Under the pieces are notes generated by a model. It made no database searches, was not told the DNA's origin, and worked only from the letters and a program-made list of their open reading frames with translations. Below, in pieces: positions 1 through 64,000 of a stretch of DNA of 64,000 nucleotides. Both the position numbers and the translations under genes were made by a program. This DNA is from Saccharomonospora xinjiangensis XJ-54 (GTDB lineage Bacteria > Actinomycetota > Actinomycetes > Mycobacteriales > Pseudonocardiaceae): contig NZ_JH636049.1 of the NCBI RefSeq assembly GCF_000258175.1, positions 1,016,982 to 1,080,981 of the forward strand. The letters are read 5' to 3'. Numbering within the stretch: the first letter of the stretch is position 1; the number at the start of each line of letters is the position of its first letter.

Positions 1-1
1 C

Positions 2-862
2 GTGCGGAGGCAGCGGGGCAACGCCGACAACGCGCTCATGCGCGCCAAGCACGGCGGGCACTGGCGGCACGAGGCGGGTGAGGGCCCCGGAAGGCTCGGC
101 AGGCACGCGCTGGCGAGTGCGGCCGGGGTCGGGGCACTCGCGCTGGCAGCCGCGAGGGCGCCGCGAGCGGCGGCGCTGGCGGCGGGAGTCTGGGCCGGAC
201 TCACCGCCGAGTTCGCGGTCAGCCGGATCGCGCCCGGCCCCCGCACACCGCGTGAGGTGGCGAGGATGGCCGTCACGAGTGCGGTGATCCCTCCGGTGGC
301 GTGCGCACACCGGCTCGCGGGCGAATGGCGGGTCCGGCGTGGCCGCGCGGTGTTGTTCGACCGGGACGACACGCTGATCGAGGACGTGCCGTACCTCGCC
401 GATCCTGAGAAGGTCCGGCCCATGGCGGGAGCGGCCGACGCCCTGGCACTGCTGCGCGCCGAGGGCGTGCCGGTGGGTGTGGTGAGCAACCAGTCCGGTG
501 TGGCAAGGGGACATATCACCGCCGAGCAGTTGCGCGCGGTCACCCGTCGCGTTGACGAACTGCTCGGGCCGTTCCAGACGTGGCAGCACTGCCCGCACGG
601 GCCGGACGAGGGCTGCCCTTGCCGGAAACCCCGGCCCGCCATGGTGTTGCGGGCCGCCGCCGACCTCGGCGTTGACGTGCGGCGCTGCGTCGTCGTCGGT
701 GACATCGGAGCCGATGTGGAGGCCGCGGTGACGGCGGGTGCGCGCGCGATCCTCGTGCCGACGGGACGGACACTTCCCGACGAGATCGAGCTGGCCCGCC
801 GCCACGCGATCGTCGCACCCGACCTGCCCACCGCCGCGAGGATCGCGCTGGAGCTGGCATGA
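2..862 (+). CDS. Glycosyltransferase C-terminal remnant fused to GmhB-type HAD phosphatase (5' partial)
   Basis: The reading frame is open from the first base, so the gene starts upstream of the window. Residues 1-110 look like the tail of a family 2 glycosyltransferase (NADNALMRAKHG, then two Ala-rich membrane-like stretches). Residues 113-286 are a HAD-IIIA phosphatase of the GmhB family, which removes the C7 phosphate of D-glycero-D-manno-heptose 1,7-bisphosphate. Visible are the nucleophile motif FDRDDTL (119-125, Asp120 and Asp122), SNQSG (162-166), the GmhB zinc loop Cys197-His199...Cys205-Cys207, and the late acidic motif VGDIGADV. The stop overlaps the next start by 4 nt. gmhA and hldE downstream support the heptose assignment. 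That the N-terminal part is a complete glycosyltransferase is inferred, because it lies outside the window. Confidence 0.85.
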   Translation: MRRQRGNADNALMRAKHGGHWRHEAGEGPGRLGRHALASAAGVGALALAAARAPRAAALAAGVWAGLTAEFAVSRIAPGPRTPREVARMAVTSAVIPPVACAHRLAGEWRVRRGRAVLFDRDDTLIEDVPYLADPEKVRPMAGAADALALLRAEGVPVGVVSNQSGVARGHITAEQLRAVTRRVDELLGPFQTWQHCPHGPDEGCPCRKPRPAMVLRAAADLGVDVRRCVVVGDIGADVEAAVTAGARAILVPTGRTLPDEIELARRHAIVAPDLPTAARIALELA

Positions 863-1998
863 AGGGCCGGATCCTCGTCGCGCGCCTCGACAACATCGGC
901 GACGTGCTGCTGGCCGGTCCCGCGGTGAGGGCAGTGGCGGCGCGGGCCGATCACGTGGTCCTGCTGGCGGGTCCGCGTGGCAGGGCAGGCGCGGAACTCC
1001 TGCCGGGTGTGGACGAGATCGTGGAGTGGTGCGCGCCGTGGATCGACCCCGAACCGCCCGCTCTCACGGGAGATTCGGTGAACGCCCTCGTCAAGCAGGT
1101 GCGGGACCTGCGGCTGGACGGGGCGTTCATCCTCACGTCGTTCCACCAGTCTCCGCTGCCGCTGGCGCTCGTGCTGCGGCTGGCCGGAGTCCCGTGGATC
1201 GGCGCGATCAGCGACGACTACCCCGGCTCGCTGCTCGACCTACGGCATCGCGTCGAGGAAGACCTGCCCGAGGCCGAACGCGCGCTGTCGCTGGTGACCG
1301 CCGCCGGTCTGCGGCTTCCCGACGGCGACGACGGCGCGCTCGCCGTGCGCCACCCGCTGCCGGACACCGGCGCGCTCACCGGCGAAGCCCCTTTCGTGGT
1401 GGTGCATCCGGCCGCATCCGTCCCCGCCCGGCAGCCGTCGTGGCAGCGGTCTGCCGACGCGGTGTCGGCGCTCGCCGAGGCGGGACACCGCGTCGTGGTC
1501 ACCGGTGGGGTCGCCGAACGCGACCTGGTGACCCGCATCGTCGGCGCCGCTCGCGCCGATGCGGACGGTGCCGGTGAGATCGTCGATCTCGGTGGAGCGA
1601 CGACGCTGCCCCAGCTCGCCTCCGTGATGGCAGCCGCCGATGTGGTGGTGGCCCCCAACACCGGTCCCGCGCATCTCGCGGCCGCCGTCGGCACCCCTGT
1701 GGTCTCCCTTTTCGCGCCTGTGGTCCCGAGCGCACGCTGGGCTCCCTACGGCGTGCCCAGAGTCGTGCTGGGAGACCAGAACGCACCGTGCAGGAACACC
1801 AGGGCGCGGCACTGTCCTGTCCCGGGACATCCGTGCCTCGCGATCGACGCGGCGGACATCGTCGAGGCCGTCGAGACCGTCAAGGCCGGCAACACCGTCA
1901 ACACCGGCAACACCGTCGGAACGCTCGGCAGCACGGCGGGAGGCGATCGCGGCACCGCGATCCGCGCAGGCACGAAACCCACAGGAGGTGTGACGTGA
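859..1998 (+). CDS. Glycosyltransferase family 9 (heptosyltransferase-like)
   Basis: 379-residue protein of the GT9 / ADP-heptose:LPS heptosyltransferase family. The N-terminus carries the DNIGDVLL motif (residues 11-18), the second Rossmann half begins near VVHPAA (181-186), and the nucleotide-sugar site is PNTGPAHLAAAVGTP (266-280). It probably transfers a heptose made by the adjacent gmhB/gmhA/hldE enzymes to an envelope glycan or lipid; the acceptor is unknown because actinomycetes lack LPS. The last ~45 residues are a low-complexity Gly/Thr/Asn-rich tail (repeats of GNTV) that is not part of the fold. Translation is coupled on both sides by 4-nt overlaps (ATGA at 859, GTGA at 1995). Family assignment is firm; sugar specificity is inferred from neighbours. 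Confidence 0.88.
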   Translation: MKGRILVARLDNIGDVLLAGPAVRAVAARADHVVLLAGPRGRAGAELLPGVDEIVEWCAPWIDPEPPALTGDSVNALVKQVRDLRLDGAFILTSFHQSPLPLALVLRLAGVPWIGAISDDYPGSLLDLRHRVEEDLPEAERALSLVTAAGLRLPDGDDGALAVRHPLPDTGALTGEAPFVVVHPAASVPARQPSWQRSADAVSALAEAGHRVVVTGGVAERDLVTRIVGAARADADGAGEIVDLGGATTLPQLASVMAAADVVVAPNTGPAHLAAAVGTPVVSLFAPVVPSARWAPYGVPRVVLGDQNAPCRNTRARHCPVPGHPCLAIDAADIVEAVETVKAGNTVNTGNTVGTLGSTAGGDRGTAIRAGTKPTGGVT

Positions 1999-2558
1999 TC
2001 GAAGGGCATTTCCGCGCATTGGAGGGTGCGCTGCACCGGATGCGCGCCGCCGCGCCGACCATCGAGTCGTGGGCCGCGCACCTCGCCGGAGTGCTGACGG
2101 GCGGCGGCAGGCTCCTGGCGTGCGGCAACGGCGGCAGCGCGGCGGAGGCACAGCACCTCACCGGTGAGCTGGTCGGCAAGTTCCGCCACGACCGGCAGCC
2201 CCTCTCCGCCATCGCACTGCACGCCGACACCTCGGCTGCCACGGCGATCGTCAACGACTACGGCGAACACGAGTTGTACGCGCGGCAGGTGCGCGCCCAC
2301 GGAAGGCCGGGCGACGTCCTCGTCGCGCTGTCCACGAGCGGGCGCAGCCAGAACGTCGTCACCGCGGCCAAGGTGGCACACGAACTCGGTCTGGTGACGT
2401 GGGCGCTCACGGGTCCGGAACCGAATCCGCTCACGGCGCTGTGTGACGACGCGGTCGCCGTCGATGCCACCCACGTGGCCACCGTGCAGGAGGTGCATCT
2501 CGCGGTCGTCCACGCACTCTGCGCGCAGCTCGACCGCACTCTGGGAGTGCCGGCATGA
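1995..2558 (+). CDS. gmhA: D-sedoheptulose 7-phosphate isomerase
   Basis: 187-residue single SIS-domain protein that converts sedoheptulose 7-phosphate to D-glycero-D-manno-heptose 7-phosphate, the first step of NDP-heptose synthesis. Family motifs are CGNGGSAAEAQHL (43-55) and the phosphate loop STSGRSQN (113-120). The open frame extends further upstream, but GTG at 1995 is chosen: it follows an AGGAGG ribosome site, overlaps the preceding stop as GTGA, and gives the usual GmhA length. It ends in a 4-nt overlap with hldE. Its position between a GmhB-type phosphatase, hldE and GT9 genes makes the function unusually certain. Confidence 0.93.
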   Translation: MIEGHFRALEGALHRMRAAAPTIESWAAHLAGVLTGGGRLLACGNGGSAAEAQHLTGELVGKFRHDRQPLSAIALHADTSAATAIVNDYGEHELYARQVRAHGRPGDVLVALSTSGRSQNVVTAAKVAHELGLVTWALTGPEPNPLTALCDDAVAVDATHVATVQEVHLAVVHALCAQLDRTLGVPA

Positions 2559-3958
2559 GGCCGCTCGTCGTGGTCGGTGACGCGCTGCTCGACACCGACG
2601 TCGAGGGCGGCGCCACGCGGCTGTGCCCCGAAGCGCCCGTGCCCGTGGTCGATGTGGAGGGTGAGTGGGTGCGGCCTGGCGGTGCGGGGCTCGCCGCGAT
2701 CCTGCTCGCCACACACGCGACGCCGGGCGTGCGAATCGTGACAGCGCTCGGCGACGACGGCACGGGCCGCAGGCTCGCGGCGTTGCTGGCAGACGATGTC
2801 GAGGTGCTGCGGCTGCCGCTGCGGGGCGAGACGGTGCGCAAGACCCGCATCAGGGCGTCGGGACAGCCGGTGGCCCGCCTCGACAGCGGTGAGGGGCGCG
2901 CGGCGGACGCCCCGCTGCCGGACCGGGTTGTGCGCGCGATCCACGACGCTGGCGCGGTCCTCGTCTCCGACTACGGCCGGGGTGTGGCCGCCCATCCCGG
3001 GATGCGGCGGCTGCTCGCCGAGGCCGCTTCGCGCGTGCCGGTGGTCTGGGACCCGCATCCCCGGGGCGCTGCCCCCGTGCCGGGCTCGACGCTCGTGACA
3101 CCCAACGAGCGGGAAGCACTCGCCATCGCCGCGGCAGTGGAGGGTTGTTCCGGCGCCGCCGACGCGGCGATGGCGCTGCGCCGACACTGGCGCTGCCGCA
3201 CTGCGGCGGTGACGGTGGGCGCACGAGGCGCCGTACTCGCCACCGAGGACGGCACGACGCTGACCGTGCCCGTCCCGGACAATGCCACGCTCACCGGGCA
3301 GCGACTCGACACCTGCGGCGCGGGCGACCGGTTCGCGACCGCGGCCGTCACGGCTCTCGTCGAGGGCGCCGGTGCCGCCGACGCCGTGGCCACCGCCGTG
3401 GAGTCGGCGTCCCGGTTCGTCGCGGCCGGTGGTGCCTCGGCTCTGTCGAGACGAGCCGATGATCACGGTGCCACCGACGGCGGGCAGGAGCGGTTCTCGC
3501 CGGGTTCGTCCGTCGGCTGCTTCGACCTCGCCGAGTCCGTGCGACGGCGCGGCGGCCGACTCGTCGCCACCGGTGGCTGTTTCGACCTGCTGCATGCCGG
3601 GCATGTGAGCCTGCTGCGGCACGCGAGGTCGCTCGGGGACGCGCTCGTGGTGTGCCTGAACTCCGACGAGTCGGTCAGGCGGCTCAAAGGCCCCGGCCGC
3701 CCCGTCGTCACCGCCGCCGACAGGGCGAGACTGCTCAGCGAATTGTCCTCTGTAGACGGTGTGGTCGTTTTCGAGGAGTCGTCGCCCTCGACCGTGCTGG
3801 AACGGTTGCGCCCCGACGTGTGGGTCAAGGGAGGCGACTACACGGGCAGTGAACTCCCCGAGGCCGAGGTGGTGCGCAGGCACGGCGGTGAGGTGGTGCT
3901 CGTGCCCACCGTGGAGGGCTACTCCACGACCCGGCTGCTCCAGGAGGCAGGCAGGTGA
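2555..3958 (+). CDS. hldE: Bifunctional heptose 7-phosphate kinase / heptose 1-phosphate adenylyltransferase
   Basis: 467-residue fusion. Residues 1 to about 295 are a PfkB/ribokinase-type kinase ending in the catalytic motif DTCGAGD (252-258; Asp258 is the base). Residues about 325-467 are a cytidylyltransferase-fold nucleotidyltransferase with GCFDLLHAGH (HxGH at 347-350) and a terminal TTRLL motif. The protein phosphorylates heptose 7-phosphate at C1 and, after GmhB, adenylates the 1-phosphate to give ADP-glycero-manno-heptose. The N-terminal motif is slightly divergent and the linker is Ser/Gly rich, but both active sites look intact. It overlaps gmhA and the next frame by 4 nt. Whether the nucleotide is ADP or another NDP is not settled by sequence. 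Confidence 0.92.
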   Translation: MRPLVVVGDALLDTDVEGGATRLCPEAPVPVVDVEGEWVRPGGAGLAAILLATHATPGVRIVTALGDDGTGRRLAALLADDVEVLRLPLRGETVRKTRIRASGQPVARLDSGEGRAADAPLPDRVVRAIHDAGAVLVSDYGRGVAAHPGMRRLLAEAASRVPVVWDPHPRGAAPVPGSTLVTPNEREALAIAAAVEGCSGAADAAMALRRHWRCRTAAVTVGARGAVLATEDGTTLTVPVPDNATLTGQRLDTCGAGDRFATAAVTALVEGAGAADAVATAVESASRFVAAGGASALSRRADDHGATDGGQERFSPGSSVGCFDLAESVRRRGGRLVATGGCFDLLHAGHVSLLRHARSLGDALVVCLNSDESVRRLKGPGRPVVTAADRARLLSELSSVDGVVVFEESSPSTVLERLRPDVWVKGGDYTGSELPEAEVVRRHGGEVVLVPTVEGYSTTRLLQEAGR

Positions 3959-3978
3959 AACGCGAACGAGGAGGCACG

Positions 3979-4656
3979 ATGAAGGTACTGGTCAGTGGCG
4001 GATCGTCCGGGCTGGGAGCGGCGACGGTCCGGGAGGTCCTCGACGCGGGGGGCACCCCGCTCGTGCTCGACCGCAAACCGCCCGAAGCAGGCGGCGTGGA
4101 CTACGCGCTCGCCGACCTCGCCGACACGGGGGCGACCGAGAACGCGGTCCGCGAGCTGGCTGAGCGGGCAGGCGGGCTCGACGCCGTGTTCACCGCGGCA
4201 GGCATCGACACCCCCGGGAGGCTGGACTCCGTGCCCACCGAGGGCTGGGAGCGGGTCGTGCGGGTCAATCTCCTCGGCACCGCCGCCGTCGTGCGGGCCG
4301 CGCTGCCCTATCTGGAACGCAGCAGGGGCAAGGTCGTCACCTGCTCCTCGACGCTCGGGCTGCGGTCGGTCTCCGACGCCACGGCGTACTGCGCGTCCAA
4401 GGCGGGAGTGGTCGCGTTCACCCGCGCGCTCGCCGCCGAGACGGCAGGCCGCATCGGAGTGACGCTGCTGGTACCCGGCGGCATGCACACCGCCTTCTTC
4501 GACGAAAGGGACGACCGGTACAAGCCGCCGGCCGACGCCAAGCTCAACGATCCGGCGAACGTGGCGAAGGCCGTTCTGCACGCGCTGCGGCAGCCGGAGG
4601 GCTGCGAGATCAGGGAACTCGTCGTCTGCCACTCCGAAGAGGGCTCATGGCCGTGA
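3979..4656 (+). CDS. Short-chain dehydrogenase/reductase
   Basis: 225-residue classical SDR. The NAD(P) loop SGGSSGLGAA is at residues 7-16 and the catalytic pair is YCASK (Tyr137, Lys141), with a Ser in CSSTLG upstream. ATG at 3979 is preferred over the ATG at 3955 because GAGGAGG lies just upstream and the fold starts immediately (MKVLVSGG). It sits inside the heptose operon, where HldD, the C6 epimerase that finishes ADP-L-glycero-D-manno-heptose, would normally be. It is not HldD by motif (extended SDRs are ~310 aa), so it may reduce or epimerise a sugar nucleotide or modify the heptose. The substrate is unknown. Confidence 0.85.
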   Translation: MKVLVSGGSSGLGAATVREVLDAGGTPLVLDRKPPEAGGVDYALADLADTGATENAVRELAERAGGLDAVFTAAGIDTPGRLDSVPTEGWERVVRVNLLGTAAVVRAALPYLERSRGKVVTCSSTLGLRSVSDATAYCASKAGVVAFTRALAAETAGRIGVTLLVPGGMHTAFFDERDDRYKPPADAKLNDPANVAKAVLHALRQPEGCEIRELVVCHSEEGSWP

Positions 4657-5681
4657 CGCTGGTGCTGCGCGCGCTCGGGCTCGGCGACGTCCTCACCGCC
4701 GTGCCCGCGCTGCGTGCGCTGCACGGGGCAAGGCCGCACGACCGGCTCGTGCTGGCGGCACCCGCTCCGATGGCTCCCCTCGTACCGCTGCTGGTGCCGA
4801 GACCGGCAGCCGTCGAACTGCTGCCGACGCCCGGCCTCGCGGCGCTGCCCTCATCACCCGCGCTCCCCGCACTGCCGCCGATCGACCTCGCCGTGAACCT
4901 GCACGGCAGGGGTCCGCAGAGCATCGCCGACCTCGCGGCGACCCACCCCCTGCGGATGATCACCCACCGGCATCCGGACCATCCCCGGTTCGAAGGCCCC
5001 GAGTGGAGGGACGACCTGCACGAGGTGCACCGCTGGTGCGCTCTGCTCGACTTCTACGGCATCCCCGCCGACCCCACCGACCTGGAGCTGCTCTCACCGC
5101 CGCTGCCCAGCCCCGCTCCGGGTGCCGTGGTGATCCATCCCGGTGCGAAATCCGCCGCGAGGAGGTGGCCGCCTGACCGGTTCGCCACCGTCGCGCGCGC
5201 ACTCGCCGACGACCTGTCCGGCACCGGAAGGCCCGTCCTCGTCACCGGCAGCGCGGGGGAACGCGGTCTGGCCACCGACGTCGCCGTCGCCGCGGGGCTC
5301 GGCCCCGACGCGGTGTTCGCAGGGCACGATCTCGCCGAACTCGCGGCTCTCGTGGCCGGGGCCGCTCTCGTCGTCTGCGGTGACACGGGAGTCGGCCACC
5401 TCGCCACAGCCTTCGGCACACCGTCGGTCCTGCTGTTCGGGCCCACCCCGCCCGAGGAGTGGGGACCTCCGGAGGGCAGGACGCCGCACGTCGTGCTGTG
5501 GGCAGGCACCAGCGGTGACCCCCATGCCACGACTCCGGACGCGGGACTGCTGCGGCTCACCGCCCCTGCCGTGCTGGACGCCGCGCGGACCCTGCTCGCG
5601 GGAGGTGAACCATGTCGCAACGCGTGGAAGAGCGAAACCGTCTCACCGTCGGCGTCGTCGGCACCGGCTACGTCGGACTGA
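4647..5681 (+). CDS. Second glycosyltransferase family 9 protein
   Basis: 344-residue GT9 protein, distinct from the one at 859. It has the N-terminal LGLGDVLTAVPALRAL motif, a central VVIHPGAKS, and the donor-site motif CGDTGVGHLATAFGTP. It overlaps the SDR stop by 10 nt and runs 70 nt into the next gene, whose ribosome site lies inside this coding sequence. The last ~25 residues, read in the overlap, are therefore unlikely to be functional. Two GT9 enzymes suggest that at least two heptose (or other sugar) transfers are made in series. The acceptor cannot be read from sequence. Confidence 0.86.
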   Translation: MAVTLVLRALGLGDVLTAVPALRALHGARPHDRLVLAAPAPMAPLVPLLVPRPAAVELLPTPGLAALPSSPALPALPPIDLAVNLHGRGPQSIADLAATHPLRMITHRHPDHPRFEGPEWRDDLHEVHRWCALLDFYGIPADPTDLELLSPPLPSPAPGAVVIHPGAKSAARRWPPDRFATVARALADDLSGTGRPVLVTGSAGERGLATDVAVAAGLGPDAVFAGHDLAELAALVAGAALVVCGDTGVGHLATAFGTPSVLLFGPTPPEEWGPPEGRTPHVVLWAGTSGDPHATTPDAGLLRLTAPAVLDAARTLLAGGEPCRNAWKSETVSPSASSAPATSD

Positions 5682-6916
5682 CCAGCGCCGCCTGCCTTGC
5701 CCACCTGGGCCACCGGGTCACGGGCGTCGATATCGACGCGGGCAAGGTCGCTGCCCTGTCCAGGGGCGAGATTCCCATCGCCGAACCCGGACTCGACACG
5801 CTGGTGGCCGAGGGCCTCGCCGAGGGCAGGCTCGCCTTCGCCACCGACCTGGCCGCGCTCTCGCGCGCCGACGTGGTGCTGCTGTGCGTGCCGACCCCCA
5901 CAGGGCAGGACGGCACCTCCGATCTGCACGCGTTCGACGCCGCGGTCGAGGCGCTGGCCCGCGTCCTGTCCCCCGGCTGCGTCGTCGCGGTCAAGTCCAC
6001 CGTGCCCGTCGGCACCACCACGCGCACCGAGTTGGCGCTCCGCCGTCCCACGGTGAACAACCCCGAGTTCCTCCGCGAGGGCCACGCCGCCTACGACTTC
6101 CTCAACCCCGACCGCATCGTCATCGGAGCGAGCGACCACGCCGCCGCCGACCGCGTCGCCGCCCTCTACGAGGGGCTGTCCGCCCCCGTGTTGCGCACCG
6201 ACCCGGCCAGCTCCGAGCTGGCCAAGTACGCGAGCAACGCCTTTCTCGCCGTGAAGGTGTCCTACGTCAACGTGCTGGCCGAACTGTGCGAACGCCTCGG
6301 CGCCGACATCGCCGACGTGGCGAAGGCCATGCGTCTCGACCCGCGCATCGGCTCGGCGTTTCTGTCCCCGGGTCCCGGCTGGGGTGGCTCGTGCCTGCCG
6401 AAGGACACCAGGGCTCTGCTGCGCGCGGCGGGTGAGGCCGGTGTCGATTTCTCCGTTCTCGCCGATGCGATGGCGGCCAACCACCATCAGCGCGAGCGCG
6501 TGGTCGAGAAGGTCAGGCAGGCCGTCACCGGTTCGCCGGACGGCTCGCTGGAGGGACTGCGGCTCGGGCTGCTCGGGCTGGCGTTCAAGGCAGGCACCGA
6601 CGACGTCCGCGAATCTCCCGCGCTGGCGGTCGCGACACGGCTCGCCGAGTGCGGCGCCGTGCTCACCGGCTACGATCCCGGACTCGGCCGCGCCGACCGC
6701 ACCGGCGGTGTCGTCCAGCTCGTCGATGACGTCACGCTCGTCGCGAAGGACGCCGCGGGGCTGGTCCTGCTGACGGAGTGGCCGGAATTCCGCGACCTCG
6801 ACTGGGCGCACCTCGCCGACCTCACCGACCGCGCCACGATCGTGGACACCCGCAACCTGCTCGATCCCGACGAGCTGGCCTGCGCCGGATTCGTGTACTT
6901 CGGGCTGGGGCGATGA
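5612..6916 (+). CDS. ugd: UDP-glucose 6-dehydrogenase
   Basis: 434-residue UDP-sugar dehydrogenase that oxidises UDP-glucose to UDP-glucuronate with two NAD+. The NAD loop is VGTGYVGLTSA near residue 14, the middle helix motif contains NPEFLREG, and the catalytic cysteine is Cys261 in GGSCLPKD. A C-terminal UDP-binding domain contains GLAFKAGTDDVRESP. ATG 5612 follows GGGAGGTGAACC, a good ribosome site inside the preceding gene. It is the last gene of the glycan operon, followed by a strong hairpin at 6953. UDP-glucuronate could supply a uronic acid to the same heptose-containing glycan. Confidence 0.92.
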   Translation: MSQRVEERNRLTVGVVGTGYVGLTSAACLAHLGHRVTGVDIDAGKVAALSRGEIPIAEPGLDTLVAEGLAEGRLAFATDLAALSRADVVLLCVPTPTGQDGTSDLHAFDAAVEALARVLSPGCVVAVKSTVPVGTTTRTELALRRPTVNNPEFLREGHAAYDFLNPDRIVIGASDHAAADRVAALYEGLSAPVLRTDPASSELAKYASNAFLAVKVSYVNVLAELCERLGADIADVAKAMRLDPRIGSAFLSPGPGWGGSCLPKDTRALLRAAGEAGVDFSVLADAMAANHHQRERVVEKVRQAVTGSPDGSLEGLRLGLLGLAFKAGTDDVRESPALAVATRLAECGAVLTGYDPGLGRADRTGGVVQLVDDVTLVAKDAAGLVLLTEWPEFRDLDWAHLADLTDRATIVDTRNLLDPDELACAGFVYFGLGR

Positions 6917-6952
6917 TCGCTGAATCCGATCGGCACAGAGAACACAGAGAAA

Positions 6953-6980
6953 AGCGCGGAACAAGTTCATGTTCCGCGCT
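6953..6980 (+). terminator. Terminator of the heptose operon
   Basis: Perfect 11-bp inverted repeat AGCGCGGAACA / TGTTCCGCGCT around a 6-nt loop, 36 nt after the ugd stop, followed by an AT-rich patch (CCTATCATATTGG). No downstream same-strand gene follows closely, so it probably ends the operon that begins before base 1. Confidence 0.75.
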
Positions 6981-7050
6981 CCTATCATATTGGCAAACTA
7001 GCCGGTGACTAACTCGGACGAGTTACGAAGAAAATTTCAGTTTCACCCGA

Positions 7051-7467
7051 TCAGTCACGTGAGATGTTCTCCACCGTGTTGCCGACTTCACCTTCCGGCA
7101 GTTTCCTGGCGACGTCCGCCTGCGACACGATGCCGACCAGTTCCTCGCCTTCCATCACGGGAAGCCGCCGCACCTGGTGGTTCGACATCTCCCGCAGCGC
7201 GTCCCTCACATCGTCGTCGGGACCGACCGAGTAGACGACTCCCTGCGCGAGCTCCCCGACGTGCAGTGCGGCCGGGTCCTTGCCCTCTGCCAGGACCTTC
7301 ACCACGATGTCCCGGTCGGTGAGCATGCCCTTGAAATGGTGATCTTCTCCACGGATCGGCAGAGCCCCGATATCGTGGCTCGCCATCGTGCGAGCCGCCC
7401 GCGACACCGTTTCACTCGTCTCCGCGTAGGTGGGGTCTGCCGTCATGATGTCTCGAACACGGGTCAT
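7051..7467 (-). CDS. Two-CBS-domain protein (Hrp1-like)
   Basis: 138-residue protein made of two CBS modules (about residues 7-60 and 73-128), with the typical MTADPTYAETSETV start and ...RRLPVMEGEELVGIVSQAD in the second repeat. Stand-alone CBS pairs bind adenine nucleotides or related ligands; the closest known type is mycobacterial hypoxic response protein 1. Start ATG 7467 has AAGGAGT about 9 nt upstream. It is divergent from the STAS gene across ~180 bp. Ligand and physiological role are not visible in the sequence. Confidence 0.85.
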   Translation of the reverse strand: MTRVRDIMTADPTYAETSETVSRAARTMASHDIGALPIRGEDHHFKGMLTDRDIVVKVLAEGKDPAALHVGELAQGVVYSVGPDDDVRDALREMSNHQVRRLPVMEGEELVGIVSQADVARKLPEGEVGNTVENISRD

Positions 7468-7645
7468 CGAAAGTCACTCCTTGTATCGCGAATTCCTCCG
7501 ATTAGGGAGTGCCCACCGAATCCTGCCTTTGCACATTGCGCCGTCCGGGCTAGTCTTTGTGCAGTCGGGCGTTGAGCAGGCAGCGGCCAGACATAGGCCA
7601 GACGTAGTTTCGACCTATCGGTTGATGGACACCGCTGGAGGTGCC

Positions 7646-8077
7646 GTGTCCGAATTGGCAATACCCACTTCACTGTTGGGCCTAACCACCGAATGTCACG
7701 GAGCAGGAGTCGTCGTCACGGTGAGTGGTGAGATCGACCTCAGCACGAGGGGCGAGCTCGCCGAGCACCTCGACGGTGCGCTCGACGTGGTGTCTCCGCC
7801 CCAGCCACTCGTCGTCGATCTCACCGAGGTCACGTTCCTCGGCTCGGCCGGGCTGGCACTGCTGCTCGACACGCAGGACACCGCCGTCCGCGAGGGAGTC
7901 ACGCTCCGCGTGGTCGCCACCCAGCGTGCCGTGCGGAGACCTATCGAGGCCGTCGGGCTTTCCGACGTGCTGCCGTTGCACCCGACGGTGGCATCCGCGC
8001 TGGCCGACGTCCCCGTACCTCGGCGAGGTGACGAGCTCGTGGACTTCCCGTTGAGGGCAGACCCGGCAATACGGTGA
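7646..8077 (+). CDS. STAS-domain anti-sigma factor antagonist
   Basis: 143-residue protein with one STAS domain of the SpoIIAA/RsbV class. Such proteins bind an anti-sigma kinase and release a stress sigma factor; phosphorylation of a Ser/Thr at the helix start switches them off. The phosphorylation loop is VTFLGSAGLALLLD (Ser in GSAG). GTG 7646 is chosen because GGAGG lies 5 nt before it; ATG 7625 is an in-frame alternative that lacks a ribosome site. No partner anti-sigma kinase gene is adjacent, so the regulated sigma factor is unknown. A GC-rich hairpin terminator follows. Confidence 0.82.
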   Translation: MSELAIPTSLLGLTTECHGAGVVVTVSGEIDLSTRGELAEHLDGALDVVSPPQPLVVDLTEVTFLGSAGLALLLDTQDTAVREGVTLRVVATQRAVRRPIEAVGLSDVLPLHPTVASALADVPVPRRGDELVDFPLRADPAIR

Positions 8078-8085
8078 ACGGACTC

Positions 8086-8122
8086 GGGCGCGCTCCTCGC
8101 CGTTGACGCGAGGAACGCGCCC
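8086..8122. terminator. Convergent terminator hairpin
   Basis: GGGCGCG-CTCCTCGC pairs with GCGAGGAA-CGCGCCC around a 7-nt loop, followed by CTGTCTGTGT. It lies between the STAS gene and the convergent glyoxalase-fold gene and could stop transcripts from either side. Confidence 0.6.
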
Positions 8123-8230
8123 CTGTCTGTGTCATCAACTCTTGGCGTGCTCCCGGCGAGGTAGCGACCGCGTGGGCTCGAAGGCGGACCCACGATCCCG
8201 GTGAGGCAGACGACGCGGGTCCAGAAGCGA

Positions 8231-8617
8231 TCAGGGGCAGCGGTCGGCGAGGACACAGAACTCGTTGCCCTCGGGATCGGCGAGGACGACCCAGCTCTCG
8301 TCACCCTGGCCGACATCGGCGCGCCGGGCACCCAGGGCGAGCAGGCGGCGGACCTCCTCGTCCTGTCCTCTGTCTGCCGGGCTGAGGTCGAGATGGAGCC
8401 TGTTCTTGACAGTCTTGCCCTCGGGAACCTCGGCGAACGTCAACATCGGTGGCACAGGGCTGGGCCCGCTCCCGCCGCGAGCATCCGGACGAGGGCCGAT
8501 CGTCACGGTGCCGTCGTCCTCGTCCTGCACCTCGTAATCGAGGACCGCGCACCAGAAGCGGGCGAGCGCGGCAGGATCGGCGCAGTCGATCCCGAGTTCG
8601 GTGAACTTGCTGACCAT
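8231..8617 (-). CDS. VOC / glyoxalase-fold protein
   Basis: 128-residue single-unit vicinal-oxygen-chelate protein. It starts with KFTELGIDCADPAALARFW, typical of the family, and ends with the VLADPEGNEFCVL strand. The metal-ligand positions are only partly conserved (His in RLHLDL, Glu in GNEFC), so it may be an enzyme or a drug-binding resistance-type protein. The open frame extends to 8914, but ATG 8617 follows GGAGG at 8 nt and matches the domain start. It is convergent with the STAS gene. Substrate unknown. Confidence 0.82.
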   Translation of the reverse strand: MVSKFTELGIDCADPAALARFWCAVLDYEVQDEDDGTVTIGPRPDARGGSGPSPVPPMLTFAEVPEGKTVKNRLHLDLSPADRGQDEEVRRLLALGARRADVGQGDESWVVLADPEGNEFCVLADRCP

Positions 8618-8788
8618 CTGGGAAAACCTCCGGTCCAGGAGACAATCCGCCGAAGACCGACGGTGCGGACACTGTAGCTGTGACAAGCCATGACAAGCCG
8701 TGACGAACCACGGCACGCTCGGCGGCGAGTGCCGGACACCCCGATTCGGCGTCGTGGACCGAGTCCGACTCCGACGACTCACATCCAC

Positions 8789-8804
8789 TCGAACGTGTGT
8801 TCGA
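8789..8804. promoter_or_regulatory. LexA (SOS) box
   Basis: TCGAACGTGTGTTCGA is a perfect TCGAAC-N4-GTTCGA palindrome, the actinobacterial LexA operator. It lies just upstream of a -10 hexamer TACGGT (8813-8818) whose predicted start point coincides with the GTG start at 8826, so LexA would cover the -35 region. This is the only perfect LexA box I found in the window. Confidence 0.78.
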
Positions 8805-8825
8805 ATGGGTGATACGGTTGCTGTC

Positions 8826-9725
8826 GTGACCGACACCTCGACCCTCACAGCGGCGGCAACCTTCCTGACCGCCAACGCCCGATTGCTCGACCAGCACCGG
8901 TATCGGCTGCTCACGGGGAACTCCGACCCCGAGGCGACGTTGTCCGCGCTCGCCGCCTACCGCAACCCCGACGGAGGGTACGGACACGGCCTCGAACCGG
9001 ACCTGCGCTCCCCCGAGAGCCAGCCAGCCGCCGCGCTGCATGCGCTTGAGGTACTGGCGGAGCTCGGGCCGGTCACCAGCTCGCAGGCAGGGCAACTCTG
9101 TGACTGGCTGCTGACGGCGAGCTTGCCCGACGGCGGCTTGCCATTCGCGCTGCCGATCACCACTCCGGAGAGCTGCGCGCCGTTCTGGGTCCAGGCTGAT
9201 CCGACGACGTCGTCACTCCAGATCACCGCCGTCGTAACCCTGCACGCTCACCGCGTCGCCGTCCACGACCGCGCTGTCGCTGACCATCCCTGGCTGGCGC
9301 GCGCCACCGAGTTCTGTGTGTCGGCCATCCGTGCCCTCCGTGAGGAAGACCGCACTCCCCACGCCATCGAATTGGCCTTCGCGGTGCGGTTCGCCGACGT
9401 CCTGAGTGCCAGGCATCCCGAGATCGCCCGTGACCTGTTCGACGTGCTGGGCGCGTTTGTGCCTGCCGACGGCACTGTGCATGTCCAGGGCGGTGCCGAG
9501 GATGAGTACATGCGACCGCTCGACTTCGCACCGGCGCCCGGGTCCGCGCAACAGCTGCTGTCCCCTGAGGCGATCGAGGCCGACCTGGAGCGACTGCGTT
9601 CGGGGCAGGCCGACGACGGTGGCTGGACGGTCGATTTCGTCAGCTACTCCCCCGCCGCCGCGCTGGAGTGGCGTGGCTACGCCACGGTGGGCGCGCTGCG
9701 GACGTTGATCGCGTACGACGGCTGA
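8826..9725 (+). CDS. Toroid-fold (prenyltransferase/squalene-cyclase-like) protein, predicted SOS gene
   Basis: 299-residue soluble protein related to the alpha-alpha toroid of terpenoid cyclases and protein prenyltransferases. The repeat signature appears as ALAAYRNPDGGYGHGLEPDLRSP-type and QADDGGWTVDF-type motifs at both ends. No DxDD cyclase motif is seen, so catalytic activity is uncertain. GTG 8826 is chosen over earlier in-frame starts (8700, ATG 8805) because the promoter places the transcript start at about this base, which makes it leaderless. The LexA box upstream predicts DNA-damage induction, an unexpected regulation for this fold. It ends at a strong terminator and stands alone as a transcription unit. 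Confidence 0.75.
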   Translation: MTDTSTLTAAATFLTANARLLDQHRYRLLTGNSDPEATLSALAAYRNPDGGYGHGLEPDLRSPESQPAAALHALEVLAELGPVTSSQAGQLCDWLLTASLPDGGLPFALPITTPESCAPFWVQADPTTSSLQITAVVTLHAHRVAVHDRAVADHPWLARATEFCVSAIRALREEDRTPHAIELAFAVRFADVLSARHPEIARDLFDVLGAFVPADGTVHVQGGAEDEYMRPLDFAPAPGSAQQLLSPEAIEADLERLRSGQADDGGWTVDFVSYSPAAALEWRGYATVGALRTLIAYDG

Positions 9726-9731
9726 CGCCTT

Positions 9732-9764
9732 CCCCGTGAGGCCCTGACCGGGGGCCTCACGGGG
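9732..9764. terminator. Bidirectional terminator hairpin
   Basis: Perfect 13-bp stem CCCCGTGAGGCCC / GGGCCTCACGGGG with a 7-nt loop, directly after the toroid-fold gene stop and before the end of the convergent ebo-like cluster. Confidence 0.75.
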
Positions 9765-9851
9765 AGAGCGAGACGCTGTCAGACACCAGGACGTTGCCGA
9801 TGTCGCGTCCGCACCCTGGCGGGGGCGGCGTCGCGAACCGCGAGTGTCGCG

Positions 9852-10715
9852 TCAGAACCGAAGGTTCGCCAGGTACTCGTAGCCGACCTTCGCGGTGTTC
9901 AGCGCATCGGTGGGAGCGTCGTGTTCGACGATGTACTGCTTCATCGGCCCTGCCCACGTCCTGCGGAACAGGTCCGGGAAGTCGATCGTGCCCGTCCCCA
10001 GGTCGGCGAAGCTGCCGTCCGATGCTCTGTCCTTGACGTGGAACTGCAACACCCTGCCGAAGCGGCGGTGATACTCCTCCACCGGGTCGGCACCACCCGC
10101 GACGACCCAGTACAGGTCGTACTCGAAGTGCACGGTGCGGGGGTCGGTGTGCTCGGCGATCACGTCGATCGGCCGGACGCCGTCAACGAGGGCGTACTCG
10201 TGGGCGTGGTTGTGGTAGCCGTAGGCGATCCCGGCCTTGTGGAACGCCGCCGCAGCCTCGTCGAGCCGCCCCGCGAAAGCTCTCCAGTCGTCGGCGGTCG
10301 GAAAGTTCGCCCACGCGCAGGCCGCCTTCCGGTACCCGAGAATCCGGGCGTCCTCGATCAGCCGGTTCACGTCGGCACCGTCGAAGGAGACGTGGGCCGA
10401 CGTCGCGCTGAGGTGATACCGGTCGAGGATGGCCCTGAACTCGGTCGCGGACCGGCCGTAGGTGCCTGCCAGCTCGACGGTGCGGTAGCCGATGTCGGCC
10501 AGCGCCTCCAAGGTGCCCTCCAGGTCTGCCTGCAAAAGGTTGCGGAGGGTGTAGAGCTGGATGCTGATCATCTGCCTGGGAACCCGCCTCGTCGGCGGCC
10601 CCCAGGTGGCGGTGGCGTGCGCGGTACCGCCCAGCGCTCCGGCGAGCCCCACCGCCGCAGCCGCACCGGCCGCGGTGCGGAACATCGCTCGACGGGACAG
10701 TCTCTCGTCACTCAT
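9852..10715 (-). CDS. Tat-exported sugar phosphate isomerase/epimerase (TIM barrel)
   Basis: 287-residue protein with a twin-arginine signal ([12 protein letters not shown], residues 6-16, then an Ala-rich segment ending THA near residue 34) followed by a xylose-isomerase-like TIM barrel (about 50-287). Visible barrel features include [10 protein letters not shown], a late GYHNHAHEY metal-site strand and HVKDRAS. Members act on sugars, inososes or hydroxy acids with a divalent metal. The leader indicates work outside the membrane, unlike the two cytoplasmic relatives upstream in the same operon. GGAGAGG precedes ATG 10715, which overlaps the upstream stop by 8 nt. It is the last gene of the ebo-like cluster. 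Confidence 0.82.
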
Positions 10716-11727
10716 GGCCTCGGTTCCTCTCCGTGCTGAACGCGGCGTCGAAGGCCGCCTCCGGCTTGTCGAACACCCTGCTGCGGATGTAGGTCACCGC
10801 TTCGGCGGCACCCCGCAGGCGATCCATGCCCGCGTCCTCCCACTCGACCGAGATCGGCCCGGTGTAGCCGATGGCGTTGAGCGCACGGAACGCGCTCTCC
10901 CAGTCAACGTCGCCGTGCCCTGTGGACACGAAGTCCCAGCCCCGGCGCGGGTCGCCCCACGGAAGGTGGGAGCCGAGCCTGCCGCCCCTGCCGTCGAACC
11001 GCTTCTTCGTGTCCTTGCAGTCCACGTGATAGATGCGGTCAGCGAAGTCGATGATGAAACCCACCGGATCGAGGTCCTGCCACACGAAATGCGAAGGGTC
11101 CCAGTTCAGGCCGAACGCGGGCCGGTTGTCCACTGCCTTGAGCGCCAGCGTGGTCGTCCAGTAGTCGTAGGCGATCTCACTGGGGTGCACCTCGTGGGCG
11201 AACCGCACGCCGACCTCGTCGAAGACGTCGAGGATCGGGTTCCACCTGCGCGCGAAGTCGGCGTAGCCGTCCTCGATCACCTCCGCGGGCACCGGCGGGA
11301 ACATCGCGACGTACTTCCAGATCTTCGACCCGGTGAAGCCGACGACGGTGTCCACGCCGAGTTTCGCGGCGGCCCTCGCCGTGTCGGCCATCTCGGTGGC
11401 CGCGCGCTGCCGCACCCCCTCGGGTTCGCCGTCGCCCCAGATCCGGGAAGGGAGGATGTTGCGGTGCCGCTCGTCGATCGGGTCGTCACACACCGCCTGC
11501 CCGACGAGATGGTTGGAGATCGCCCATACCTTGAGCCCGTAGGAATCCAGCAACGCGAGCCGGTTCGCGACGTAGTCCTTTTCAGACAGTGCTCGATCGA
11601 CCTCGAAGTGGTCGCCGGAGCATGCGATCTCCAGCCCGTCGTAGCCCCACTGTGAGGCGAGGCGGCAGACCTCCTCGAACGGCAGGTCGGCCCATTGGCC
11701 CGTGAACAGGGTCACCGGTCGGCTCAT
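10708..11727 (-). CDS. Sugar phosphate isomerase/epimerase (TIM barrel)
   Basis: 339-residue cytoplasmic TIM-barrel protein of the IolE/IolI/xylose-isomerase-like family. Motifs in order are [18 protein letters not shown] near residue 30, [13 protein letters not shown] (metal-site Glu/His), [11 protein letters not shown], and [10 protein letters not shown] with a terminal [11 protein letters not shown]. These positions match the metal ligands of the family. The open frame continues upstream, but ATG 11727 gives a normal N-terminus and overlaps the upstream gene by 4 nt. In this operon a cyclitol or sugar substrate is likely, because an inositol-phosphate synthase and a Gfo/Idh dehydrogenase are encoded upstream. 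Confidence 0.85.
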
Positions 11728-13124
11728 TGGCGTGCTCCCTCTCGGATTCCGTGCAGTTGCAGGAGAAGGTGACGTACATCCGTGGCGGCCATCCGCCCGC
11801 TCGACTCGACGGCGGACGGCATCTCGGGGTCGGAGCAGATCAGCATCGGCCCGTGCTCGGCCGAATCCGGTAACCGCCCGTGCGATCCGCGCACCCACCT
11901 CGGGTCGGTGGGCACCACGTTCATCGCGTAGCGCAGCCCGGCTTTCTTGCGCACGAGGTTGAGCCCCGCCCTGGCCTTGGCGAAACGGTCGGCCGGATCG
12001 AAGAACAACTCGGCCGGGTCGTAGCCGGGTTTGCGGTGGATCTCGACGCCGCGCGCGAAGTCGGGCGCACGATCGTCGTCGAGCCAGTAGTAGTAGGTGA
12101 ACCATGCCCTTGGCTCTGCCACCACCACGAACTCGCCCGCCCGAGGGTGGCCCAGCCCGTATCGCGACTGGGCCTCACGATCGAGCACCTCATCCACCCC
12201 GGTGAGGCCCTCGACGATCGAGCGCACCCTGGGCAGGTCGGCGTCGTCGGCGACGTAGACGTGGGCGACCTGGTGGTCGGCCACGGCGAACGCCCTCGAA
12301 GTCCACGGGTCCAGGTACTCCATGCCGTCCTGGGTGTAGACCTCCAGCAGCCCTTCCCTGCGCAGTGCCCTGTTGATGTCCACGGGCGTGTCCACTGAGG
12401 TGATGCCGTACTCGGACAGCGCGACCACCGTGGTGCCCGCGCGGCGCGCGTCGGCGAGCAGCGGGGCCAGCGCGGCATCGACCTCCCGCGCGGCCTTCAC
12501 CGCCTGCGGTGAGCCGGGGCCGTACCGCTGGAGGTCGTAGTCGAGGTGCGGGACGTAGGCCATCAGCAGGTCGGGGTTGTCGGTGCGCAGGATGCGCCGG
12601 GTGGCCGCCACGATCCACTTCGTCGAGGTGATCGACGCCGTCGGGCCCCAGTACTGGAACAGCGGGAACGGGCCGAGGTCCGCGGTGAGTGCGTCGTGCA
12701 GGTGCGGTGGGCGCACGTAGCAGTCGGGCGATTTGCGGCCGTCGGCGTGGTAGACGGGGCGTGGGGTGACCGTGATATCGGTGGTCATGCCCATCGCGTA
12801 CCACCAGCACACGTTCGCGGCGGTGTAGCCGGGATGCTCCGCCCTCGCGGTCTCCCACACCTTCGGCCCCCGCACGAGCCTGTTGTGCTGCCGCCACAGG
12901 TGGATCTCGCCGAGGTCGCGGAAGTACCAGCCGTTGCCGACGATCCCGTGTTCGGCAGGCATCGTCCCGGTGAGCAGGGTCGATTGCACGCTGCACGTGA
13001 CGGCGGGCAGCACGGTACCCAGCTCGGCGCGCCAGCCCTCCTCGGCGAGCCCCGACAGGTTCGGCATGTGCGGCAGCAGTGCGGGCGTCATACCGACCAC
13101 GTCGAGCAGGAGCAGTTTCTTCAT
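11724..13124 (-). CDS. Alkaline-phosphatase-fold phosphodiesterase, EboF type
   Basis: 466-residue member of the nucleotide pyrophosphatase/phosphodiesterase family. The metal and nucleophile signatures are [10 protein letters not shown] (metal Asp), [15 protein letters not shown] (nucleophile Thr), [15 protein letters not shown] (Asp/His ligands), ALSEYGI and [11 protein letters not shown]. No signal peptide is seen, so it acts in the cytosol or on a membrane lipid head group. Alkaline-phosphatase-fold proteins of this kind are the F component of ebo clusters. ATG 13124 overlaps the EboE-type gene (ATGA). Inference: it could hydrolyse or transfer a phosphate ester of a prenyl-linked cyclitol. 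Confidence 0.82.
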
Positions 13125-14215
13125 GCGGCTACCTCCGTGTGCGCCCAGCGCAGTTCGTCGGCGATTCCCGCGGCGAGATCGATGTCGCCGGAGGCAGGCA
13201 GGACCGTCCACGTGTAGGTCTCGACCTCGATGTGGGGAACGGGCCGCCCGGTGTCGGCCAGGGCGGCCACGGCACCGGTGAGCACGTCCGTGGTCGAGGC
13301 CAGCGGCGACCGTGGGCCGGCGTGCAGGGGAACGTGGAAGTGCACGCGCCACGGCCCGGCACCCGGCAGATCGGCCAGCGCGGCGTCGAGGTCGTCGGCC
13401 GCGAGCACCTCGCCGCTCGGCGACAATTCCCGTACCTGGTGCAGGTACCGGGGTTCGCAGAACTCGGCGAGCGCGGCGCGAGCCTCCCGCGCTGCCGGGT
13501 TCTCGACATGCAGGGCAGCCGATGCCTGCACCTTCACGATGTCGAGCCCGGCGTCGTGGACGCGGCGGATCTCCTCGGCGGGGTCGGCGAACGACACGGC
13601 GAGATGACAGGTGTCAAGGCACAACCCGACATGGGCCGGATCGACGCGGCCTGCCAGCCACGACACCGCGTCGGCCACCGTGTCGAGCACACACCCTGGC
13701 TCGGGTTCCACGGCGAGCCGCAGTGGCCTGCCGTCCGAGAGTTCACGCGCGTGAGCTGTGATCTCGGTGAAGGCCGCCGTCGCGCGGTCGTCGTCGGCAG
13801 GAGTCCACGGCTCACGCCAGGCCAGCGGCAGTGTCGAGATGCTTCCGTACCGCGCGTCCTCGTGCAGGAGACCGGCCAGCACCGTGAGACAGTCGCGCGT
13901 GTAACGCAGCCTGCGCTCGTCGGTCCACGTCGGGACGTACACGGCGTGCTTGACGACGGTGTCGTGGAAACCCCCGTAGGGGAAGGCGTTGAGGGTCTGC
14001 ACCGCGAGTCCTCGTGCCTTCAGTTCGGCGGCGAAGCGCCTCAGGGCGGCTGGGTCGGCGGCCAGCCCTGCGGCCACGGTCGAGGCCAGCCACAGCCCCA
14101 CTCCGAGGAGATCGGCACCGAGCCGCTCCCTCACCGGCACGGCGTAGGTGTCGAGCGCGGCGACGAGGTCGTCCAGATTGTCGGCGGCATGGACGTTCGT
14201 GCAGTAGGAGAGCAC
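13121..14215 (-). CDS. eboE: Metabolite traffic protein EboE-type (TIM barrel)
   Basis: 364-residue protein starting MLSYCTNVHAADNLDDLVAAL, the recognisable N-terminus of the EboE family. It is a xylose-isomerase-like TIM barrel that ebo clusters carry for export or processing of prenylated precursors. Further landmarks are LNAFPYGGFHDTVVKHAVY, LAVEPEPGC, LCLDTCHLAVSFADP and VEVQTYTWTVLP-like VETYTWTVLP near the C-terminus. ATG 14215 lies 3 nt after the TatD-type gene. The family name comes from cyanobacterial scytonemin-associated clusters; the exact reaction is not established there either. Confidence 0.8.
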   Translation of the reverse strand: MLSYCTNVHAADNLDDLVAALDTYAVPVRERLGADLLGVGLWLASTVAAGLAADPAALRRFAAELKARGLAVQTLNAFPYGGFHDTVVKHAVYVPTWTDERRLRYTRDCLTVLAGLLHEDARYGSISTLPLAWREPWTPADDDRATAAFTEITAHARELSDGRPLRLAVEPEPGCVLDTVADAVSWLAGRVDPAHVGLCLDTCHLAVSFADPAEEIRRVHDAGLDIVKVQASAALHVENPAAREARAALAEFCEPRYLHQVRELSPSGEVLAADDLDAALADLPGAGPWRVHFHVPLHAGPRSPLASTTDVLTGAVAALADTGRPVPHIEVETYTWTVLPASGDIDLAAGIADELRWAHTEVAA

Positions 14216-14218
14216 GGC

Positions 14219-15079
14219 TCACTTCCTCGCGCCGCGCAGGATCGAGTTGCCCTCGAACGTGCCGGACTCCGAGGTGACCGGCAGCTGTTCGATCATCAGT
14301 TTGCCGCTCTGCCCGTAGAAGGCGACGGGGTTGTCCCACAACACAGCGTCCACATCAGACTCGGTGAACCCGGCTTCGAGCATGGTCTTCCCGGTGCGGT
14401 AGGTCGTCAGCGGGTCCGAACGTCCCCAGTCGGCCGCCGAGTTCACGAGCATCCGGTCGGTGCCGTACTCCTTGAGGATGGCGACCATGCGGTGTTCGTC
14501 CATCTTCGTGTCGGGGTAAATCGAGAAGCCCATCCAGCATCCCGCGTCGGCCACGAGCCCGACGGTGACCTCGTTGAGGTGGTCAACCACCACCCGGGCC
14601 GGGTCGATGCCCGACTCCGCGACGACGTCGAGGGTGCGCCGTGTGCCCGCGAGCTTGTCGCGGTGCGGCGTGTGGACGAGCACGGGAAGGTCGTGCTCGA
14701 TCGCGAGCCCGAGCTGATACGTGAACGCCTTCTCCTCGGCGTCGGTCATCGAGTCATAGCCGACCTCGCCGACGGCCACCACGCCGTCCTTGGCGAGGTA
14801 GCGCGGCAGGACGTCGAGCACACCGGCGCAGCGGGGATCGTTCGCCTCCTTCGGGTTGAGCGCGATGGTGCAGTGGTGGCGGATACCGAACTGCGCCGCT
14901 CTGAACCGCTCCCATCCGATCAGCCCGTCGAAGTAGTCGGTGAACGACCCGACGTTCGTGCGGGGCTGCCCGAGCCAGAAAGCGGGTTCGACCAGTGCCC
15001 GTACTCCGGCGGCGCGCATCTTCTCGTAGTCGTCGGTGGTCCGCGACGTCATGTGGATGTGCGGGTCGAAGATCTTCAT
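14219..15079 (-). CDS. eboB: TatD-family metal hydrolase, EboB type
   Basis: 286-residue amidohydrolase-fold protein. The metal ligands are visible: DPHIHM near residue 5 (HxH), GEVGYD (Glu), VLVHTPHRDK (His), VVVDHLNE (His) and NSAADWG (Asp). TatD nucleases hydrolyse DNA 3' ends, but the EboB branch lies in ebo clusters and is thought to hydrolyse a small metabolite. ATG 15079 overlaps the upstream gene by 4 nt, so it is translationally coupled to the EboA fusion protein. The substrate is unknown; membership of the cluster is the main clue. Confidence 0.82.
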   Translation of the reverse strand: MKIFDPHIHMTSRTTDDYEKMRAAGVRALVEPAFWLGQPRTNVGSFTDYFDGLIGWERFRAAQFGIRHHCTIALNPKEANDPRCAGVLDVLPRYLAKDGVVAVGEVGYDSMTDAEEKAFTYQLGLAIEHDLPVLVHTPHRDKLAGTRRTLDVVAESGIDPARVVVDHLNEVTVGLVADAGCWMGFSIYPDTKMDEHRMVAILKEYGTDRMLVNSAADWGRSDPLTTYRTGKTMLEAGFTESDVDAVLWDNPVAFYGQSGKLMIEQLPVTSESGTFEGNSILRGARK

Positions 15080-16503
15080 CGGCTGACCTCCTCGTCACAG
15101 GTGGCGCCGGAGGCCAGGATCGCCTCGGCGTCGGCAGGCACGGTGCGTCCCGCCGCCTTCCGCTCGGCCACGTAGTCGGCGACCATGCGGCGCAACTCGG
15201 CGTCGCCGCGCCGGTCGAGTCCGGCGACGGCCGCGGTCGGAACCCCGGTGAACAGGCACTTCAACACCCCGTGCCGCCAACTGTGGTCATCGAGATGGTC
15301 GGCCGCGAACTCCCCGAGCGCTGCGGCCACGAGCCCGGTGTCGTTGGCCCGTAGCGCGTCGGCCACCATCCGCTGCCCCGCCTCGACGACGCGGGGCTCG
15401 TCCGGCAGGACGTGGAGGTTGCGCAACACACCCCGGCGCTCGGCGCCGTCGCCGTAGCGGTATAGCTCTTCCACTTCCTTCACGAGCGCGTCGGTGTCCA
15501 GCGCCGAGGCCAGCGCGGCGAGCAAGCGGCCCCGCGCGCGGTCGTCGGCGGTGCCGTGGACGAGCCCTTCCGGGTCCACGCCGGGGCGGAGCGCGGCGCG
15601 TCCCACTCTCCGGCCTGCCGAGGGGAAGAGCACGCGGATGCGCTCCGGTTCGGCACGGATCGCCGATTCCGCGTCCACCACCCAGTCGGCCGAGGCCAAT
15701 GCCGCTCTCGCCCTGCGGGCGACGTCGGGGGCGGCGTGGCTGTGCCGGGGCAGCTCGACCGCCGCGAGTCCCCGGTAACCCACCTCGGCCAGCGCCGCGA
15801 GCGTGTCGGCCAGGTCGAGCCGTCCCTCGCCGAATTCGAGATGCTCGTGCACGCCGGGGAGCATGTCGTCGAGCTGGACGTTGAACAGCAGCGGCCCGGC
15901 CTCGCGCACACACTCCGCCGCGCTGACCGGTTCGACGGCGACGCAGTGCCCGACGTCGAGTGTGATGCCGAGCCGGTCAACCTCGCCCAGTTCCGCACGA
16001 AGCCGCAGTGCCTGATCGAGGTGCTGCACGTAGTGGCCTGGTTCGGGTTCGAGCGCGAACCGGGCGTTCGTGTTCTCCAGCACGGCCGAGACCCCCGACA
16101 GCAGGCGTTGCCACGCCGTCTCTTCGTCCACTGCGGAGTCGGCGACCCCCGACCAGAACGACACGCATTCCGCGCCGAGATCGTCGGCGATCTCGGCCGC
16201 TCTGCGAAGGAAGTCGATCCGGGGACCCGGTTCGCCGGACAGCAGTGTCGGCTGGTGCTTGCGCCACGGGTCGAGCAGGAACCGTGCCCCTGTCTCGACC
16301 ACCACACCGAGCCCCAGCTCCGACAACCGCCTCGCGACCCGCGCGGTCTGGGCGACCACGTCGTCGGCGAAGGGATCGAGGTGCGCGTGGTCCAGTGTCA
16401 GCGCCACGCCCGAATAGCCGAGATCGGCGATGACGGCCAGCGCGTCGTCGAGCCGGTGATTGGCGAAACCGTTGGTGCCGTAGCCGAATCGCAGTGTGCT
16501 CAC
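15076..16503 (-). CDS. TIM-barrel isomerase fused to an EboA domain
   Basis: 475-residue two-domain protein. Residues 1-265 form a sugar-phosphate isomerase TIM barrel (LRFGYGTNGFANHRL start, VVVETGARFLLDP, ALEPEPGHYVQHL, ITLDVGHCVAVEP, AVELPRHSH). Residues about 270-475 match the EboA domain (YGDGAERRGVLRNLHVLP and DHLDDHSWRHGVLKCLF). In cyanobacterial clusters EboA stands alone, so the fusion ties a catalytic barrel to it. GTG 16503 is selected because it overlaps the UbiA stop (GTGA) and starts directly at the barrel; the open frame further upstream is compositionally shadow. The EboA role is unknown; it is suggested to work with the other Ebo proteins in metabolite transport. Confidence 0.8.
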   Translation of the reverse strand: MSTLRFGYGTNGFANHRLDDALAVIADLGYSGVALTLDHAHLDPFADDVVAQTARVARRLSELGLGVVVETGARFLLDPWRKHQPTLLSGEPGPRIDFLRRAAEIADDLGAECVSFWSGVADSAVDEETAWQRLLSGVSAVLENTNARFALEPEPGHYVQHLDQALRLRAELGEVDRLGITLDVGHCVAVEPVSAAECVREAGPLLFNVQLDDMLPGVHEHLEFGEGRLDLADTLAALAEVGYRGLAAVELPRHSHAAPDVARRARAALASADWVVDAESAIRAEPERIRVLFPSAGRRVGRAALRPGVDPEGLVHGTADDRARGRLLAALASALDTDALVKEVEELYRYGDGAERRGVLRNLHVLPDEPRVVEAGQRMVADALRANDTGLVAAALGEFAADHLDDHSWRHGVLKCLFTGVPTAAVAGLDRRGDAELRRMVADYVAERKAAGRTVPADAEAILASGATCDEEVSR

Positions 16504-17372
16504 GTGGGGCTCACCTTTCTCGCGAGTCTCCTGGCCAGCGGAAGGGCGGTGATCAGCACGGTCGCGGCGCGCACCGCTCCGTGCCGGGCGGCGATGGTGG
16601 CTTGCAGCGGAACCATGCCGTGGATTCCGGCACCGGTGGCGGCCCGCACCCGCTGGGCCGAGGGCTTTCGCAGGGCCGCGTACTGGGCGCCGCCGACGGA
16701 GGCCGCGTACGTGGCCGAGAACAACGCCGTCGCCGCACGGCGCGGCCCGCCGCCGGCCTGGCCTTCGCCACCCCGCTTGGGCACCGTGGTGGCGACGGAC
16801 ACAGCCGTGACGGTGGCGGTCAGCGCGCCTCCTGCCACGCGCCGATCGGCGCCGTGCACCTCCCCCGCCGACAACGCGGTGACGCCGAGCGTGTGCACAC
16901 CGAGTGCTCCGGCCGCCGCGACAGCGGCCCTCTCCCTTCCCGACGCGCCGAGGAGCACGTCCAGTGCCCGGCACGCCGCCATGCCGACCGGCCCGAGAAC
17001 CGTGCCCTTGACCCTCGTGTCGTAGGCCCACAGGCACGCCGCCAGCGGCACCGAGGTGCGCCACGCGCGGGCTCCGCCTCCGATCCGGGCCAGCGCGAGT
17101 CCCGCGCCGGTGAGGGCGATCCCCGTGCTCAGCGCTGCCCTCGCGCTCACCCTGCCCGAGGGGATCGGCCGTTCGGGCCGCTCGACCGCGTCGAGATCGC
17201 GGTCGGCCCAGTCGTTGAGCGCCATTCCGGCCCAGTAGAACGCCACCGACGCCAGCGGAAGCAGCCGCCTGCGGCCCCGCAGCGGGACGTTCGCGGCGGC
17301 GGCACCGGCCACCGTGTCACCCACCACGCTCAGCGCAGCGGGGGCCCTGACCAGTTCGGCGTACGCGTTCAC
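16500..17372 (-). CDS. eboC: UbiA-family prenyltransferase, EboC type
   Basis: 290-residue integral membrane prenyltransferase with seven to nine predicted helices. The first Asp-rich site is NDWADRDLDAVERP near residue 53 (NDxxDxxxD), followed by RPIPSG; the second site is weaker (YDTRVKG). UbiA enzymes join a polyprenyl diphosphate to an aromatic ring or a sugar/cyclitol phosphate. GTG 17372 overlaps the inositol-phosphate synthase stop as GTGA, so the two are tightly coupled. Inference: the acceptor may be the product of that synthase. Cyanobacterial EboC is the equivalent member of the ebo cluster. Confidence 0.84.
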   Translation of the reverse strand: MNAYAELVRAPAALSVVGDTVAGAAAANVPLRGRRRLLPLASVAFYWAGMALNDWADRDLDAVERPERPIPSGRVSARAALSTGIALTGAGLALARIGGGARAWRTSVPLAACLWAYDTRVKGTVLGPVGMAACRALDVLLGASGRERAAVAAAGALGVHTLGVTALSAGEVHGADRRVAGGALTATVTAVSVATTVPKRGGEGQAGGGPRRAATALFSATYAASVGGAQYAALRKPSAQRVRAATGAGIHGMVPLQATIAARHGAVRAATVLITALPLARRLARKVSPT

Positions 17373-18517
17373 AGGGCGGCCGCCCAGCGCACGAGTTCGG
17401 AGAACTGCTCGGCGAGGCGGTGTTCGGCCGTGCCGACCGGGTCCTTGAAGAAGAACGCCAGCGACGCCAGCGGGCCTTCCTGTCCTGCGGCGTGAGCGGC
17501 GGCCGTGAAGCGGGCCAGGTCGAGCACCAGCGGCGCGGCGAGCGACGAATCGTAGCCGGTCCAGGTGAACTGCATGCTCATGCGCGTTCCGAGGAAACCC
17601 TCGAACGACACGTGGTCCCACGCGATCTTCTGCTCGCCGAGGTCGGGAACGTTGTCGATGTGCAGGGGTGCCGTGACCTCGCCGCCGAGCAACGTCGCCA
17701 ATCCTCGGCCCTTGGACGCGAGCTTGCTGCCTGCGTGCTCGGCGTCGGCCAGCGTCATCCCGTCACCTCCGCCGAGCAGGTTGGTACCCGCCCACGAGCG
17801 CACGGCGAGGCCACGCGTGGTGAACATGGGCGCGAGCGTGCTGCGCACCAGGGTTTCGCCGGTCTTGCCGTCCGATCCCGCGTACGGCAGGCGCCGCTGC
17901 CGTGCCAGCTCTTCCAGCGCGGGCAGCCGGACCCCTCTCGACGGCGTGAAATCGACGAAGGGGCAGCCCGCCCGCAGCGCCGCGTAGGCCGCGACCGAAC
18001 TCGGCGGCAGCACCGTCCTGCCTGGCACGGCCATGGCCGCCTCCAGCGCGGCGAGGTCGTCGTGTTCGGGCAGCGCGGGAAACACTGGCTCCGTCGAGGA
18101 CACGTTGACCACCACGACCCTGGCGAGGTCGTACTGTCGCGCGAACGCGGTGATGTCGGCCGCGAGCTTCTGTGCCGCTTCGGCTTGCGTTCCCGCGTGC
18201 GTCGCCGGGTGGTAGCCGTACCGGATCTGGGATTCCACATCGGACAGAGCGGGCCGCACGGCCTCGACGACCCGGTGCGGGATCACGCCCGACTCGGCGA
18301 GCAGTTCGGCCCGCTTGTCGAGGCTTGTGTCAACGATGTCGTGGCCACCGACGTGCAGCTCGTCCCACTCCGGCAGCCCGGCGTCGGCGAACTCCCGCAG
18401 CGCGCTGACACATCCGGCTGGAGCGGCGATACCGGACCGCAACGCGAACAGACCCGTGATCGCCGTGGTCGCGACCGAACCCCGGGCACCGATCAACCAC
18501 AACCCTGTGGGCGCCAT
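17369..18517 (-). CDS. Inositol-3-phosphate synthase family protein
   Basis: 382-residue protein of the myo-inositol-1-phosphate synthase family, which isomerises glucose 6-phosphate to inositol 3-phosphate with NAD+. The NAD loop is LIGARGSVATTAITG (residues 7-21). Later landmarks are VVNVSSTEP, PFVDFTPSRGV, AGSDGKTGETLVRSTLAP and LHIDNVPDLGEQKIAWDH. The Lys of GSDGKTGET is the expected catalytic lysine. ATG 18517 is chosen over GTG 18526 because GAGG lies at proper distance. It is probably a second, specialised copy beside a housekeeping ino1, and it takes the place that EboD (a dehydroquinate-synthase-like cyclase) holds in cyanobacterial ebo clusters. Confidence 0.85.
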   Translation of the reverse strand: MAPTGLWLIGARGSVATTAITGLFALRSGIAAPAGCVSALREFADAGLPEWDELHVGGHDIVDTSLDKRAELLAESGVIPHRVVEAVRPALSDVESQIRYGYHPATHAGTQAEAAQKLAADITAFARQYDLARVVVVNVSSTEPVFPALPEHDDLAALEAAMAVPGRTVLPPSSVAAYAALRAGCPFVDFTPSRGVRLPALEELARQRRLPYAGSDGKTGETLVRSTLAPMFTTRGLAVRSWAGTNLLGGGDGMTLADAEHAGSKLASKGRGLATLLGGEVTAPLHIDNVPDLGEQKIAWDHVSFEGFLGTRMSMQFTWTGYDSSLAAPLVLDLARFTAAAHAAGQEGPLASLAFFFKDPVGTAEHRLAEQFSELVRWAAAL

Positions 18518-18637
18518 GCTGCACACCTCAGTTTCCTCGTCCTCGTTCGCGGCGGGCCTCGCGCCGCCCTGCCCTGCCTGCCTTGCCCTGTCCCGTCACG
18601 CTCCCCCGGCGTCCGCCGTGCGATGTATCCCTGGAGA

Positions 18638-18681
18638 CTCCCCGGTGGGCGCCCGCCGCGCCGCACGCACCCACCGGGGAG
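18638..18681 (-). terminator. Terminator after the ThuA/sugar-dehydrogenase gene
   Basis: 12-bp stem CTCCCCGGTGGG / CCCACCGGGGAG separated by 20 nt, just downstream of the giant gene's stop codon. It suggests that the inositol synthase-ebo genes have their own transcript or receive partial readthrough. Confidence 0.6.
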
Positions 18682-18685
18682 ACGA

Positions 18686-21600
18686 TCACGACACGCCGGG
18701 CAACGGCGCGCTGCCATCGAGATCGCCGATCAGGGCTCGCCCGTCCCGCACCAGCACCTCCCTCACGGCGCTGTCCGGGACGCGCTCGGCCGTCTGGACG
18801 AACGACTCCAGAGCACGCAGTGCCTGCCGGTGACGGTCGCGGTCGAGTGCGAGGTCGGCCTGCGCCAGATCCGCCAGCAGCCTGACCTTCCCCGCCCGCG
18901 ACAGCCGGTCGTCGCCCGCGAACCGGTACACCAGCGCCCGCGCGTCGTCGATCGACGTCGTCGAAACGAAGGTCAGCGTGTGCTCGGCGGTGTTGCCCGC
19001 CCTGTCCGTGGCCTCCACGGTGATCGTGTGCTCGCCGAGGTCCAGCGTGTGCAGCGGCACCGTGGTGCTCGGCTCCAGTTCCGCACCGTCGAGCCGAGCC
19101 GAGGCCGACGAGATACCGGACGTGGCATCGCGTGCCTGCCAGGACACGGCGAGGTCCTCCGCATCGCCGTAGACGACGCCGTCGGCGACCCCGCTGACAA
19201 GAACGACCGGGGCGGTCCCGTCGATCGCGACGGTGACGGCCTTGTCGGTCTCGACGTTGCCTGCCCTGTCCACGGCGCGGTAGAGCATCGTGTGCTCACC
19301 GTCGCCGCTGATCACGACCGGCTCGGTGTAGGGCGTCCAGTCACCGCCGTCGAGGCTGTACTCGATGCGCTCGACGCCGGAGCCGGAATCCGTTGCCGTC
19401 AGCGTCACCCCGACCGCTCCCGCGTGCCATCCTCCGGCACCGGGTTCGGCGAACGACGCCTCCGTGACGGGGGCCGTGGTGTCCAGTTCCTTGATCTGAA
19501 CGTCACGGAACGACACGTCGTCACCGTCGCCGTGGTTCTGAAGCCCCACGAAACCCGTAGTCAGATCGCGTCCAGGATCGGTGCTGACGAACTCGTTGAT
19601 CAGCGTTCCGTTGAGATACACCGTGATCGTCTGATCGCGGACCACGATCTCGTAGGAGTTCCATTCGCCGGGAGGGTTGAGCGCGGCGTCCCGTGCCGCC
19701 AGATCGGCCGACTGGAACCCGTAGATCGCGCCGGTGGTCTTCTCCGGGGCGTCCGTGGCGTCGATCTGGATCTCGTAGCCCTGGTTCACCGCGATCCACG
19801 GGTCGTCGCCAGGGTCGGGGAACCCGACGAACACACCGGAGTTGTCGTCACCGGCCATCTTCCAGTCGAGCTTGAGGCTGTAGGAGCCGAACTCCTCGCC
19901 GAACCACAGCAGCCCCATGCCGCCGACCGAGGAGATGGTGCAGTTCTCACCGAGTTCGAACGAGCCGGGACCGGCCTGATGCCAGCCTGCGAGCGAGGAG
20001 GCGGTGCCGTCGAACAGCATCCGGTAGCCCTCCTCTGGCTGTGCGGGCTCGCAGTCGGCAGGCGGGGTACCGGGTTGGGCGACGCCGTCTCCGGCGACGT
20101 GGAGAGCGTCCACGTCGAACAATCCTCCACCGGCCTGGCCGCGGAAGACCAGGAACAGCGGCCCCCTCTCACCCGGATCGGTGACAGCGATCGGACCGAT
20201 CTCCGTGTAGTTGTCGTACCCGCCGGTGTTGGGCACCTCCACCGTGTGCACCACGGGGCCGTCGGCCGCGCCGATCCTCGCCTCGATCGTGCCGCCCGCA
20301 CCGCCGGAGGAGACCCGGTAGGTGATGCCGTCCACGCCGCCGAGGTCGGCGGGTTCGAGCTTGATCCAGTCGCCGTCGTCGATGTAGCCGACCCGCTTGC
20401 CGCCACTGGCGCCGCCCGCGTTCACGACCTGCACGCCGCTCAACTCGGTGAAGTACTCGGCCTGCTTGGTCTTCGGCTGGAGCACGACCTCGTCGGAGCC
20501 CTCCAGCGCGGGCACATCACCGGAACCCGTGTCGGTGTAGCGCGCGTTGAGGACGCCGAAGATGTTCGCGTCGAGTCCGTGGCCCTCGTCGGCCGGAGTC
20601 TCGATGACGCCCTCGCACCCGGTCGCCCTCGACAGCGGGTGGCCGTGGTTGTCGTGGCCGAGGATGTACTCGACCGTGACCTTCGAGCAGTCGATCTCGC
20701 CGTCCTCGGCGTCCGTGACGCTCACCGTGAACGGCACGGTGTCGCCGAAGCCGAAGAACCCGCCGTCGGCCGGTGTTTCGAGTGTGACGACCGGAGCGGT
20801 GTTGCCCACGGTCACCACAACACCGGCGCTCCCGGTCAGTCCGGTGCTGTCGGTCACCGACAGCTTGGCGCTGTACTGGCCCTTCTCGGTGTAGGTGTGG
20901 GTCACGGGACCCGCATCGGTCGCGTCGGTCTGGCCGTCGCCGTCAAAGTCCCAGGCGTAGGCCAGCTCGTCGCCGTCGGCATCCGTCGTGCCGGAGGGGT
21001 CGAACGTGACCCGAAGCGGCGCCGGACCCGACGTCACGTCGGCCGACAGCGACACCTGCGGCGTGCGGTTGCCCAACGTGTAATCGATGCGGTAGACCGC
21101 CGAGTCCGGTGCGCCACCGAAGTAGCCGCTGCCGTAGTCCAGCACGTACAGCGAACCTTCGGGACCGAACTCGATGTTCATCGGCCTTCGCAGCTGCATC
21201 GAGTCGAAGAACGGCTCGATGGCGCCACGTTCACCGTTCTCGCCGACCTCGATCGTCTTGATCCACCCTCGGTCCCATTCGTAGGCGAAGTTCTTGCCGT
21301 CGTAGAACTCAGGGAACTTCGTGGCCGAGTCCAGGCCGGGGTCGAAGTGATAGACCGGACCGCCCATGGGCGACTCGCCGCCCGTGCCGAACTCCGGAAC
21401 CGACCCGCCGTCGTACGGAATCCACGCGGGCTGCGCGGGCGGCAGTTCGGTGAGGCCCGTGTTGTGCGGGCTGTCGTTGACCGGCGCGGAGCAGTCGAAC
21501 GCCTCACCGGAGGTTCCGCTCGCGAAGTCGTAGTCGCGGTACGGCTGGTTGTCTCCCACGCAGTAGGGCCAGCCGTAGTTGCCCGGCCCCTTCACGAGGT

Positions 21601-23269
21601 TGAACTCCACAGTGCCTGCCGGACCCCGGTCGGGGTTCGCCGATCCCGCGTCCGGCCCGTAGTCACCGACGTACAGCCAGCCGGTCTCGCGGTCCACGGC
21701 GAACCGGAACGGATTGCGGAAACCCATCGCGTAGATCTCAGGGCGGGTCTTCTCCGTTCCGGGCTCGAACAGGTTGCCCTCGGGGATCGTGTAGCCGCCG
21801 TCCTCGCTCACCGTGATCCGCAGGATCTTGCCGCGCAGATCGTCGGTGTTGCCCGCACTGCGCTGAGCGTCGAACGCGGGATTGCGGTCGGAGCGCTCGT
21901 CGATCGGTGTGTACCCATCCGAGGCGAACGGGTTCGTGTCGTCCCCTGTGGACAGCAAGAGGTTGCCATCGGCGTCGAAGTCGATCTCCCCACCGGCGTG
22001 GCAGCAAATGCCCCTGTCGGCAGGCACCTGGAGAATCCGCTGTTCACTGGCCAGATCGAGTGTGCCGGAGTCGGTGAGCTTGAAGCGCGACAGCTGGTTG
22101 TGCCCCGCGTACGGCGCGAAGTCCTCTGGCGTCCCGTTCTCCGGGGCGTCCCCGGACGGCGTGTCCAGCGGGGGCGCGTAGTAGAGGTAGACCCAGCGGT
22201 TGGTCTCGAAGTCCGGATCGACGGCGATGCCCTGGAGCCCGTCCTCGTCGTGGTTGTAGACGTCGAGGTTCGCCGCGACGCTCGTGTTGCCGTCGGGCGT
22301 GGTCAGGAAGACGCGGCCGTCGCGAGAGGTGTGGAGCACCCTGCGGTCCGGCAGCACAGCCAGCGCGATGGGCTCACCCGTGACGGCCTCGCCCTTGGCC
22401 AGGGTGATCTGGTCGAAGTCGCCGTCGGCCGGAGGTTCGGCGCCGGGGTCCTCGGAGGTGGAGCAGTCGGCGTCGGCGAGCCCCGCCGCGTACCGGATGC
22501 CGCCCGCGAGGTGGGACAGGAATTCGGGTTCGCCGTAGGACTCGGCGGTGTGGCCGCCTCCGGTGTACCAGGCTCGGCCGCCGCTGTTCTCGTGGCACCA
22601 GGCGATCGGGTGGTCGTCACCCATCGCCCCGGAGCCGGGGTCATAGCTTTCCTCGTCGAGCGAGGCCAGCACGTGCACGTCCTGCCTCGGATTCTCGCGG
22701 TAGTTGTACCACTCGTCGGTACGCGTCCACTGGTACGGAAGGTCCGCTGTGGACGGATGCTGGCGGTCCTCGACGTTGACGACCGCTTCCTGGATGCGCG
22801 GGTGGGAGTCGAACCAGGCGCCCACCAGATCGCCGTACCAGGGCCAGTCGTACTCGGTGTCCGACGCGGCATGCACACCCACATAGCCGCCGCCCGCCTC
22901 CACGTAACGCTCGAAGGCGGCCTGTTGTTCGGAGTTCAGGACGTCGCCGGTGGTGGAAAGCCACACGACGGCGTCGTAACCGGCGAGGTTGTCGTCGGTG
23001 AAGACCGAGGCGTCCTCCGTGGCGTCCACGGAGAAGTGGTGCTCGGCCCCCAACTCCTCGATGGCCGCGATCCCCGCCGGAATCGAGTCGTGCCGGAAAC
23101 CCGCGGTCTTGGAGAAGACGAGAACGCTGGCTTCCTCGTGCTGGACTTGTCGCTGGTCGGCGGCCGCGGTGAAGCCACCGAGCCCCGTGCTCAACGCCAG
23201 CGCCGCGACCCCGGCCTTCCAGCCGCGTCGTGACGCCCCGCTCACCCTGGTACTACTGCCTCGTCGCAC
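18686..23269 (-). CDS. Secreted multidomain ThuA / PQQ-type sugar dehydrogenase / PKD / CBM6 / DUF1080 protein
   Basis: 1527-residue exported protein. A signal peptide (residues 1-37, ending FTAAADQ) is followed by a ThuA domain (~46-267; VLVFSKTAGFRHDSI, YVGVHAASDTEYDW), a glucose/sorbosone-dehydrogenase beta-propeller (~292-735; GLQGIAVDPDF, CCHAGGEIDFDADGNL, NYGWPYC), a PKD domain (~736-822), a CBM6-like module (~935-1060; GYIDDGDWIKLE), a DUF1080 keto-glycoside hydrolase-like domain (~1080-1260; YRMLFDGT...GWH), two Ig-like repeats and a C-terminal FIVAR-like helical domain (~1436-1515). Together they suggest extracellular binding and oxidation or cleavage of a glycoside. GTG 23269 has GAGGAG ~10 nt upstream. 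The position between the dehydrogenase and the inositol synthase implies that it feeds or finishes the cluster's pathway. Confidence 0.85.
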   Translation of the reverse strand: MRRGSSTRVSGASRRGWKAGVAALALSTGLGGFTAAADQRQVQHEEASVLVFSKTAGFRHDSIPAGIAAIEELGAEHHFSVDATEDASVFTDDNLAGYDAVVWLSTTGDVLNSEQQAAFERYVEAGGGYVGVHAASDTEYDWPWYGDLVGAWFDSHPRIQEAVVNVEDRQHPSTADLPYQWTRTDEWYNYRENPRQDVHVLASLDEESYDPGSGAMGDDHPIAWCHENSGGRAWYTGGGHTAESYGEPEFLSHLAGGIRYAAGLADADCSTSEDPGAEPPADGDFDQITLAKGEAVTGEPIALAVLPDRRVLHTSRDGRVFLTTPDGNTSVAANLDVYNHDEDGLQGIAVDPDFETNRWVYLYYAPPLDTPSGDAPENGTPEDFAPYAGHNQLSRFKLTDSGTLDLASEQRILQVPADRGICCHAGGEIDFDADGNLLLSTGDDTNPFASDGYTPIDERSDRNPAFDAQRSAGNTDDLRGKILRITVSEDGGYTIPEGNLFEPGTEKTRPEIYAMGFRNPFRFAVDRETGWLYVGDYGPDAGSANPDRGPAGTVEFNLVKGPGNYGWPYCVGDNQPYRDYDFASGTSGEAFDCSAPVNDSPHNTGLTELPPAQPAWIPYDGGSVPEFGTGGESPMGGPVYHFDPGLDSATKFPEFYDGKNFAYEWDRGWIKTIEVGENGERGAIEPFFDSMQLRRPMNIEFGPEGSLYVLDYGSGYFGGAPDSAVYRIDYTLGNRTPQVSLSADVTSGPAPLRVTFDPSGTTDADGDELAYAWDFDGDGQTDATDAGPVTHTYTEKGQYSAKLSVTDSTGLTGSAGVVVTVGNTAPVVTLETPADGGFFGFGDTVPFTVSVTDAEDGEIDCSKVTVEYILGHDNHGHPLSRATGCEGVIETPADEGHGLDANIFGVLNARYTDTGSGDVPALEGSDEVVLQPKTKQAEYFTELSGVQVVNAGGASGGKRVGYIDDGDWIKLEPADLGGVDGITYRVSSGGAGGTIEARIGAADGPVVHTVEVPNTGGYDNYTEIGPIAVTDPGERGPLFLVFRGQAGGGLFDVDALHVAGDGVAQPGTPPADCEPAQPEEGYRMLFDGTASSLAGWHQAGPGSFELGENCTISSVGGMGLLWFGEEFGSYSLKLDWKMAGDDNSGVFVGFPDPGDDPWIAVNQGYEIQIDATDAPEKTTGAIYGFQSADLAARDAALNPPGEWNSYEIVVRDQTITVYLNGTLINEFVSTDPGRDLTTGFVGLQNHGDGDDVSFRDVQIKELDTTAPVTEASFAEPGAGGWHAGAVGVTLTATDSGSGVERIEYSLDGGDWTPYTEPVVISGDGEHTMLYRAVDRAGNVETDKAVTVAIDGTAPVVLVSGVADGVVYGDAEDLAVSWQARDATSGISSASARLDGAELEPSTTVPLHTLDLGEHTITVEATDRAGNTAEHTLTFVSTTSIDDARALVYRFAGDDRLSRAGKVRLLADLAQADLALDRDRHRQALRALESFVQTAERVPDSAVREVLVRDGRALIGDLDGSAPLPGVS

Positions 23270-23318
23270 TGGTACCTACTCCTCGTCGCCAACGGGGGGG
23301 GACCTTCTCGGTCCTCGG

Positions 23319-24485
23319 CTACACCGTGATGTACGTCGATCCGTTCTCCGCGCTCCGCTCGACCGCCTCCAGCACCCGCTGCACGCGCAGGCCGTCGGCG
23401 AAACCGGGCTCAGGTGGTGTGCCCGCCTCGATCGCGACGAGCAGATCCGCGATCTCGTGCGTGAAGGTGTGCTCGTAGCCGAGCACATGCCCCGGCGGCC
23501 ACCAGGCACCGGCGTAGGGATGAGTGGGTTCGGTGACGACGATCCGGCGGAAACCTCCGGTCTCCGGCGGCTCCTGCCCGTCGTGGAACCACAGCTCGTT
23601 CATCGATTCCAGGTCGAACGCGAGGCTGCCCCTCGATCCGTTGATCTCGATCCGCAACGCGTTCTTACGGCCCAGCGCGTACCGGGTGGCCTCGAAGGTG
23701 CCCACCGCGCCGGACGAGAACCGCGCGGTGAACACCGCGCAGTCATCCACCGTGACGTTTTCGGTGCCACCGGCGCCCTGAGAAGGCCGCTGCCGTACGA
23801 ACGTCTCGGTCAGCCCGGACACGCCCGTGATCGTCTGACCCGACACGTACTGCGTGGCGTCGATGATGTGCGCGCCGATGTCGCCGAGCGCGCCGGAACC
23901 GGCCTGTTCCTTCCGCAACCGCCACGTCATCGGCGACTCGGCGTCGGAAAGCCAGTCCTGAAGGTACGCCGCCCGCACGTGGCGCAGTTCCCCCATCCTG
24001 CCTTCGGCCACCAGCCTCCGCGCCAGCGCGAGCGCGGGCACCCTCCGGTAGTTGAACGCCACCATCGAGAACACGCCGCGCTGACGAGCCCGCTCGGCGG
24101 CCTCGACCATGCGCTCGGCCTCGTCCACCGTGTTCGCCAGCGGCTTCTCGCACAGCACGTGCTTGCCTGCCTCAAGCGCCGCGATGGCGATCTCGGCATG
24201 CGTGTCGCCGGGCGTGCAGATGTCCACGAGGTCCACGTCGTCGCGTTCCACGAGCGCCCGCCAGTCGGTGGCCGACTCTGCCCAGCCCATGCGCTCGGCC
24301 GCCTGTGCCGTGCGTTCGGGGTCTCGGCCGCCGAGCACCACCATCCTCGGGGTGCGCGGCACGTCGAAGAACCGGGCGACACTGCGCCACGCATGCGAAT
24401 GCACGGCGCCCATGAAGGCGTGGCCCACCATGGCGACCCCGAGTGAGGGCCGCCTGCCGTCGTTGCTGCTTGCCTGTTCAGTCAC
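23319..24485 (-). CDS. Gfo/Idh/MocA-family oxidoreductase
   Basis: 388-residue NAD(P)-dependent oxidoreductase. The nucleotide loop is VAMVGHAFMGAVHSHAW near residue 18, the family lysine is in VLCEKPLA, and the C-terminal half has the usual GALGDIGAHIIDATQYVSG segment (His of the catalytic dyad). Family members oxidise or reduce hydroxyl groups of inositol, glucose or other sugars. GTG 24485 is the start that gives the conserved N-terminus; the longer frame upstream is unlikely. No strong ribosome site is seen. It is the first gene of the ebo-like block and could act as an inositol or keto-sugar dehydrogenase. Confidence 0.85.
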   Translation of the reverse strand: MTEQASSNDGRRPSLGVAMVGHAFMGAVHSHAWRSVARFFDVPRTPRMVVLGGRDPERTAQAAERMGWAESATDWRALVERDDVDLVDICTPGDTHAEIAIAALEAGKHVLCEKPLANTVDEAERMVEAAERARQRGVFSMVAFNYRRVPALALARRLVAEGRMGELRHVRAAYLQDWLSDAESPMTWRLRKEQAGSGALGDIGAHIIDATQYVSGQTITGVSGLTETFVRQRPSQGAGGTENVTVDDCAVFTARFSSGAVGTFEATRYALGRKNALRIEINGSRGSLAFDLESMNELWFHDGQEPPETGGFRRIVVTEPTHPYAGAWWPPGHVLGYEHTFTHEIADLLVAIEAGTPPEPGFADGLRVQRVLEAVERSAENGSTYITV

Positions 24486-24821
24486 GAGTCGAAACCCAAC
24501 GTCAGATTCGCTTTTCCTTGGTGACCACCGCCGGCTCGCCGAAGGTTCGGCCTGCGGAGCGGGTTCGGCCTGCCCGGCCACACTCGCGTGCCCTCCCGAC
24601 CGGGAAGGCGGGTGGTCGGCGCCGAGGGGTTGTGGTCTGGTCCACGCGTGGTGAGCCGGGGCTGGGTGCTCACTTCGCCGCTTGTCGCGTGCAGACTTAA
24701 ATCCATTTCAGCCCCACTTTCTCCGCTGGCATGCAAAAGTAGGGCTGCGTCGTGTCGCCGTCAAGCGGCCAGGTGGGCCATCAGGGGATGATCCGCGCCG
24801 AAACGGTGCGTGACCAGGGCG
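24486..24821. other. 336-bp intergenic region, probable promoter of the ebo-like block
   Basis: This non-coding stretch separates GT39 from the first gene of the block. It contains an AT-rich patch around 24695-24740 (on the minus strand TTTTGCATG ... GGATTTAAGTCTG) that could hold a promoter. No clean -35/-10 pair, operator palindrome or terminator could be assigned. A small open frame (24482-24736, minus) has atypical codon use and is not called. Confidence 0.4.
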
Positions 24822-26297
24822 TCACCACTTGAAGGTCATGTGCCGGAAGGAGGGCCACAACTCGGCCCACGTCGCCCCGCGCTCCTCGCACAACCAGATG
24901 GGAGCACCCTGGTTGTCGTTGTTGACCTCGTGCCCGTTGTCCACGGTGCCGATCAGCCGCACCCTGCCGAAGTACTCTTCAAGGCGGTCGCGGCTCCCAC
25001 CGACGAACAGGGTGAGCGGAGCGTCCTCCGGCGGCGAGCCGAAATACCAGTAGCCGCGCCCGCCGCTGTGAGCCTCGGGAAGACCGGGCTCGAACTTCTC
25101 GATCGCCGCCGCCTGCCAGTAGGTCTCCGTGACGATCGTGGTCGCCGCCCGCTGCTCCTGCGGCAGCGCGGCGTATGCCGACGCCACGCTCTCAGCGACC
25201 TGCGGCCAGCCGAACTCCTCCAGCTCCATGTTCATCGGATCGTACGGCTGCCCCGCGTACGCCGAGATCGGCTTCACCGGCAGCCAGCTCACGGCCACCA
25301 GCGCCGACACCGCGTAGGCCAGTGCCACAGCGGGCCGCCACCGCGACGTGAGCACCCTGTCGAGTTCAACGGCCGACGCCGCGAAGCACAGGGCGAACAT
25401 GCCGCCGACGTAGTACGGCCGCCCCGAGGACGCCCAGAACACCGCCGTCACACCGAGCACGGTCAGCCCGAGGAACCGGTACGCGCGCAGCCTCGGCGAC
25501 CGCAGCAACCACCACACGCCGAGCACCACGAGCACCGCTCCCACGCCGTACCCGGCCTGTTCCAGTGCCATCGGCAGGAATGTGACGCGCCCACCCGCGT
25601 ACGACACCTCACCGGCGACGATGCGGTTCATCTCCAGCTGCGGCCAGCCGTTGGCCGCCTGCCACACCAGGGTCGGCACGCACGCGGCCGCCGCCACCGC
25701 ACCGCCTGCCCACAGTAACGGCCGCCTCACGAGGTCCCTCGGCCCGAGCAGCAACGCGGACACCACGACGACGGCCCAGAACACGGGAATCAGGAACTTC
25801 ACCTGAAGATCGATCGCGGTCACGAGTGCCGCCGCGAACAGCACGCGATCGTCGCGCACCCGCACCCAGCGGACCACGAGCCAGACGACGACCGTCCACA
25901 GGAAAGCGTCCACCATGTGGGTGGCGAGAATGTGCCCGGCACCGGCGAGCAGGAACGGCGAGCACGCATAAGCACCCGCAGCCATGACCTGAGCCCGTGT
26001 CCCACCCCCGAGTTCGCGGGCCGTCAGCCCGGCCACGACGATGCCCGCGCCGGTGAACAGCACCGCGGGCAGGCGGAACGCCAGCACGGAGTCGGGGAAC
26101 AGACTGTCCATCAGCAGCGCCAGAAGCGGCAGCAGCGGAGGCTGATCGGCATAACCCCAGTCGAGATGCCGCCCGGCGGCGATGAAGTACAACTCGTCAC
26201 CGTGATAGCCGTACCGGTTGCCGAATGCCAGCAGCACCACCATCGCGGCGCCGGCCACGAGACACACCGGGAGCCGGGCGAAGTGCGGGACGGCCAT
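24822..26297 (-). CDS. GT39-family membrane glycosyltransferase (ArnT/PMT-like)
   Basis: 491-residue polytopic membrane protein with ~10 hydrophobic segments. The first extracytoplasmic loop has the acidic motif YHGDELYF followed by AAGRHLDWGYADQPPLLP, typical of polyprenyl-phosphate-sugar dependent GT39/GT-C enzymes. The soluble C-terminal part (~from residue 395) ends in ...WPSFRHMTFKW. ATG 26297 follows a TAAGGT -10 hexamer by 8 nt, so the transcript may be leaderless; the longer frame to 26327 would start upstream of that promoter. It transfers a sugar from a lipid carrier to a protein, lipid or glycan; the acceptor is unknown. Confidence 0.83.
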   Translation of the reverse strand: MAVPHFARLPVCLVAGAAMVVLLAFGNRYGYHGDELYFIAAGRHLDWGYADQPPLLPLLALLMDSLFPDSVLAFRLPAVLFTGAGIVVAGLTARELGGGTRAQVMAAGAYACSPFLLAGAGHILATHMVDAFLWTVVVWLVVRWVRVRDDRVLFAAALVTAIDLQVKFLIPVFWAVVVVSALLLGPRDLVRRPLLWAGGAVAAAACVPTLVWQAANGWPQLEMNRIVAGEVSYAGGRVTFLPMALEQAGYGVGAVLVVLGVWWLLRSPRLRAYRFLGLTVLGVTAVFWASSGRPYYVGGMFALCFAASAVELDRVLTSRWRPAVALAYAVSALVAVSWLPVKPISAYAGQPYDPMNMELEEFGWPQVAESVASAYAALPQEQRAATTIVTETYWQAAAIEKFEPGLPEAHSGGRGYWYFGSPPEDAPLTLFVGGSRDRLEEYFGRVRLIGTVDNGHEVNNDNQGAPIWLCEERGATWAELWPSFRHMTFKW

Positions 26298-26519
26298 AGA
26301 CGAGAACCTTAGGGGAAGGAACCACACGGATCAGTAGTGATCTTTACCCACCCATGCGTTGCCGTGACTAGCCCGTTCGGACGTTCATGGTGCTCCGTGT
26401 GGACACCGGACTCCGATCGCCGCCGCTCTCGGACCGCGACGATCGGACGCGAGGCGACGGTCGGCACGAGGACACGACGATCACGGTGCCGTCAGGCAGG
26501 GGCCAGGCCGTGGCATGAC

Positions 26520-26555
26520 GGTGCCCCGCGGCGGCGTGAACCACCGCAGGGCACC
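26520..26555 (-). terminator. Terminator downstream of lpdA
   Basis: Stem GGTGCCC / GGGCACC extended inward by imperfect pairing (CGCGG with CCACCGC), located just after the lpdA stop on the minus strand. Confidence 0.5.
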
Positions 26556-26561
26556 ACTCCA

Positions 26562-27959
26562 TCACATGTTGATCATGTGTCCCGCGAGACCGTGGACGGC
26601 TTCCTTCACGGCCTCACCCAGGGTCGGATGCGCGTGCACGTTGCGCGCCACCTCGTGCACCGTCAGGTCCCACTGCTGCGCCAGCGTCAGTTCGGGCAGC
26701 AACTCCGTGACATCGGGGCCGATGAGGTGCCCGCCCAGCAGCTCGCCGTACTTGGCGTCGCTGACCAGCTTCACGAACCCGACCGGGTCGGCAAGGCCGT
26801 GCGCCTTGCCGTTGGCGGTGAACGGGAACTTGGCCACCTTTACGTCGTAGCCCTCGGCGCGGGCCTGCTCCTCGGTGAGACCGAAACTCGCCACCTGCGG
26901 CTGGCAGTAGGTCGCCCTCGGGATCATGCGGTAGTCCAGTTCCATGGTCTCCACGTCGGCGATCGTCTCCGCCGCCACGATGCCCATCGACTCCGCCGCG
27001 TGGGCGAGCATCAGCTTGGCCGTCACGTCACCGATGGCGAAGATGTGCGGCACGCTCGTCCGGCAGCGGCCGTCCACATCGATCGCGCCACGCTCGGTGA
27101 GCGCCACGCCGGTGTTCTCGAGGCCGTAACCCTCCACATTGGGCGCGAAGCCCATGGCCTGCAACACCTTGTCGGCTTCGAGCACCTGCTGCTGACCGTC
27201 CTTGGAGACGGTGACCCGCACCTTCGCGCCCGACTCGTCGATGGACTCGACGCGCGTGGACGTGAGCACCTCGATGCCCAGCCTGCGGTAGCGCCTCGCC
27301 AGCTCGGCCGACACCTCCTCGTCCTCGGCAGGCACCATGCGGTCCATGAACTCCACGATGGTGACCTTGACGCCGTAGTTGTGGAGCACGTAGCCGAACT
27401 CGACACCGATGGCGCCCGCGCCGCAGATGACGATGCTCTCGGGCAGGTCGGACGACAGGATCTGCTCCTCGTAGGTGACGACCCTGTCGGTGACGGAGGT
27501 TCCTGGCAGCAACTTCGGGGAGGCGCCTGCGGCGATGATGCAGTGATCGAACGTCACGGTCTCCACACCGTTGGCGGTGGTGACCTCGATGGACTTGTCA
27601 CCCGTGAACGTCCCGCGACCGTTGAACTGCGTGATCGCGTTCTTCTTCATCAGGTAGTGGATGCCCTTGACGCGGCCGTCGGCCACCTTCCGGCTGCGCT
27701 GGTGGGCAGCGGAGTAGTCGAACGTCACCTCGCCATCGACCTTGATGCCGAACGTGCGCGCCTCGTGGGTGAACAGGTGGGCCAGCTCGGCGTTGCGCAG
27801 CAGCGCCTTCGACGGAATGCACCCGACGTTGAGGCACACCCCGCCCCAGTAGCGTTCCTCGATGACGGCGGTGTCGAACCCGAGCTGGGCCGCGCGGACG
27901 GCGGCGGTGTAACCACCGGGGCCCGCACCCAGCACCACAACGTCGAAGTGTTCGCTCAT
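26562..27959 (-). CDS. lpdA: Dihydrolipoamide dehydrogenase
   Basis: 465-residue FAD disulfide oxidoreductase, the E3 component that reoxidises lipoamide in pyruvate and 2-oxoglutarate dehydrogenase complexes. Motifs in order are [19 protein letters not shown] (FAD loop), [16 protein letters not shown] with the redox Cys pair CLNVGC, the NAD loop [32 protein letters not shown], and the C-terminal [14 protein letters not shown] (His-Glu catalytic dyad). Length and all active residues are standard. The ATG follows CATAAT by 7 nt on the minus strand, compatible with a leaderless message. It is transcribed alone. Confidence 0.95.
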
Positions 27960-27967
27960 GGCCGCGA

Positions 27968-28726
27968 TTATGCCCCCACCGCTTCGGCCGGTGGGGTCCG
28001 CCCGCGCACGTCCGCCAGCAGGCTTGTGATCGCCGCCATGATGCGTTCCGTCGCCTCCCTCAGCTCGCTGGCGCTCGGCCGCTCACTCAGCAGATCCGAC
28101 AGCTCGACGGCGGGACCGGCCACCACGTGCAGAGTCGGCCTCGGGCGCACTCTCGGTAGCTTGCTGGTCACCGGCAGCAGCTCGTGGGTGCCCCAGCACG
28201 CCACGGGAACCACCGGTGTCCCCGTGGTCAGGGCCATTCGCGCGAGTCCCGTTTTTCCCCTGGTAGGCCAGCCGTCCGCCCTGTCGGTGAACCCGCCTTC
28301 GGGGAACACCACGACGCACTCCCCCGCACGGACCGAGGCCACGCCGTCACGGAATGCGTGCAGGGCGCTGGCCTTACCCCTGTGCACGGGGATGTGCCGC
28401 CCGGACGCCATCACCCGCCGCACAACGGGTGTCTCCCACAATTCGGCCTTGGCGAAGAACCTCGGCACCCGCCCCGCGGCCAGTGTGAACAACGTCACCG
28501 CGATCGGATCGGCGAAGGAGAGATGGTTGGCCGCCACGAGCACTCCGCCCCGCCGGGGCACGTTGTGGTGTCCTTCGAGCCGCCACCGGGTCGCGAGCGC
28601 CAAGAGCGGCGCGATGACCTCGATGGCGAGACCGAACCAGAAACCCCTGTCGCGACGGGGAAACCGGCGGATGAGCGTGAGCGGATGTGGACGGCGACGC
28701 CGTTCGCCGGGTCCTGCGGTGCTCAG
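27968..28726 (-). CDS. 1-acyl-glycerol-3-phosphate acyltransferase (PlsC-like), probable CTG start
   Basis: 252-residue lysophosphatidate acyltransferase-like protein. The catalytic NHLSFAD (HX4D) is present, with the VVFPEGGF loop and [17 protein letters not shown] downstream. The first ATG/GTG/TTG in frame is TTG 28603, which would cut off the conserved N-terminal stretch ([13 protein letters not shown], then [14 protein letters not shown]). That stretch is in frame back to a CTG at 28726, which overlaps the upstream stop as CTGA and has GGAG 8 nt before it. I therefore place the start at CTG, with TTG as the fallback. It makes phosphatidate or another acylated lipid for the membrane; acyl specificity is unknown. 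Confidence 0.82.
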
Positions 28727-29130
28727 TCGAGACGCTCCAGGACGACGACGGGAATCTCCCTGTCGGTCTTGGGCTGATACTCGTTGTAGTCAGGCCAGAT
28801 CTCGGCCATGTGAGCCCACAGCGTGGCGCGCTCCTCGCCGGTCGCCGTGCGGGCGCGGGCGGCGAACTTGTCCGCCTTGACCTGCACCATGACCTCCGGG
28901 TTCGCCACCAGGTTCTTGTACCAGTCTGGGTGGTCGGGCGCGCCACCCTTCGACGCGACGACGACGTGGTGACCGTCGTACTCCCCGAAGATGAGCGCCG
29001 ACTTGCGCGGCTGACCACTGCGGCGGCCCGTCGTGGTCAGGATGAGGGTCGGCGTGCCCTTCATCCAGGTGTAGCCGACCTCGCCGTCGGTCTCCTCGTA
29101 GCGGCGGACATGGTCGTCACCAAACAACAT
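28723..29130 (-). CDS. F420-dependent nitroreductase-family (Ddn-like) protein
   Basis: 135-residue protein of the deazaflavin-dependent nitroreductase (DUF385) family, with a split-barrel fold that binds coenzyme F420. Family landmarks are LILTTTGRRSGQPRKSALIF, VVVASKGGAPDHPDWYKNLVANPEV (the WY...NL...NP motif) and the C-terminal MAEIWPDYNEYQPKT. Such enzymes reduce quinones, nitro compounds and other electrophiles, and the gene supports F420 use by the host. ATG 29130 has GAGGAGT upstream. Its stop overlaps the acyltransferase CTG start, so the two are probably co-translated. Confidence 0.9.
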   Translation of the reverse strand: MLFGDDHVRRYEETDGEVGYTWMKGTPTLILTTTGRRSGQPRKSALIFGEYDGHHVVVASKGGAPDHPDWYKNLVANPEVMVQVKADKFAARARTATGEERATLWAHMAEIWPDYNEYQPKTDREIPVVVLERLD

Positions 29131-29133
29131 CGT

Positions 29134-30102
29134 TCACTCCTCGTCAAGGGATCGGCTCAGCACGTCCGACAGCAGGACGGGGTCCACATTGCCGCCGGAC
29201 ACCACAACCACCGTACGCCCCTCGGGCAACTCGCCCGCGTGATACAGGAACGCGGCCAGCGCGACGGCACCGCTCGGCTCGGCGACCAGCCTGCCCTTGC
29301 GCGCCAGCACGGCCATGGCGGAGCGGATTTCGTCCTCGGTCACGGTGACGAGGTCGTGCAAGTGGGCCGACAGATGTGCGAACGTCAACTCGGAGGGCTG
29401 GGAGCGAAGGCCGTCCGCGATGGTGCGGTTGCGGGCCTCGATCGACCAGTCCACAAGCGATCCCGAGCGCAGGCTCTCGCGCGTGTCGGCGGCGAGTTCC
29501 GGCTCGACCCCGATCACCTTCGCGTCCGGGCGCAGCGCTGTCACGGCCGACGCGATGCCCGAGGCGAGCCCGCCGCCGCTGACCGGCACCAGCACGACAT
29601 CGACGTCAGGAAGGTCCTCGGCGATCTCAAGGCCGATGGTGCCCTGACCGGCGATGATGTCCGGGTGGTCGAACGGCGGCACGAGCACGGCACCGCGTTC
29701 GGCGACGATCTCGTACGCCACCCGCTCCCGCTGCCCGTCGCCGCAGAGAACGACCTCCGCCCCGTACGACCGGGTGTTGTCGATTTTGATCTGCGGTGTG
29801 GACCGGGGCATCACGATGTGCGCGGCGATGCCCTCCTGCGCCGCCGCGTAGGCGACCGCCTGCGCGTGATTACCGCTGGAGTAGGCCACCACACCGCGAC
29901 GACGCGCGTCGTCGTCGAGCCGCGCGATGGCGTTGACAGCACCCCTGATCTTGAACGCGCCGATGGGCTGGAGCGTCTCCGGTTTGAGCCACAACGGCCT
30001 TCCGGAGTCCGCCCACGGGCACGGCAGCAGGGGCGTCCGGACCACGCCGGAGGTGATCCGCTCCGCTGCGGCGCGAATGTCGTCGAGTGTCACCAGATCC
30101 AC
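29134..30102 (-). CDS. PLP-dependent threonine/serine dehydratase-family protein
   Basis: 322-residue fold-type II PLP enzyme. The Schiff-base lysine is in FKIRGAVNAIA near residue 48, substrate-binding SSGNHAQAVAYAA follows, the phosphate-binding loop is VSGGGLASG, and the C-terminal SGGN holds the ring contact. The protein lacks the regulatory ACT domain of biosynthetic IlvA, so it fits catabolic threonine dehydratase or serine racemase; sequence alone does not separate them. Start GTG 30102 begins the standard N-terminus (VTLDDIRAAAERI). It ends 3 nt before the nitroreductase gene. Confidence 0.87.
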   Translation of the reverse strand: MDLVTLDDIRAAAERITSGVVRTPLLPCPWADSGRPLWLKPETLQPIGAFKIRGAVNAIARLDDDARRRGVVAYSSGNHAQAVAYAAAQEGIAAHIVMPRSTPQIKIDNTRSYGAEVVLCGDGQRERVAYEIVAERGAVLVPPFDHPDIIAGQGTIGLEIAEDLPDVDVVLVPVSGGGLASGIASAVTALRPDAKVIGVEPELAADTRESLRSGSLVDWSIEARNRTIADGLRSQPSELTFAHLSAHLHDLVTVTEDEIRSAMAVLARKGRLVAEPSGAVALAAFLYHAGELPEGRTVVVVSGGNVDPVLLSDVLSRSLDEE

Positions 30103-30397
30103 AGCGCAGAGTATGCCTCATCCAGCACGGCGGGTGAGGCGCTCGCCGGCGCGTGCGGGGCGAGCACCCCGAGTGGCGCGACCGGCCGCCGAGGTGGGCG
30201 GCTGAGGGGAACCGCCCCCGGAACGCACCCATCTCGGCTGGCATTTGCCGAGCGCGTTCGCCGACGGCGCCTCCGTGCGGTGTGCCAGTTCCTCCGCGCG
30301 CGCCCTCACCCAAGCCATGAGCATTGGGACGTGTGAGAGTGGTGTCCCGTTCCCTCGGCGACGGAACCTCGCAGGGCCGGTGTGCGTCGGAACGGGA

Positions 30398-30673
30398 ATG
30401 AGCGAGAAGAACCTGCCGTCACTCGACGACCTGCTCGCACAGTCGGACCAGGTCGATCGCCGCCTTCTCGCCCATCGCGGACAGGCCGCCGATCAGCGCG
30501 TCAAGGCGCAGGACGACTGGGGGCTCGCCGAGGTCGTCGTCGATTCGCGAGGCCGCGTGCTCGAAGTGGCGATCAACGCCGACCTCGCGGCACGGACGAA
30601 TCTCGCCGACCTTGCCGAAGCCGTGCTCCAGGCGGCACGTGCCGCCCAGTCTCGCGCCGAGGCCCTGTCCTGA
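30398..30673 (+). CDS. YbaB/EbfC-like small protein
   Basis: 91-residue acidic helical protein with the YbaB/EbfC-like core WGLAEVVVDSRGRVLEVAIN (residues ~46-65) preceded by an N-terminal helix. Short members of this family often sit beside genes for type VII secretion substrates in Pseudonocardiaceae and mycobacteria, as here. ATG 30398 gives the natural N-terminus (MSEKNLPSLDDLL); the open frame to 30245 is not supported. The role is probably DNA or partner binding, unproven. Confidence 0.72.
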   Translation: MSEKNLPSLDDLLAQSDQVDRRLLAHRGQAADQRVKAQDDWGLAEVVVDSRGRVLEVAINADLAARTNLADLAEAVLQAARAAQSRAEALS

Positions 30674-30713
30674 GAGACACCACAGCTCTGCCGACGAACA
30701 CTGGGGAGGACAC

Positions 30714-31148
30714 ATGACGCGGGGATTCGAACTCGATCCGGAGGTCCTGTATCGCGGGGCGGCTCGGCTCGACACGGCGGCCGACGGGGCAAACGAGGCC
30801 GCGAACACGGCCGGTGCTGCCACGGGCGCAGCGGAGGACTTCGGCCCGAGCGCGCAGGCTCAGGAGACGGCTTCCGCCTGGGCCGCGCTGGTGAAGACCC
30901 GCGCCGACGAGATGGCGTCGCTGGCGAGTTCGACGAGAGAACTCGCCCATGCGGTTCGTGCCGCCGCCGACACCTACGAGCAGGCCGACTCCGAACACTC
31001 CGAGGACCTCCAGCAGAAGGAGATGGAGCCCACCACGGAGCAGGAGCGGCAGCGGCGCGGCGAAAGCCAGGAGAGGCAGCAGCAGGAGTCCGCTGAGGCC
31101 GAGGCAGAGGAAGAGGCGCGCCGCCGTGGCCCCTCCGAAGGCAACTGA
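30714..31148 (+). CDS. Type VII secretion-like (EspC-type) helical protein
   Basis: 144-residue, mostly helical protein. The first ~100 residues resemble EspC/WXG-type excreted proteins (LDPEVLYRGAARLDTAADG start, SAWAALVKTRADEMASLASS, TRELAHAVRAAADTYEQAD). The last ~40 residues are a very charged Glu/Arg/Gln tail (EQERQRRGESQERQQQE), an unusual extension that may form a coiled coil or be disordered. GGGGAGGA precedes ATG 30714. It lies 40 nt after the YbaB-like gene and 39 nt before the WXG-like gene, so the three form an operon. No ESX core genes are in the window. Confidence 0.72.
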   Translation: MTRGFELDPEVLYRGAARLDTAADGANEAANTAGAATGAAEDFGPSAQAQETASAWAALVKTRADEMASLASSTRELAHAVRAAADTYEQADSEHSEDLQQKEMEPTTEQERQRRGESQERQQQESAEAEAEEEARRRGPSEGN

Positions 31149-31187
31149 ACGGACGGCGGGAGAAAGTCGATCGAGCGGAGTGAGCCG

Positions 31188-31745
31188 ATGAGTTTCCAGC
31201 ACACCGCCCTCGCGCGAGCCGCGACGTCGGACGATCTCGTTCTGCTTTCCCGAGCGGCAGGCGCGATCGGCTCGCCGGACCCGATCGTCGCGTTGCGGCA
31301 CATGGACTGCGATCCGCCTGCCGTCATCGCACATGCCGACCAGGTGGAGCGTTCCGCCGCACGGCTGCGGGACGCGTCGGGCGAATACCGGGCAGGCGTC
31401 GGGGAGATCAGCGGCGGCTGGTCCGGCGAAGCTCACGACGCCTTCGCGGCGAGCGCGGCCGAGCTGGGGTCGCGATACGACAACACGCTGGAGAAGACGG
31501 AGCAGACCGCGAAGGCAGGCCGTGACGTGGCGGGGAACCTCGACTCGCTGGCGACGGGCACGGCGGCTGACGCCATGTCGATCGCGGCGTCGGTCGGCGA
31601 GCAGTGCAGGCAGGTGCTTTCCGGCGAACGGGAACCGCAGGCGGTGGAGGCGGTCAACGAAGCCTGCCGGGAGATCGTCAAACGCGTGCAGAGTTCGGTC
31701 GCGTCTGTCGGAGAGCTGGCCGCGACGCTGTCGGCGATCGGGTAG
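31188..31745 (+). CDS. WXG100-like protein
   Basis: 185-residue protein with a helix-turn-helix hairpin around GGWSGEAHDAFAASAAEL (W-S-G turn at about residue 77), the hallmark of WXG100-like ESX substrates. The N-terminal 45 residues contain VALRHMDCDPPAVIAHADQVERSA, and a C-terminal amphipathic region follows. Such proteins fold as four-helix bundles with a partner and may be exported by a type VII system; the EspC-like neighbour is the likely partner. GGAG is upstream of ATG 31188. No YxxxD/E export signal is obvious at the C-terminus, so secretion is uncertain. Confidence 0.7.
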   Translation: MSFQHTALARAATSDDLVLLSRAAGAIGSPDPIVALRHMDCDPPAVIAHADQVERSAARLRDASGEYRAGVGEISGGWSGEAHDAFAASAAELGSRYDNTLEKTEQTAKAGRDVAGNLDSLATGTAADAMSIAASVGEQCRQVLSGEREPQAVEAVNEACREIVKRVQSSVASVGELAATLSAIG

Positions 31746-31827
31746 ATCCGCAGCGGGCCGGTGCCCGCGTGCCCGCGTGCCCGAAGGCTGTGCTGCCAGC
31801 ACCGGAGCGCAGGCGACGCGCATGCGC

Positions 31828-31971
31828 GTACAGGAACTGCGCACACACGTACAGCAACTGCGGACACGAGTACAAGAAGTGCGGACACGAGACGCACGGT
31901 GCCGTGTCCGCAGTCTGTGCACGGGCGTTTGCACTCCACGACGCGCACACGTGTGCAGGAAGTGCGGACAC
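31828..31971 (+). repeat. Left arm of the soxR-flanking inverted repeat, with three 21-bp tandem units
   Basis: Three contiguous 21-bp units begin here (31828, 31849, 31870), each of the form GTACARSAASTGCGSACACRM. They run into a further 81 bp containing a TGCGGACACG / CGTGTCCGCA hairpin (31880-31889 with 31903-31912). The whole 144 bp pairs with 32524-32667 in inverted orientation: 87 of 102 bp match in the inner part with no gap, and about 28 of 42 in the outer part. It lies between the WXG-like gene and the soxR promoter. A peptide reading on this strand is conserved between arms (CRVRSLCTGVCT), but coding is unproven. Confidence 0.85.
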
Positions 31972-32018
31972 GTGGAGGCTGTGCGCAGGCATGGCCTGAT
32001 GGGCAACCGGCGAGGTAT

Positions 32019-32038
32019 ACCTCCACATTGGTGGAAGT
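32019..32038 (+). promoter_or_regulatory. Likely SoxR operator and soxR promoter
   Basis: ACCTCCAC-ATTG-GTGGAAGT is a near-perfect dyad (7 of 8 positions per arm) and sits where MerR-family operators lie, just before the -10 hexamer TATCGT (32044-32049). The start codon GTG 32056 is 6 nt after the -10, so the message is probably leaderless. The spacing and symmetry fit autoregulation by the SoxR encoded downstream. Confidence 0.6.
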
Positions 32039-32055
32039 ACGGGTATCGTGACGGA

Positions 32056-32517
32056 GTGCCGAAGCTCGCCGACCATCTCACCATCGGACAGGTAGCCCGA
32101 CGTAGTGGCGTGCCACACACAGCGCTCCGGTTCTACGAGGACCGTGGCCTGATCTTCGCCGAGCGCACTGCGGGCAACCAGCGTCGTTACCCTCGCTCCG
32201 TGCTGCGGAGGATCGCGTTCATTCGGGCGGCCCAGCGGGTCGGCCTGACGCTGGAGCAGATCGGCGAGGCGCTGGCCACTCTGCCGCACGACCATGCCCC
32301 GACGAAGGCCGACTGGGCGAGGTTGTCACGCGGGTGGCAGGACGAACTGGACGCCCGTATCGACGCGCTCCAGCGCCTTCGCGACCAGCTGACGGGCTGT
32401 GTCGGCTGCGGCTGCCTGTCCTTGCGTACCTGTTCCCTCAACAATCCGGACGACCAGATCGCAGCTCTCGGCCCCGGAGCCCCCGGCTTGAAACCGAGAG
32501 CCGAAGGCGGTCTCTGA
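32056..32517 (+). CDS. soxR: Redox-sensitive MerR-family regulator SoxR
   Basis: 153-residue MerR-family regulator. A winged-helix domain (LTIGQVARRSGVPHTALRFYEDRGLI) is followed by a dimerisation helix and the [2Fe-2S] site CVGCGCLSLRTC (C-x2-C-x-C-x5-C), diagnostic of SoxR. In actinomycetes SoxR senses redox-cycling compounds, often self-made pigments or antibiotics. GTG 32056 is chosen because the promoter places the transcript start there; the frame stays open far upstream (ATG 31822 would add 78 residues read from the repeat arm), but this is not favoured. It is enclosed by the inverted repeat, and no obvious target oxidoreductase lies beside it. Confidence 0.9.
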   Translation: MPKLADHLTIGQVARRSGVPHTALRFYEDRGLIFAERTAGNQRRYPRSVLRRIAFIRAAQRVGLTLEQIGEALATLPHDHAPTKADWARLSRGWQDELDARIDALQRLRDQLTGCVGCGCLSLRTCSLNNPDDQIAALGPGAPGLKPRAEGGL

Positions 32518-32523
32518 CCCGGC

Positions 32524-32667
32524 GTGTCCGCACCTCCCGCACCCCTGTCCGCGCCGCAAAGTGCAAACACCCGTACACAGACTGCGGACACGACACCCCG
32601 CGTCTCGTGTCCGCACTTCTCGTACGCATGGCCGCAGGCCGGGTACGAGTGAGCGCAGCCCGCGTAC
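32524..32667 (-). repeat. Right arm of the soxR-flanking inverted repeat
   Basis: Inverted counterpart of 31828-31971, starting 7 nt after the soxR stop. It carries its own 11-bp hairpin (TGCGGACACGA 32583-32593 with TCGTGTCCGCA 32605-32615). In the 102 ungapped inner base pairs 15 differ from the left arm. In the best-conserved 20 codons, four of the six changes are third-position C/T or A/G swaps that leave the peptide unchanged. No transposase, target-site duplication or attachment site is visible. Confidence 0.85.
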
Positions 32668-32750
32668 CCGCCACACCGAGAACTGCGGAACAGGCCGCAC
32701 CGAAACTCGGCTCCCTCACCGGCCAGTTCTCCGGCCACCCGCCGGACGGT

Positions 32751-32873
32751 TCAGCCCTGGCGCGCCTTGAACCGCGGATTCCGCTTGTTGATCACATAAA
32801 CCTTGCCGCGCCGCCGGACCACCTGAGACCCGGGCTTCTGCTTGAGCGACCGCAACGACCTGCGCACCTTCAT
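32751..32873 (-). CDS. rpmJ: Zinc-independent ribosomal protein L36 (type B)
   Basis: 40-residue L36 ([13 protein letters not shown] start, [15 protein letters not shown] end). It lacks the four zinc-binding Cys/His residues of the normal L36, so it is the alternative form used when zinc is scarce. GAGGAGG lies 5 nt before the ATG. It is downstream of the alternative L31 gene in the same orientation and probably on the same Zur-controlled transcript. Confidence 0.92.
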
Positions 32874-32959
32874 CGTTTCCTCCTCATTGCCACCGAACAC
32901 CACCTCGCGGCGGCTTCCGTCACCGTCTCGCGAACGGCGACGTCGAAATGCCGCGGTAT

Positions 32960-33217
32960 TCACCGCCGCGTTCCCCGGTCGCCGTAGCGGCGCCGGAACT
33001 TCTCGACCTGCCCCGCGGAGTCCACGATGCGCCGGTTGCCGGTCCAGAACGGGTGCGAGTACGCGCTGACGTCGAGAGTCACCAGTGGATACGTCTTCCC
33101 GTCGCTCCATTCGATCGTGCGGTCCGAGGTGGCCGTCGATCGCGTGAGGAAGGCGTCACCGGTCGATCGGTCCTGGAAGACGACGGGGTGGTACTCGGGG
33201 TGGATTCCTCGCTTCAC
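32960..33217 (-). CDS. rpmE2: Zinc-independent ribosomal protein L31 (type B)
   Basis: 85-residue L31 type B, with [14 protein letters not shown] at the start and [26 protein letters not shown] at the end. It has no CxxC zinc site. The type B form replaces zinc-containing L31 during zinc starvation and frees the metal. ATG 33217 overlaps the stop of the upstream GTPase gene (ATGA), which links ribosomal remodelling and Mrf in one operon. Confidence 0.93.
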
Positions 33218-34536
33218 TTCTCGTTCCCTTCTCCGTGAGCGCTCGCCCGCGCATCGGCGCGCTCGGTGCTGTCACGCGGGTCGTCTTGCCAGCCTTCTTG
33301 CCAGTCCTGCTGCCACTGTCCGAAGGGGTCGGTCCAACCCGTCCAGACCTGCCTGCCCTGCGCGAGTTCGGTGTCGGTCAGCAGCGCCGCGCGCAAGGTG
33401 TCCTCGATGTGCTGGGGGTCGGCATCGTGGGTGACGACCACAATCTCCTGGTGACGATCGCCGAAGGCCGGGTCCCAGCGCAGCGACGCGAGTGTGCGGC
33501 GTTCACCGGACACGTCGTCCCACGCAGGCGCCCCTGCCGAGTCGAGCCAGGCACCGAGGTGCCCGATCCGGAGACCTCCGCCTGCTGACTCGATCCACAG
33601 GACGGTGTCGGGCTGACTCGCGATCCATGCCCTGCCTCGGGTGCGCACGACGCCGTCGAGCAGCACATCGATCGCGTCGTAAAGCCTTCCCGGGTGGAAC
33701 GGCCTTCGGGCGGTGAACACCGCGACGGCGACTCCGCAGTCCGGGCGCAGGGGTGGTTCACCTCGCAGAAGGCTCCCGTGCGGGTCCTCCACCTCACCAC
33801 GGCGGGCGTGTGACGGCAGCACTCTCAGCAGCCGGTCCCGCGCCGTCCCTGACGGCTCCACTCCCTCCAGCCCCTCCGCTCCCTTCGCCACCTTCGACAA
33901 CTCCGGCAATGCGACGACGGGAGCCGCCGGGGCGACGCGCCGCAGAACGGCGTTCGTCCTCGCGGCCGTCCACGCGTCGGGCGGGGCGCCTGCGGACACG
34001 AGCACATCGGCGAACTCGACCTGGGCCAGCGCGACCTGCGCGAGCGTGCGCTCGTCGTCCGGCGCGCCCGGCAGGCCGTGCTCGGCCAGTGTCTCGTCAC
34101 CGATCGCGGAATCGAGCCAGCTGCCCGCGTCGAAGGCCGTCACGACGAGTTCGATCTCGACGTCCTCGATCACAGGGCGGTCGCCCACGAGCACGTGGTG
34201 GATGGCCCAGCTGACCTGTTCCGGCTCCATCGACTCGTCCAGCCGCAGGACGACGCGCTCCACATCGGGGTCGGCGGAGAGCGAGCGCAGCAGCGGCAGG
34301 AGGTCTTCGCGCAGCGTGCACGAAACACAGCCGTGGGCCAGTTCGAGGGCCGTGTGCGACTCGTCCGGCCCGAGCCGCACCGTTCTCAGCACCACGCCGG
34401 AGGAGATCCGGCGCAGGTCGTGGTGGACGACGGCGGTGCGCTGGTCGTCCCCACGAAGCAGGCTCGTCACGTCGTGGTTCGCGCCCGGCGAGAGGCCGCT
34501 CACGAGGGTCAGGGGTGTTCGGTGCTTGGGGGTCAC
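33214..34536 (-). CDS. mrf: CobW/Mrf-type GTPase (ribosome hibernation factor recruiter)
   Basis: 440-residue protein of the COG0523/CobW family, closest in context to mycobacterial Mrf, which recruits the hibernation factor to zinc-free ribosomes. The N-terminal loop is [17 protein letters not shown], which lacks the Walker A lysine, as expected for this branch. [16 protein letters not shown] keeps the CxxC metal motif, and the C-terminal domain (WWDPAF-like [17 protein letters not shown]) is typical. GTG 34536 sits 8 nt after a TAACCT -10 with TTGAAA 18 bp further up; the Zur box overlaps the -35. The degenerate P-loop suggests altered or no GTP hydrolysis. Confidence 0.85.
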
Positions 34537-34558
34537 GATGAGCTAGGTTAGACGATAA

Positions 34559-34573
34559 TGAAAACCACTTTCA
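34559..34573. promoter_or_regulatory. Zur box between divergent zinc-starvation operons
   Basis: TGAAAACCACTTTCA matches the actinobacterial Zur operator (TGAAAATNATTTTCA-like) with TGAAA and TTTCA inverted. It overlaps the -35 region of mrf and lies 14 bp upstream of rpmB, so zinc-bound Zur could repress both operons. Confidence 0.75.
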
Positions 34574-34586
34574 ACTAGGAGGGTTG

Positions 34587-34823
34587 ATGTCGGCCATCTG
34601 CCAGGTCACCGGCCGCAAACCGGGCTACGGCAAACAGGTGTCGCACTCACATAGGCGCACATCACGACGCTGGGAGCCGAACCTCCAGACCCGCAGGTAC
34701 TGGGTGCCGAGCGAAGGCCGCTGGGTACGTCTTCGCGTCTCGGTCAAGGGCATGAAGACCATCGACAAGCGCGGCATCGACGCCGTCGTCGCCGAACTGC
34801 GCGCCACGGGGGTGCTGCGGTAG
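34587..34823 (+). CDS. rpmB: Ribosomal protein L28 (alternative)
   Basis: 78-residue L28 with the core [29 protein letters not shown] single N-terminal Cys remains and the zinc site is incomplete, as in zinc-independent copies. ATG 34587 follows AGGAGGG. It is the first gene of a four-gene operon (L28, L33, S14, S18) divergent from mrf. It replaces the zinc form when zinc is low. Confidence 0.93.
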
Positions 34824-34988
34824 ATGGCCCGCAACGAGGTGCGCCAGCTCGTCAAGCTTCGTTCGACAGCGGGCACCGGCTACACGTACGTGACGCGCAA
34901 GAACCGCCGCAACGATCCCGAGCGCCTTGTGCTGCGCAAGTACGACCCCGTCGTCCGGCGGCACGTCGAGTTCAAGGAGGACCGTTGA
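34824..34988 (+). CDS. rpmG: Ribosomal protein L33 (zinc-independent)
   Basis: 54-residue L33 starting [19 protein letters not shown] and ending [12 protein letters not shown], with no cysteines, so it is the zinc-free type. The ATG follows the rpmB stop directly (TAG ATG), and its TGA overlaps the rpsN start (TGATG). The gene is short but its sequence and place between L28 and S14 are unmistakable. Confidence 0.93.
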
Positions 34989-35293
34989 TGGCCAAGAAAT
35001 CCGCGATCGCCCGCAACAACCGGCGAAAGGTCATGGTGGCGCGGTACGCGGAGCGCAGAGCCGAACTCAAGGCCGTCATCCGCTCGCCGCGCTCCACACC
35101 GGAGGCGAAGGCCGCCGCCGTGTCGGCCCTGCAGGCCATGCCCCGCGACGCGAGCCGCACGCGTGTCCGCAACCGCGACGCGATCGACGGCCGCCCGCGC
35201 GGGTACGTCCGCGCGTTCGGCCTTTCCAGGATTCACCTGAGGGACCTGGCCCATCGGGGCGAGCTGCCCGGGGTCCGGAAATCGAGCTGGTGA
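34988..35293 (+). CDS. rpsN: Ribosomal protein S14 (zinc-independent, long form)
   Basis: 101-residue S14 of the long, cysteine-free class ([24 protein letters not shown] start, [30 protein letters not shown] end). The housekeeping actinobacterial S14 is a 61-residue zinc protein, so this copy is the zinc-sparing substitute. ATG 34988 overlaps the rpmG stop by one base, with AAGGAGG upstream inside rpmG. Confidence 0.94.
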
Positions 35294-35304
35294 AGGAGAA
35301 ATCC

Positions 35305-35544
35305 ATGGTCAAGCGTGATCCGCGCGTCCCGCGACGCAAGCGGAATCTGCTGAGAGTCAACGGGGTCGTCGAGGCCGACTGGAAGGACACGGCGTTGCTT
35401 CGCCAGTTCATCTCCGACCGCGGCAAGATCCGCTCCCGGCGCGTGACGGGCCTGAGTCCGCAGGAACAGAAGCAGGTCGCGACCGCGATCAAGAACGCCC
35501 GCGAGATGGCGCTGCTCCCCTACCCCACGCCCCGGCGGATGTGA
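35305..35544 (+). CDS. rpsR: Ribosomal protein S18 (zinc-independent)
   Basis: 79-residue S18 ([19 protein letters not shown] start; [50 protein letters not shown] core). It lacks the Cys residues of the zinc-bound form. GAAGGAGAAA precedes ATG 35305. It is the last gene of the zinc-starvation operon and is followed by a long perfect hairpin. Confidence 0.94.
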
Positions 35545-35579
35545 CGCGGACCCACCGCGACGGCTCGTCCGCCACACCG

Positions 35580-35628
35580 GGCGGCGGACCGATCGGCCTG
35601 CCATCGTGCGGCCGATCGGTCCGCCGCC
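35580..35628. terminator. Bidirectional terminator with a perfect 19-bp stem
   Basis: GGCGGCGGACCGATCGGCC pairs base for base with GGCCGATCGGTCCGCCGCC around an 11-nt loop. It lies between rpsR and the convergent TetR gene and probably stops both. Confidence 0.8.
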
Positions 35629-35631
35629 GGT

Positions 35632-36225
35632 TCAGGACTTGTCTTCGGCTCTCGCGCCTCGCCGCTTCGGTCTGCCGAGCATCCGCCGTCCGATGTCGAA
35701 GAGATGGGTGCGCAGCGTTTCGTCGTCGAGGTCCGCTTGCTCCGGCGCGCCACCGGCGAGTGCGAGACCGGCCAGCATCACGTTGACGTTGATGGCCGTG
35801 GCCAGGTCGGGGTCGGGCCCCGCGAGCAGGGTCCGCATCCGCGCGGCGAAGTTCTCGACACCGTCGAGCGACCTCTCGATGGCACGCATGATCCCGGGGT
35901 CGCTGTTGAACAACGCGATGAGCGACCGGTACCGCACGATGATGTCCACGAAACCGCTGAGCGCCTGATCGATCTGCGCACCCCGGGTGCGTTGCCGCTC
36001 GGCCTCGTCCATGCGGGCGAGGAGTTCCTGGAGCGCGGGGGCCGCGACAGCCTCCGTGATCTCGTCCTTGGTCTTGAAGTGGTAGTAGACGGCCGCCTTT
36101 GTCACGCCGAGTTCGTCGGCGATCATCTGAAGCGACGTCCCCCCGACGCCGTGCTTGCTGAACAGCCGCAACGCCGTGGCAAGCAGGCGGGACCGGGTGT
36201 CATCCGCAGCGGTTCCGGCACTCAT
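35632..36225 (-). CDS. TetR-family transcriptional regulator
   Basis: 197-residue TetR regulator. The DNA-binding part is typical (RSRLLATALRLFSKHGVGGTSLQMIADELGVTKAAVYYHFKTKDEI, residues ~11-56); the C-terminal ligand domain is TetR-like. ATG 36225 follows GAGGAGGAA closely; the longer frame upstream is not favoured. It diverges from the MMPL transporter, with paired 16-bp repeats in between, so it most likely represses that transporter and releases it on binding a lipid or drug. Confidence 0.9.
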   Translation of the reverse strand: MSAGTAADDTRSRLLATALRLFSKHGVGGTSLQMIADELGVTKAAVYYHFKTKDEITEAVAAPALQELLARMDEAERQRTRGAQIDQALSGFVDIIVRYRSLIALFNSDPGIMRAIERSLDGVENFAARMRTLLAGPDPDLATAINVNVMLAGLALAGGAPEQADLDDETLRTHLFDIGRRMLGRPKRRGARAEDKS

Positions 36226-36331
36226 GGTTCCTCCTCGCGAGCATCCCGACCCTACGCCCCGCCTCGATGAGCGACCACACCTCGGCCTGCGGGAAGGCCG
36301 CGGGTTTCGGCTTCTGTTTCCCGGGTCACAC

Positions 36332-36370
36332 ACTTGCCGAACGGCTTAAACGGTACTTGCCGATCGGCTA
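36332..36370. promoter_or_regulatory. Paired operator-like repeats in the TetR/MMPL promoter
   Basis: ACTTGCCGAACGGCTT (36332-36347) and ACTTGCCGATCGGCTA (36355-36370) are two near-identical, partly palindromic 16-bp sites 23 bp apart, i.e. just over two helical turns. They lie upstream of a -10 hexamer TACTTT (36383-36388) for the MMPL gene. They are the best candidates for the TetR operator. Confidence 0.6.
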
Positions 36371-36421
36371 GCCTGCTGCGCATACTTTGCGTGAATTCGA
36401 TTCGCGTTGGGAGCATCCGTC

Positions 36422-38611
36422 TTGGCAACGTTTCTCGCCCGGCTCGGCCGCGCGTCCTTCCGGCGACGCCGCCTTGTCACCAGCCTGTGGGTGCTGCTGC
36501 TCGTGGTCTTCGGCGTCGGCGCCGTGACGCTGTCCGGACAGACCACCAACTCCGTGACCATTCCCGGCACGGAGGCGCAGCAGGCCATCGACCGCCTTGA
36601 GAACAAGTTCCCCGAAGCCGGAGTCGGCAAGGGCACGGTGAACGTCGCCGTCGCGCCGCCGGAAGAGGGCGGGCTCGATCCGAAGGCCGTGGCCGGTCTC
36701 GTCGAGGCACTCGGCAAGGCCCCGAACGTCGCCACCGTCGTCGATCCCTTCCAGGTCAAGGCGATCGCCCCCGACGGCTCCCTTGCCCTGGTCAAGGTCG
36801 TCTACCGGGTGCCGTCCCCCGAGGTGACCGACGCCGACCGCGACGCGTTGCAGGCCGCGGCCGAGCCGACGCGCGAGGCGGGCTGGACCGTCGAGTTCGG
36901 CGGGGACGCCATGCAGGGCGTCCCGGTCACCCAGCCCACCGAGGGCATCGGCGTGATCGTCGCCGCACTCGTTCTCGTCATGACTTTCGGGTCACTGCTC
37001 GCGGCCGGACTTCCCCTGCTCACGGCGTTGATCGGCGTCGGCATCGGCATGGCTGGCATCACCACGCTGTCCGGCTTCGTCGATCTCAACGCCAACACGC
37101 CGGTGCTCGCGCTGATGATCGGCCTCGCCGTCGGCATCGACTACGCGCTGTTCATCGTGTCGCGCCACCGCAGCGAACTCGAGGACGGGGCAAGTCCCGA
37201 GGACGCGGTCGCCATCGCCGTCGGCACCGCGGGCTCGGCCGTCGTGTTCGCCGGTCTCACCGTGATCATTGCCCTCGCGGGGCTCACCGTGGTCGGCATT
37301 CCGCTGCTCGGCCAGATGGGTCTCGCCGCCTCCGCGACGGTGGCCGTCGCCGTGCTCATCGCCGTCACCCTGCTTCCCGCCATGCTCGGCTTCGTGGGCA
37401 CCAAGGTGCTGGGCGGACGCATTCCGGGACTGCGCCGCACGGCGAAGTCCGGCCCCACCGCAGGTGAGCGGTGGGCAGGGCTCCTCGCCCGCCGCCGCAT
37501 CGTGATGCTGCTCGCGGCCGTTGCCGCCCTCGGTGTCCTCGCGGTGCCTGCCTCGGACATGCGGCTCGGCCTGCCCACGGACGCCACGGCCGCGCCTGAC
37601 TCGACACAGCACAAGGCGTACAACCTGATCAGTGAGAGCTTCGGCCCCGGTCTGAACGGCCCCCTCGTCGTCGTGCTCGACGTGGAGAAGGACCCGCAGG
37701 GCACGGCGCAGACCGCCATGCGGCGCATCGGCGCTCTCGACAACGTCGCCATGGTCACACCGCCGCAGTTCAACCGGGCTGCGGACACGGCACTGCTCAC
37801 GGTCATCCCCAAGACGGGGCCGCAAACGCAGGAGACCGAGGACCTCGTCACCGACATCCGGGACGCGAGTGGGGCGCTGAAAGCCGAGACCGGCGCCACG
37901 GTGTCGGTGACGGGTGCCACCGCCATGAACATCGACATCTCACGCACGATGTCCGACGCGCTGCTGCCCTATCTCGCGCTCATCGTGGGTCTCGCGTTTC
38001 TCCTGCTGATGCTCGTGTTCCGGTCGATTCTCGTGCCGCTCAAGGCGACGCTGGGCTTCCTCGGCTCCGTGGCCGCCACGTTCGGTGCGGTGGTGGCCGT
38101 GTTCCAGTGGGGCTGGCTCAGTGATCTACTCGGCGTCGATGCGACGGGGCCGATCATGAGTGTGCTCCCCGTGCTGCTGATCGGTGTGCTGTTCGGTCTC
38201 GCCATGGACTACCAGGTGTTCCTGGTGACGCGGATGCGAGAGGAACACGTCCACGGCAGCGAACCCGACCAGGCCATGATCGTCGGTTTCCAGCACGGCT
38301 CCCGTGTCGTCGTGGCCGCCGCGCTCATCATGATCAGTGTGTTCGCCGGGTTCGTCCTCGCCGAGTCGATCCTGATCCAGTCGATCGGGTTCGCGCTGGC
38401 GTTCGGTGTCGCCGTTGACGCCTTCGTGGTGCGGATGACGATCGTGCCCGCGCTGATGTCGCTGCTCGGCCGCAGCGCGTGGTGGCTGCCCCGCTGGCTG
38501 GACCGCATCCTGCCCAGCGTGGATGTCGAGGGGGAGAAGCTGGCCCACCGCACGAGCGGCGGCAACGGTGGTGCGGACGGCGACCGCGAACTGGAACCGC
38601 TGAAGCGCTAG
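36422..38611 (+). CDS. MMPL/RND-family transporter
   Basis: 729-residue RND-superfamily protein. Two membrane halves with about 12 TM segments are separated by periplasmic loops; the proton-relay Asp motifs are in IDYALFIVSRHRSELEDG (first half) and MDYQVFLVTRMREEHVHG (second half). MMPL proteins move lipids, mycolate-like precursors or drugs across the membrane. TTG 36422 is preferred to TTG 36407 because GGGAG lies 8 nt before it. The protein is slightly short for MmpL and has no C-terminal regulatory domain. Control by the divergent TetR is inferred. Confidence 0.88.
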   Translation: MATFLARLGRASFRRRRLVTSLWVLLLVVFGVGAVTLSGQTTNSVTIPGTEAQQAIDRLENKFPEAGVGKGTVNVAVAPPEEGGLDPKAVAGLVEALGKAPNVATVVDPFQVKAIAPDGSLALVKVVYRVPSPEVTDADRDALQAAAEPTREAGWTVEFGGDAMQGVPVTQPTEGIGVIVAALVLVMTFGSLLAAGLPLLTALIGVGIGMAGITTLSGFVDLNANTPVLALMIGLAVGIDYALFIVSRHRSELEDGASPEDAVAIAVGTAGSAVVFAGLTVIIALAGLTVVGIPLLGQMGLAASATVAVAVLIAVTLLPAMLGFVGTKVLGGRIPGLRRTAKSGPTAGERWAGLLARRRIVMLLAAVAALGVLAVPASDMRLGLPTDATAAPDSTQHKAYNLISESFGPGLNGPLVVVLDVEKDPQGTAQTAMRRIGALDNVAMVTPPQFNRAADTALLTVIPKTGPQTQETEDLVTDIRDASGALKAETGATVSVTGATAMNIDISRTMSDALLPYLALIVGLAFLLLMLVFRSILVPLKATLGFLGSVAATFGAVVAVFQWGWLSDLLGVDATGPIMSVLPVLLIGVLFGLAMDYQVFLVTRMREEHVHGSEPDQAMIVGFQHGSRVVVAAALIMISVFAGFVLAESILIQSIGFALAFGVAVDAFVVRMTIVPALMSLLGRSAWWLPRWLDRILPSVDVEGEKLAHRTSGGNGGADGDRELEPLKR

Positions 38612-38620
38612 CTGCTCCGG

Positions 38621-38659
38621 CGCTCCGGTCGCCCGCCGCTCCGGTGGGTGACCGGAGCG
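38621..38659. terminator. Terminator between MMPL and the his operon
   Basis: CGCTCCGGT / ACCGGAGCG stem with a 21-nt intervening loop, in the convergent gap after the MMPL stop. Confidence 0.55.
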
Positions 38660-38666
38660 GACAGCG

Positions 38667-38825
38667 CTAGGACGAGAGCCAGAGAACGGCGCCGCCTGCC
38701 GCGAGCACGGCAGCGGCGCCGATCGCCACGGCCATACCGCGCGACTTCTTCCACAAACTGAAGGCGCCACCCGCCAGAAACCCGGCCAGCGCGAACAGCA
38801 GCAGGCCGACGACCTCTCGCGACAC
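38667..38825 (-). CDS. Small membrane protein after hisB
   Basis: 52-residue protein with a hydrophobic N-terminal helix (VVGLLLFALAGFLAGGAFSLW), a short basic KKSRG loop and a second hydrophobic helix ending LWLSS. It is too short for standard ORF lists. GTG starts directly after the hisB stop (TAGGTG), so it is translated with the his operon. It resembles a generic two-helix membrane protein; I do not recognise a function. Confidence 0.65.
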   Translation of the reverse strand: MSREVVGLLLFALAGFLAGGAFSLWKKSRGMAVAIGAAAVLAAGGAVLWLSS

Positions 38826-41850
<3,025 letters not shown>

Positions 41851-41857
41851 ACCGTCT

Positions 41858-41863
41858 AGGGTA
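41858..41863 (-). promoter_or_regulatory. -10 element of the his operon (leaderless start)
   Basis: On the minus strand TACCCT (TANNNT) lies exactly 7 nt before the hisD ATG. This puts the transcript start at or next to the start codon and leaves no room for a leader attenuator. Confidence 0.55.
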
Positions 41864-42038
41864 CGAGGCGGGACCCCGTTCGCGACCGGGAGGTGGGCCG
41901 TGTTTCACAGGTCCGCCGTACCGGCTGCGCGGGGCGTGGCGCGGCGATCCGCCGCGTCGTCGTCGCGGGTAGCGCTGCTATCAGCTTCTCCGCCTTGCGC
42001 CTCCTCCACGCCTCACCCCGCTCGTACGGAGAGGACCT

Positions 42039-42866
42039 ATGAAACACGACCGAGCCGTGCTCCGAGTCGGCTTGTGCCAGCTCACATCCAGCGCCGATCC
42101 GGAGGAGAACCTCCGCCTTGTGCGTGAGTGGACGGCCTCCGCCTCCGCGAGAGGCGCCCGCGTCGTCGTGTTTCCCGAGGCCATGATGGCCCGGTTCGGA
42201 TCACCGTTGAAGCCGCTTGCCCAGCCCCTCGACGGACCGTGGGCTCTCGGGGTGAAAGGCATCGCCGACACCTTCGGCGTTGTCGTCGTGGCCGGCATGT
42301 TCACACCGGACGGCGATCGGGTGCGCAACACCCTGCTCATCACCGGCCTCGGCCACCACCTCGGCTACGACAAGATTCACCTCTACGACGCCTTCGGGTT
42401 CAAGGAGTCCGACACCGTGGCGGCGGGCACCGTGCCGGTGACCGTCACGGTGGACGGCGTCACCCTCGGTTTCGCCACCTGCTACGACGTCCGGTTTCCC
42501 GCGCTGTTCCAGGCACTGGCCCGTGACGGCAGCAGCGCCGTCGTGGTGTCCGCGTCCTGGGGCTCCGGCCCCGGCAAGCGCGAGCAGTGGGAACTGCTGG
42601 TGCGCGCCAGGGCTCTGGACTCGGGCGCGTGGGTCCTCGCCTGCGGGCAGGCCGATCCCGCGGCCACAGGCGCCGAGGTGCATCCGACAGCACCGACCGG
42701 GATCGGCCACTCCACCGTCGCCGACCCCTTCGGCCAGGTGAGCGCGCAGCTCGGCCCCGCACCGGAGCTGCTCGTGACCGACATCGACCCCGCCGTCGCC
42801 GAGAAGTCACGCACGGCCACCGCCGTGCTGGCCAACGGCAGACGGTTCACGAACGCGAGCCGCTGA
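42039..42866 (+). CDS. Nitrilase-superfamily amidohydrolase
   Basis: 275-residue carbon-nitrogen hydrolase. The catalytic triad is readable: Glu in VVFPEAMM (~residue 47), Lys in YDKIHLYDAFGFKES, and Cys in FATCYDVRFPALFQAL. The start MKHDRAVLRVGLCQLTS is typical. GGAGAGGA precedes ATG 42039. The sequence fits the deaminated-glutathione amidase / omega-amidase branch more than true nitrilases, but branch assignment is tentative. It faces the convergent nadC across 17 bp. Confidence 0.85.
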   Translation: MKHDRAVLRVGLCQLTSSADPEENLRLVREWTASASARGARVVVFPEAMMARFGSPLKPLAQPLDGPWALGVKGIADTFGVVVVAGMFTPDGDRVRNTLLITGLGHHLGYDKIHLYDAFGFKESDTVAAGTVPVTVTVDGVTLGFATCYDVRFPALFQALARDGSSAVVVSASWGSGPGKREQWELLVRARALDSGAWVLACGQADPAATGAEVHPTAPTGIGHSTVADPFGQVSAQLGPAPELLVTDIDPAVAEKSRTATAVLANGRRFTNASR

Positions 42867-42883
42867 GACCTGGCCGCGCCGCC

Positions 42884-43744
42884 TCACGCCTCGCGCAGAT
42901 CCATCCCGATGTCGAGCACCGGCGCGGAGTGGGTGAGCGCGCCCACAGCGAGGTAGTCCACGCCCGTATCCGCGTAGTCGCGGGCCACCGCGAGGGTCAG
43001 CCCTCCCGATGCTTCGAGCCGGGTCTTCGGCGACAGCCGATCACGCAGTTCCACGGCTCTCGCGCAGTCGCGAGGGCTGAAGTTGTCGAGCAGCACCTCG
43101 TCGGCGCCCGCGTCGAGCGCCTCCTGAAGCTGTGTCAGATCATCGACTTCGACTTCGCACGGCAGCTCACCGGCCCGTTCGCGGGCCAGCCGCAACGCCT
43201 CGGTCACCGAACCGGCCGCGACCACGTGGTTGTCCTTGATCAACACGGCGTCGCCGAGTCCCATGCGGTGGTTGACCCCGCCGCCGCAACGGACGGCGTA
43301 CTTCTCCAGCACCCGCAACCCCGGCAGGGTCTTGCGTGAGTCCCTGATCGCGCAGCCGGTTCCCGACACCGCCGCTACCCACGTCGCCGTCGCCGTCGCC
43401 ACGCCGGAGAGATGGCACAGCAGGTTCAGCGCCGTGCGCTCGGCCGTCAGCAGTCCCCGCACCGCTCCGCGTACCACGAGCGCGGGCTCGCCAGGCCGTA
43501 GCCCGCTTCCGTCCTCGCGGTGGGACACCACGTCGTAGCCATTCTGCCCGAGCACCGCGTCGAGCACGGCTGTCGCGACCCCGGCCCCCGCCAGCACTCC
43601 CTGCGCGCGAGGCGTGAACTCGGCGGTGGCCTTCGCCTTCTCAGACACCGTCGCCTGCGTGGTGACGTCCGGCCCGTACCGCAGGTCCTCCTCCAGCGCC
43701 GTGGTGACAACCCTGCTTACCTCGGCGACATCCAATTCGCTCAT
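42884..43744 (-). CDS. nadC: Quinolinate phosphoribosyltransferase
   Basis: 286-residue enzyme that joins quinolinate and PRPP to give nicotinate mononucleotide. Landmarks are EDLRYGPDVTTQATV, TAERTALNLLCHLSGVAT, RDSRKTLPGLRVLEKYAVRCGGG, HRMGLGDAVLIKDNHV, EVEVDDLTQLQEAL and EASGGLTL. ATG 43744 overlaps nadB (ATGA); the longer frame to 43954 is not needed. It is the last gene of nadA-nadB-nadC. Confidence 0.95.
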   Translation of the reverse strand: MSELDVAEVSRVVTTALEEDLRYGPDVTTQATVSEKAKATAEFTPRAQGVLAGAGVATAVLDAVLGQNGYDVVSHREDGSGLRPGEPALVVRGAVRGLLTAERTALNLLCHLSGVATATATWVAAVSGTGCAIRDSRKTLPGLRVLEKYAVRCGGGVNHRMGLGDAVLIKDNHVVAAGSVTEALRLARERAGELPCEVEVDDLTQLQEALDAGADEVLLDNFSPRDCARAVELRDRLSPKTRLEASGGLTLAVARDYADTGVDYLAVGALTHSAPVLDIGMDLREA

Positions 43745-45402
43745 GCCACGCCCTCCAGAATCGGGTCTGCCAGCACCGGTTGCCCCGACGGGTTCAACCG
43801 GACGGTCAGGCTGCGCCGCCACCCGGCGTCGTCGCGTTCGGGGTGATCCGACCGGACGTGACAGCCCCGTGATTCTGTGCGCGCGCTCGCCGAGGCGAGC
43901 AGCGCACGAGCCACGAGCGTGAGGGCGGCGTCCTCCACCGCCTCCACCGTCCACAACGGAGTATCGGAGGTGGAGACGTCGAGCACGGACCCTGCCACGG
44001 CCAGGCCCTCGGCATCCCTTCCGATACCCGCGTACCGGCTCATCAGCCGTTGCAGGAGCGACCGTTCGGCCACGGGAGACACCGGTACAGGGCCGGGTAC
44101 GGGCCCTGTACCGGTGTCAACGTCGGCGAGCCTGCCTTCCACCAGGTCCCGCGCCACCGCCTCGGCGGCCCTTCTCCCCATCACCAGCCCTTCGAGGAGG
44201 CTGTTGGAGGCGAGCCTGTTGGCGCCGTGCAGGCCGGTCCTCGCCACCTCACCCGCCGCGTAGAGGCCGGTGACCTCCGTCCTCCCGTGTGAGTCGGTGA
44301 CCACACCGCCGCACGAGAAATGCGCGGCAGGTGCTACCGGAATCGGCTCGCGCTCGGGGTCGATCCCGGCCTCGGCGCAGGCGGCGCGCACGGTGGGGAA
44401 CCGCTGCGCGAACCCCTCGACTCCTGTCGCGTCGAGGAAGACGTGGTCATCGACGCCGCCCGGAGCCGACGCGAGCCTGCGCGTGATGGCGGCCGACACC
44501 ACGTCGCGCGGCGCGAGATCGGCCAGCGGGTGCACACCTCGCATCACTCGCTCACCCTCCGCGTCCACGAGCACAGCCCCTTCACCGCGAACCGCCTCCG
44601 TCACAAGTGGACGTCGCCCCGTGCCGCCGGGCGTGTAGAGGACGGTGGGGTGGAACTGCACGAATTCGAGGTCGGCCACGCTCGCTCCGGCCCGCAGTGC
44701 CAGCGCGAGTCCGTCGCCTGTGGCGAGGTCCGGGTTCGACGTCGCCCGGTAGAGCTGGCCGATACCGCCCGTGGCCAGCAGCACCGCCCGCGTCCGCACG
44801 ACGCCGGGTGCGTGATCCGCCGCCGCCGCAAGGACTCGCAAACCACACACCTCGCCGGACGCGGTCGTGATCGCGTCAACGGCGACGTGCCTCTCTAGTA
44901 CCGGCAGTCCCTCCGCCGCGCTGACGAGGCAGCGCTGCACCTCGGCGCCCGTCGCGTCGCCACCGGCGTGGATCACCCGGAAGTCACTGTGACCGCCCTC
45001 GCGGGTGCGGGCGAGCCTGCCAGGCGACTCCTCGTCGAACCGGGCTCCCCTGCCGCGCAACCGCTCGACGGCCTCCGGACCTGCCTCGACCACCGTGCGG
45101 ACCGCGTCGGCATCGCACAGGCCGGCTCCCGCGGTGAGTGTGTCGGCGATGTGCGCGTCGAGCGAGTCGGCGCCGCTGCCACCTGTCTCGCCTGCCTCGT
45201 CGAGCACCACGGCGACGCCACCCTGCGCCCAGCGGGTGTTGCCATCACCGAGGCGGCCCTTCGTCACCACAAGGACGGAGAGTCCGAGTTCGGCGGCGCG
45301 CAGGGCCGCCGTCAACCCCGCGACGCCACTGCCGACGACCACAACGTCGGCGTCAGCCTCCCACGCAGTTTTCGACTGAGAGTCAAAAACTGGGAGTGTC
45401 AT
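43741..45402 (-). CDS. nadB: L-aspartate oxidase
   Basis: 553-residue FAD flavoprotein oxidising aspartate to iminoaspartate. The FAD loop is [19 protein letters not shown] (~residue 22), [11 protein letters not shown] follows, the substrate site is QFHPT (in [15 protein letters not shown]), and [29 protein letters not shown] is near the C-terminal third. The ATG overlaps the nadA stop (ATGA). An operator-like palindrome (45367-45391) lies inside the first codons, which may allow separate control. The active residues appear complete. Confidence 0.95.
45367..45391. promoter_or_regulatory. Second NrtR-like operator, inside the nadB 5' coding end
   Basis: AGTTTTCGACT-GAG-AGTCAAAAACT is an almost perfect 25-bp palindrome (one mismatch) sharing GTTTTCG...AAAAC with the site between nadA and the regulator gene. 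It lies in the first codons of nadB, 11 nt after its start. Confidence 0.6.
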
Positions 45403-46406
45403 TCCCCACCACCAGGGTTGCCGATCTCCACCATCCGCCGCACCGAGGCGCGAGCCCGCTCCGCGATCCCGGGATCGACGTGGACCTCGTCGGCACCTTC
45501 CCGCAGCGACCTCAACAGCGCGGCCGGTGTGATCATCTTCATGTAGCGGCAGGACGCGCGATCATTCACCGCACGGAAGTCGATCTCGGGCGCCGCCTTG
45601 CGCAACTGGTGCAGCATCCCGACCTCGGTGGCGACGAGAACGGAGGTCGCCTTCGTGTCCCTCGCCGCGGTGAGCATGCCGCCCGTGGACAGGATCTTCA
45701 CCTTCTCCGACGGGACAGCACCCTCCCCCGCCAGGTACAGAGCCGACGTCGCACACCCGCACTCGGGGTGGATGAACAGGTCGGCATCGGGGTCCTCCGC
45801 AGCCCGCTCCGCGAGTTCAGGACCGTTGATACCGGCGTGCACATGACACTCACCTGCCCAGATGTGCAGGTTCTCCCTGCCGGTGACCCGCTTGACGTGG
45901 GCGCCGAGGAACTGGTCAGGGCAGAACAGGATCTCCCTGTCCTCGGGGATCGACGACACGACGTCAACGGCGTTCGAGGAGGTGCAGCAGATGTCCGTCT
46001 CGGCCTTCACCTCGGCCGTGGTGTTCACATAGGACACCACGACCGCACCGGGATGCCGCGACTTCCACTCTCGCAACTGCTCGCCCGTGATGGAATCGGC
46101 GAGCGAGCAACCCGCGCGTGCGTCGGGGATGAGCACGGTCTTCTCAGGAGAGAGGATCTTCGCGGTCTCCGCCATGAAGTGGACTCCGCAGAAGACGATT
46201 GTGGACGCCTCGCTCGACGCGGCGATGCGGCTCAACGCCAGCGAGTCACCGGTGTGGTCGGCGATCTCCTGGATCTCGGGCAACTGGTAGTTGTGCGCGA
46301 GCAGGACGGCGTCACGGCGACGAGCGAGTTCGCGCACCTCCTCGGCCCAGGCCGCGTCAGCCACGACCCCGCCGTAAGGGGTGAGCCCGTCCACGTGTGC
46401 CGTCAT
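45399..46406 (-). CDS. nadA: Quinolinate synthase
   Basis: 335-residue [4Fe-4S] enzyme condensing iminoaspartate with dihydroxyacetone phosphate to quinolinate. The cluster cysteines are visible in [25 protein letters not shown] and [37 protein letters not shown] is the conserved N-terminus. It starts the nadABC operon, with an NrtR-like operator directly upstream. Start ATG 46406. Confidence 0.96.
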
Positions 46407-46420
46407 GGTGGTCCTCCGTT

Positions 46421-46445
46421 AGTTTTCGTCTTAGAATCGAAAACC
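46421..46445. promoter_or_regulatory. NrtR-like operator between nadA and the Nudix regulator
   Basis: AGTTTTCGTCT-TAG-AATCGAAAACC contains GTTTTCG-N9-CGAAAAC, a perfect outer dyad. It overlaps the regulator's -10 (TAGAAT, 46432-46437) and sits 15 nt upstream of the nadA start. The divergent layout fits autoregulated repression of NAD synthesis. Confidence 0.72.
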
Positions 46446-47228
46446 GTGCTCTCTCATATTAACAGCAGCAACCCCCTCGCACACGAGGTTCTCGCCGCGG
46501 TTCTCCAGGTGCGATGCGCCACACGCCCCGGCGTTCCCACAGGCGGCGACGACACCGTCGCTCTCCGGGTACTGCTGTGGCGGCGCGCGCTGGACCCGCA
46601 CATCGGCCGATGGTCACTGCCGGGTGGCAGGCTCCGCCCCGACGAGGACGTCGAGACGTCGATCCGCAGGCAATTGGCCGAGAAGGTGGATGTCAAAACG
46701 CTGTCCCACGTCGAGCAACTCGGCGTGTTCAGCGCCCCGGCACGGGTGCCGGGGCCGAGGGTCGTGGCGACGGCGTTCCTCGGGCTCATGCCGTCGGATC
46801 TCGACCCTGTGGTTCCGGAGGACACCGCGTGGCACGACGTCGATGCGCTGCCCCGCACCGCCTTCGACCACGCCGACATCGTGCTAGACGCCCGCGAACG
46901 GCTGCGCGCCAAACTCAGCTACACCAACCTGGGTTTCGCGCTCGCGCCACGAGAGTTCACGATCTCGACGTTGCGGGACCTCTACTCCGCCGCGCTCGGT
47001 CACTCCATCTCGGCCACGAACCTGCAACGTGTCCTCGCCCGCCGGGGAGTGCTGGTGCCGACGGGCCACACCGCGTCGCCGGGGCGGACAGGCGGGCGTC
47101 CCGCGGCGCTGTACCGGTTCGCACACCACGACCTGCGCGTGACGGACCCGTTCGCGGTGTTCCGCCCTCCCGCCTCTCCGAGGGGCCGCTCGCGAACGCG
47201 CGGCAGGACCGCCAAACCCGTAACGTGA
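46446..47228 (+). CDS. nrtR: NrtR-type Nudix-related transcriptional regulator
   Basis: 260-residue protein with an N-terminal Nudix-like domain (WSLPGGRLRPDEDVETSIRRQLAEKVDV; the Nudix box is degenerate, so ligand binding rather than hydrolysis is expected) and a C-terminal winged helix (FTISTLRDLYSAALGHSISATNLQRVLARRGVL). NrtR senses ADP-ribose or related NAD products and represses NAD synthesis genes. GTG 46446 directly follows the operator and lies 8 nt after TAGAAT, hence leaderless. It is divergent from nadABC. The name follows the context and fold. Confidence 0.85.
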   Translation: MLSHINSSNPLAHEVLAAVLQVRCATRPGVPTGGDDTVALRVLLWRRALDPHIGRWSLPGGRLRPDEDVETSIRRQLAEKVDVKTLSHVEQLGVFSAPARVPGPRVVATAFLGLMPSDLDPVVPEDTAWHDVDALPRTAFDHADIVLDARERLRAKLSYTNLGFALAPREFTISTLRDLYSAALGHSISATNLQRVLARRGVLVPTGHTASPGRTGGRPAALYRFAHHDLRVTDPFAVFRPPASPRGRSRTRGRTAKPVT

Positions 47229-47232
47229 GGAC

Positions 47233-47967
47233 GTGACTCACTCGGAAGGACGCGACAGCCGGCCGACTGCCGACACGACCCTGCCTCTCTTCCCCTTGCA
47301 CACCGTGGCACTACCCGGCGTGCACCTTCCGTTGCACATCTTCGAACCCCGTTACCGTCAGCTCACCATCGATCTCGTCACCGAGGTCGTGCCCGACCGT
47401 CTCTTCGGTGTCGTCGCGATCCGCAACCCCGCCATCGGCGAGGTCGATCAGCTCGAACACGTCCACGCCACGGGCTGCGCGGTGCGGTTGCGCGAAGCAC
47501 GCCGCCTCCCTGACGGCCGTTTCGACATCGTCGGCACGGGACACCGCCGTTTCCGGCTACTCGCCATCGACGGCGGCTCCGCGCCGTACCTGCGCGGCGA
47601 CGTCGAATGGGTCGATGACGAACCGCTGCCGGAAGGCTCGGACGAAGCAGAGGAGGCCGTCTCCCGGCTCGCCGACGCGGGAAGAGCCGCACATCGCCGG
47701 TACTGCTCCGTGGCGTGGGAGTCCGAGGGCTGGGAGTCACCGCCGCGCGACCTCGACCCCACGTTGCTGGCCTACCGCCTCGCCTCCGACTGCATCCTCC
47801 CCCTCGCCGACCGGCAGGAGCTCCTCGAAGAGCGGCATCCGCTGCGCAGGCTGCGGTTGACGTGCAGGCTGCTCGCCAGGGAAGCCGCGTTCGTGTCCGA
47901 ACTGGGCGCTGTGCCACCGCCTGCGCACGAGGTGAACGAGAACCTGCTGCGCCCGAACCTGAACTGA
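47233..47967 (+). CDS. Lon N-terminal (substrate-binding) domain protein
   Basis: 244-residue protein made of the LON substrate-binding domain alone, without ATPase or protease parts. The signature is LPLFPLHTVALPGVHLPLHIFEPRYRQL near residue 17, with GVVAIRNPAIGEV and GTGHRRFRLL following. Stand-alone LON-domain proteins may act as adaptors or chaperones. It starts 4 nt after nrtR, so it is probably cotranscribed. The target is unknown. It is convergent with the DUF2567 gene at only 5 nt. Confidence 0.82.
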   Translation: MTHSEGRDSRPTADTTLPLFPLHTVALPGVHLPLHIFEPRYRQLTIDLVTEVVPDRLFGVVAIRNPAIGEVDQLEHVHATGCAVRLREARRLPDGRFDIVGTGHRRFRLLAIDGGSAPYLRGDVEWVDDEPLPEGSDEAEEAVSRLADAGRAAHRRYCSVAWESEGWESPPRDLDPTLLAYRLASDCILPLADRQELLEERHPLRRLRLTCRLLAREAAFVSELGAVPPPAHEVNENLLRPNLN

Positions 47968-47972
47968 CAGCT

Positions 47973-48554
47973 CTAACCCAGTCGTCTGCCGAGGTCGTCC
48001 CGCGCGTTCCAGGCCGCGAGCGTGCCGTACGCGAGCGCGGTGGTGAAAGGCTGGGCGAGTAAGGCCCAGCCCGTTTCCAGCACGGGTGCCCGTTCCACGA
48101 CGTAGCCAAGGCGCGGCGAGTGCGGCAGGGGGAACGCCGCCTCGGCGAACACCGATCCCATGCGCATCGCCAGCCACGATCCGAGCAGCGAACCGAGAAC
48201 GGCACCGACGAGCATCACAGGTCCACGACGCGCTCGAAGCAACCACACGATCACGCCGACCAGCAGACCGGCGACGAGGCCGAGCAGAAGGAAGATCGCC
48301 AAACCGTCGAACCGGTGCCAGCTCTCCAAGGTGAGGGGCACGAGCTGGTGATCACGCGTCACGACCCGCATGCGCTGCGGTGGCGCGAGCCGCGCCCAGA
48401 GCCAGCCGAGTGGAAGCCCGGCGAGGCTGATCAGGGATGCGACACTGAACGCGGGCAGCAGATCGGCCCTGAACACCACGCGCTGGGCACGGCCGGGCGG
48501 CTGGGTGAGCGTCGCGTGGTGCCGCTCGGCGTCTGCCTGCTCCGCCAAGTCCAC
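47973..48554 (-). CDS. DUF2567-family membrane protein
   Basis: 193-residue membrane protein with about four hydrophobic segments (LLPAFSVASLISLAGLPLGWLWA, FLLLGLVAGLLVGVIVWLL, LVGAVLGSLLGSWLAM and ALLAQPFTTALAYGTLAAW). It matches the DUF2567 family that follows bioB and bsaP in mycobacteria (Rv1591-type). The start is uncertain: GTG 48554 is the best codon, but its GGGAGG is only a few bases away. Function unknown; location next to biotin genes suggests an accessory role. Confidence 0.72.
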   Translation of the reverse strand: MDLAEQADAERHHATLTQPPGRAQRVVFRADLLPAFSVASLISLAGLPLGWLWARLAPPQRMRVVTRDHQLVPLTLESWHRFDGLAIFLLLGLVAGLLVGVIVWLLRARRGPVMLVGAVLGSLLGSWLAMRMGSVFAEAAFPLPHSPRLGYVVERAPVLETGWALLAQPFTTALAYGTLAAWNARDDLGRRLG

Positions 48555-48637
48555 ACCCTCCCGCGCGAGCGCCCGCTTCCTCGTGGCGAGCCTAGAACAT
48601 GCCTCGCCGACCGGTGTGCGCGGCGGGTACGCCTCAC

Positions 48638-48669
48638 CACACAGCCACACAGCCACACAGCCACACAGT
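48638..48669. repeat. (CACACAGC)4 microsatellite
   Basis: Four tandem 8-bp units (the last ends in T), in the 256-bp gap between the DUF2567 start and bsaP. An odd low-complexity patch in an otherwise ordinary region; likely a slippage product. Confidence 0.85.
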
Positions 48670-48810
48670 CCGGCCTGCGGCAGCGACACCGAGCCTGTCA
48701 CAGCCACCGCCCGCGCGAGCGCCGTCACCGCGACAGTGTGGCCGCCTCTTCCCGTGTCCGGCTGACAACGGTCCCGTCCGGCCGCGCGGAGCGAATCGTG
48801 GCCGTCGCCG

Positions 48811-49023
48811 CTAACCGGTGGTCGCCCTGGGCGTCGTGGAGGAGATGTCGCCGTGCCTGCTGCACCGGGCGGTCCATCCGCTCGGCATCACCTGCACCAC
48901 CATGCGCCTCGCGCACTCGGAGCAGTAGCGCGGTGGTTCGAGGGCGGTGCGCGGAGTCCGGCACACCTCGTGGCCCGACGCGGACAGCAGTCCGCCGCAG
49001 TGAACGCAGTACACCGTCGTCAT
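48811..49023 (-). CDS. bsaP: Biotin synthase auxiliary protein BsaP
   Basis: 70-residue cysteine-rich protein with [25 protein letters not shown] and ARCSRHGD. These are the CxxC and later Cys groups of the mycobacterial BsaP family, which is needed for biotin synthase activity. The ATG lies 10 nt after the bioB stop on the same strand. It probably delivers iron-sulfur or sulfur to BioB. The assignment rests on motif order and on its place between bioB and DUF2567, as in mycobacteria. Confidence 0.83.
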
Positions 49024-49033
49024 GCTGTCTCTC

Positions 49034-50050
49034 TCACAGGCTGTCGCTGAGTGCCTTGATCGGCATCTTCAAGTCGCTGAGCATGTCGAGGTCCTGCTGG
49101 GCAGGTCGGCCGAGGTTCGTCAGGTAGTTGCCGACGATGATCGCGTTGACACCACCGAGAATCCCTTGCTCTGCGCCGAGATCTCCGAGTGTGAGTTCAC
49201 GTCCGCCCGCGAACCGCAGCATCGTCCTCGGCATCGCGAGCCGGAACGCCGCCACGACGCGCAGCGCGTCCTTGCCCTCCACGATGTCGAACGACTCGTA
49301 CGGAGTTCCCGGCTGCGGGATCAGGAAGTTCATCGGAACCTCGTGCGGGTCCAGCTCGGCCAACTGCACCGCGAACTCGGCGCGTTGTTCGAGTGACTCC
49401 CCCATCCCGATGATGCCGCCGCTGCACACCTCCATGCCCGCGTCCCGCACCATCCGCAGGGTTTCCCAGCGTTCCTCCCACGTGTGCGTGGTGACGACGT
49501 TGGGGAAGTGGGACCTGGCGGTTTCGAGGTTGTGGTTGTAGCGGTGCACGCCCATGTCAACGAGTTCGTCAACCTGTTCCTGCGTCAGCATGCCGAGCGA
49601 ACACGCGATCTGGATGTCGTTGCCGGAGTCACGGATCGCCTTGATCCCGTCACGGACCTGCGACATCAGGCGAGCGTCCGGGCCTCGGACGGCGGCCACG
49701 ATGCAGAACTCGGTCGCGCCGGTGGCCGCGGTTTCCGCCGCGGCCTTCACCAGGCCGGGGATGTCGAGCCACGCCGCACGGACCGGCGTCGGGAACCGGC
49801 CGGACTGCGAGCAGAAGTGACAGTCCTCGGGGCAGCCACCGGTCTTGACGCTGACGATGCCCTCGACCTCGACCTCGGGACCGCACCAGCGCATCCGCAC
49901 GTCGTGCGCGAGCGACAGCAGGGCGGGGATGTGCTCGTCACCGAGGCGGAGCACGTCGAGCACCTGCTCCTGCGACAACCCGGTGCCTTCCTCGAGCACC
50001 TGTTGACGGGCGACGGTGAGGATCTCCGACTCCGTGGCTGCGGCCGTCAC
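49034..50050 (-). CDS. bioB: Biotin synthase
   Basis: 338-residue radical SAM enzyme that inserts sulfur into dethiobiotin. The SAM-cluster motif is CPEDCHFC (CxxxCxxC) in [33 protein letters not shown] and GGIIGMGES follow as usual. GTG 50050 has AAGGAGA upstream and gives a normal N-terminus. It follows bioD with a 73-nt gap and is followed by bsaP. Active residues are intact. Confidence 0.96.
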
Positions 50051-50123
50051 GACATCTCCTTCGGCTTGCTGGGTGTTCTGGACGAGTCTGACGGACGAGG
50101 TCCGTACGGCACAGCGATGTACG

Positions 50124-50849
50124 TCACGTCCCCGTGGCCGCCGCGGCACGGGCGAACCGGTCGGGGTCGAACGTGCCGCCAAGCCACGGTGCCAGTCCCC
50201 TGCGCGCCTCGTCGAGGAACTCGGGTCTGCTCGCCGAGGTCAGCCCCTCCGGCAGCGCTCCGAGCAGCGGCGCAGCGGCGGCCACGGGGAGATCGGCGGT
50301 GTTGCACCTGGCGGCGAGGTCTGGTTCCGACGGCCAGGCGCCGATCACGACACCGAGCACGTCGAGCCCCCGGCTGGTGGCGACCTCCGCGGTCAAAGCT
50401 GTGGCGTTGAGCGTACCGAGCCCGGCCTCCGCCACGACGACCACGGGAGCACCGAGTGCCCACGCGACGTCGGCGAGAGTCCCTCCCGTTGCGTCGAAGC
50501 GCACGAGCAGACCGCCAGCGCCCTCCACGAGCACCAGATCGTGATTCTCGTGGAGCCGGGCCGCCGCGGCCGCCGCGTCGGCCGGTGTCACCTCCGGAAG
50601 GCCGCTGCGCCGCGCGGCGGCCTCCGGCGACAACGGGTCGGGATAGCGACGCAGCTCGCATGTCGTCACGTCGCCGGAAAGGCGACGCACCTCGGCGAGG
50701 TCGCCCGGCTCACCCGGCGCGACACCCGTCTGCGCCGGCTTGAGCACGGCGACGCGCTGACCGGCGTCGGCCGCCAGCGCGGCCACGGCCGCAGTCACCA
50801 CGGTCTTGCCGACGCCGGTTCCGGTTCCGGATACCACCAGCACGGTCAC
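50124..50849 (-). CDS. bioD: Dethiobiotin synthetase
   Basis: 241-residue ATP-dependent carboxylase that closes the ureido ring of biotin using CO2. The P-loop is [16 protein letters not shown] (residues 6-21), KPAQTG is the substrate loop, and [10 protein letters not shown] is near residue 112. GTG 50849 is 7 nt after TAGTGT, so it is probably leaderless. It uses CO2 directly, which makes the adjacent carbonic anhydrase/transporter functionally interesting. Confidence 0.95.
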
Positions 50850-50893
50850 GGCAGCGACACTAATACCGAAGACAGAGGTGCTCTCACCCGGTG

Positions 50894-53191
50894 TCACCCC
50901 GCCCTCACACCGGCAGGCTGGAACACGCCAGTGCCGGAGTCGAGCAGATACACCTGGGCCGCCCCGACGTCGAAGTACATGCCGGTCAGCACAAGGCGGC
51001 CCGCTCGTTCCGCCTCGGCCACCGCCGGATCGGCCCGTAGGTGATCCAGCTGTTGCAGAACGTTGTGCAGCGCGAGTGCGTCGGCCTGCGCCTCCGGGGC
51101 CTCGCCTTCCAGCAGCACGGGAGGCCCTTCTCTCCAGCGACGCACAGAGGGCTCGCCGTGCGACAACCATTGCCGCACAGCGGGAAGGCGGTCCCCGTCC
51201 CTCGAGAGGATCGCCGTCATCGCCCCGCATGACGAATGGCCGCAGACCACGATCTCGCGGACCTTCAGCACCGCGACGGCGTACTCGACGGCCGCGCCGA
51301 CGGACCTGTCCACGCCGTCGTGACAGCCCGAACTCACCGGCACGAAATTGCCGATGTTGCGGACGGTGAAGAGGTCACCCGGACCGCTCGTAGTGATCAC
51401 GTTGGGCACGAGCCGGGCGTCGCTGCATGTGATGAAGAGCGTGTGCGGCGTCTGCTCGGACGCAAGACGCATGAGCGTGTCCCTCACCAGCGGAGCCGTA
51501 CGCCACTGGAATTCCGAGGTTCCCCGGTGCAATGGGCGGTGCCGCTGCTCCGGGATGTCCATGCCGTGCTCTTGTGCCATCCACTCCGACCACGGCGCCA
51601 GCCAGCGAGGCTGCACGCGCTTCGCCTCCTGCCTGCGCACCGTGGGTGAGCGGGACCTGCCGTTGCCGTACCAAGGGTGGCCGATCTCGTCGATCACAAC
51701 GGTGCCTCCCGCCCGCTCGTACCCGTGCTGCCAGCCGGAAAGGCAGTCGAACGCGGCGTGATCGAGGTAATCGACCACCAGCTCCAGCCTCACCGTCCGA
51801 TCCGGTGGGATCGCTCCCAGCACCGCCGACAACCGGGGCACGGAGAGGAACGTCAGCACGCCCTCCACGACGATGCGGTGGTGCTCACCCTGGTCGATCA
51901 CCTGGATGCCCGACCACATCGTGCGCCGCAGCATCAGCACCAACGACAGGGCCACACCGATGAGCACACCGGTGAGCAGGTCGATCGTCACCACCCCGAG
52001 CAGGGTGACGAAGTACAACGGCAGGTCGCCGTGGCCCCGCACCGTGCGGACCGTGCGGAGGTTCACCAGCTTCGCGCCGACATAGGTCAGCAGACCGGCG
52101 AGCGCGGCGAGCGGAATGCTCTGGATCAGCTCCACGAGTGCCACCGTGAACAGCAGGACCCACATCCCGTGGAGCACAGCCGATGCGCGGGTCCGGGCTC
52201 CTGCCGCGACGTTGGTGGAGCTGCGCACGATCACCCCGGTGACCGGCAGGCCGCCCAGCGCACCCGAGGTCATGTTGGCCGCGCCCTGCCCGACGAGTTC
52301 CCGGTTGAGGTTGGCCCTCGGTCCTGTGTGCATGCGATCCACCGCGACGGCCGACAGCAACGTCTCGACGCTGGCGATCAGCGCGATCGTGACGACGGCG
52401 AGACCGAAGTCGAACCAGCCCGAGGACGGCAGTTCGGGAAGGAAACCGATCGCGAGGAGATCACCGGGAAGTTCGACACGGGCCACGGACACGTCGGCGA
52501 GCACCGCGACGACGGTGACCATCGTGATGGCGGCCAGCGGAGCGGGAATCCGCGTGACGGGCCGGGGAAGGCGCGGCCACAGCAGCAGCACCGCGATCGT
52601 GGCGATCCCGATCACGGCCGCCGTGTCGTGGTGCCCGGCGATCTGGCCCGGCAGTTCGGCGAGGTTGTCGATCGCCGAACTCTGCGGGGCTCCCCCCAGA
52701 ATCACGTGGAGCTGGCCGAGCACCAGTGTGACACCGATACCGGCGAGCATGCCGTGCACGATGGCCGGCGCGATGGCAAGGGCGGCTCGGGCCACCCGGC
52801 TCAAGCCGAACATAATCTGAAGCAGTCCCGCGCACACCGTGATGGCGCACGTGACCGCCCAGCCGAACTCGGCGATGGTCTCGGCCATCACCACCGTGAG
52901 CCCCGCGGCGGGGCCGCTCACCTGGAGCCGGGACCCGCCGAGGGCACCGGCCACGATCCCGCCGACGACGGCGGCCACGACACCGGCGACGATCGGTGCG
53001 CCTGACGCCAGCGCGATGCCGAGTGACAGCGGAACCGCGACGAGGAAGACGACCAGTGAGGCGGGAACATCGTGGCGCAGCACGGTTTTCCACCTGGCTC
53101 GACGGTGACGATCTCCGCCAAGCTGACCACTGTGGACACTGCGTGGTCCCTCGCCGTCGGCGCGGTCGGCTGCCTCCGGGGCGCCTGCCAT
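50894..53191 (-). CDS. SulP-family anion transporter fused to a beta-carbonic anhydrase
   Basis: 765-residue fusion. Residues ~35-450 are a SulP transporter with 10-12 hydrophobic segments (LVVFLVAVPLSLGIALASG start, GGSRLQVSGPAAGLTVVMAE), followed by a partial STAS-like segment (~455-530). Residues ~555-750 are a beta-carbonic anhydrase with the zinc ligands ITCSDARLVP (Cys, Asp) and VVCGHSSCGAM (His, Cys). Such fusions import bicarbonate and interconvert it with CO2. ATG 53191 follows GGAGG. It sits between bioA and bioD, the place where bioF is in mycobacteria, so it may supply CO2/bicarbonate to BioD; this is inference. Confidence 0.88.
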   Translation of the reverse strand: MAGAPEAADRADGEGPRSVHSGQLGGDRHRRARWKTVLRHDVPASLVVFLVAVPLSLGIALASGAPIVAGVVAAVVGGIVAGALGGSRLQVSGPAAGLTVVMAETIAEFGWAVTCAITVCAGLLQIMFGLSRVARAALAIAPAIVHGMLAGIGVTLVLGQLHVILGGAPQSSAIDNLAELPGQIAGHHDTAAVIGIATIAVLLLWPRLPRPVTRIPAPLAAITMVTVVAVLADVSVARVELPGDLLAIGFLPELPSSGWFDFGLAVVTIALIASVETLLSAVAVDRMHTGPRANLNRELVGQGAANMTSGALGGLPVTGVIVRSSTNVAAGARTRASAVLHGMWVLLFTVALVELIQSIPLAALAGLLTYVGAKLVNLRTVRTVRGHGDLPLYFVTLLGVVTIDLLTGVLIGVALSLVLMLRRTMWSGIQVIDQGEHHRIVVEGVLTFLSVPRLSAVLGAIPPDRTVRLELVVDYLDHAAFDCLSGWQHGYERAGGTVVIDEIGHPWYGNGRSRSPTVRRQEAKRVQPRWLAPWSEWMAQEHGMDIPEQRHRPLHRGTSEFQWRTAPLVRDTLMRLASEQTPHTLFITCSDARLVPNVITTSGPGDLFTVRNIGNFVPVSSGCHDGVDRSVGAAVEYAVAVLKVREIVVCGHSSCGAMTAILSRDGDRLPAVRQWLSHGEPSVRRWREGPPVLLEGEAPEAQADALALHNVLQQLDHLRADPAVAEAERAGRLVLTGMYFDVGAAQVYLLDSGTGVFQPAGVRAG

Positions 53192-53514
53192 GGTCAACCT
53201 CCTGGGCTGTCGTGGGCCGGGCTCAGGCATCAGGTAACAGCAGATCCGCCGGAATGTCCGCTATCGGAAAGGGTTTTCAGGTTCTCCCACGAGTTCCGCC
53301 GTGACGAAGCGGGATTGTCCCTGTGGCCGTCGTCGCAGTGACGTGGTCCAGCTCTCACCCGATTCGCGACGCCCCACGCCACCCTCGTGCCTCAGAGTGG
53401 CGATCTCCACCCGCCCACGCAGCGGGATCGGACCGATCGAGTGTTTTCCTGTGAGGCTCTCCCAATCCAGGCGTGAATGGTGCCGTTCACACCCCGGATC
53501 AGCGCAAGCGGCTG
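53192..53514. other. 323-bp gap between bioA and the SulP-carbonic anhydrase gene
   Basis: No protein-like open frame with normal codon use, no clear terminator and no operator were found. It separates bioA from the next gene on the same strand, so it may hold a weak promoter for the transporter fusion; bioF, expected here by comparison with mycobacteria, is absent. Confidence 0.5.
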
Positions 53515-54807
53515 TCACGACACCTCGGCGGCGGCCACCATCGCCTCGGCCACCACAGCGAGGTCGGCGTCGGACATGATGTACGGCGGCATGGTGTAGA
53601 TCAGGTCGCGGAACGGCCGCAGCCACACGCCCCGCGAGGTCAGCGCCTCGGTCGCCGCGGCCATGTCAACGGCGTGGTCGAGCTGCACGACCCCGATGCC
53701 ACCGAGCACCCTGACATCGACGACGCCCTCCACATCCGCCGCAGGCGCGAGCCCTTCGCGCAGCGTGCGCTCGATGCGCCGCACGTCGTCGCGCCAGGTT
53801 CCGTCGGCCAGCAGGCCGATCGACGCGTTCGCGACGGCCGAGGCGAGCGGGTTGCCCATGAACGTGGGCCCGTGCGCCAGCACCGGGACCTCACCGCGCG
53901 AGATGCCTTCGGCGACCTCCGTGGTGCAGAGCGTCGCCGCCATCGTGAGATACCCGCCGGTCAGCGCCTTGCCGACGCAGAGCACGTCCGGGGTCACACC
54001 CGCGTGTTCCGCCGCGAAGAACGCGCCCGTCCTCCCGAATCCCGTCGCGATCTCGTCGAACACCAGCAGCACGTCGTTGGCCCGTGTGATCTCGCGGAGC
54101 AACCGCAGGTAGCCGGGGTTGTGGAACCGCATGCCACCGGCGCCCTGCACCACCGGTTCCACGACGACGGCCGCGAGTTCGTCGGCGTGCTCCTCCACCG
54201 TTCTCGCCAGGACATCGGCGTACGACTCGTCGAGAGGAGCGTCGAAGCCAGGCGGAGGTGCCTGCACGAACACCTGCTCGGGCAGCACACCCCGCCAGAG
54301 GGAGTGCATGCCGCCCTCCGGGTCGCACACGCTCATGGGGTGGAACGTGTCACCGTGATAGCCGCCGCGCCAGGTGAGCATCCGCGTCTTACCAGGGCGC
54401 CCTGTCGAACGCCAGTACTGAAGGCACATCTTGAGCGCGACCTCGACGGACACCGAGCCGGAATCGCACAGGAACACGTGCTCGAGCCCGTCGGGGGTCA
54501 GCTCGACGAGCGCCTTCGCCAGCCTGATCGCGGGTTCGTGTGTCAGCCCGCCGAACATGACGTGGCTCATCCTGCCAGCCTGCTCGGCCAGCGCCGCGTC
54601 GAGAACCGGGTGCCGGTAACCGTGGATGGCGGCCCACCACGACGACATCCCGTCGATGAGCTGCCTGCCGTCGGCCAGCCGCAACCGCACGCCCGACGCC
54701 TCCTCCACCAGCAGCGGCGCAACGGTGGCCGGCATGGGACCGTACGGGTGCCACACGTGGTGGGCGTCGAGGCGCAGCAACTCGCGGATCGCGGGATCGG
54801 ACGTCAT
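53515..54807 (-). CDS. bioA: Adenosylmethionine-8-amino-7-oxononanoate aminotransferase
   Basis: 430-residue class III PLP aminotransferase that makes 7,8-diaminopelargonate with SAM as amino donor. Landmarks are HVWHPYGPM near residue 17, [63 protein letters not shown] and [16 protein letters not shown] (Schiff-base Lys in GKALTGG). ATG 54807 is 7 nt after TAAGGT, so it may be leaderless. It is divergent from the kinase-like gene. Confidence 0.95.
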
Positions 54808-54844
54808 GCCAGGCACCTTACGACTCGCCCGATACCGTGGTGAC
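54808..54844. promoter_or_regulatory. Divergent promoter region of bioA and the kinase-like gene
   Basis: A 37-bp gap contains a -10 for bioA (TAAGGT, 54815-54820, minus) and one for the right gene (TACCGT, 54833-54838, plus). Both lie 6-7 nt from their start codons, so both messages are predicted leaderless and their promoters overlap almost completely. Confidence 0.55.
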
Positions 54845-55489
54845 ATGCCGACCAGCGCCCGCTTCCGGCCCATCACGGTCGAGCGTCTGGTGACCGAACT
54901 CGCCGACCGCATCGCGGGCATCGCGGAACACCGCATCCGGACCCGTGTGCTCATCGACGGCGCGGACCTGGCGACCGACGCCGCGGCTCTGGCCGACGCA
55001 CTGGTCGATCCACTACGGGTGCGCGGTCACGACGTGCTGCGGGTATCGGCGCACGACTTCCTGCGGCCCGCTTCGCTGCGGTTCGAACGAGGACGGCGTG
55101 ACCCCGACGTGCGCTACGAGGACTGGCTCGACGTCGCGGGACTGCGGCGTGAGGTCCTCGACCCGCTTGAGGTGTCGGGCACGGGACACGTCCTGCCCGC
55201 GCTGTGGGACGCGGCACGCGACCGTGCTTTCCGCCTGCCGAGGACCTCCGTTCCCGACGGCGGTGTCGCGGTGCTCGACGGGGAACTCCTGCTCGGGCAG
55301 GGACTTCCCGCCGAGCTCACCGTGCACCTGTGGCTGTCCCCCGGCGCGCTGCGACGGCGGCTGCCCGAGGACGCGCGGTGGGCACTACCCGCCTACACGC
55401 GCTACGACACCGAGGTGCGGCCCTCGGAGCAAGCGGATGTCGTCGTGCGGGTGGACGACCCTCGGCGTCCTGCGGTGCGGGAAAGCTGA
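54845..55489 (+). CDS. Uridine-kinase-like protein with a degenerate P-loop
   Basis: 214-residue protein with the overall layout of nucleoside/uridine kinases ([20 protein letters not shown] near residue 37, [38 protein letters not shown]). The Walker A position reads GADLATD instead of GxxGxGK[ST], so the catalytic Lys and Ser/Thr are missing. It may bind but not phosphorylate a nucleoside, or have a changed ATP site. ATG 54845 is 6 nt after TACCGT. The role is unknown; a bioA-divergent place does not explain it. Confidence 0.75.
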
Positions 55490-55495
55490 GACCCC

Positions 55496-55523
55496 GCGGG
55501 CGCTCAGCCGGCCGAGCGCCCGC
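55496..55523. terminator. Convergent terminator overlapping the pimB stop
   Basis: Perfect 10-bp stem GCGGGCGCTC / GAGCGCCCGC with an 8-nt loop. It overlaps the last codons of the convergent glycosyltransferase gene. Confidence 0.65.
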
Positions 55524-56700
55524 TGTGCCGCAGCCGCAGGCCCGCGGCCCTGCCGAACGTGCGCTGCCCTGCGAGCAGGTCCGAAAGCCGCCGCGCGAGG
55601 ACGTCCCACCGCCAGTGCTCGCTGACCCACCGCCTTCCGGCCTCGCCCATACGGCGGGCACGCACAGGGTCCGCGAGCAGCGCGGCGAGCGTGTCCACGA
55701 GCTGGCTGAGTTCCCTCCCGTTCACCACGTGCCCGGTGACCTCGTCCAGCACCGTCTCCGGTGCGCCGCCTGAGTCACCCGCGACCACGGGCAGGCCCGT
55801 CGCCGATGCCTCCAGGTAGACGATCCCGAGGCCCTCGACGTCGAGCCCCTTACCGCGCGTGCGAGCGGGCATGGCGAACACATCGCCCGCGGTGTAGTGC
55901 GCGGGGAGTTCCTCCCACGGCACCGAGCCCGTGAACACGACGTGGTCCGCGACGCCGCACTGCTCGGCGAGTTCCGTCAGCGCACCCCGGTAGGGGCCGC
56001 CTCCGACGAGCAGCAGCACCGCACCCGGAACGCGCCGCCGCAGCTCGGGAAGGGCCCGCACGAGCATGTCCTGTCCCTTGCGGGGCACCAGCCGTGACAC
56101 GCACACCACCGTCGGCCGGTCGGAGAGCCCGTAACGTTTCCGCAGTTCAGAGCGCGCGGCGTCGTCGGGCCGGAAAAGCTGGGGGTCCACACCGGACGGC
56201 AGGTGCTCAAGGCCGGCCAGCGGGCCGAACGCCGACGCGAACCGGCGCCGGGTGTAGTGGCTGACGAATGTGAGCACGTCGGTGGTGGAGCCGATCCGGC
56301 GCAGTGCCTGGCGCGCCAGCGGCAACATCGACCACCCGACCTCGTGCCCGTGAGTGGAAGCGACCACCCGATCGGCACCGGCCCTGCGCAACGGCTCGGA
56401 CAGCAGCGCGAGAGGAGCTGCGGCACCGAACCAGACGGTCTCGCAGTTCCGGGAACGCACGAGTTCCGCCGCGCGCCGCAGCACGTCGGGAGTGGGAAGC
56501 ATGAGAGACGTGGGATGGCGGACCACCTCGAAAGGCTGTGCCGCGTCGAACTCGGGATGCGACCCCGATTCGCGCTCCCACGAGGGGGCGTAGACCACCA
56601 GGTCGTCCGAGGGCAACCGGGTGGCCAGCGAGTGCAGATACGACTGGATGCCCCCTGGCCGGGGCGGGAAGTCGTTCGTCACCAGCAACGTGCGAGGCAT
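55504..56700 (-). CDS. pimB: Phosphatidylinositol mannoside alpha-mannosyltransferase PimB-type
   Basis: 398-residue GT-B family 4 glycosyltransferase. It transfers mannose from GDP-mannose to phosphatidylinositol monomannoside in PIM/LM synthesis. Landmarks are VTNDFPPRPGGIQSYL (N-terminal glycine loop), STHGHEVGWSML, HLPSGVDPQLFRP, VCVSRLVPRKGQDML and the donor-site EX7E-like region EGLGIVYLEASATGLPVVAGDSGGAPE. The match to mycobacterial Rv2188c-type PimB, next to an NlpC/P60 gene, is strong. Start ATG 56700. Confidence 0.9.
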   Translation of the reverse strand: MPRTLLVTNDFPPRPGGIQSYLHSLATRLPSDDLVVYAPSWERESGSHPEFDAAQPFEVVRHPTSLMLPTPDVLRRAAELVRSRNCETVWFGAAAPLALLSEPLRRAGADRVVASTHGHEVGWSMLPLARQALRRIGSTTDVLTFVSHYTRRRFASAFGPLAGLEHLPSGVDPQLFRPDDAARSELRKRYGLSDRPTVVCVSRLVPRKGQDMLVRALPELRRRVPGAVLLLVGGGPYRGALTELAEQCGVADHVVFTGSVPWEELPAHYTAGDVFAMPARTRGKGLDVEGLGIVYLEASATGLPVVAGDSGGAPETVLDEVTGHVVNGRELSQLVDTLAALLADPVRARRMGEAGRRWVSEHWRWDVLARRLSDLLAGQRTFGRAAGLRLRHSGRSAG

Positions 56701-56749
56701 GGTGCGAGACTATCCCGCCCCGGTGGGGGCGCTGGCGCCGTGCCGGACC

Positions 56750-57802
56750 TCAGGCGACCCGGCGAGCGCCGCTGTACTCGGCCTGAAGCGGCGCGACCTT
56801 GACCACGTCACCCGTGGTGGGCGCGTGCACCATCTGGTCGTTACCGATGTAGATGCCGACGTGGTAGACCGGCGACCCGTAGAACACCAGGTCGCCCGGC
56901 TGGAGCTGCGACCTCGGGATCGCGGTCCCGTAGGTCGATTGCTGGCCGCTGGTGCGCGGGATGCTGATGCCGGCCTGCGCATAGGCCCACTGGGTCAGCC
57001 CCGAGCAGTCGTAGCTGTTCGGGCCCGTCGCGCCCCACTCGTACGGCTTGCCACGCTGGCTCAGCGCGGCGTTGATCGCGGTCTGTGCCGCAGCGCCCGA
57101 AGCGGGGATATTGCCGGGATCGGGGCCGGTGTCCTGCTGCTGGGCCTTGTCGGCCTCACTGAGCCGGTTCGCCTGCGCGGCGACCTCGGCCTTCTGCTCC
57201 TCCAGCTTCTCCTTGCGGTCCTTCAGGTCCGCGGCGATCTCGGCGGCCTTGTCCTTGGCCTCCTTCGCCTTCTGCTGGGCCGTCGCGGCCTCGGTTCTGC
57301 TCGCCTCCGCCCTGTCAACGGCACCCTTGAGCGCGCCGAGCGCCCGGTTCTTGTCCGCCGCGAGGAGATCGATGGCCGAGGAACGGTCGAGGAAGTCCTG
57401 CGGCGACTCGACCGTGAGCAACGCCGACAGCTTGTTCAACTGCGCGCCGCTCGTGAACGACGCGCCCGCGAACCGATCGACCTCCTTCCTGAAGACCTCT
57501 TCGTCCTCGCGTGCCTTCGCCTCCGCTTTCTTGGCCTTGCTCAGAGTCTTGTTGAGCTCGTCGAGCTCTTTCTCCTTGGCCTTGAGGTCCTCCTGCGCGG
57601 TGAGGTACTCCTCATTGAGCTTCTGCGCCTTGACGGCGAGTTCCCGGTACTTCTCCAGTGCCTCGGAAGCGCTCTGCGGTTGCGCGGGGGCGGGGACCGC
57701 GGGTGTCGCCGTCGCCGGCGTCTGGGCGAAGGTGACGACCGCGATCACGGCACAGGCCGCCAGCGCTCCCGACACCACACGTTTCACGGGATGCGACCGC
57801 AC
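56750..57802 (-). CDS. NlpC/P60 peptidoglycan endopeptidase, RipA-like, exported
   Basis: 350-residue secreted cell-wall hydrolase. A signal peptide (residues ~1-32, ALAACAVIAVVTFAQTPATA) is followed by a long coiled coil (~45-225; ALEKYRELAVKAQKLNEEYL and runs of Lys/Glu/Ala) and an NlpC/P60 domain (~250-350). The catalytic triad is in NSYDCSGLTQWAYAQAG (Cys), PVYHVGIYIGNDQ (His) and MVHAPTTG (His). It cuts the D-Glu-DAP bond of peptidoglycan, and the coiled coil probably controls access. GTG 57802 follows AAAGGAGA. Intact active site, unlike the other NlpC-like gene at 58568. Confidence 0.92.
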   Translation of the reverse strand: MRSHPVKRVVSGALAACAVIAVVTFAQTPATATPAVPAPAQPQSASEALEKYRELAVKAQKLNEEYLTAQEDLKAKEKELDELNKTLSKAKKAEAKAREDEEVFRKEVDRFAGASFTSGAQLNKLSALLTVESPQDFLDRSSAIDLLAADKNRALGALKGAVDRAEASRTEAATAQQKAKEAKDKAAEIAADLKDRKEKLEEQKAEVAAQANRLSEADKAQQQDTGPDPGNIPASGAAAQTAINAALSQRGKPYEWGATGPNSYDCSGLTQWAYAQAGISIPRTSGQQSTYGTAIPRSQLQPGDLVFYGSPVYHVGIYIGNDQMVHAPTTGDVVKVAPLQAEYSGARRVA

Positions 57803-58276
57803 GTCGCGTGTGTCTCCTTTGCTCTCCGGCCGCCCGCCGGGCACCGTCGGCGACGTGCACACACCGGCGTGCCGGAGAACGTCATGACGCATCGAAGATC
57901 GCAATGCTGAATTCTCAGGCGAACCGGCGCGACATTGTCGCTTCGGGTCCGGCACAGCTCCCCGACAAGCTGTTTCGGCGGCGATCTCGCGTCGCCGCCC
58001 CCGGTGGAACGGCTACCTGGCGCGAGATCTCGGCCAGATTACGAAAGAGTGTTCAGCGCGTCCACCAACCCAGCGGAGGGAATCGGTGACCGTCCGTGCG
58101 TGAGCGTTCGGACCTGCACCTCGTCGCAAGATGTGACCAGCGCAACACGTAGGCCTTGTCAAGCCAACTACCGTTCACCTGATCGGATGGACCGCTCAAC
58201 GAAAAGGCTTGGCGGACAGTGATCACGACGCCCCCGTGAATTCGTCCGACCCACCGCGGAATCCGGCCCCTGGACG
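57803..58276. other. 474-bp leader or intergenic region upstream of the RipA-like gene
   Basis: On the minus strand a perfect TTGACA (58157-58162) lies ~355 nt before the start, but a matching -10 (TGGTCA) is weak. The stretch contains several GC-rich stem-loops such as ACAGCTTGT...CGGGGAGCTGT. Long structured leaders in front of cell-wall hydrolase genes are often riboswitches; I could not fit this one to the cyclic di-AMP class and leave it unassigned. Confidence 0.4.
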
Positions 58277-58519
58277 TCACGCGACGGCATGCCGCAACGA
58301 CGGCACCATTCCTCCCTCCGCGAGAAGCGAAATGGCCCGCAGTTCCTCCGAACTCCAGTGCATCGGCCCCTCCGCATCGACGACCACACCGACAACACAG
58401 TTCGCGCAATCGCGATCGCGGAACACGCACCGACGACAGTCGATGGTCACCACGGCCGAATCACGCCCGGCTCCGCCGACGGCTTCAACGGTTCCGCTGG
58501 ATTTCTCGACCTCGTTCAT
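58277..58519 (-). CDS. Small Cys-rich hypothetical protein
   Basis: 80-residue acidic protein with four cysteines in CRRCVFRDRDCANCVVGVVV (C-x2-C-x7-C-x2-C, residues 29-42), followed by EELRAISLLAEGGMV. The pattern suggests a metal site or disulfide pair. The ATG lies 7 nt after a TAGGCT -10 (58527-58532), so it is probably leaderless and expressed independently of the flanking cell-wall genes. Similar short proteins occur in actinobacteria near cell-wall hydrolase genes; I do not recognise a function. Confidence 0.72.
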   Translation of the reverse strand: MNEVEKSSGTVEAVGGAGRDSAVVTIDCRRCVFRDRDCANCVVGVVVDAEGPMHWSSEELRAISLLAEGGMVPSLRHAVA

Positions 58520-58567
58520 GGGAATCAGCCTACGAACGACTCCGACAATTTTCGTTCACGCGGCACT

Positions 58568-59800
58568 TCACCTGCCGACGTACTCCCAGTGCCACGGTTC
58601 CTCACGGGGACTGCCCTCCTGAGCCCAGCGCGGAAGCAGCCACCCGAAATGCCTCGCATGCGCACGCATCCAGCGATGTTCGTCCGTGCCGAACGTTTCG
58701 ACACCACCGCAGAGATCCACCGCGAGCCCCCAACCGTGAGTGCTCGTTCCCGGAGTCGCGGACAGTTCCGGTTTCCTCCGGTGCAGTCCCAACTGCATCT
58801 CCAAGGTCCGATAGGAATCCGTCAGGCACAACGGCTCGCCGAGTGCGTCGGAGTACGCCTCGGAAAGGGAGACAAGATCGCGGGCGGCGTCGCACCGCAA
58901 CGCATGAGGCTCCTCGTCGAGAGGGCACAGCACGCCAGTCGGAATGAGCCCGTTGGGATAACCGGCCCAGCCCCGCCGCGCCGGATCAGGGCCGCCACCA
59001 CCGGCACCGTCGGCGCCATCGGCTCCCCCGGCACCGCCTTTCAGAGGCCGGATTCCCCCGCAGTGCCATGACAGTGAGCCGGAGTCAGGAGGCATCGGCC
59101 TGCTCGGTCGCGTACCGAGGCTCGGCCGCACCACGTCCAGCACGGCGTCGTGGCCGGGCAGAGCCGCCACCACCACCGCGGCCGAGAGCGCGTCGGCGAC
59201 CACGACCTCATCCTCACCGACGACGATGCCCACAGACTGGACGCCGTACCGCTCGGACCCCAGCACGACGAGATCACCAGGAGCGGCATCCTCGACCGCG
59301 ACGCTCCGCCCCGTCGCCCACTGCGCCGCCGCCGATCCGGGCACGTCGAAACCCACCCGCCGGTACAGCGCGTGAACCAGCCCGTCACAGGAGAACGACT
59401 CCGGGCCATCACCGTCGGCCGCGTACGGGGACCCGACTGCGTCGAGCGCTCCCAAGACGACGACGGACACCTCCCTCGGCACCACCAGCGCACCCGCGTC
59501 CGGAGCCCACGCAACCCCACGCCGCCCGTCGCCTTCGGAACCGGGAACCGGCCGCAGCCCAGGGGGAAAGCGGCTTTCGTCGAGCAACGCCCGCGCAGGC
59601 GGGAGCCGGACACCGGCACGGTCGAGGACGCGAAGATGCTCGCGCCACTGTCTCGCCACGTGTTCACCGGGAAGGATCTCCGCCACACCGCCCACAGCGC
59701 TCACCCGGCTGTCCCGAGCCGCAGGCGAAGCCTCGGGGCGAGGTGCCGTCCACAGCGAGACCAGAACGACCAACGACAGTGACACTCCGAGTGCGCGCAT
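58568..59800 (-). CDS. NlpC/P60-like domain fused to M15 (VanY-type) D,D-carboxypeptidase
   Basis: 410-residue exported protein. After a signal peptide (~1-25) comes an NlpC/P60-like domain (~110-215) with the Cys motif ESFSCDGLVHALYRRVG, but the expected catalytic His position reads YGVQSVGIVVGED (Ser, not His). A Gly-rich linker (~255-275) leads to an M15 D-Ala-D-Ala carboxypeptidase domain (~285-410), where SYRTLEMQLGL, STHGWGLAVDLCGG (H...D zinc site) and EPWHWEYVG are intact. The M15 part is probably active on peptidoglycan, and the NlpC part may only bind it. GGAGGCGGG precedes ATG 59800. Confidence 0.85.
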   Translation of the reverse strand: MRALGVSLSLVVLVSLWTAPRPEASPAARDSRVSAVGGVAEILPGEHVARQWREHLRVLDRAGVRLPPARALLDESRFPPGLRPVPGSEGDGRRGVAWAPDAGALVVPREVSVVVLGALDAVGSPYAADGDGPESFSCDGLVHALYRRVGFDVPGSAAAQWATGRSVAVEDAAPGDLVVLGSERYGVQSVGIVVGEDEVVVADALSAAVVVAALPGHDAVLDVVRPSLGTRPSRPMPPDSGSLSWHCGGIRPLKGGAGGADGADGAGGGGPDPARRGWAGYPNGLIPTGVLCPLDEEPHALRCDAARDLVSLSEAYSDALGEPLCLTDSYRTLEMQLGLHRRKPELSATPGTSTHGWGLAVDLCGGVETFGTDEHRWMRAHARHFGWLLPRWAQEGSPREEPWHWEYVGR

Positions 59801-59882
59801 CCCGCCTCCGTCACCGTGGGCACGACCGTGACGAGGGGGAATACCACTCCGGCACGCGTCGGAACGTGCGCGGCCGGACCTG

Positions 59883-61301
59883 TCAGACGCGCCCCAGCCG
59901 CGTCAGCAGGACGGCGGCGGGAACGGCGTGAGCTCCGGACGAGCACACCGAGGCCACCACGGCCTGATCCGACGTGGCGACCACCATGGGACGGCCATGG
60001 GGCTCCGACCGCACGAGCGTCCGGATCACGTCGTCGGCAAGCACGCCGGGATCGGAGAACAGCACCCGGACGTTCCTCGGCCCCGCAGCCGGAATGGAGG
60101 TGACGTCGGCGCCGTCGAAAACGACCGTGATCTCGGCACGAGTCCGCGCCGCGAGCGCTCCGAGCTGGCGCACCAGCCGCTGCCGTTGCTCCGCGAGCGA
60201 GAGCTCTGGGTAGCCGGTCTTGGTGATGTTGTAGCCGTCCACGATCACATGCACGCCCGGCAGCGCGAGGAGCGTGTCCAGCGTCCTCGGTTCCGAGACC
60301 CGGCCACCGCGTCTGCCCGCGTTGGCGCCGCGCACCGTGTCGGCGGGCCGCCTTGGCGTGCTGCCGACCGACAGCTCCCTCCGCAACCCGTCCACCGCGC
60401 CACTGAGCGTGTCGAGCAGCATGGACAGCCGCACCTCGTCGGCGTCCCGCGCCTCCCTTGCCGACTGGCGGGCCGCCTCGGCCTCGGCCATCGCCCGCTC
60501 CGCCATCGCCCGCTCGGCCTCGGCCTTCTGCCGCTCACGCTCCCAGCGCGCGGTGAGAGCTTCGATCTCGGCGTCCCGCTCCGCCTCCACGCGTTCCCGT
60601 GCCGCGACGGCCTCTGCGGCGGCGTCCTTGGCCTCGCGCACCACGACACCCTGCTCACGCAGCCGGCCGCGTAGCTTCACCACCTCGTCCTCGCGCTCGG
60701 TCCTGGCGCGTTCGACCGCCGCACGAGCGTCGTCCAGCTCGGCCCGCAGCCTGCCGATCTCCTCCTCCAGCCGCCGCACCCGTGCCACGGCGGCGTCGCG
60801 TTCGGCGCGCAGCGCGGACGCCTCGGTGTGACGCGCCACCAGCCGCACCCGGGAGGACGCGCTCGACTCGCCGAGCAGCACGGCAGCCGCGGCCGCCGCA
60901 ACGGCGTCCTCGTCATTGGGATTCAGCGCATCGACGCGGTGCTCGCGCAGCCACTCCAGTACCGCGGTCCGGAACCGGGTCGAGTCCCGGAGCGCGGTCA
61001 GCAACGCCGATCCGCCCAGCCTGGCGCGTTTGGCAGGCGCGAACCGAGCGACCGGCCTGAGCTGGCGCGGAACGTCATCGCCGGGCAACCGCCCGAGAGC
61101 GGCTGCCGAGAGCTCGGCCACCCTTTCCCTGACCGGCTCGGGAAGACCGAGCCAGTCAACGGGTTCCGAGGACTCGGCCGGAGACTCGTCCCCCTCCGCG
61201 TGCGCGGGCCGGGCAGCCGCGCCGACGGGACCTCCGTCGGCTGACGGCGTTCCCGAGGACTCCTCCTCGGAACGCTCGGGGTACGCGGACGACGACAACA
61301 T
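59883..61301 (-). CDS. NYN (PIN-like) domain protein with coiled coil
   Basis: 472-residue protein. The N-terminal third holds an Ala/Arg-rich segment, the middle a long coiled coil (~195-300; repeated AEAERAMAERAMAEAEAAR), and the C-terminal part (~320-472) a NYN/YacP-like domain (LPGVHVIVDGYNITKTGYPELSLAEQRQRLVRQL, then TVVFDGADVTSIPA and VVATSDQAVVASVCSSGAHAVPA). NYN domains are metal-dependent RNases or RNA-binding proteins. ATG 61301 is 6 nt after TAAGCT, hence probably leaderless. It is divergent from the nuclease gene. The RNA target is unknown. Confidence 0.83.
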   Translation of the reverse strand: MLSSSAYPERSEEESSGTPSADGGPVGAAARPAHAEGDESPAESSEPVDWLGLPEPVRERVAELSAAALGRLPGDDVPRQLRPVARFAPAKRARLGGSALLTALRDSTRFRTAVLEWLREHRVDALNPNDEDAVAAAAAAVLLGESSASSRVRLVARHTEASALRAERDAAVARVRRLEEEIGRLRAELDDARAAVERARTEREDEVVKLRGRLREQGVVVREAKDAAAEAVAARERVEAERDAEIEALTARWERERQKAEAERAMAERAMAEAEAARQSAREARDADEVRLSMLLDTLSGAVDGLRRELSVGSTPRRPADTVRGANAGRRGGRVSEPRTLDTLLALPGVHVIVDGYNITKTGYPELSLAEQRQRLVRQLGALAARTRAEITVVFDGADVTSIPAAGPRNVRVLFSDPGVLADDVIRTLVRSEPHGRPMVVATSDQAVVASVCSSGAHAVPAAVLLTRLGRV

Positions 61302-61387
61302 CGGTCCAGCTTAGGTTCTTCACGATCCAACCGCGCACTCGATTCGCCCACGACTCCGGTCACAAACCCGCCACACGGGCGCGGCGA

Positions 61388-61410
61388 CTGTCGGTAGCGC
61401 TGCCTAGGGT
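61388..61410 (+). promoter_or_regulatory. PafBC-type (RecA-independent) DNA-damage promoter
   Basis: CTGTCGGTA (61388-61396), then 8 bp, then TAGGGT (61405-61410). This fits the RecA-NDp promoter consensus TTGTCRGTG-N8-TANNNT, with only the two flanking bases of the upstream box different. The -10 ends 8 nt before ATG 61419, so the message would be leaderless. Confidence 0.72.
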
Positions 61411-61418
61411 GTCCGCTC

Positions 61419-63128
61419 ATGCAGCTTGCGTTCGACGAGCTGGGCACTCCCCTGCGCGAGGTCACCTTCGTCGTTGTGGACCTGGAAACCACCGGCGGCG
61501 CTCCGGACGGCGGCAACATCACCGAGATCGGCGCCGTCAAGGTCAGAGGTGGCCGGGTACTCGGCGAGTTCGCGACCCTGATCAATCCGGGCACCTCCAT
61601 CCCGCCGCAGATCGTGGCACTCACCGGCATCACAACCGCGATGGTCCACCACGCTCCCCGAATCGAGGAGGTCCTTCCCTCGTTCCTCGAATTCGCCGAC
61701 GGCGCGGTGCTGGTGGCCCACAACGCCGGATTCGACACGTCGTTCCTCAAGGCTGCGTGCGGCAGGCACGGCTACGCCTGGCCGAACCCCACGGTGCTGT
61801 GCACGCTCAAGCTCGCGCGCAGGGTGTTGCGGCGAGAGCACACACCACGGCGGAGTCACCGGCTCTCCGCGCTCGCCGCCCTGTTCGGCTCCGCGACCAC
61901 ACCGAACCATCGCGCCCTCGACGACGCCCGAGCATGCGTGGACGTTCTGCACGGCCTCCTTGAGCGCGTCGGTTCACTCGGGGTGCAGTCGCTGGAGGAG
62001 CTGCTCGACTACCTTCCCGACATCACACCGGCGCAACGCCGCAAGCGTGATCTCGCCGCGGGCTTGCCGGAACGCCCCGGCGTCTACCTGTTCCGCGGCC
62101 CGTCCGACGAGGTGCTCTACGTCGGCACCGCGAGCAACCTCCGCCGCAGGGTGCGGCAGTACTTCACGTCGTCCGAAAGCCGTGGCCGCATCAAGGAGAT
62201 GGTGGCACTCGCCGAGCGAGTCGAGGCCGTCGAGTGCGCGCATTCCCTCGAAGCGGCCGTGCGGGAACTCCGGTTGCTCGCCGCACACCGGCCCGCGTAC
62301 AACCGCCGTTCCCGCAATCCCGGCAAGGTGTGGTGGGTGGTGCTCACCGACGAGCCGTTCCCGCGCCTGGCCGTCGTCCGCCGTCCCCGCGACGGAGCGT
62401 TCGGCCCTTTCAGCTCCCAGGCAGGCGCGAAGGCCGCTGCCGCCACGCTCGCCGACATCGCCGTGCTGCGCACCTGCACGCCGCGCATTCCCGCCACCGG
62501 CGCGTCGAGCCGTCCCTGCGTGCTGGCTGAGCTGGGCAGCTGCGGGGCTCCCTGCGCGGGAGAACAGAGCGTGGACGAGTACCGGCCGTCGGTGCGCCTG
62601 GTGTCCGGCCTCGTGAACGGTACCGATGCCACAGCGCTCGCCCTCGGCAGCGCCAAGCTGGCCGAGATCGCCTCGGCTCACCGCTTCGAGCGCGCGGCCC
62701 GCCGAAGGGACGAGCTGGCCTCGCTGCTCCGTGCCGTCGGCAAGCACCATCGGCTTACGGCGCTGGCCGCCATCGGTGAACTCGTCGCCGCCGCACCCGA
62801 CGGCGCGGGAGGCTGGGAGTTCGCCGTCGTGCGCCACGGCAGGCTCGCCTCAGCCGGTGTCGCCAGGCGCGGCGTGCCGCCGCTGCCGGTGGTCGATTCC
62901 CTCGTGGCGGCTGCCGAGACGGTCTTGCCGGGCCCGGGGCCGTTACGGGGAGCCAACCCCGAGGAGACGTTGCTGCTGTGGCGCTGGCTCACGCGACCCG
63001 GCGTCCGGCTCGTTCGCACGTCCACGCCGTGGGCCGAACCGTTGCACGGCGCGGGTCGATGGCAGTCCTGGCTGGACGCGGCGGACACGGCGGTTGCGCT
63101 GGAGGCTGTCGGCGACGCCGCAGGGTGA
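61419..63128 (+). CDS. DEDDh exonuclease / GIY-YIG (UvrC/Cho-like) nuclease
   Basis: 569-residue fusion. Residues ~15-185 are a DnaQ-like DEDDh 3'-5' exonuclease (VDLETTGG, AHNAGFDTSF, HRALDDARA). Residues ~205-300 are a GIY-YIG endonuclease domain as in UvrC (GVYLFRGPSDEVLYVGTASN, LRRRVRQYF), followed by a C-terminal UvrC/Cho-like region with a Cys cluster (CTPRIP...CVLAELGSCGAPCAG). It is the Rv2191 type. Such proteins act in DNA repair after damage; the PafBC-type promoter upstream agrees. Start ATG 61419. Confidence 0.9.
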   Translation: MQLAFDELGTPLREVTFVVVDLETTGGAPDGGNITEIGAVKVRGGRVLGEFATLINPGTSIPPQIVALTGITTAMVHHAPRIEEVLPSFLEFADGAVLVAHNAGFDTSFLKAACGRHGYAWPNPTVLCTLKLARRVLRREHTPRRSHRLSALAALFGSATTPNHRALDDARACVDVLHGLLERVGSLGVQSLEELLDYLPDITPAQRRKRDLAAGLPERPGVYLFRGPSDEVLYVGTASNLRRRVRQYFTSSESRGRIKEMVALAERVEAVECAHSLEAAVRELRLLAAHRPAYNRRSRNPGKVWWVVLTDEPFPRLAVVRRPRDGAFGPFSSQAGAKAAAATLADIAVLRTCTPRIPATGASSRPCVLAELGSCGAPCAGEQSVDEYRPSVRLVSGLVNGTDATALALGSAKLAEIASAHRFERAARRRDELASLLRAVGKHHRLTALAAIGELVAAAPDGAGGWEFAVVRHGRLASAGVARRGVPPLPVVDSLVAAAETVLPGPGPLRGANPEETLLLWRWLTRPGVRLVRTSTPWAEPLHGAGRWQSWLDAADTAVALEAVGDAAG

Positions 63129-63206
63129 GAACGTTCTCCCCCACCCCGTACGCTAACGACGGATTCGGTCCAACCCTCATTCGCCACGAACAGCAAGGAG
63201 GCCCCG

Positions 63207-63491
63207 TTGGTTACCGCGATCGTGCTCATCCACGCCGCGACGGACAGCATCCCGGAGACCGCGCAGGCGATCGCGGACATCGACGGCGTGTCCGAGGTCT
63301 ACTCGTGTGCGGGCGACGTCGATCTCGTCGCCGTGCTGCGCGTGTCCAGCCACGAGCGGCTGGCCGACGTCATCCCGGGTCGCATCGGCAAGGTGCCCGG
63401 TGTGCTCGACACCGTCACCCACATCGCCTTCCGTTCCTACTCCAGCGCCGACACGGAGTCGGCGTTCGACATCGGTATCGACGGCGACTGA
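63207..63491 (+). CDS. Lrp/AsnC ligand-binding domain protein
   Basis: 94-residue stand-alone RAM/AsnC-type ligand-binding domain (ADIDGVSEVYSCAGDVDLVAVLRVSS, residues ~23-48), without the DNA-binding half. Similar proteins lie beside the qcr cytochrome genes in actinobacteria. TTG 63207 follows AAGGAGG by 5 nt. It may bind an amino acid and control a partner; a DNA target is unlikely because the helix-turn-helix is missing. Confidence 0.85.
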   Translation: MVTAIVLIHAATDSIPETAQAIADIDGVSEVYSCAGDVDLVAVLRVSSHERLADVIPGRIGKVPGVLDTVTHIAFRSYSSADTESAFDIGIDGD

Positions 63492-63517
63492 GAGCCCGGC
63501 AACTCCACACACGAGCA

Positions 63518-63561
63518 CAAGGCCCCCGTCCCCACGGTCGATCGTGGGCACGGGGGCCTTG
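63518..63561. terminator. Bidirectional terminator between the AsnC-domain gene and qcrB
   Basis: CAAGGCCCCCGT pairs with ACGGGGGCCTTG at the ends, and CCCACG pairs with CGTGGG inside. A strong stem in the convergent gap. Confidence 0.75.
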
Positions 63562-63582
63562 TTCGTTCAGCGTTCGTTCGGC

Positions 63583-64000
63583 CTAGTGCTGCCGGGGCGC
63601 CGACGCCTGCTCGGGCTGTGGTGCCTCGAGCTCGCCGCCGCCCGCGTAGCCACCCTGCTCGGCCCTCGCGCGTTCCAGCGCGGCGGTCTCCTCCGCCGGG
63701 TCCGGCGACCACATCGTGCCCGCCACCGGCTTGCCCGCGGTGCCGAGCTTGTTCATCTTCTTCGGCACCGGAGCGCCCTGGTACTCGAGCGGCACCGGGT
63801 GACCGTCGTGCACCGGCCCCAACGGCTGGTGCACCTCGATGAACTCACCGTGCGGCAACCGCTTGATGATGCCGGTCTCCACACCGTGCTCCAGCACCTC
63901 GCGGTCGGACCGCTGCAATCCGAGGCAGATCCGGTAAGTGATGTAGTACGCCAGCGGCGGCAGGATCAGCAGCCCGATCCGGCCTGCCCACGTCATCGCG
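63583..64000 (-). CDS. qcrB: Cytochrome bc1 complex subunit b (3' end only)
   Basis: Only the C-terminal part is present; the frame runs off the right end. The last membrane segment ([18 protein letters not shown]) is followed by the cytosolic tail specific to actinobacterial QcrB (LHHGVETGI-like [42 protein letters not shown], then [13 protein letters not shown]). It carries electrons from menaquinol in the respiratory chain and belongs to the qcrCAB cluster next to the Rv2191-type gene, as in mycobacteria. Confidence 0.9.

Follow-up and report, generated by a model that had tools for sequence, protein, structure and literature searches.

An actinobacterial form of the ebo gene cluster with a myo-inositol-1-phosphate synthase-like gene in the place of eboD

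Ten genes occupy the minus strand between positions 9852 and 24581 of the window, a stretch of 64,000 nucleotides from the genome of Saccharomonospora xinjiangensis XJ-54. They are tightly packed, as the sequence-only reading of this DNA had reported: six of the nine junctions are overlaps (five of 4 nt, one of 8 nt), and the remaining gaps measure 3, 49 and 159 nt. At the high-coordinate end lie a Gfo/Idh/MocA dehydrogenase gene (23319..24581; PF01408/PF22725), which may start at 24581 or at the previously proposed 24485, and a gene for a 1527-aa protein (18686..23269) in which domain searches identified ThuA, GSDH, PKD, CBM6, 3-keto-disaccharide hydrolase and FIMAH domains, and an N-terminal signal was read by eye. 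Six genes follow. They encode a cyclase-like protein of the myo-inositol-1-phosphate synthase (MIPS) family, hereafter INO1 (17369..18526, 385 aa; PF07994 2e-49, PF01658 1e-29); a UbiA-superfamily prenyltransferase of the SCO3242 family (NF045897) in the EboC position (16500..17372, 290 aa), overlapping INO1 as had been claimed; a xylose-isomerase-like TIM barrel with a C-terminal EboA domain (15076..16503, 475 aa; PF01261 1.5e-31, NF035938); EboB, a TatD-like metal-dependent hydrolase (14219..15079, 286 aa; PF01026 4e-14); EboE, a TIM-barrel protein (13121..14215, 364 aa; NF035939 422 bits, cut-off 250); and an EboF-type phosphodiesterase/phosphatase of the alkaline-phosphatase superfamily (11724..13124, 466 aa; PF01663 5e-66). 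The low-coordinate end is occupied by TIM9 (10708..11727, 339 aa), a homologue of 2-hydroxy-3-keto-glucal hydratase (8ro4, 2zds), and TIM10 (9852..10715, 287 aa), a TIM-barrel homologue of O-glycoside beta-eliminase (8bvk, 8tcd) with a Tat-type signal, its twin-arginine motif being read by eye. The dehydrogenase, the ThuA protein, TIM9 and TIM10 are referred to as the accessory module. Three TIM-barrel isomerases had been counted in the cluster; the count holds with EboE left aside, but PF01261 domains are four (EboE, the fusion partner of EboA, and two more).

The cluster resembles the eustigmatophyte-bacterial operon, ebo, which in its described form reads eboABCDEF (Yurchenko 2016, PMC5133447; Klicki 2018, PMC6282210). 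The two share the EboA domain and the EboB, UbiA, EboE and EboF families, and an isoprenoid-cyclitol product is proposed for both; the window differs by lacking EboD, by having INO1 and the TIM partner of EboA instead, and by a UbiA of the SCO3242 family. Clusters without eboD, as well as actinobacterial EboA fused to a xylose-isomerase-like region, were on record in 2016 (PMC5133447), in a main text where the word "inositol" does not occur. The EboA domain passes its model (NF035938, 162 bits, cut-off 50) as part of the fusion, rather than as the EboA gene first described; TIM and EboA are two neighbouring segments in many relatives, and are annotated as separate genes in two Streptomyces plasmids. 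Likewise, the gene described as EboC is a UbiA family member, but falls under the EboC equivalog cut-off (NF035940, 141 vs 250 bits), and passes that of the SCO3242 family (357 bits, cut-off 260), whose description is a bare name. No NCBIfam model named for EboB or EboF was among the window matches. By identity, the window EboB reaches 52–61% with EboB of seven EboD-type plasmid loci, and 40% and 42% with those of loci L194 and L052; EboF reaches 43–54% in the eight EboD-type loci having one. Plasmid loci come from ten neighbourhoods viewed among 56 and 48 plasmid records.

INO1, UbiA, TIM barrel plus EboA, EboB, EboE and EboF form a conserved six-gene core. In a phylum sample of 396 genomes, members of the INO1-like clade (>550 bits; next best 316 bits) were found in 17, and a SCO3242-family UbiA above cut-off in precisely those 17. 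INO1 resides inside an ebo-type cluster in all of them; the cluster type as a whole is uncommon (17/396). The closest INO1-like loci were analyzed as a separate set, made of the best 80 of at least 581 relatives, selected by closeness and not drawn at random, at least two of which (L078, L091) share one genome. Genes of relatives were predicted by a simple GC-bias caller, and the main locus counts derive from HMMs built from those same loci. The complete core is present in 62 of the 80 named loci, in 35 genera, and in two further loci EboF lies just outside the examined stretch. Gene order and strand are identical in 58 of the 62, which rules out a chance assembly of the six genes. INO1 is unlinked or split from the core in 11 genomes; EboE is located elsewhere in nine of these, in six as part of a complete core that has an INO1 too, and one split genome carries INO1-TIM-EboA-EboB at one site and UbiA-EboE-EboF at another.

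EboD is found in 9 of the 119 loci compared, in neither the window nor any of the 80 closest loci. Neither INO1 nor the TIM partner of EboA is present in any of these nine loci, so that EboD and INO1 plus TIM are mutually exclusive across the 119. Since EboD loci are without INO1/TIM and INO1 loci without EboD, INO1 and the TIM isomerase occupy the place of EboD, and the substitution noticed in the window is a conserved one. The absence of EboD makes the window cluster a variant, not a plain member, of the ebo group. Relocation of EboD within the genome was considered and rejected. XJ-54 has one DHQ-synthase match, ~0.58 Mb from the cluster, which is taken as AroB; 12 of the 17 INO1-ebo genomes have exactly one match over the cut-off, four have extra matches, none at the ebo cluster, and one genome (82% complete) has zero. 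EboF occurs in clusters of either type, and therefore cannot simply be an inositol-phosphate phosphatase serving the INO1 type alone.

The window INO1 is homologous over its whole length to Archaeoglobus MIPS (1u1i, 217 bits), and both MIPS Pfam domains (PF07994, PF01658) are present. Residues K268, K272, K300 and K361, invariant in 17/17 genomes, align with Archaeoglobus lysines 274, 278, 306 and 367, which we take to have a catalytic role; two of the aligned structure entries carry changes at K278 and K367. As judged from sequence, the protein is probably active as a MIPS-family cyclase. It differs from the Archaeoglobus-type enzyme in belonging to a distinct group bound to ebo genes, and is far off the mycothiol INO1 model (23 bits, cut-off 638). 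The cluster proteins form a group of their own in a quick MIPS tree with long outgroup branches, in which the other 13 MIPS all split off with weak support (44).

By sequence profile as by fold, the solved structure nearest to the window UbiA is digeranylgeranylglyceryl phosphate (DGGGP) synthase (6m31, 7bpu), followed by fold by the UbiA of A. pernix. The likeness is a resemblance only, with 17% identity in the fold alignment and a missed equivalog cut-off (NF009521, 52 vs 296 bits). The EboA domain has a helical-repeat fold, for which a fold search returned no useful match (best E 0.33), nor did a sequence search of EboE against the PDB (best E 0.28). EboF matches phosphonoacetate hydrolase and NPP in the PDB.

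The accessory proteins have other affinities. The dehydrogenase matches 4h3v (542 bits), 6a3f (298 bits) and the scyllo-inositol dehydrogenase 5ya8 (246 bits), TIM9 matches 2zds (587 bits) and 8ro4 (149 bits), and TIM10 8tcd (93 bits) and the eliminase AtOGE, 8bvk (87 bits). Homologues of a 3-dehydrogenase, an eliminase and a hydratase are present together, and the nearest parallel is the A. tumefaciens pathway (GlycDH/Gfo/OGE/HYD) that degrades glycosides by oxidation, elimination, hydration and reduction (PMC10628242). TIM10 resembles OGE and TIM9 a keto-glucal hydratase; among models, the window dehydrogenase comes closest to that of levoglucosan dehydrogenase, whose cut-off it misses (361 vs 650 bits), and the window adds the ThuA/GSDH/3-keto-disaccharide hydrolase protein and the adjoining ebo-type core.

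Genes flanking the core vary among relatives. Prenyl-diphosphate-synthase genes, with mixed best models, lie beside 14 of 99 clusters, the 14 carrying ten genus labels, and were found neither at the other 85 loci nor in the window; where present, they fit a prenylated-cyclitol pathway. An inositol monophosphatase gene lies near UbiA in one second-copy cluster, and at 1/99 loci is no regular neighbour. Sugar ABC importer and ROK regulator genes are found near many INO1-ebo loci; each was counted with one query at E 1e-8, so that some matches may belong to other branches of these large families.

The exchange of cyclases points to an inositol-like ring as starting material. The reading we favour, with a probability of roughly 0.5, is that the window cluster is ebo in its actinobacterial form, with INO1 and TIM replacing EboD and a prenylated cyclitol as product, the outer module being separate. 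From the gene families we infer the following steps, as the most economical pathway. INO1 and the TIM-barrel isomerase/dehydratase, here fused to EboA, would do the job of EboD and turn a sugar phosphate into a six-membered cyclitol: most likely, INO1 would make inositol phosphate out of glucose 6-phosphate, and the TIM enzyme would then re-shape it. The SCO3242-type UbiA would put a prenyl chain, perhaps short (C15-C20), on the ring, perhaps on an oxygen, as DGGGP synthase does with glycerol phosphate. EboF may remove or cleave the phosphate, EboB and EboE may finish the molecule, and EboA may act as a helical scaffold. The product, possibly a new lipid-linked inositol compound, may be an end in itself or serve metabolite traffic. 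The accessory enzymes would break glycosides by oxidation, elimination and hydration.

Some loci count against a prenylated cyclitol. Thermomonospora catenispora (L102) keeps INO1, TIM, EboA, EboB and EboE, and neither a SCO3242-type UbiA nor EboF was found genome-wide, so that a core without prenyl transfer exists, which weakens the favoured reading slightly. Genome G128 carries a second core (L040) without adjacent INO1, and INO1-like genes occur also outside ebo, as in a Micromonospora gene set with a ligase and an aminotransferase (L096). Ubi-297, the one assayed EboC relative found in the literature covered, also counts against it, as it farnesylates quinolines; acceptors in the panel described are aromatic, and 8-hydroxyquinoline-2-carboxylate is preferred (PMC9235831). 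Alternatively, the TIM enzymes could dehydrate the INO1 cyclitol to an aromatic ring, or the acceptor could be an unrelated aromatic compound, C-prenylated by UbiA. The weak matches of TIM9 and TIM10 to the inosose dehydratase model and the fold match to the A. pernix enzyme agree with this; it seems unlikely, as by itself it gives no reason for a MIPS in the place of EboD, and the nearest characterised homologue of the window UbiA is DGGGP synthase, as is, putatively, that of Ubi-297.

A possible, tentative account, compatible with the favoured one, is that a carrier molecule or membrane assembly exports metabolites. In Nostoc, the cluster is required for scytonemin maturation, and a role in export to the periplasm is a genetic result from that organism only (PMC6282210). 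The helical-repeat fold of EboA is in line with this, as is a ScyD/ScyE-family gene adjoining INO1 in Streptomyces camelliae; however, such a gene recurs at only one other of 119 loci, as a weak match, the neighbour census revealed no transporter family as a core member, and adjoining ABC genes are of the sugar-importer type. That all ten genes make one pathway, the accessory enzymes tailoring the same prenylated cyclitol, is distinctly unlikely. The accessory genes do accompany the core far more often than chance would give: 9 of the 17 genomes have a ThuA match no more than ~12 kb from UbiA (once on the opposite strand), the 62 complete loci among the best 80 of at least 581 relatives include the dehydrogenase in 30, ThuA in 42, TIM9 in 27 and TIM10 in 26, and one EboD-type cluster, too, has two Gfo genes and an eliminase-like TIM gene at its flanks. 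On the other hand, 34 of the 48 genomes with TIM9-family genes, in a sample of 356 rather than the 396 used for the core, are outside the 17 INO1-ebo genomes, the nearest characterised homologues are glycoside breakers, and sugar importer and ROK genes are frequent neighbours. Judged from homologies and distribution, the outer genes are better read as a separate, often linked, glycoside-breakdown module, and the earlier view that they complete the core pathway does not stand as a complete explanation. INO1 might also be a spare synthase that supplies the general inositol pools (phosphatidylinositol, mycothiol), its ebo adjacency being incidental. Homology to MIPS and intact lysines would allow this, which is nonetheless highly improbable: XJ-54 has another INO1, and the cluster INO1 is a group apart, bound to the core in all 17 genomes.

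SCO3242, the namesake of the prenyltransferase family, and the adjacent SCO3243, a myo-inositol phosphate synthase, are printed under the CDA antibiotic cluster (PMC3610822); the INO1-ebo type may account for both. A search outside bioRxiv and most subscription journals found no publication joining ebo genes with an inositol-phosphate synthase, or naming the substrate or product of the ebo cluster. The cluster spans several phyla. With its cyclase exchanged across a whole lineage for an enzyme whose family reaction is established, the starting ring can be guessed concretely, as inositol phosphate formed from glucose 6-phosphate, and the product question becomes testable. In an unlikely extension of this reading, two unrelated folds, the DHQ-synthase-like EboD and MIPS plus TIM, would feed one pathway. 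Its product would be inositol, or a close cyclitol, carrying a C15-C20 prenyl chain in ether linkage; such small isoprenoid lipids would form a new class, made by many actinobacterial genera and, through EboD-type clusters, by Cyanobacteria, Bacteroidota, Deinococcota and Proteobacteria. A prenyl inositol, if real, would be an unnoticed lipid of antibiotic-producing actinobacteria.

The ten genes lie, as the sequence-only reading had it, on a single strand, the minus strand of the window, from 24581 down to 9852, with an overlap of 4 or 8 nt at six of the nine junctions. The family names proposed in that reading hold on the whole, with three amendments. PF01261 TIM-barrel domains are four in all; EboA is not a separate protein but the C-terminal portion of a fusion with a TIM barrel; UbiA is not EboC proper, scoring 357 bits with the NCBIfam SCO3242 family (cut-off 260) vs 141 with EboC (cut-off 250). 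INO1 (an inositol-phosphate-synthase-like protein of the MIPS family), UbiA, TIM/EboA, EboB, EboE and EboF make the core; Gfo, a ThuA/GSDH protein and the barrels TIM9 and TIM10 are the outer genes. The genome measures 4.78 Mb, in two contigs. The closest named INO1 among the matches listed (83%) is that of Saccharomonospora piscinae, and the locus (L073) features the identical ten genes in identical order. The same strand continues upstream of Gfo (24822-30102) with genes of PMT_2-type, pyridine nucleotide-disulphide oxidoreductase, acyltransferase and PALP-enzyme kind; going by the neighbour census, these do not belong to the conserved set.

The window thus holds a genuine variant of a known cluster, and a conserved one. 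The proposed check, co-occurrence of the inositol synthase with Ebo genes without EboD, was run on 396 genomes of the phylum and on named relatives, and association was found in 17 of 17 genomes and in 62 of the 80 closest named loci. The SCO3242 cut-off is passed in 17 of the 396 genomes, and the cluster-INO1 profile exceeds 550 bits in exactly those, scoring at most 316 in the others. INO1 resides inside the cluster in all 17, G128 included. EboE (E 1e-20 or better) marks 19 genomes, the 17 plus G279, which hosts a decayed cluster (a stop inside UbiA, core fragments), and G381, which hosts an EboD-type cluster. The 80 named INO1 loci are the best 80 of at least 581 relatives; the 62 with the full six-family core inside the stretch belong to 35 genera, and 58 agree fully in gene order and strand, while the remaining four deviate by one extra partial TIM hit only.

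EboD, the dehydroquinate-synthase-like cyclase of ebo clusters elsewhere, had been read as absent, and replaced by the inositol synthase. This is confirmed in the loci examined, but the counterpart of EboD is INO1 plus a TIM barrel, not INO1 alone, because the nine loci with EboD (eight plasmid loci and L052, out of 119) carry neither INO1 nor a TIM partner of EboA (E 1e-4). EboD is missing from the other 110 loci and from the window. Searches of plasmid records with EboB and EboE returned 56 and 48 records, among them clusters of other phyla, and ten neighbourhoods were inspected. A '3-dehydroquinate synthase' accompanies the core on plasmids of Azospirillum, Mycetohabitans, Salipiger, Ketogulonicigenium, Roseivivax, Aureibacter and Deinococcus; in all but the last, EboA is a gene of its own. 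A Gloeothece plasmid stretch has EboB and EboD only. On two Streptomyces plasmids, INO1 and an SCO3242 prenyltransferase are found with EboA and a sugar isomerase as separate genes; in the window and some of the relatives, the TIM barrel and EboA are joined. In none of the 17 INO1-ebo genomes does a DHQ synthase, the family that EboD resembles, lie at the cluster. Within the loci examined, both the architecture and the exclusion of EboD are firm. The pairing of INO1 and TIM in the stead of EboD was not found in the portions of the literature searched; an EboA fusion in Actinobacteria is already in print, as 'data not shown', in PMC5133447. A 'ferritin-like protein' and a hypothetical gene flank EboD-type clusters in three phyla (L188, Gloeothece; L190, Mycetohabitans; L193, Aureibacter). 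Directly upstream of INO1-ebo in a Streptomyces camelliae plasmid (L195:4096-5298) lies a gene annotated as ScyD/ScyE family, which recalls the scytonemin neighbourhood of cyanobacteria.

The 18 incomplete loci among the 80 closest named were taken singly. EboF falls just outside the fetched stretch in L114 and L115; the stretch stops within, or shortly past, UbiA in L104, L147 and L152; in L076 EboF reaches the end of the stretch, and tblastn sees a TIM/EboA gene that the HMM missed. Thermomonospora catenispora (L102) is a real exception to the full core: INO1, TIM, EboA, EboB and EboE are retained, and neither an SCO3242-type UbiA (E 1e-20) nor EboF (E 1e-60) was found in the genome. L103 is split, and ten loci are unlinked (L075, L091, L092, L094-L098, L126, L148). 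EboE was found elsewhere in 9 of these 11 genomes, 6 of which have a complete core that includes an INO1 of its own (L167, L168, L169, L173, L174, L175). In three genomes, two of Lentzea (one with a full core besides, L169) and that of Nocardia sp. NRRL S-836, INO1 and a core lacking it share a contig, about 21-26 kb apart. Sphaerisporangium album has INO1, TIM, EboA and EboB at L103, and UbiA, EboE and EboF at L166. EboE and UbiA were not found in genome searches of Saccharomonospora saliphila (L075), whose draft has a partial EboF at a contig end, and Micromonospora tulbaghiae (L096).

In a quick tree, the nine unlinked INO1 copies examined nest among ebo-linked INO1, and 13 other MIPS lie on one side of a weakly supported branch (44), the outgroup branches being long. 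Three Micromonospora copies (L092, L095, L096; INO1 near 10001-11140) nest in the ebo clade and do not adjoin ebo. In L096, the only annotated one, INO1 resides amid aminotransferase, carrier-protein, AMP-ligase and acyl-CoA dehydrogenase genes, and was apparently recruited to another cluster. G128 hosts, besides a core with INO1, a second copy (L040) with no adjacent INO1, where UbiA has an FAD oxidoreductase gene and one of the inositol monophosphatase family nearby. In Planotetraspora (L114, L115) a large ThuA-protein-like stretch lies inside the core, between EboB and EboE.

Cluster INO1 is likely an active glucose-6-phosphate cyclase, because the four lysine positions of the Archaeoglobus enzyme, which have a catalytic role, are conserved without exception among the 17 aligned proteins. 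The barrel of TIM/EboA has weak PDB relatives only, and may be, as a family-level guess, an isomerase or dehydratase. EboA is confidently predicted as a helical repeat (pLDDT 96.6), a model which gave no significant match in a fold search of the PDB, and would fit a scaffold. N53, D54, D57 and D61, in the first aspartate motif of UbiA, do not vary across 41 sequences, which include the EboC-like L052. The nearest solved structure by profile is DGGGP synthase (43 bits), followed by chlorophyll synthase (38) and A. pernix UbiA (24); DGGGP synthase is nearest also by fold (E 7.5e-7; confident model, pLDDT 93.9). The relation is likeness rather than membership, since the equivalog cut-off is missed. 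DGGGP synthase prenylates an oxygen of a glycerol-phosphate ether, and by analogy would be a fair model for prenylation of a cyclitol phosphate. A polyprenyl synthetase is nearby in 14 of 99 loci (ten genus labels), mostly right after EboF. Six were scored: three fit best the FPP/GPP synthase model, three a polyprenyl-transferase model named for encapsulin cargo, then GGPP or FPP/GPP models. Since best models are mixed, and no score is above any cut-off, a C15-C20 chain is a guess. Core-adjoining prenyl synthases at L128:17092-18369 and L138:16792-18192 score 378 and 355 bits with the NCBIfam model for a cargo protein of family 2 encapsulins, whose cut-off is 450.

For the outer genes TIM10 and TIM9, the PDB gave as matches the O-glycoside eliminase of A. 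tumefaciens (8bvk) and a 2-hydroxy-3-keto-glucal hydratase (8ro4), respectively. A PDB chain labelled 'putative DNA-binding protein' (2zds) scores 587 bits to TIM9; the label looks wrong, as the other strong PDB match of TIM9 is this sugar hydratase. The NCBIfam model closest to Gfo is levoglucosan dehydrogenase (361 bits; cut-off 650), and its PDB matches are an unnamed oxidoreductase (542 bits), 6a3f (298), which is a levoglucosan dehydrogenase, and scyllo-inositol dehydrogenase (246). Judged by such matches, and taken with the ThuA/GSDH/3-keto-disaccharide hydrolase protein, the outer genes look like a toolkit for glycoside breakdown by oxidation, elimination and hydration, of the type that PMC10628242 describes. 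Near the core, in 99 loci, sugar-ABC-importer matches were scored for the ATPase in 54, the permease in 48 and the binding protein in 42, and a ROK regulator in 39; unlike these relatives, the window has no such genes.

Linkage of outer genes to the core is not due to chance. In 9 of 17 genomes, ThuA is no more than about 12 kb away from UbiA, where about 0.2 would be expected from 56 matches; of the 14 INO1-ebo genomes in which TIM9 was found, 7 have it within about 13 kb. The outer module is separable from the core, as 34 of 48 TIM9-positive genomes are outside the 17 INO1-ebo genomes, and, of the 62 complete cores, between 20 and 36 lack any given outer member. An eliminase-like gene (31% to TIM10) and two Gfo genes are also seen beside the EboD-type cluster in Ketogulonicigenium, so the tie may extend to ebo at large, for example through a glycosylated product or shared regulation. 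As for the product of the variant described here, a prenylated inositol-type compound ranks first among the guesses, with odds roughly even between it and the aromatic or carrier-type rivals.
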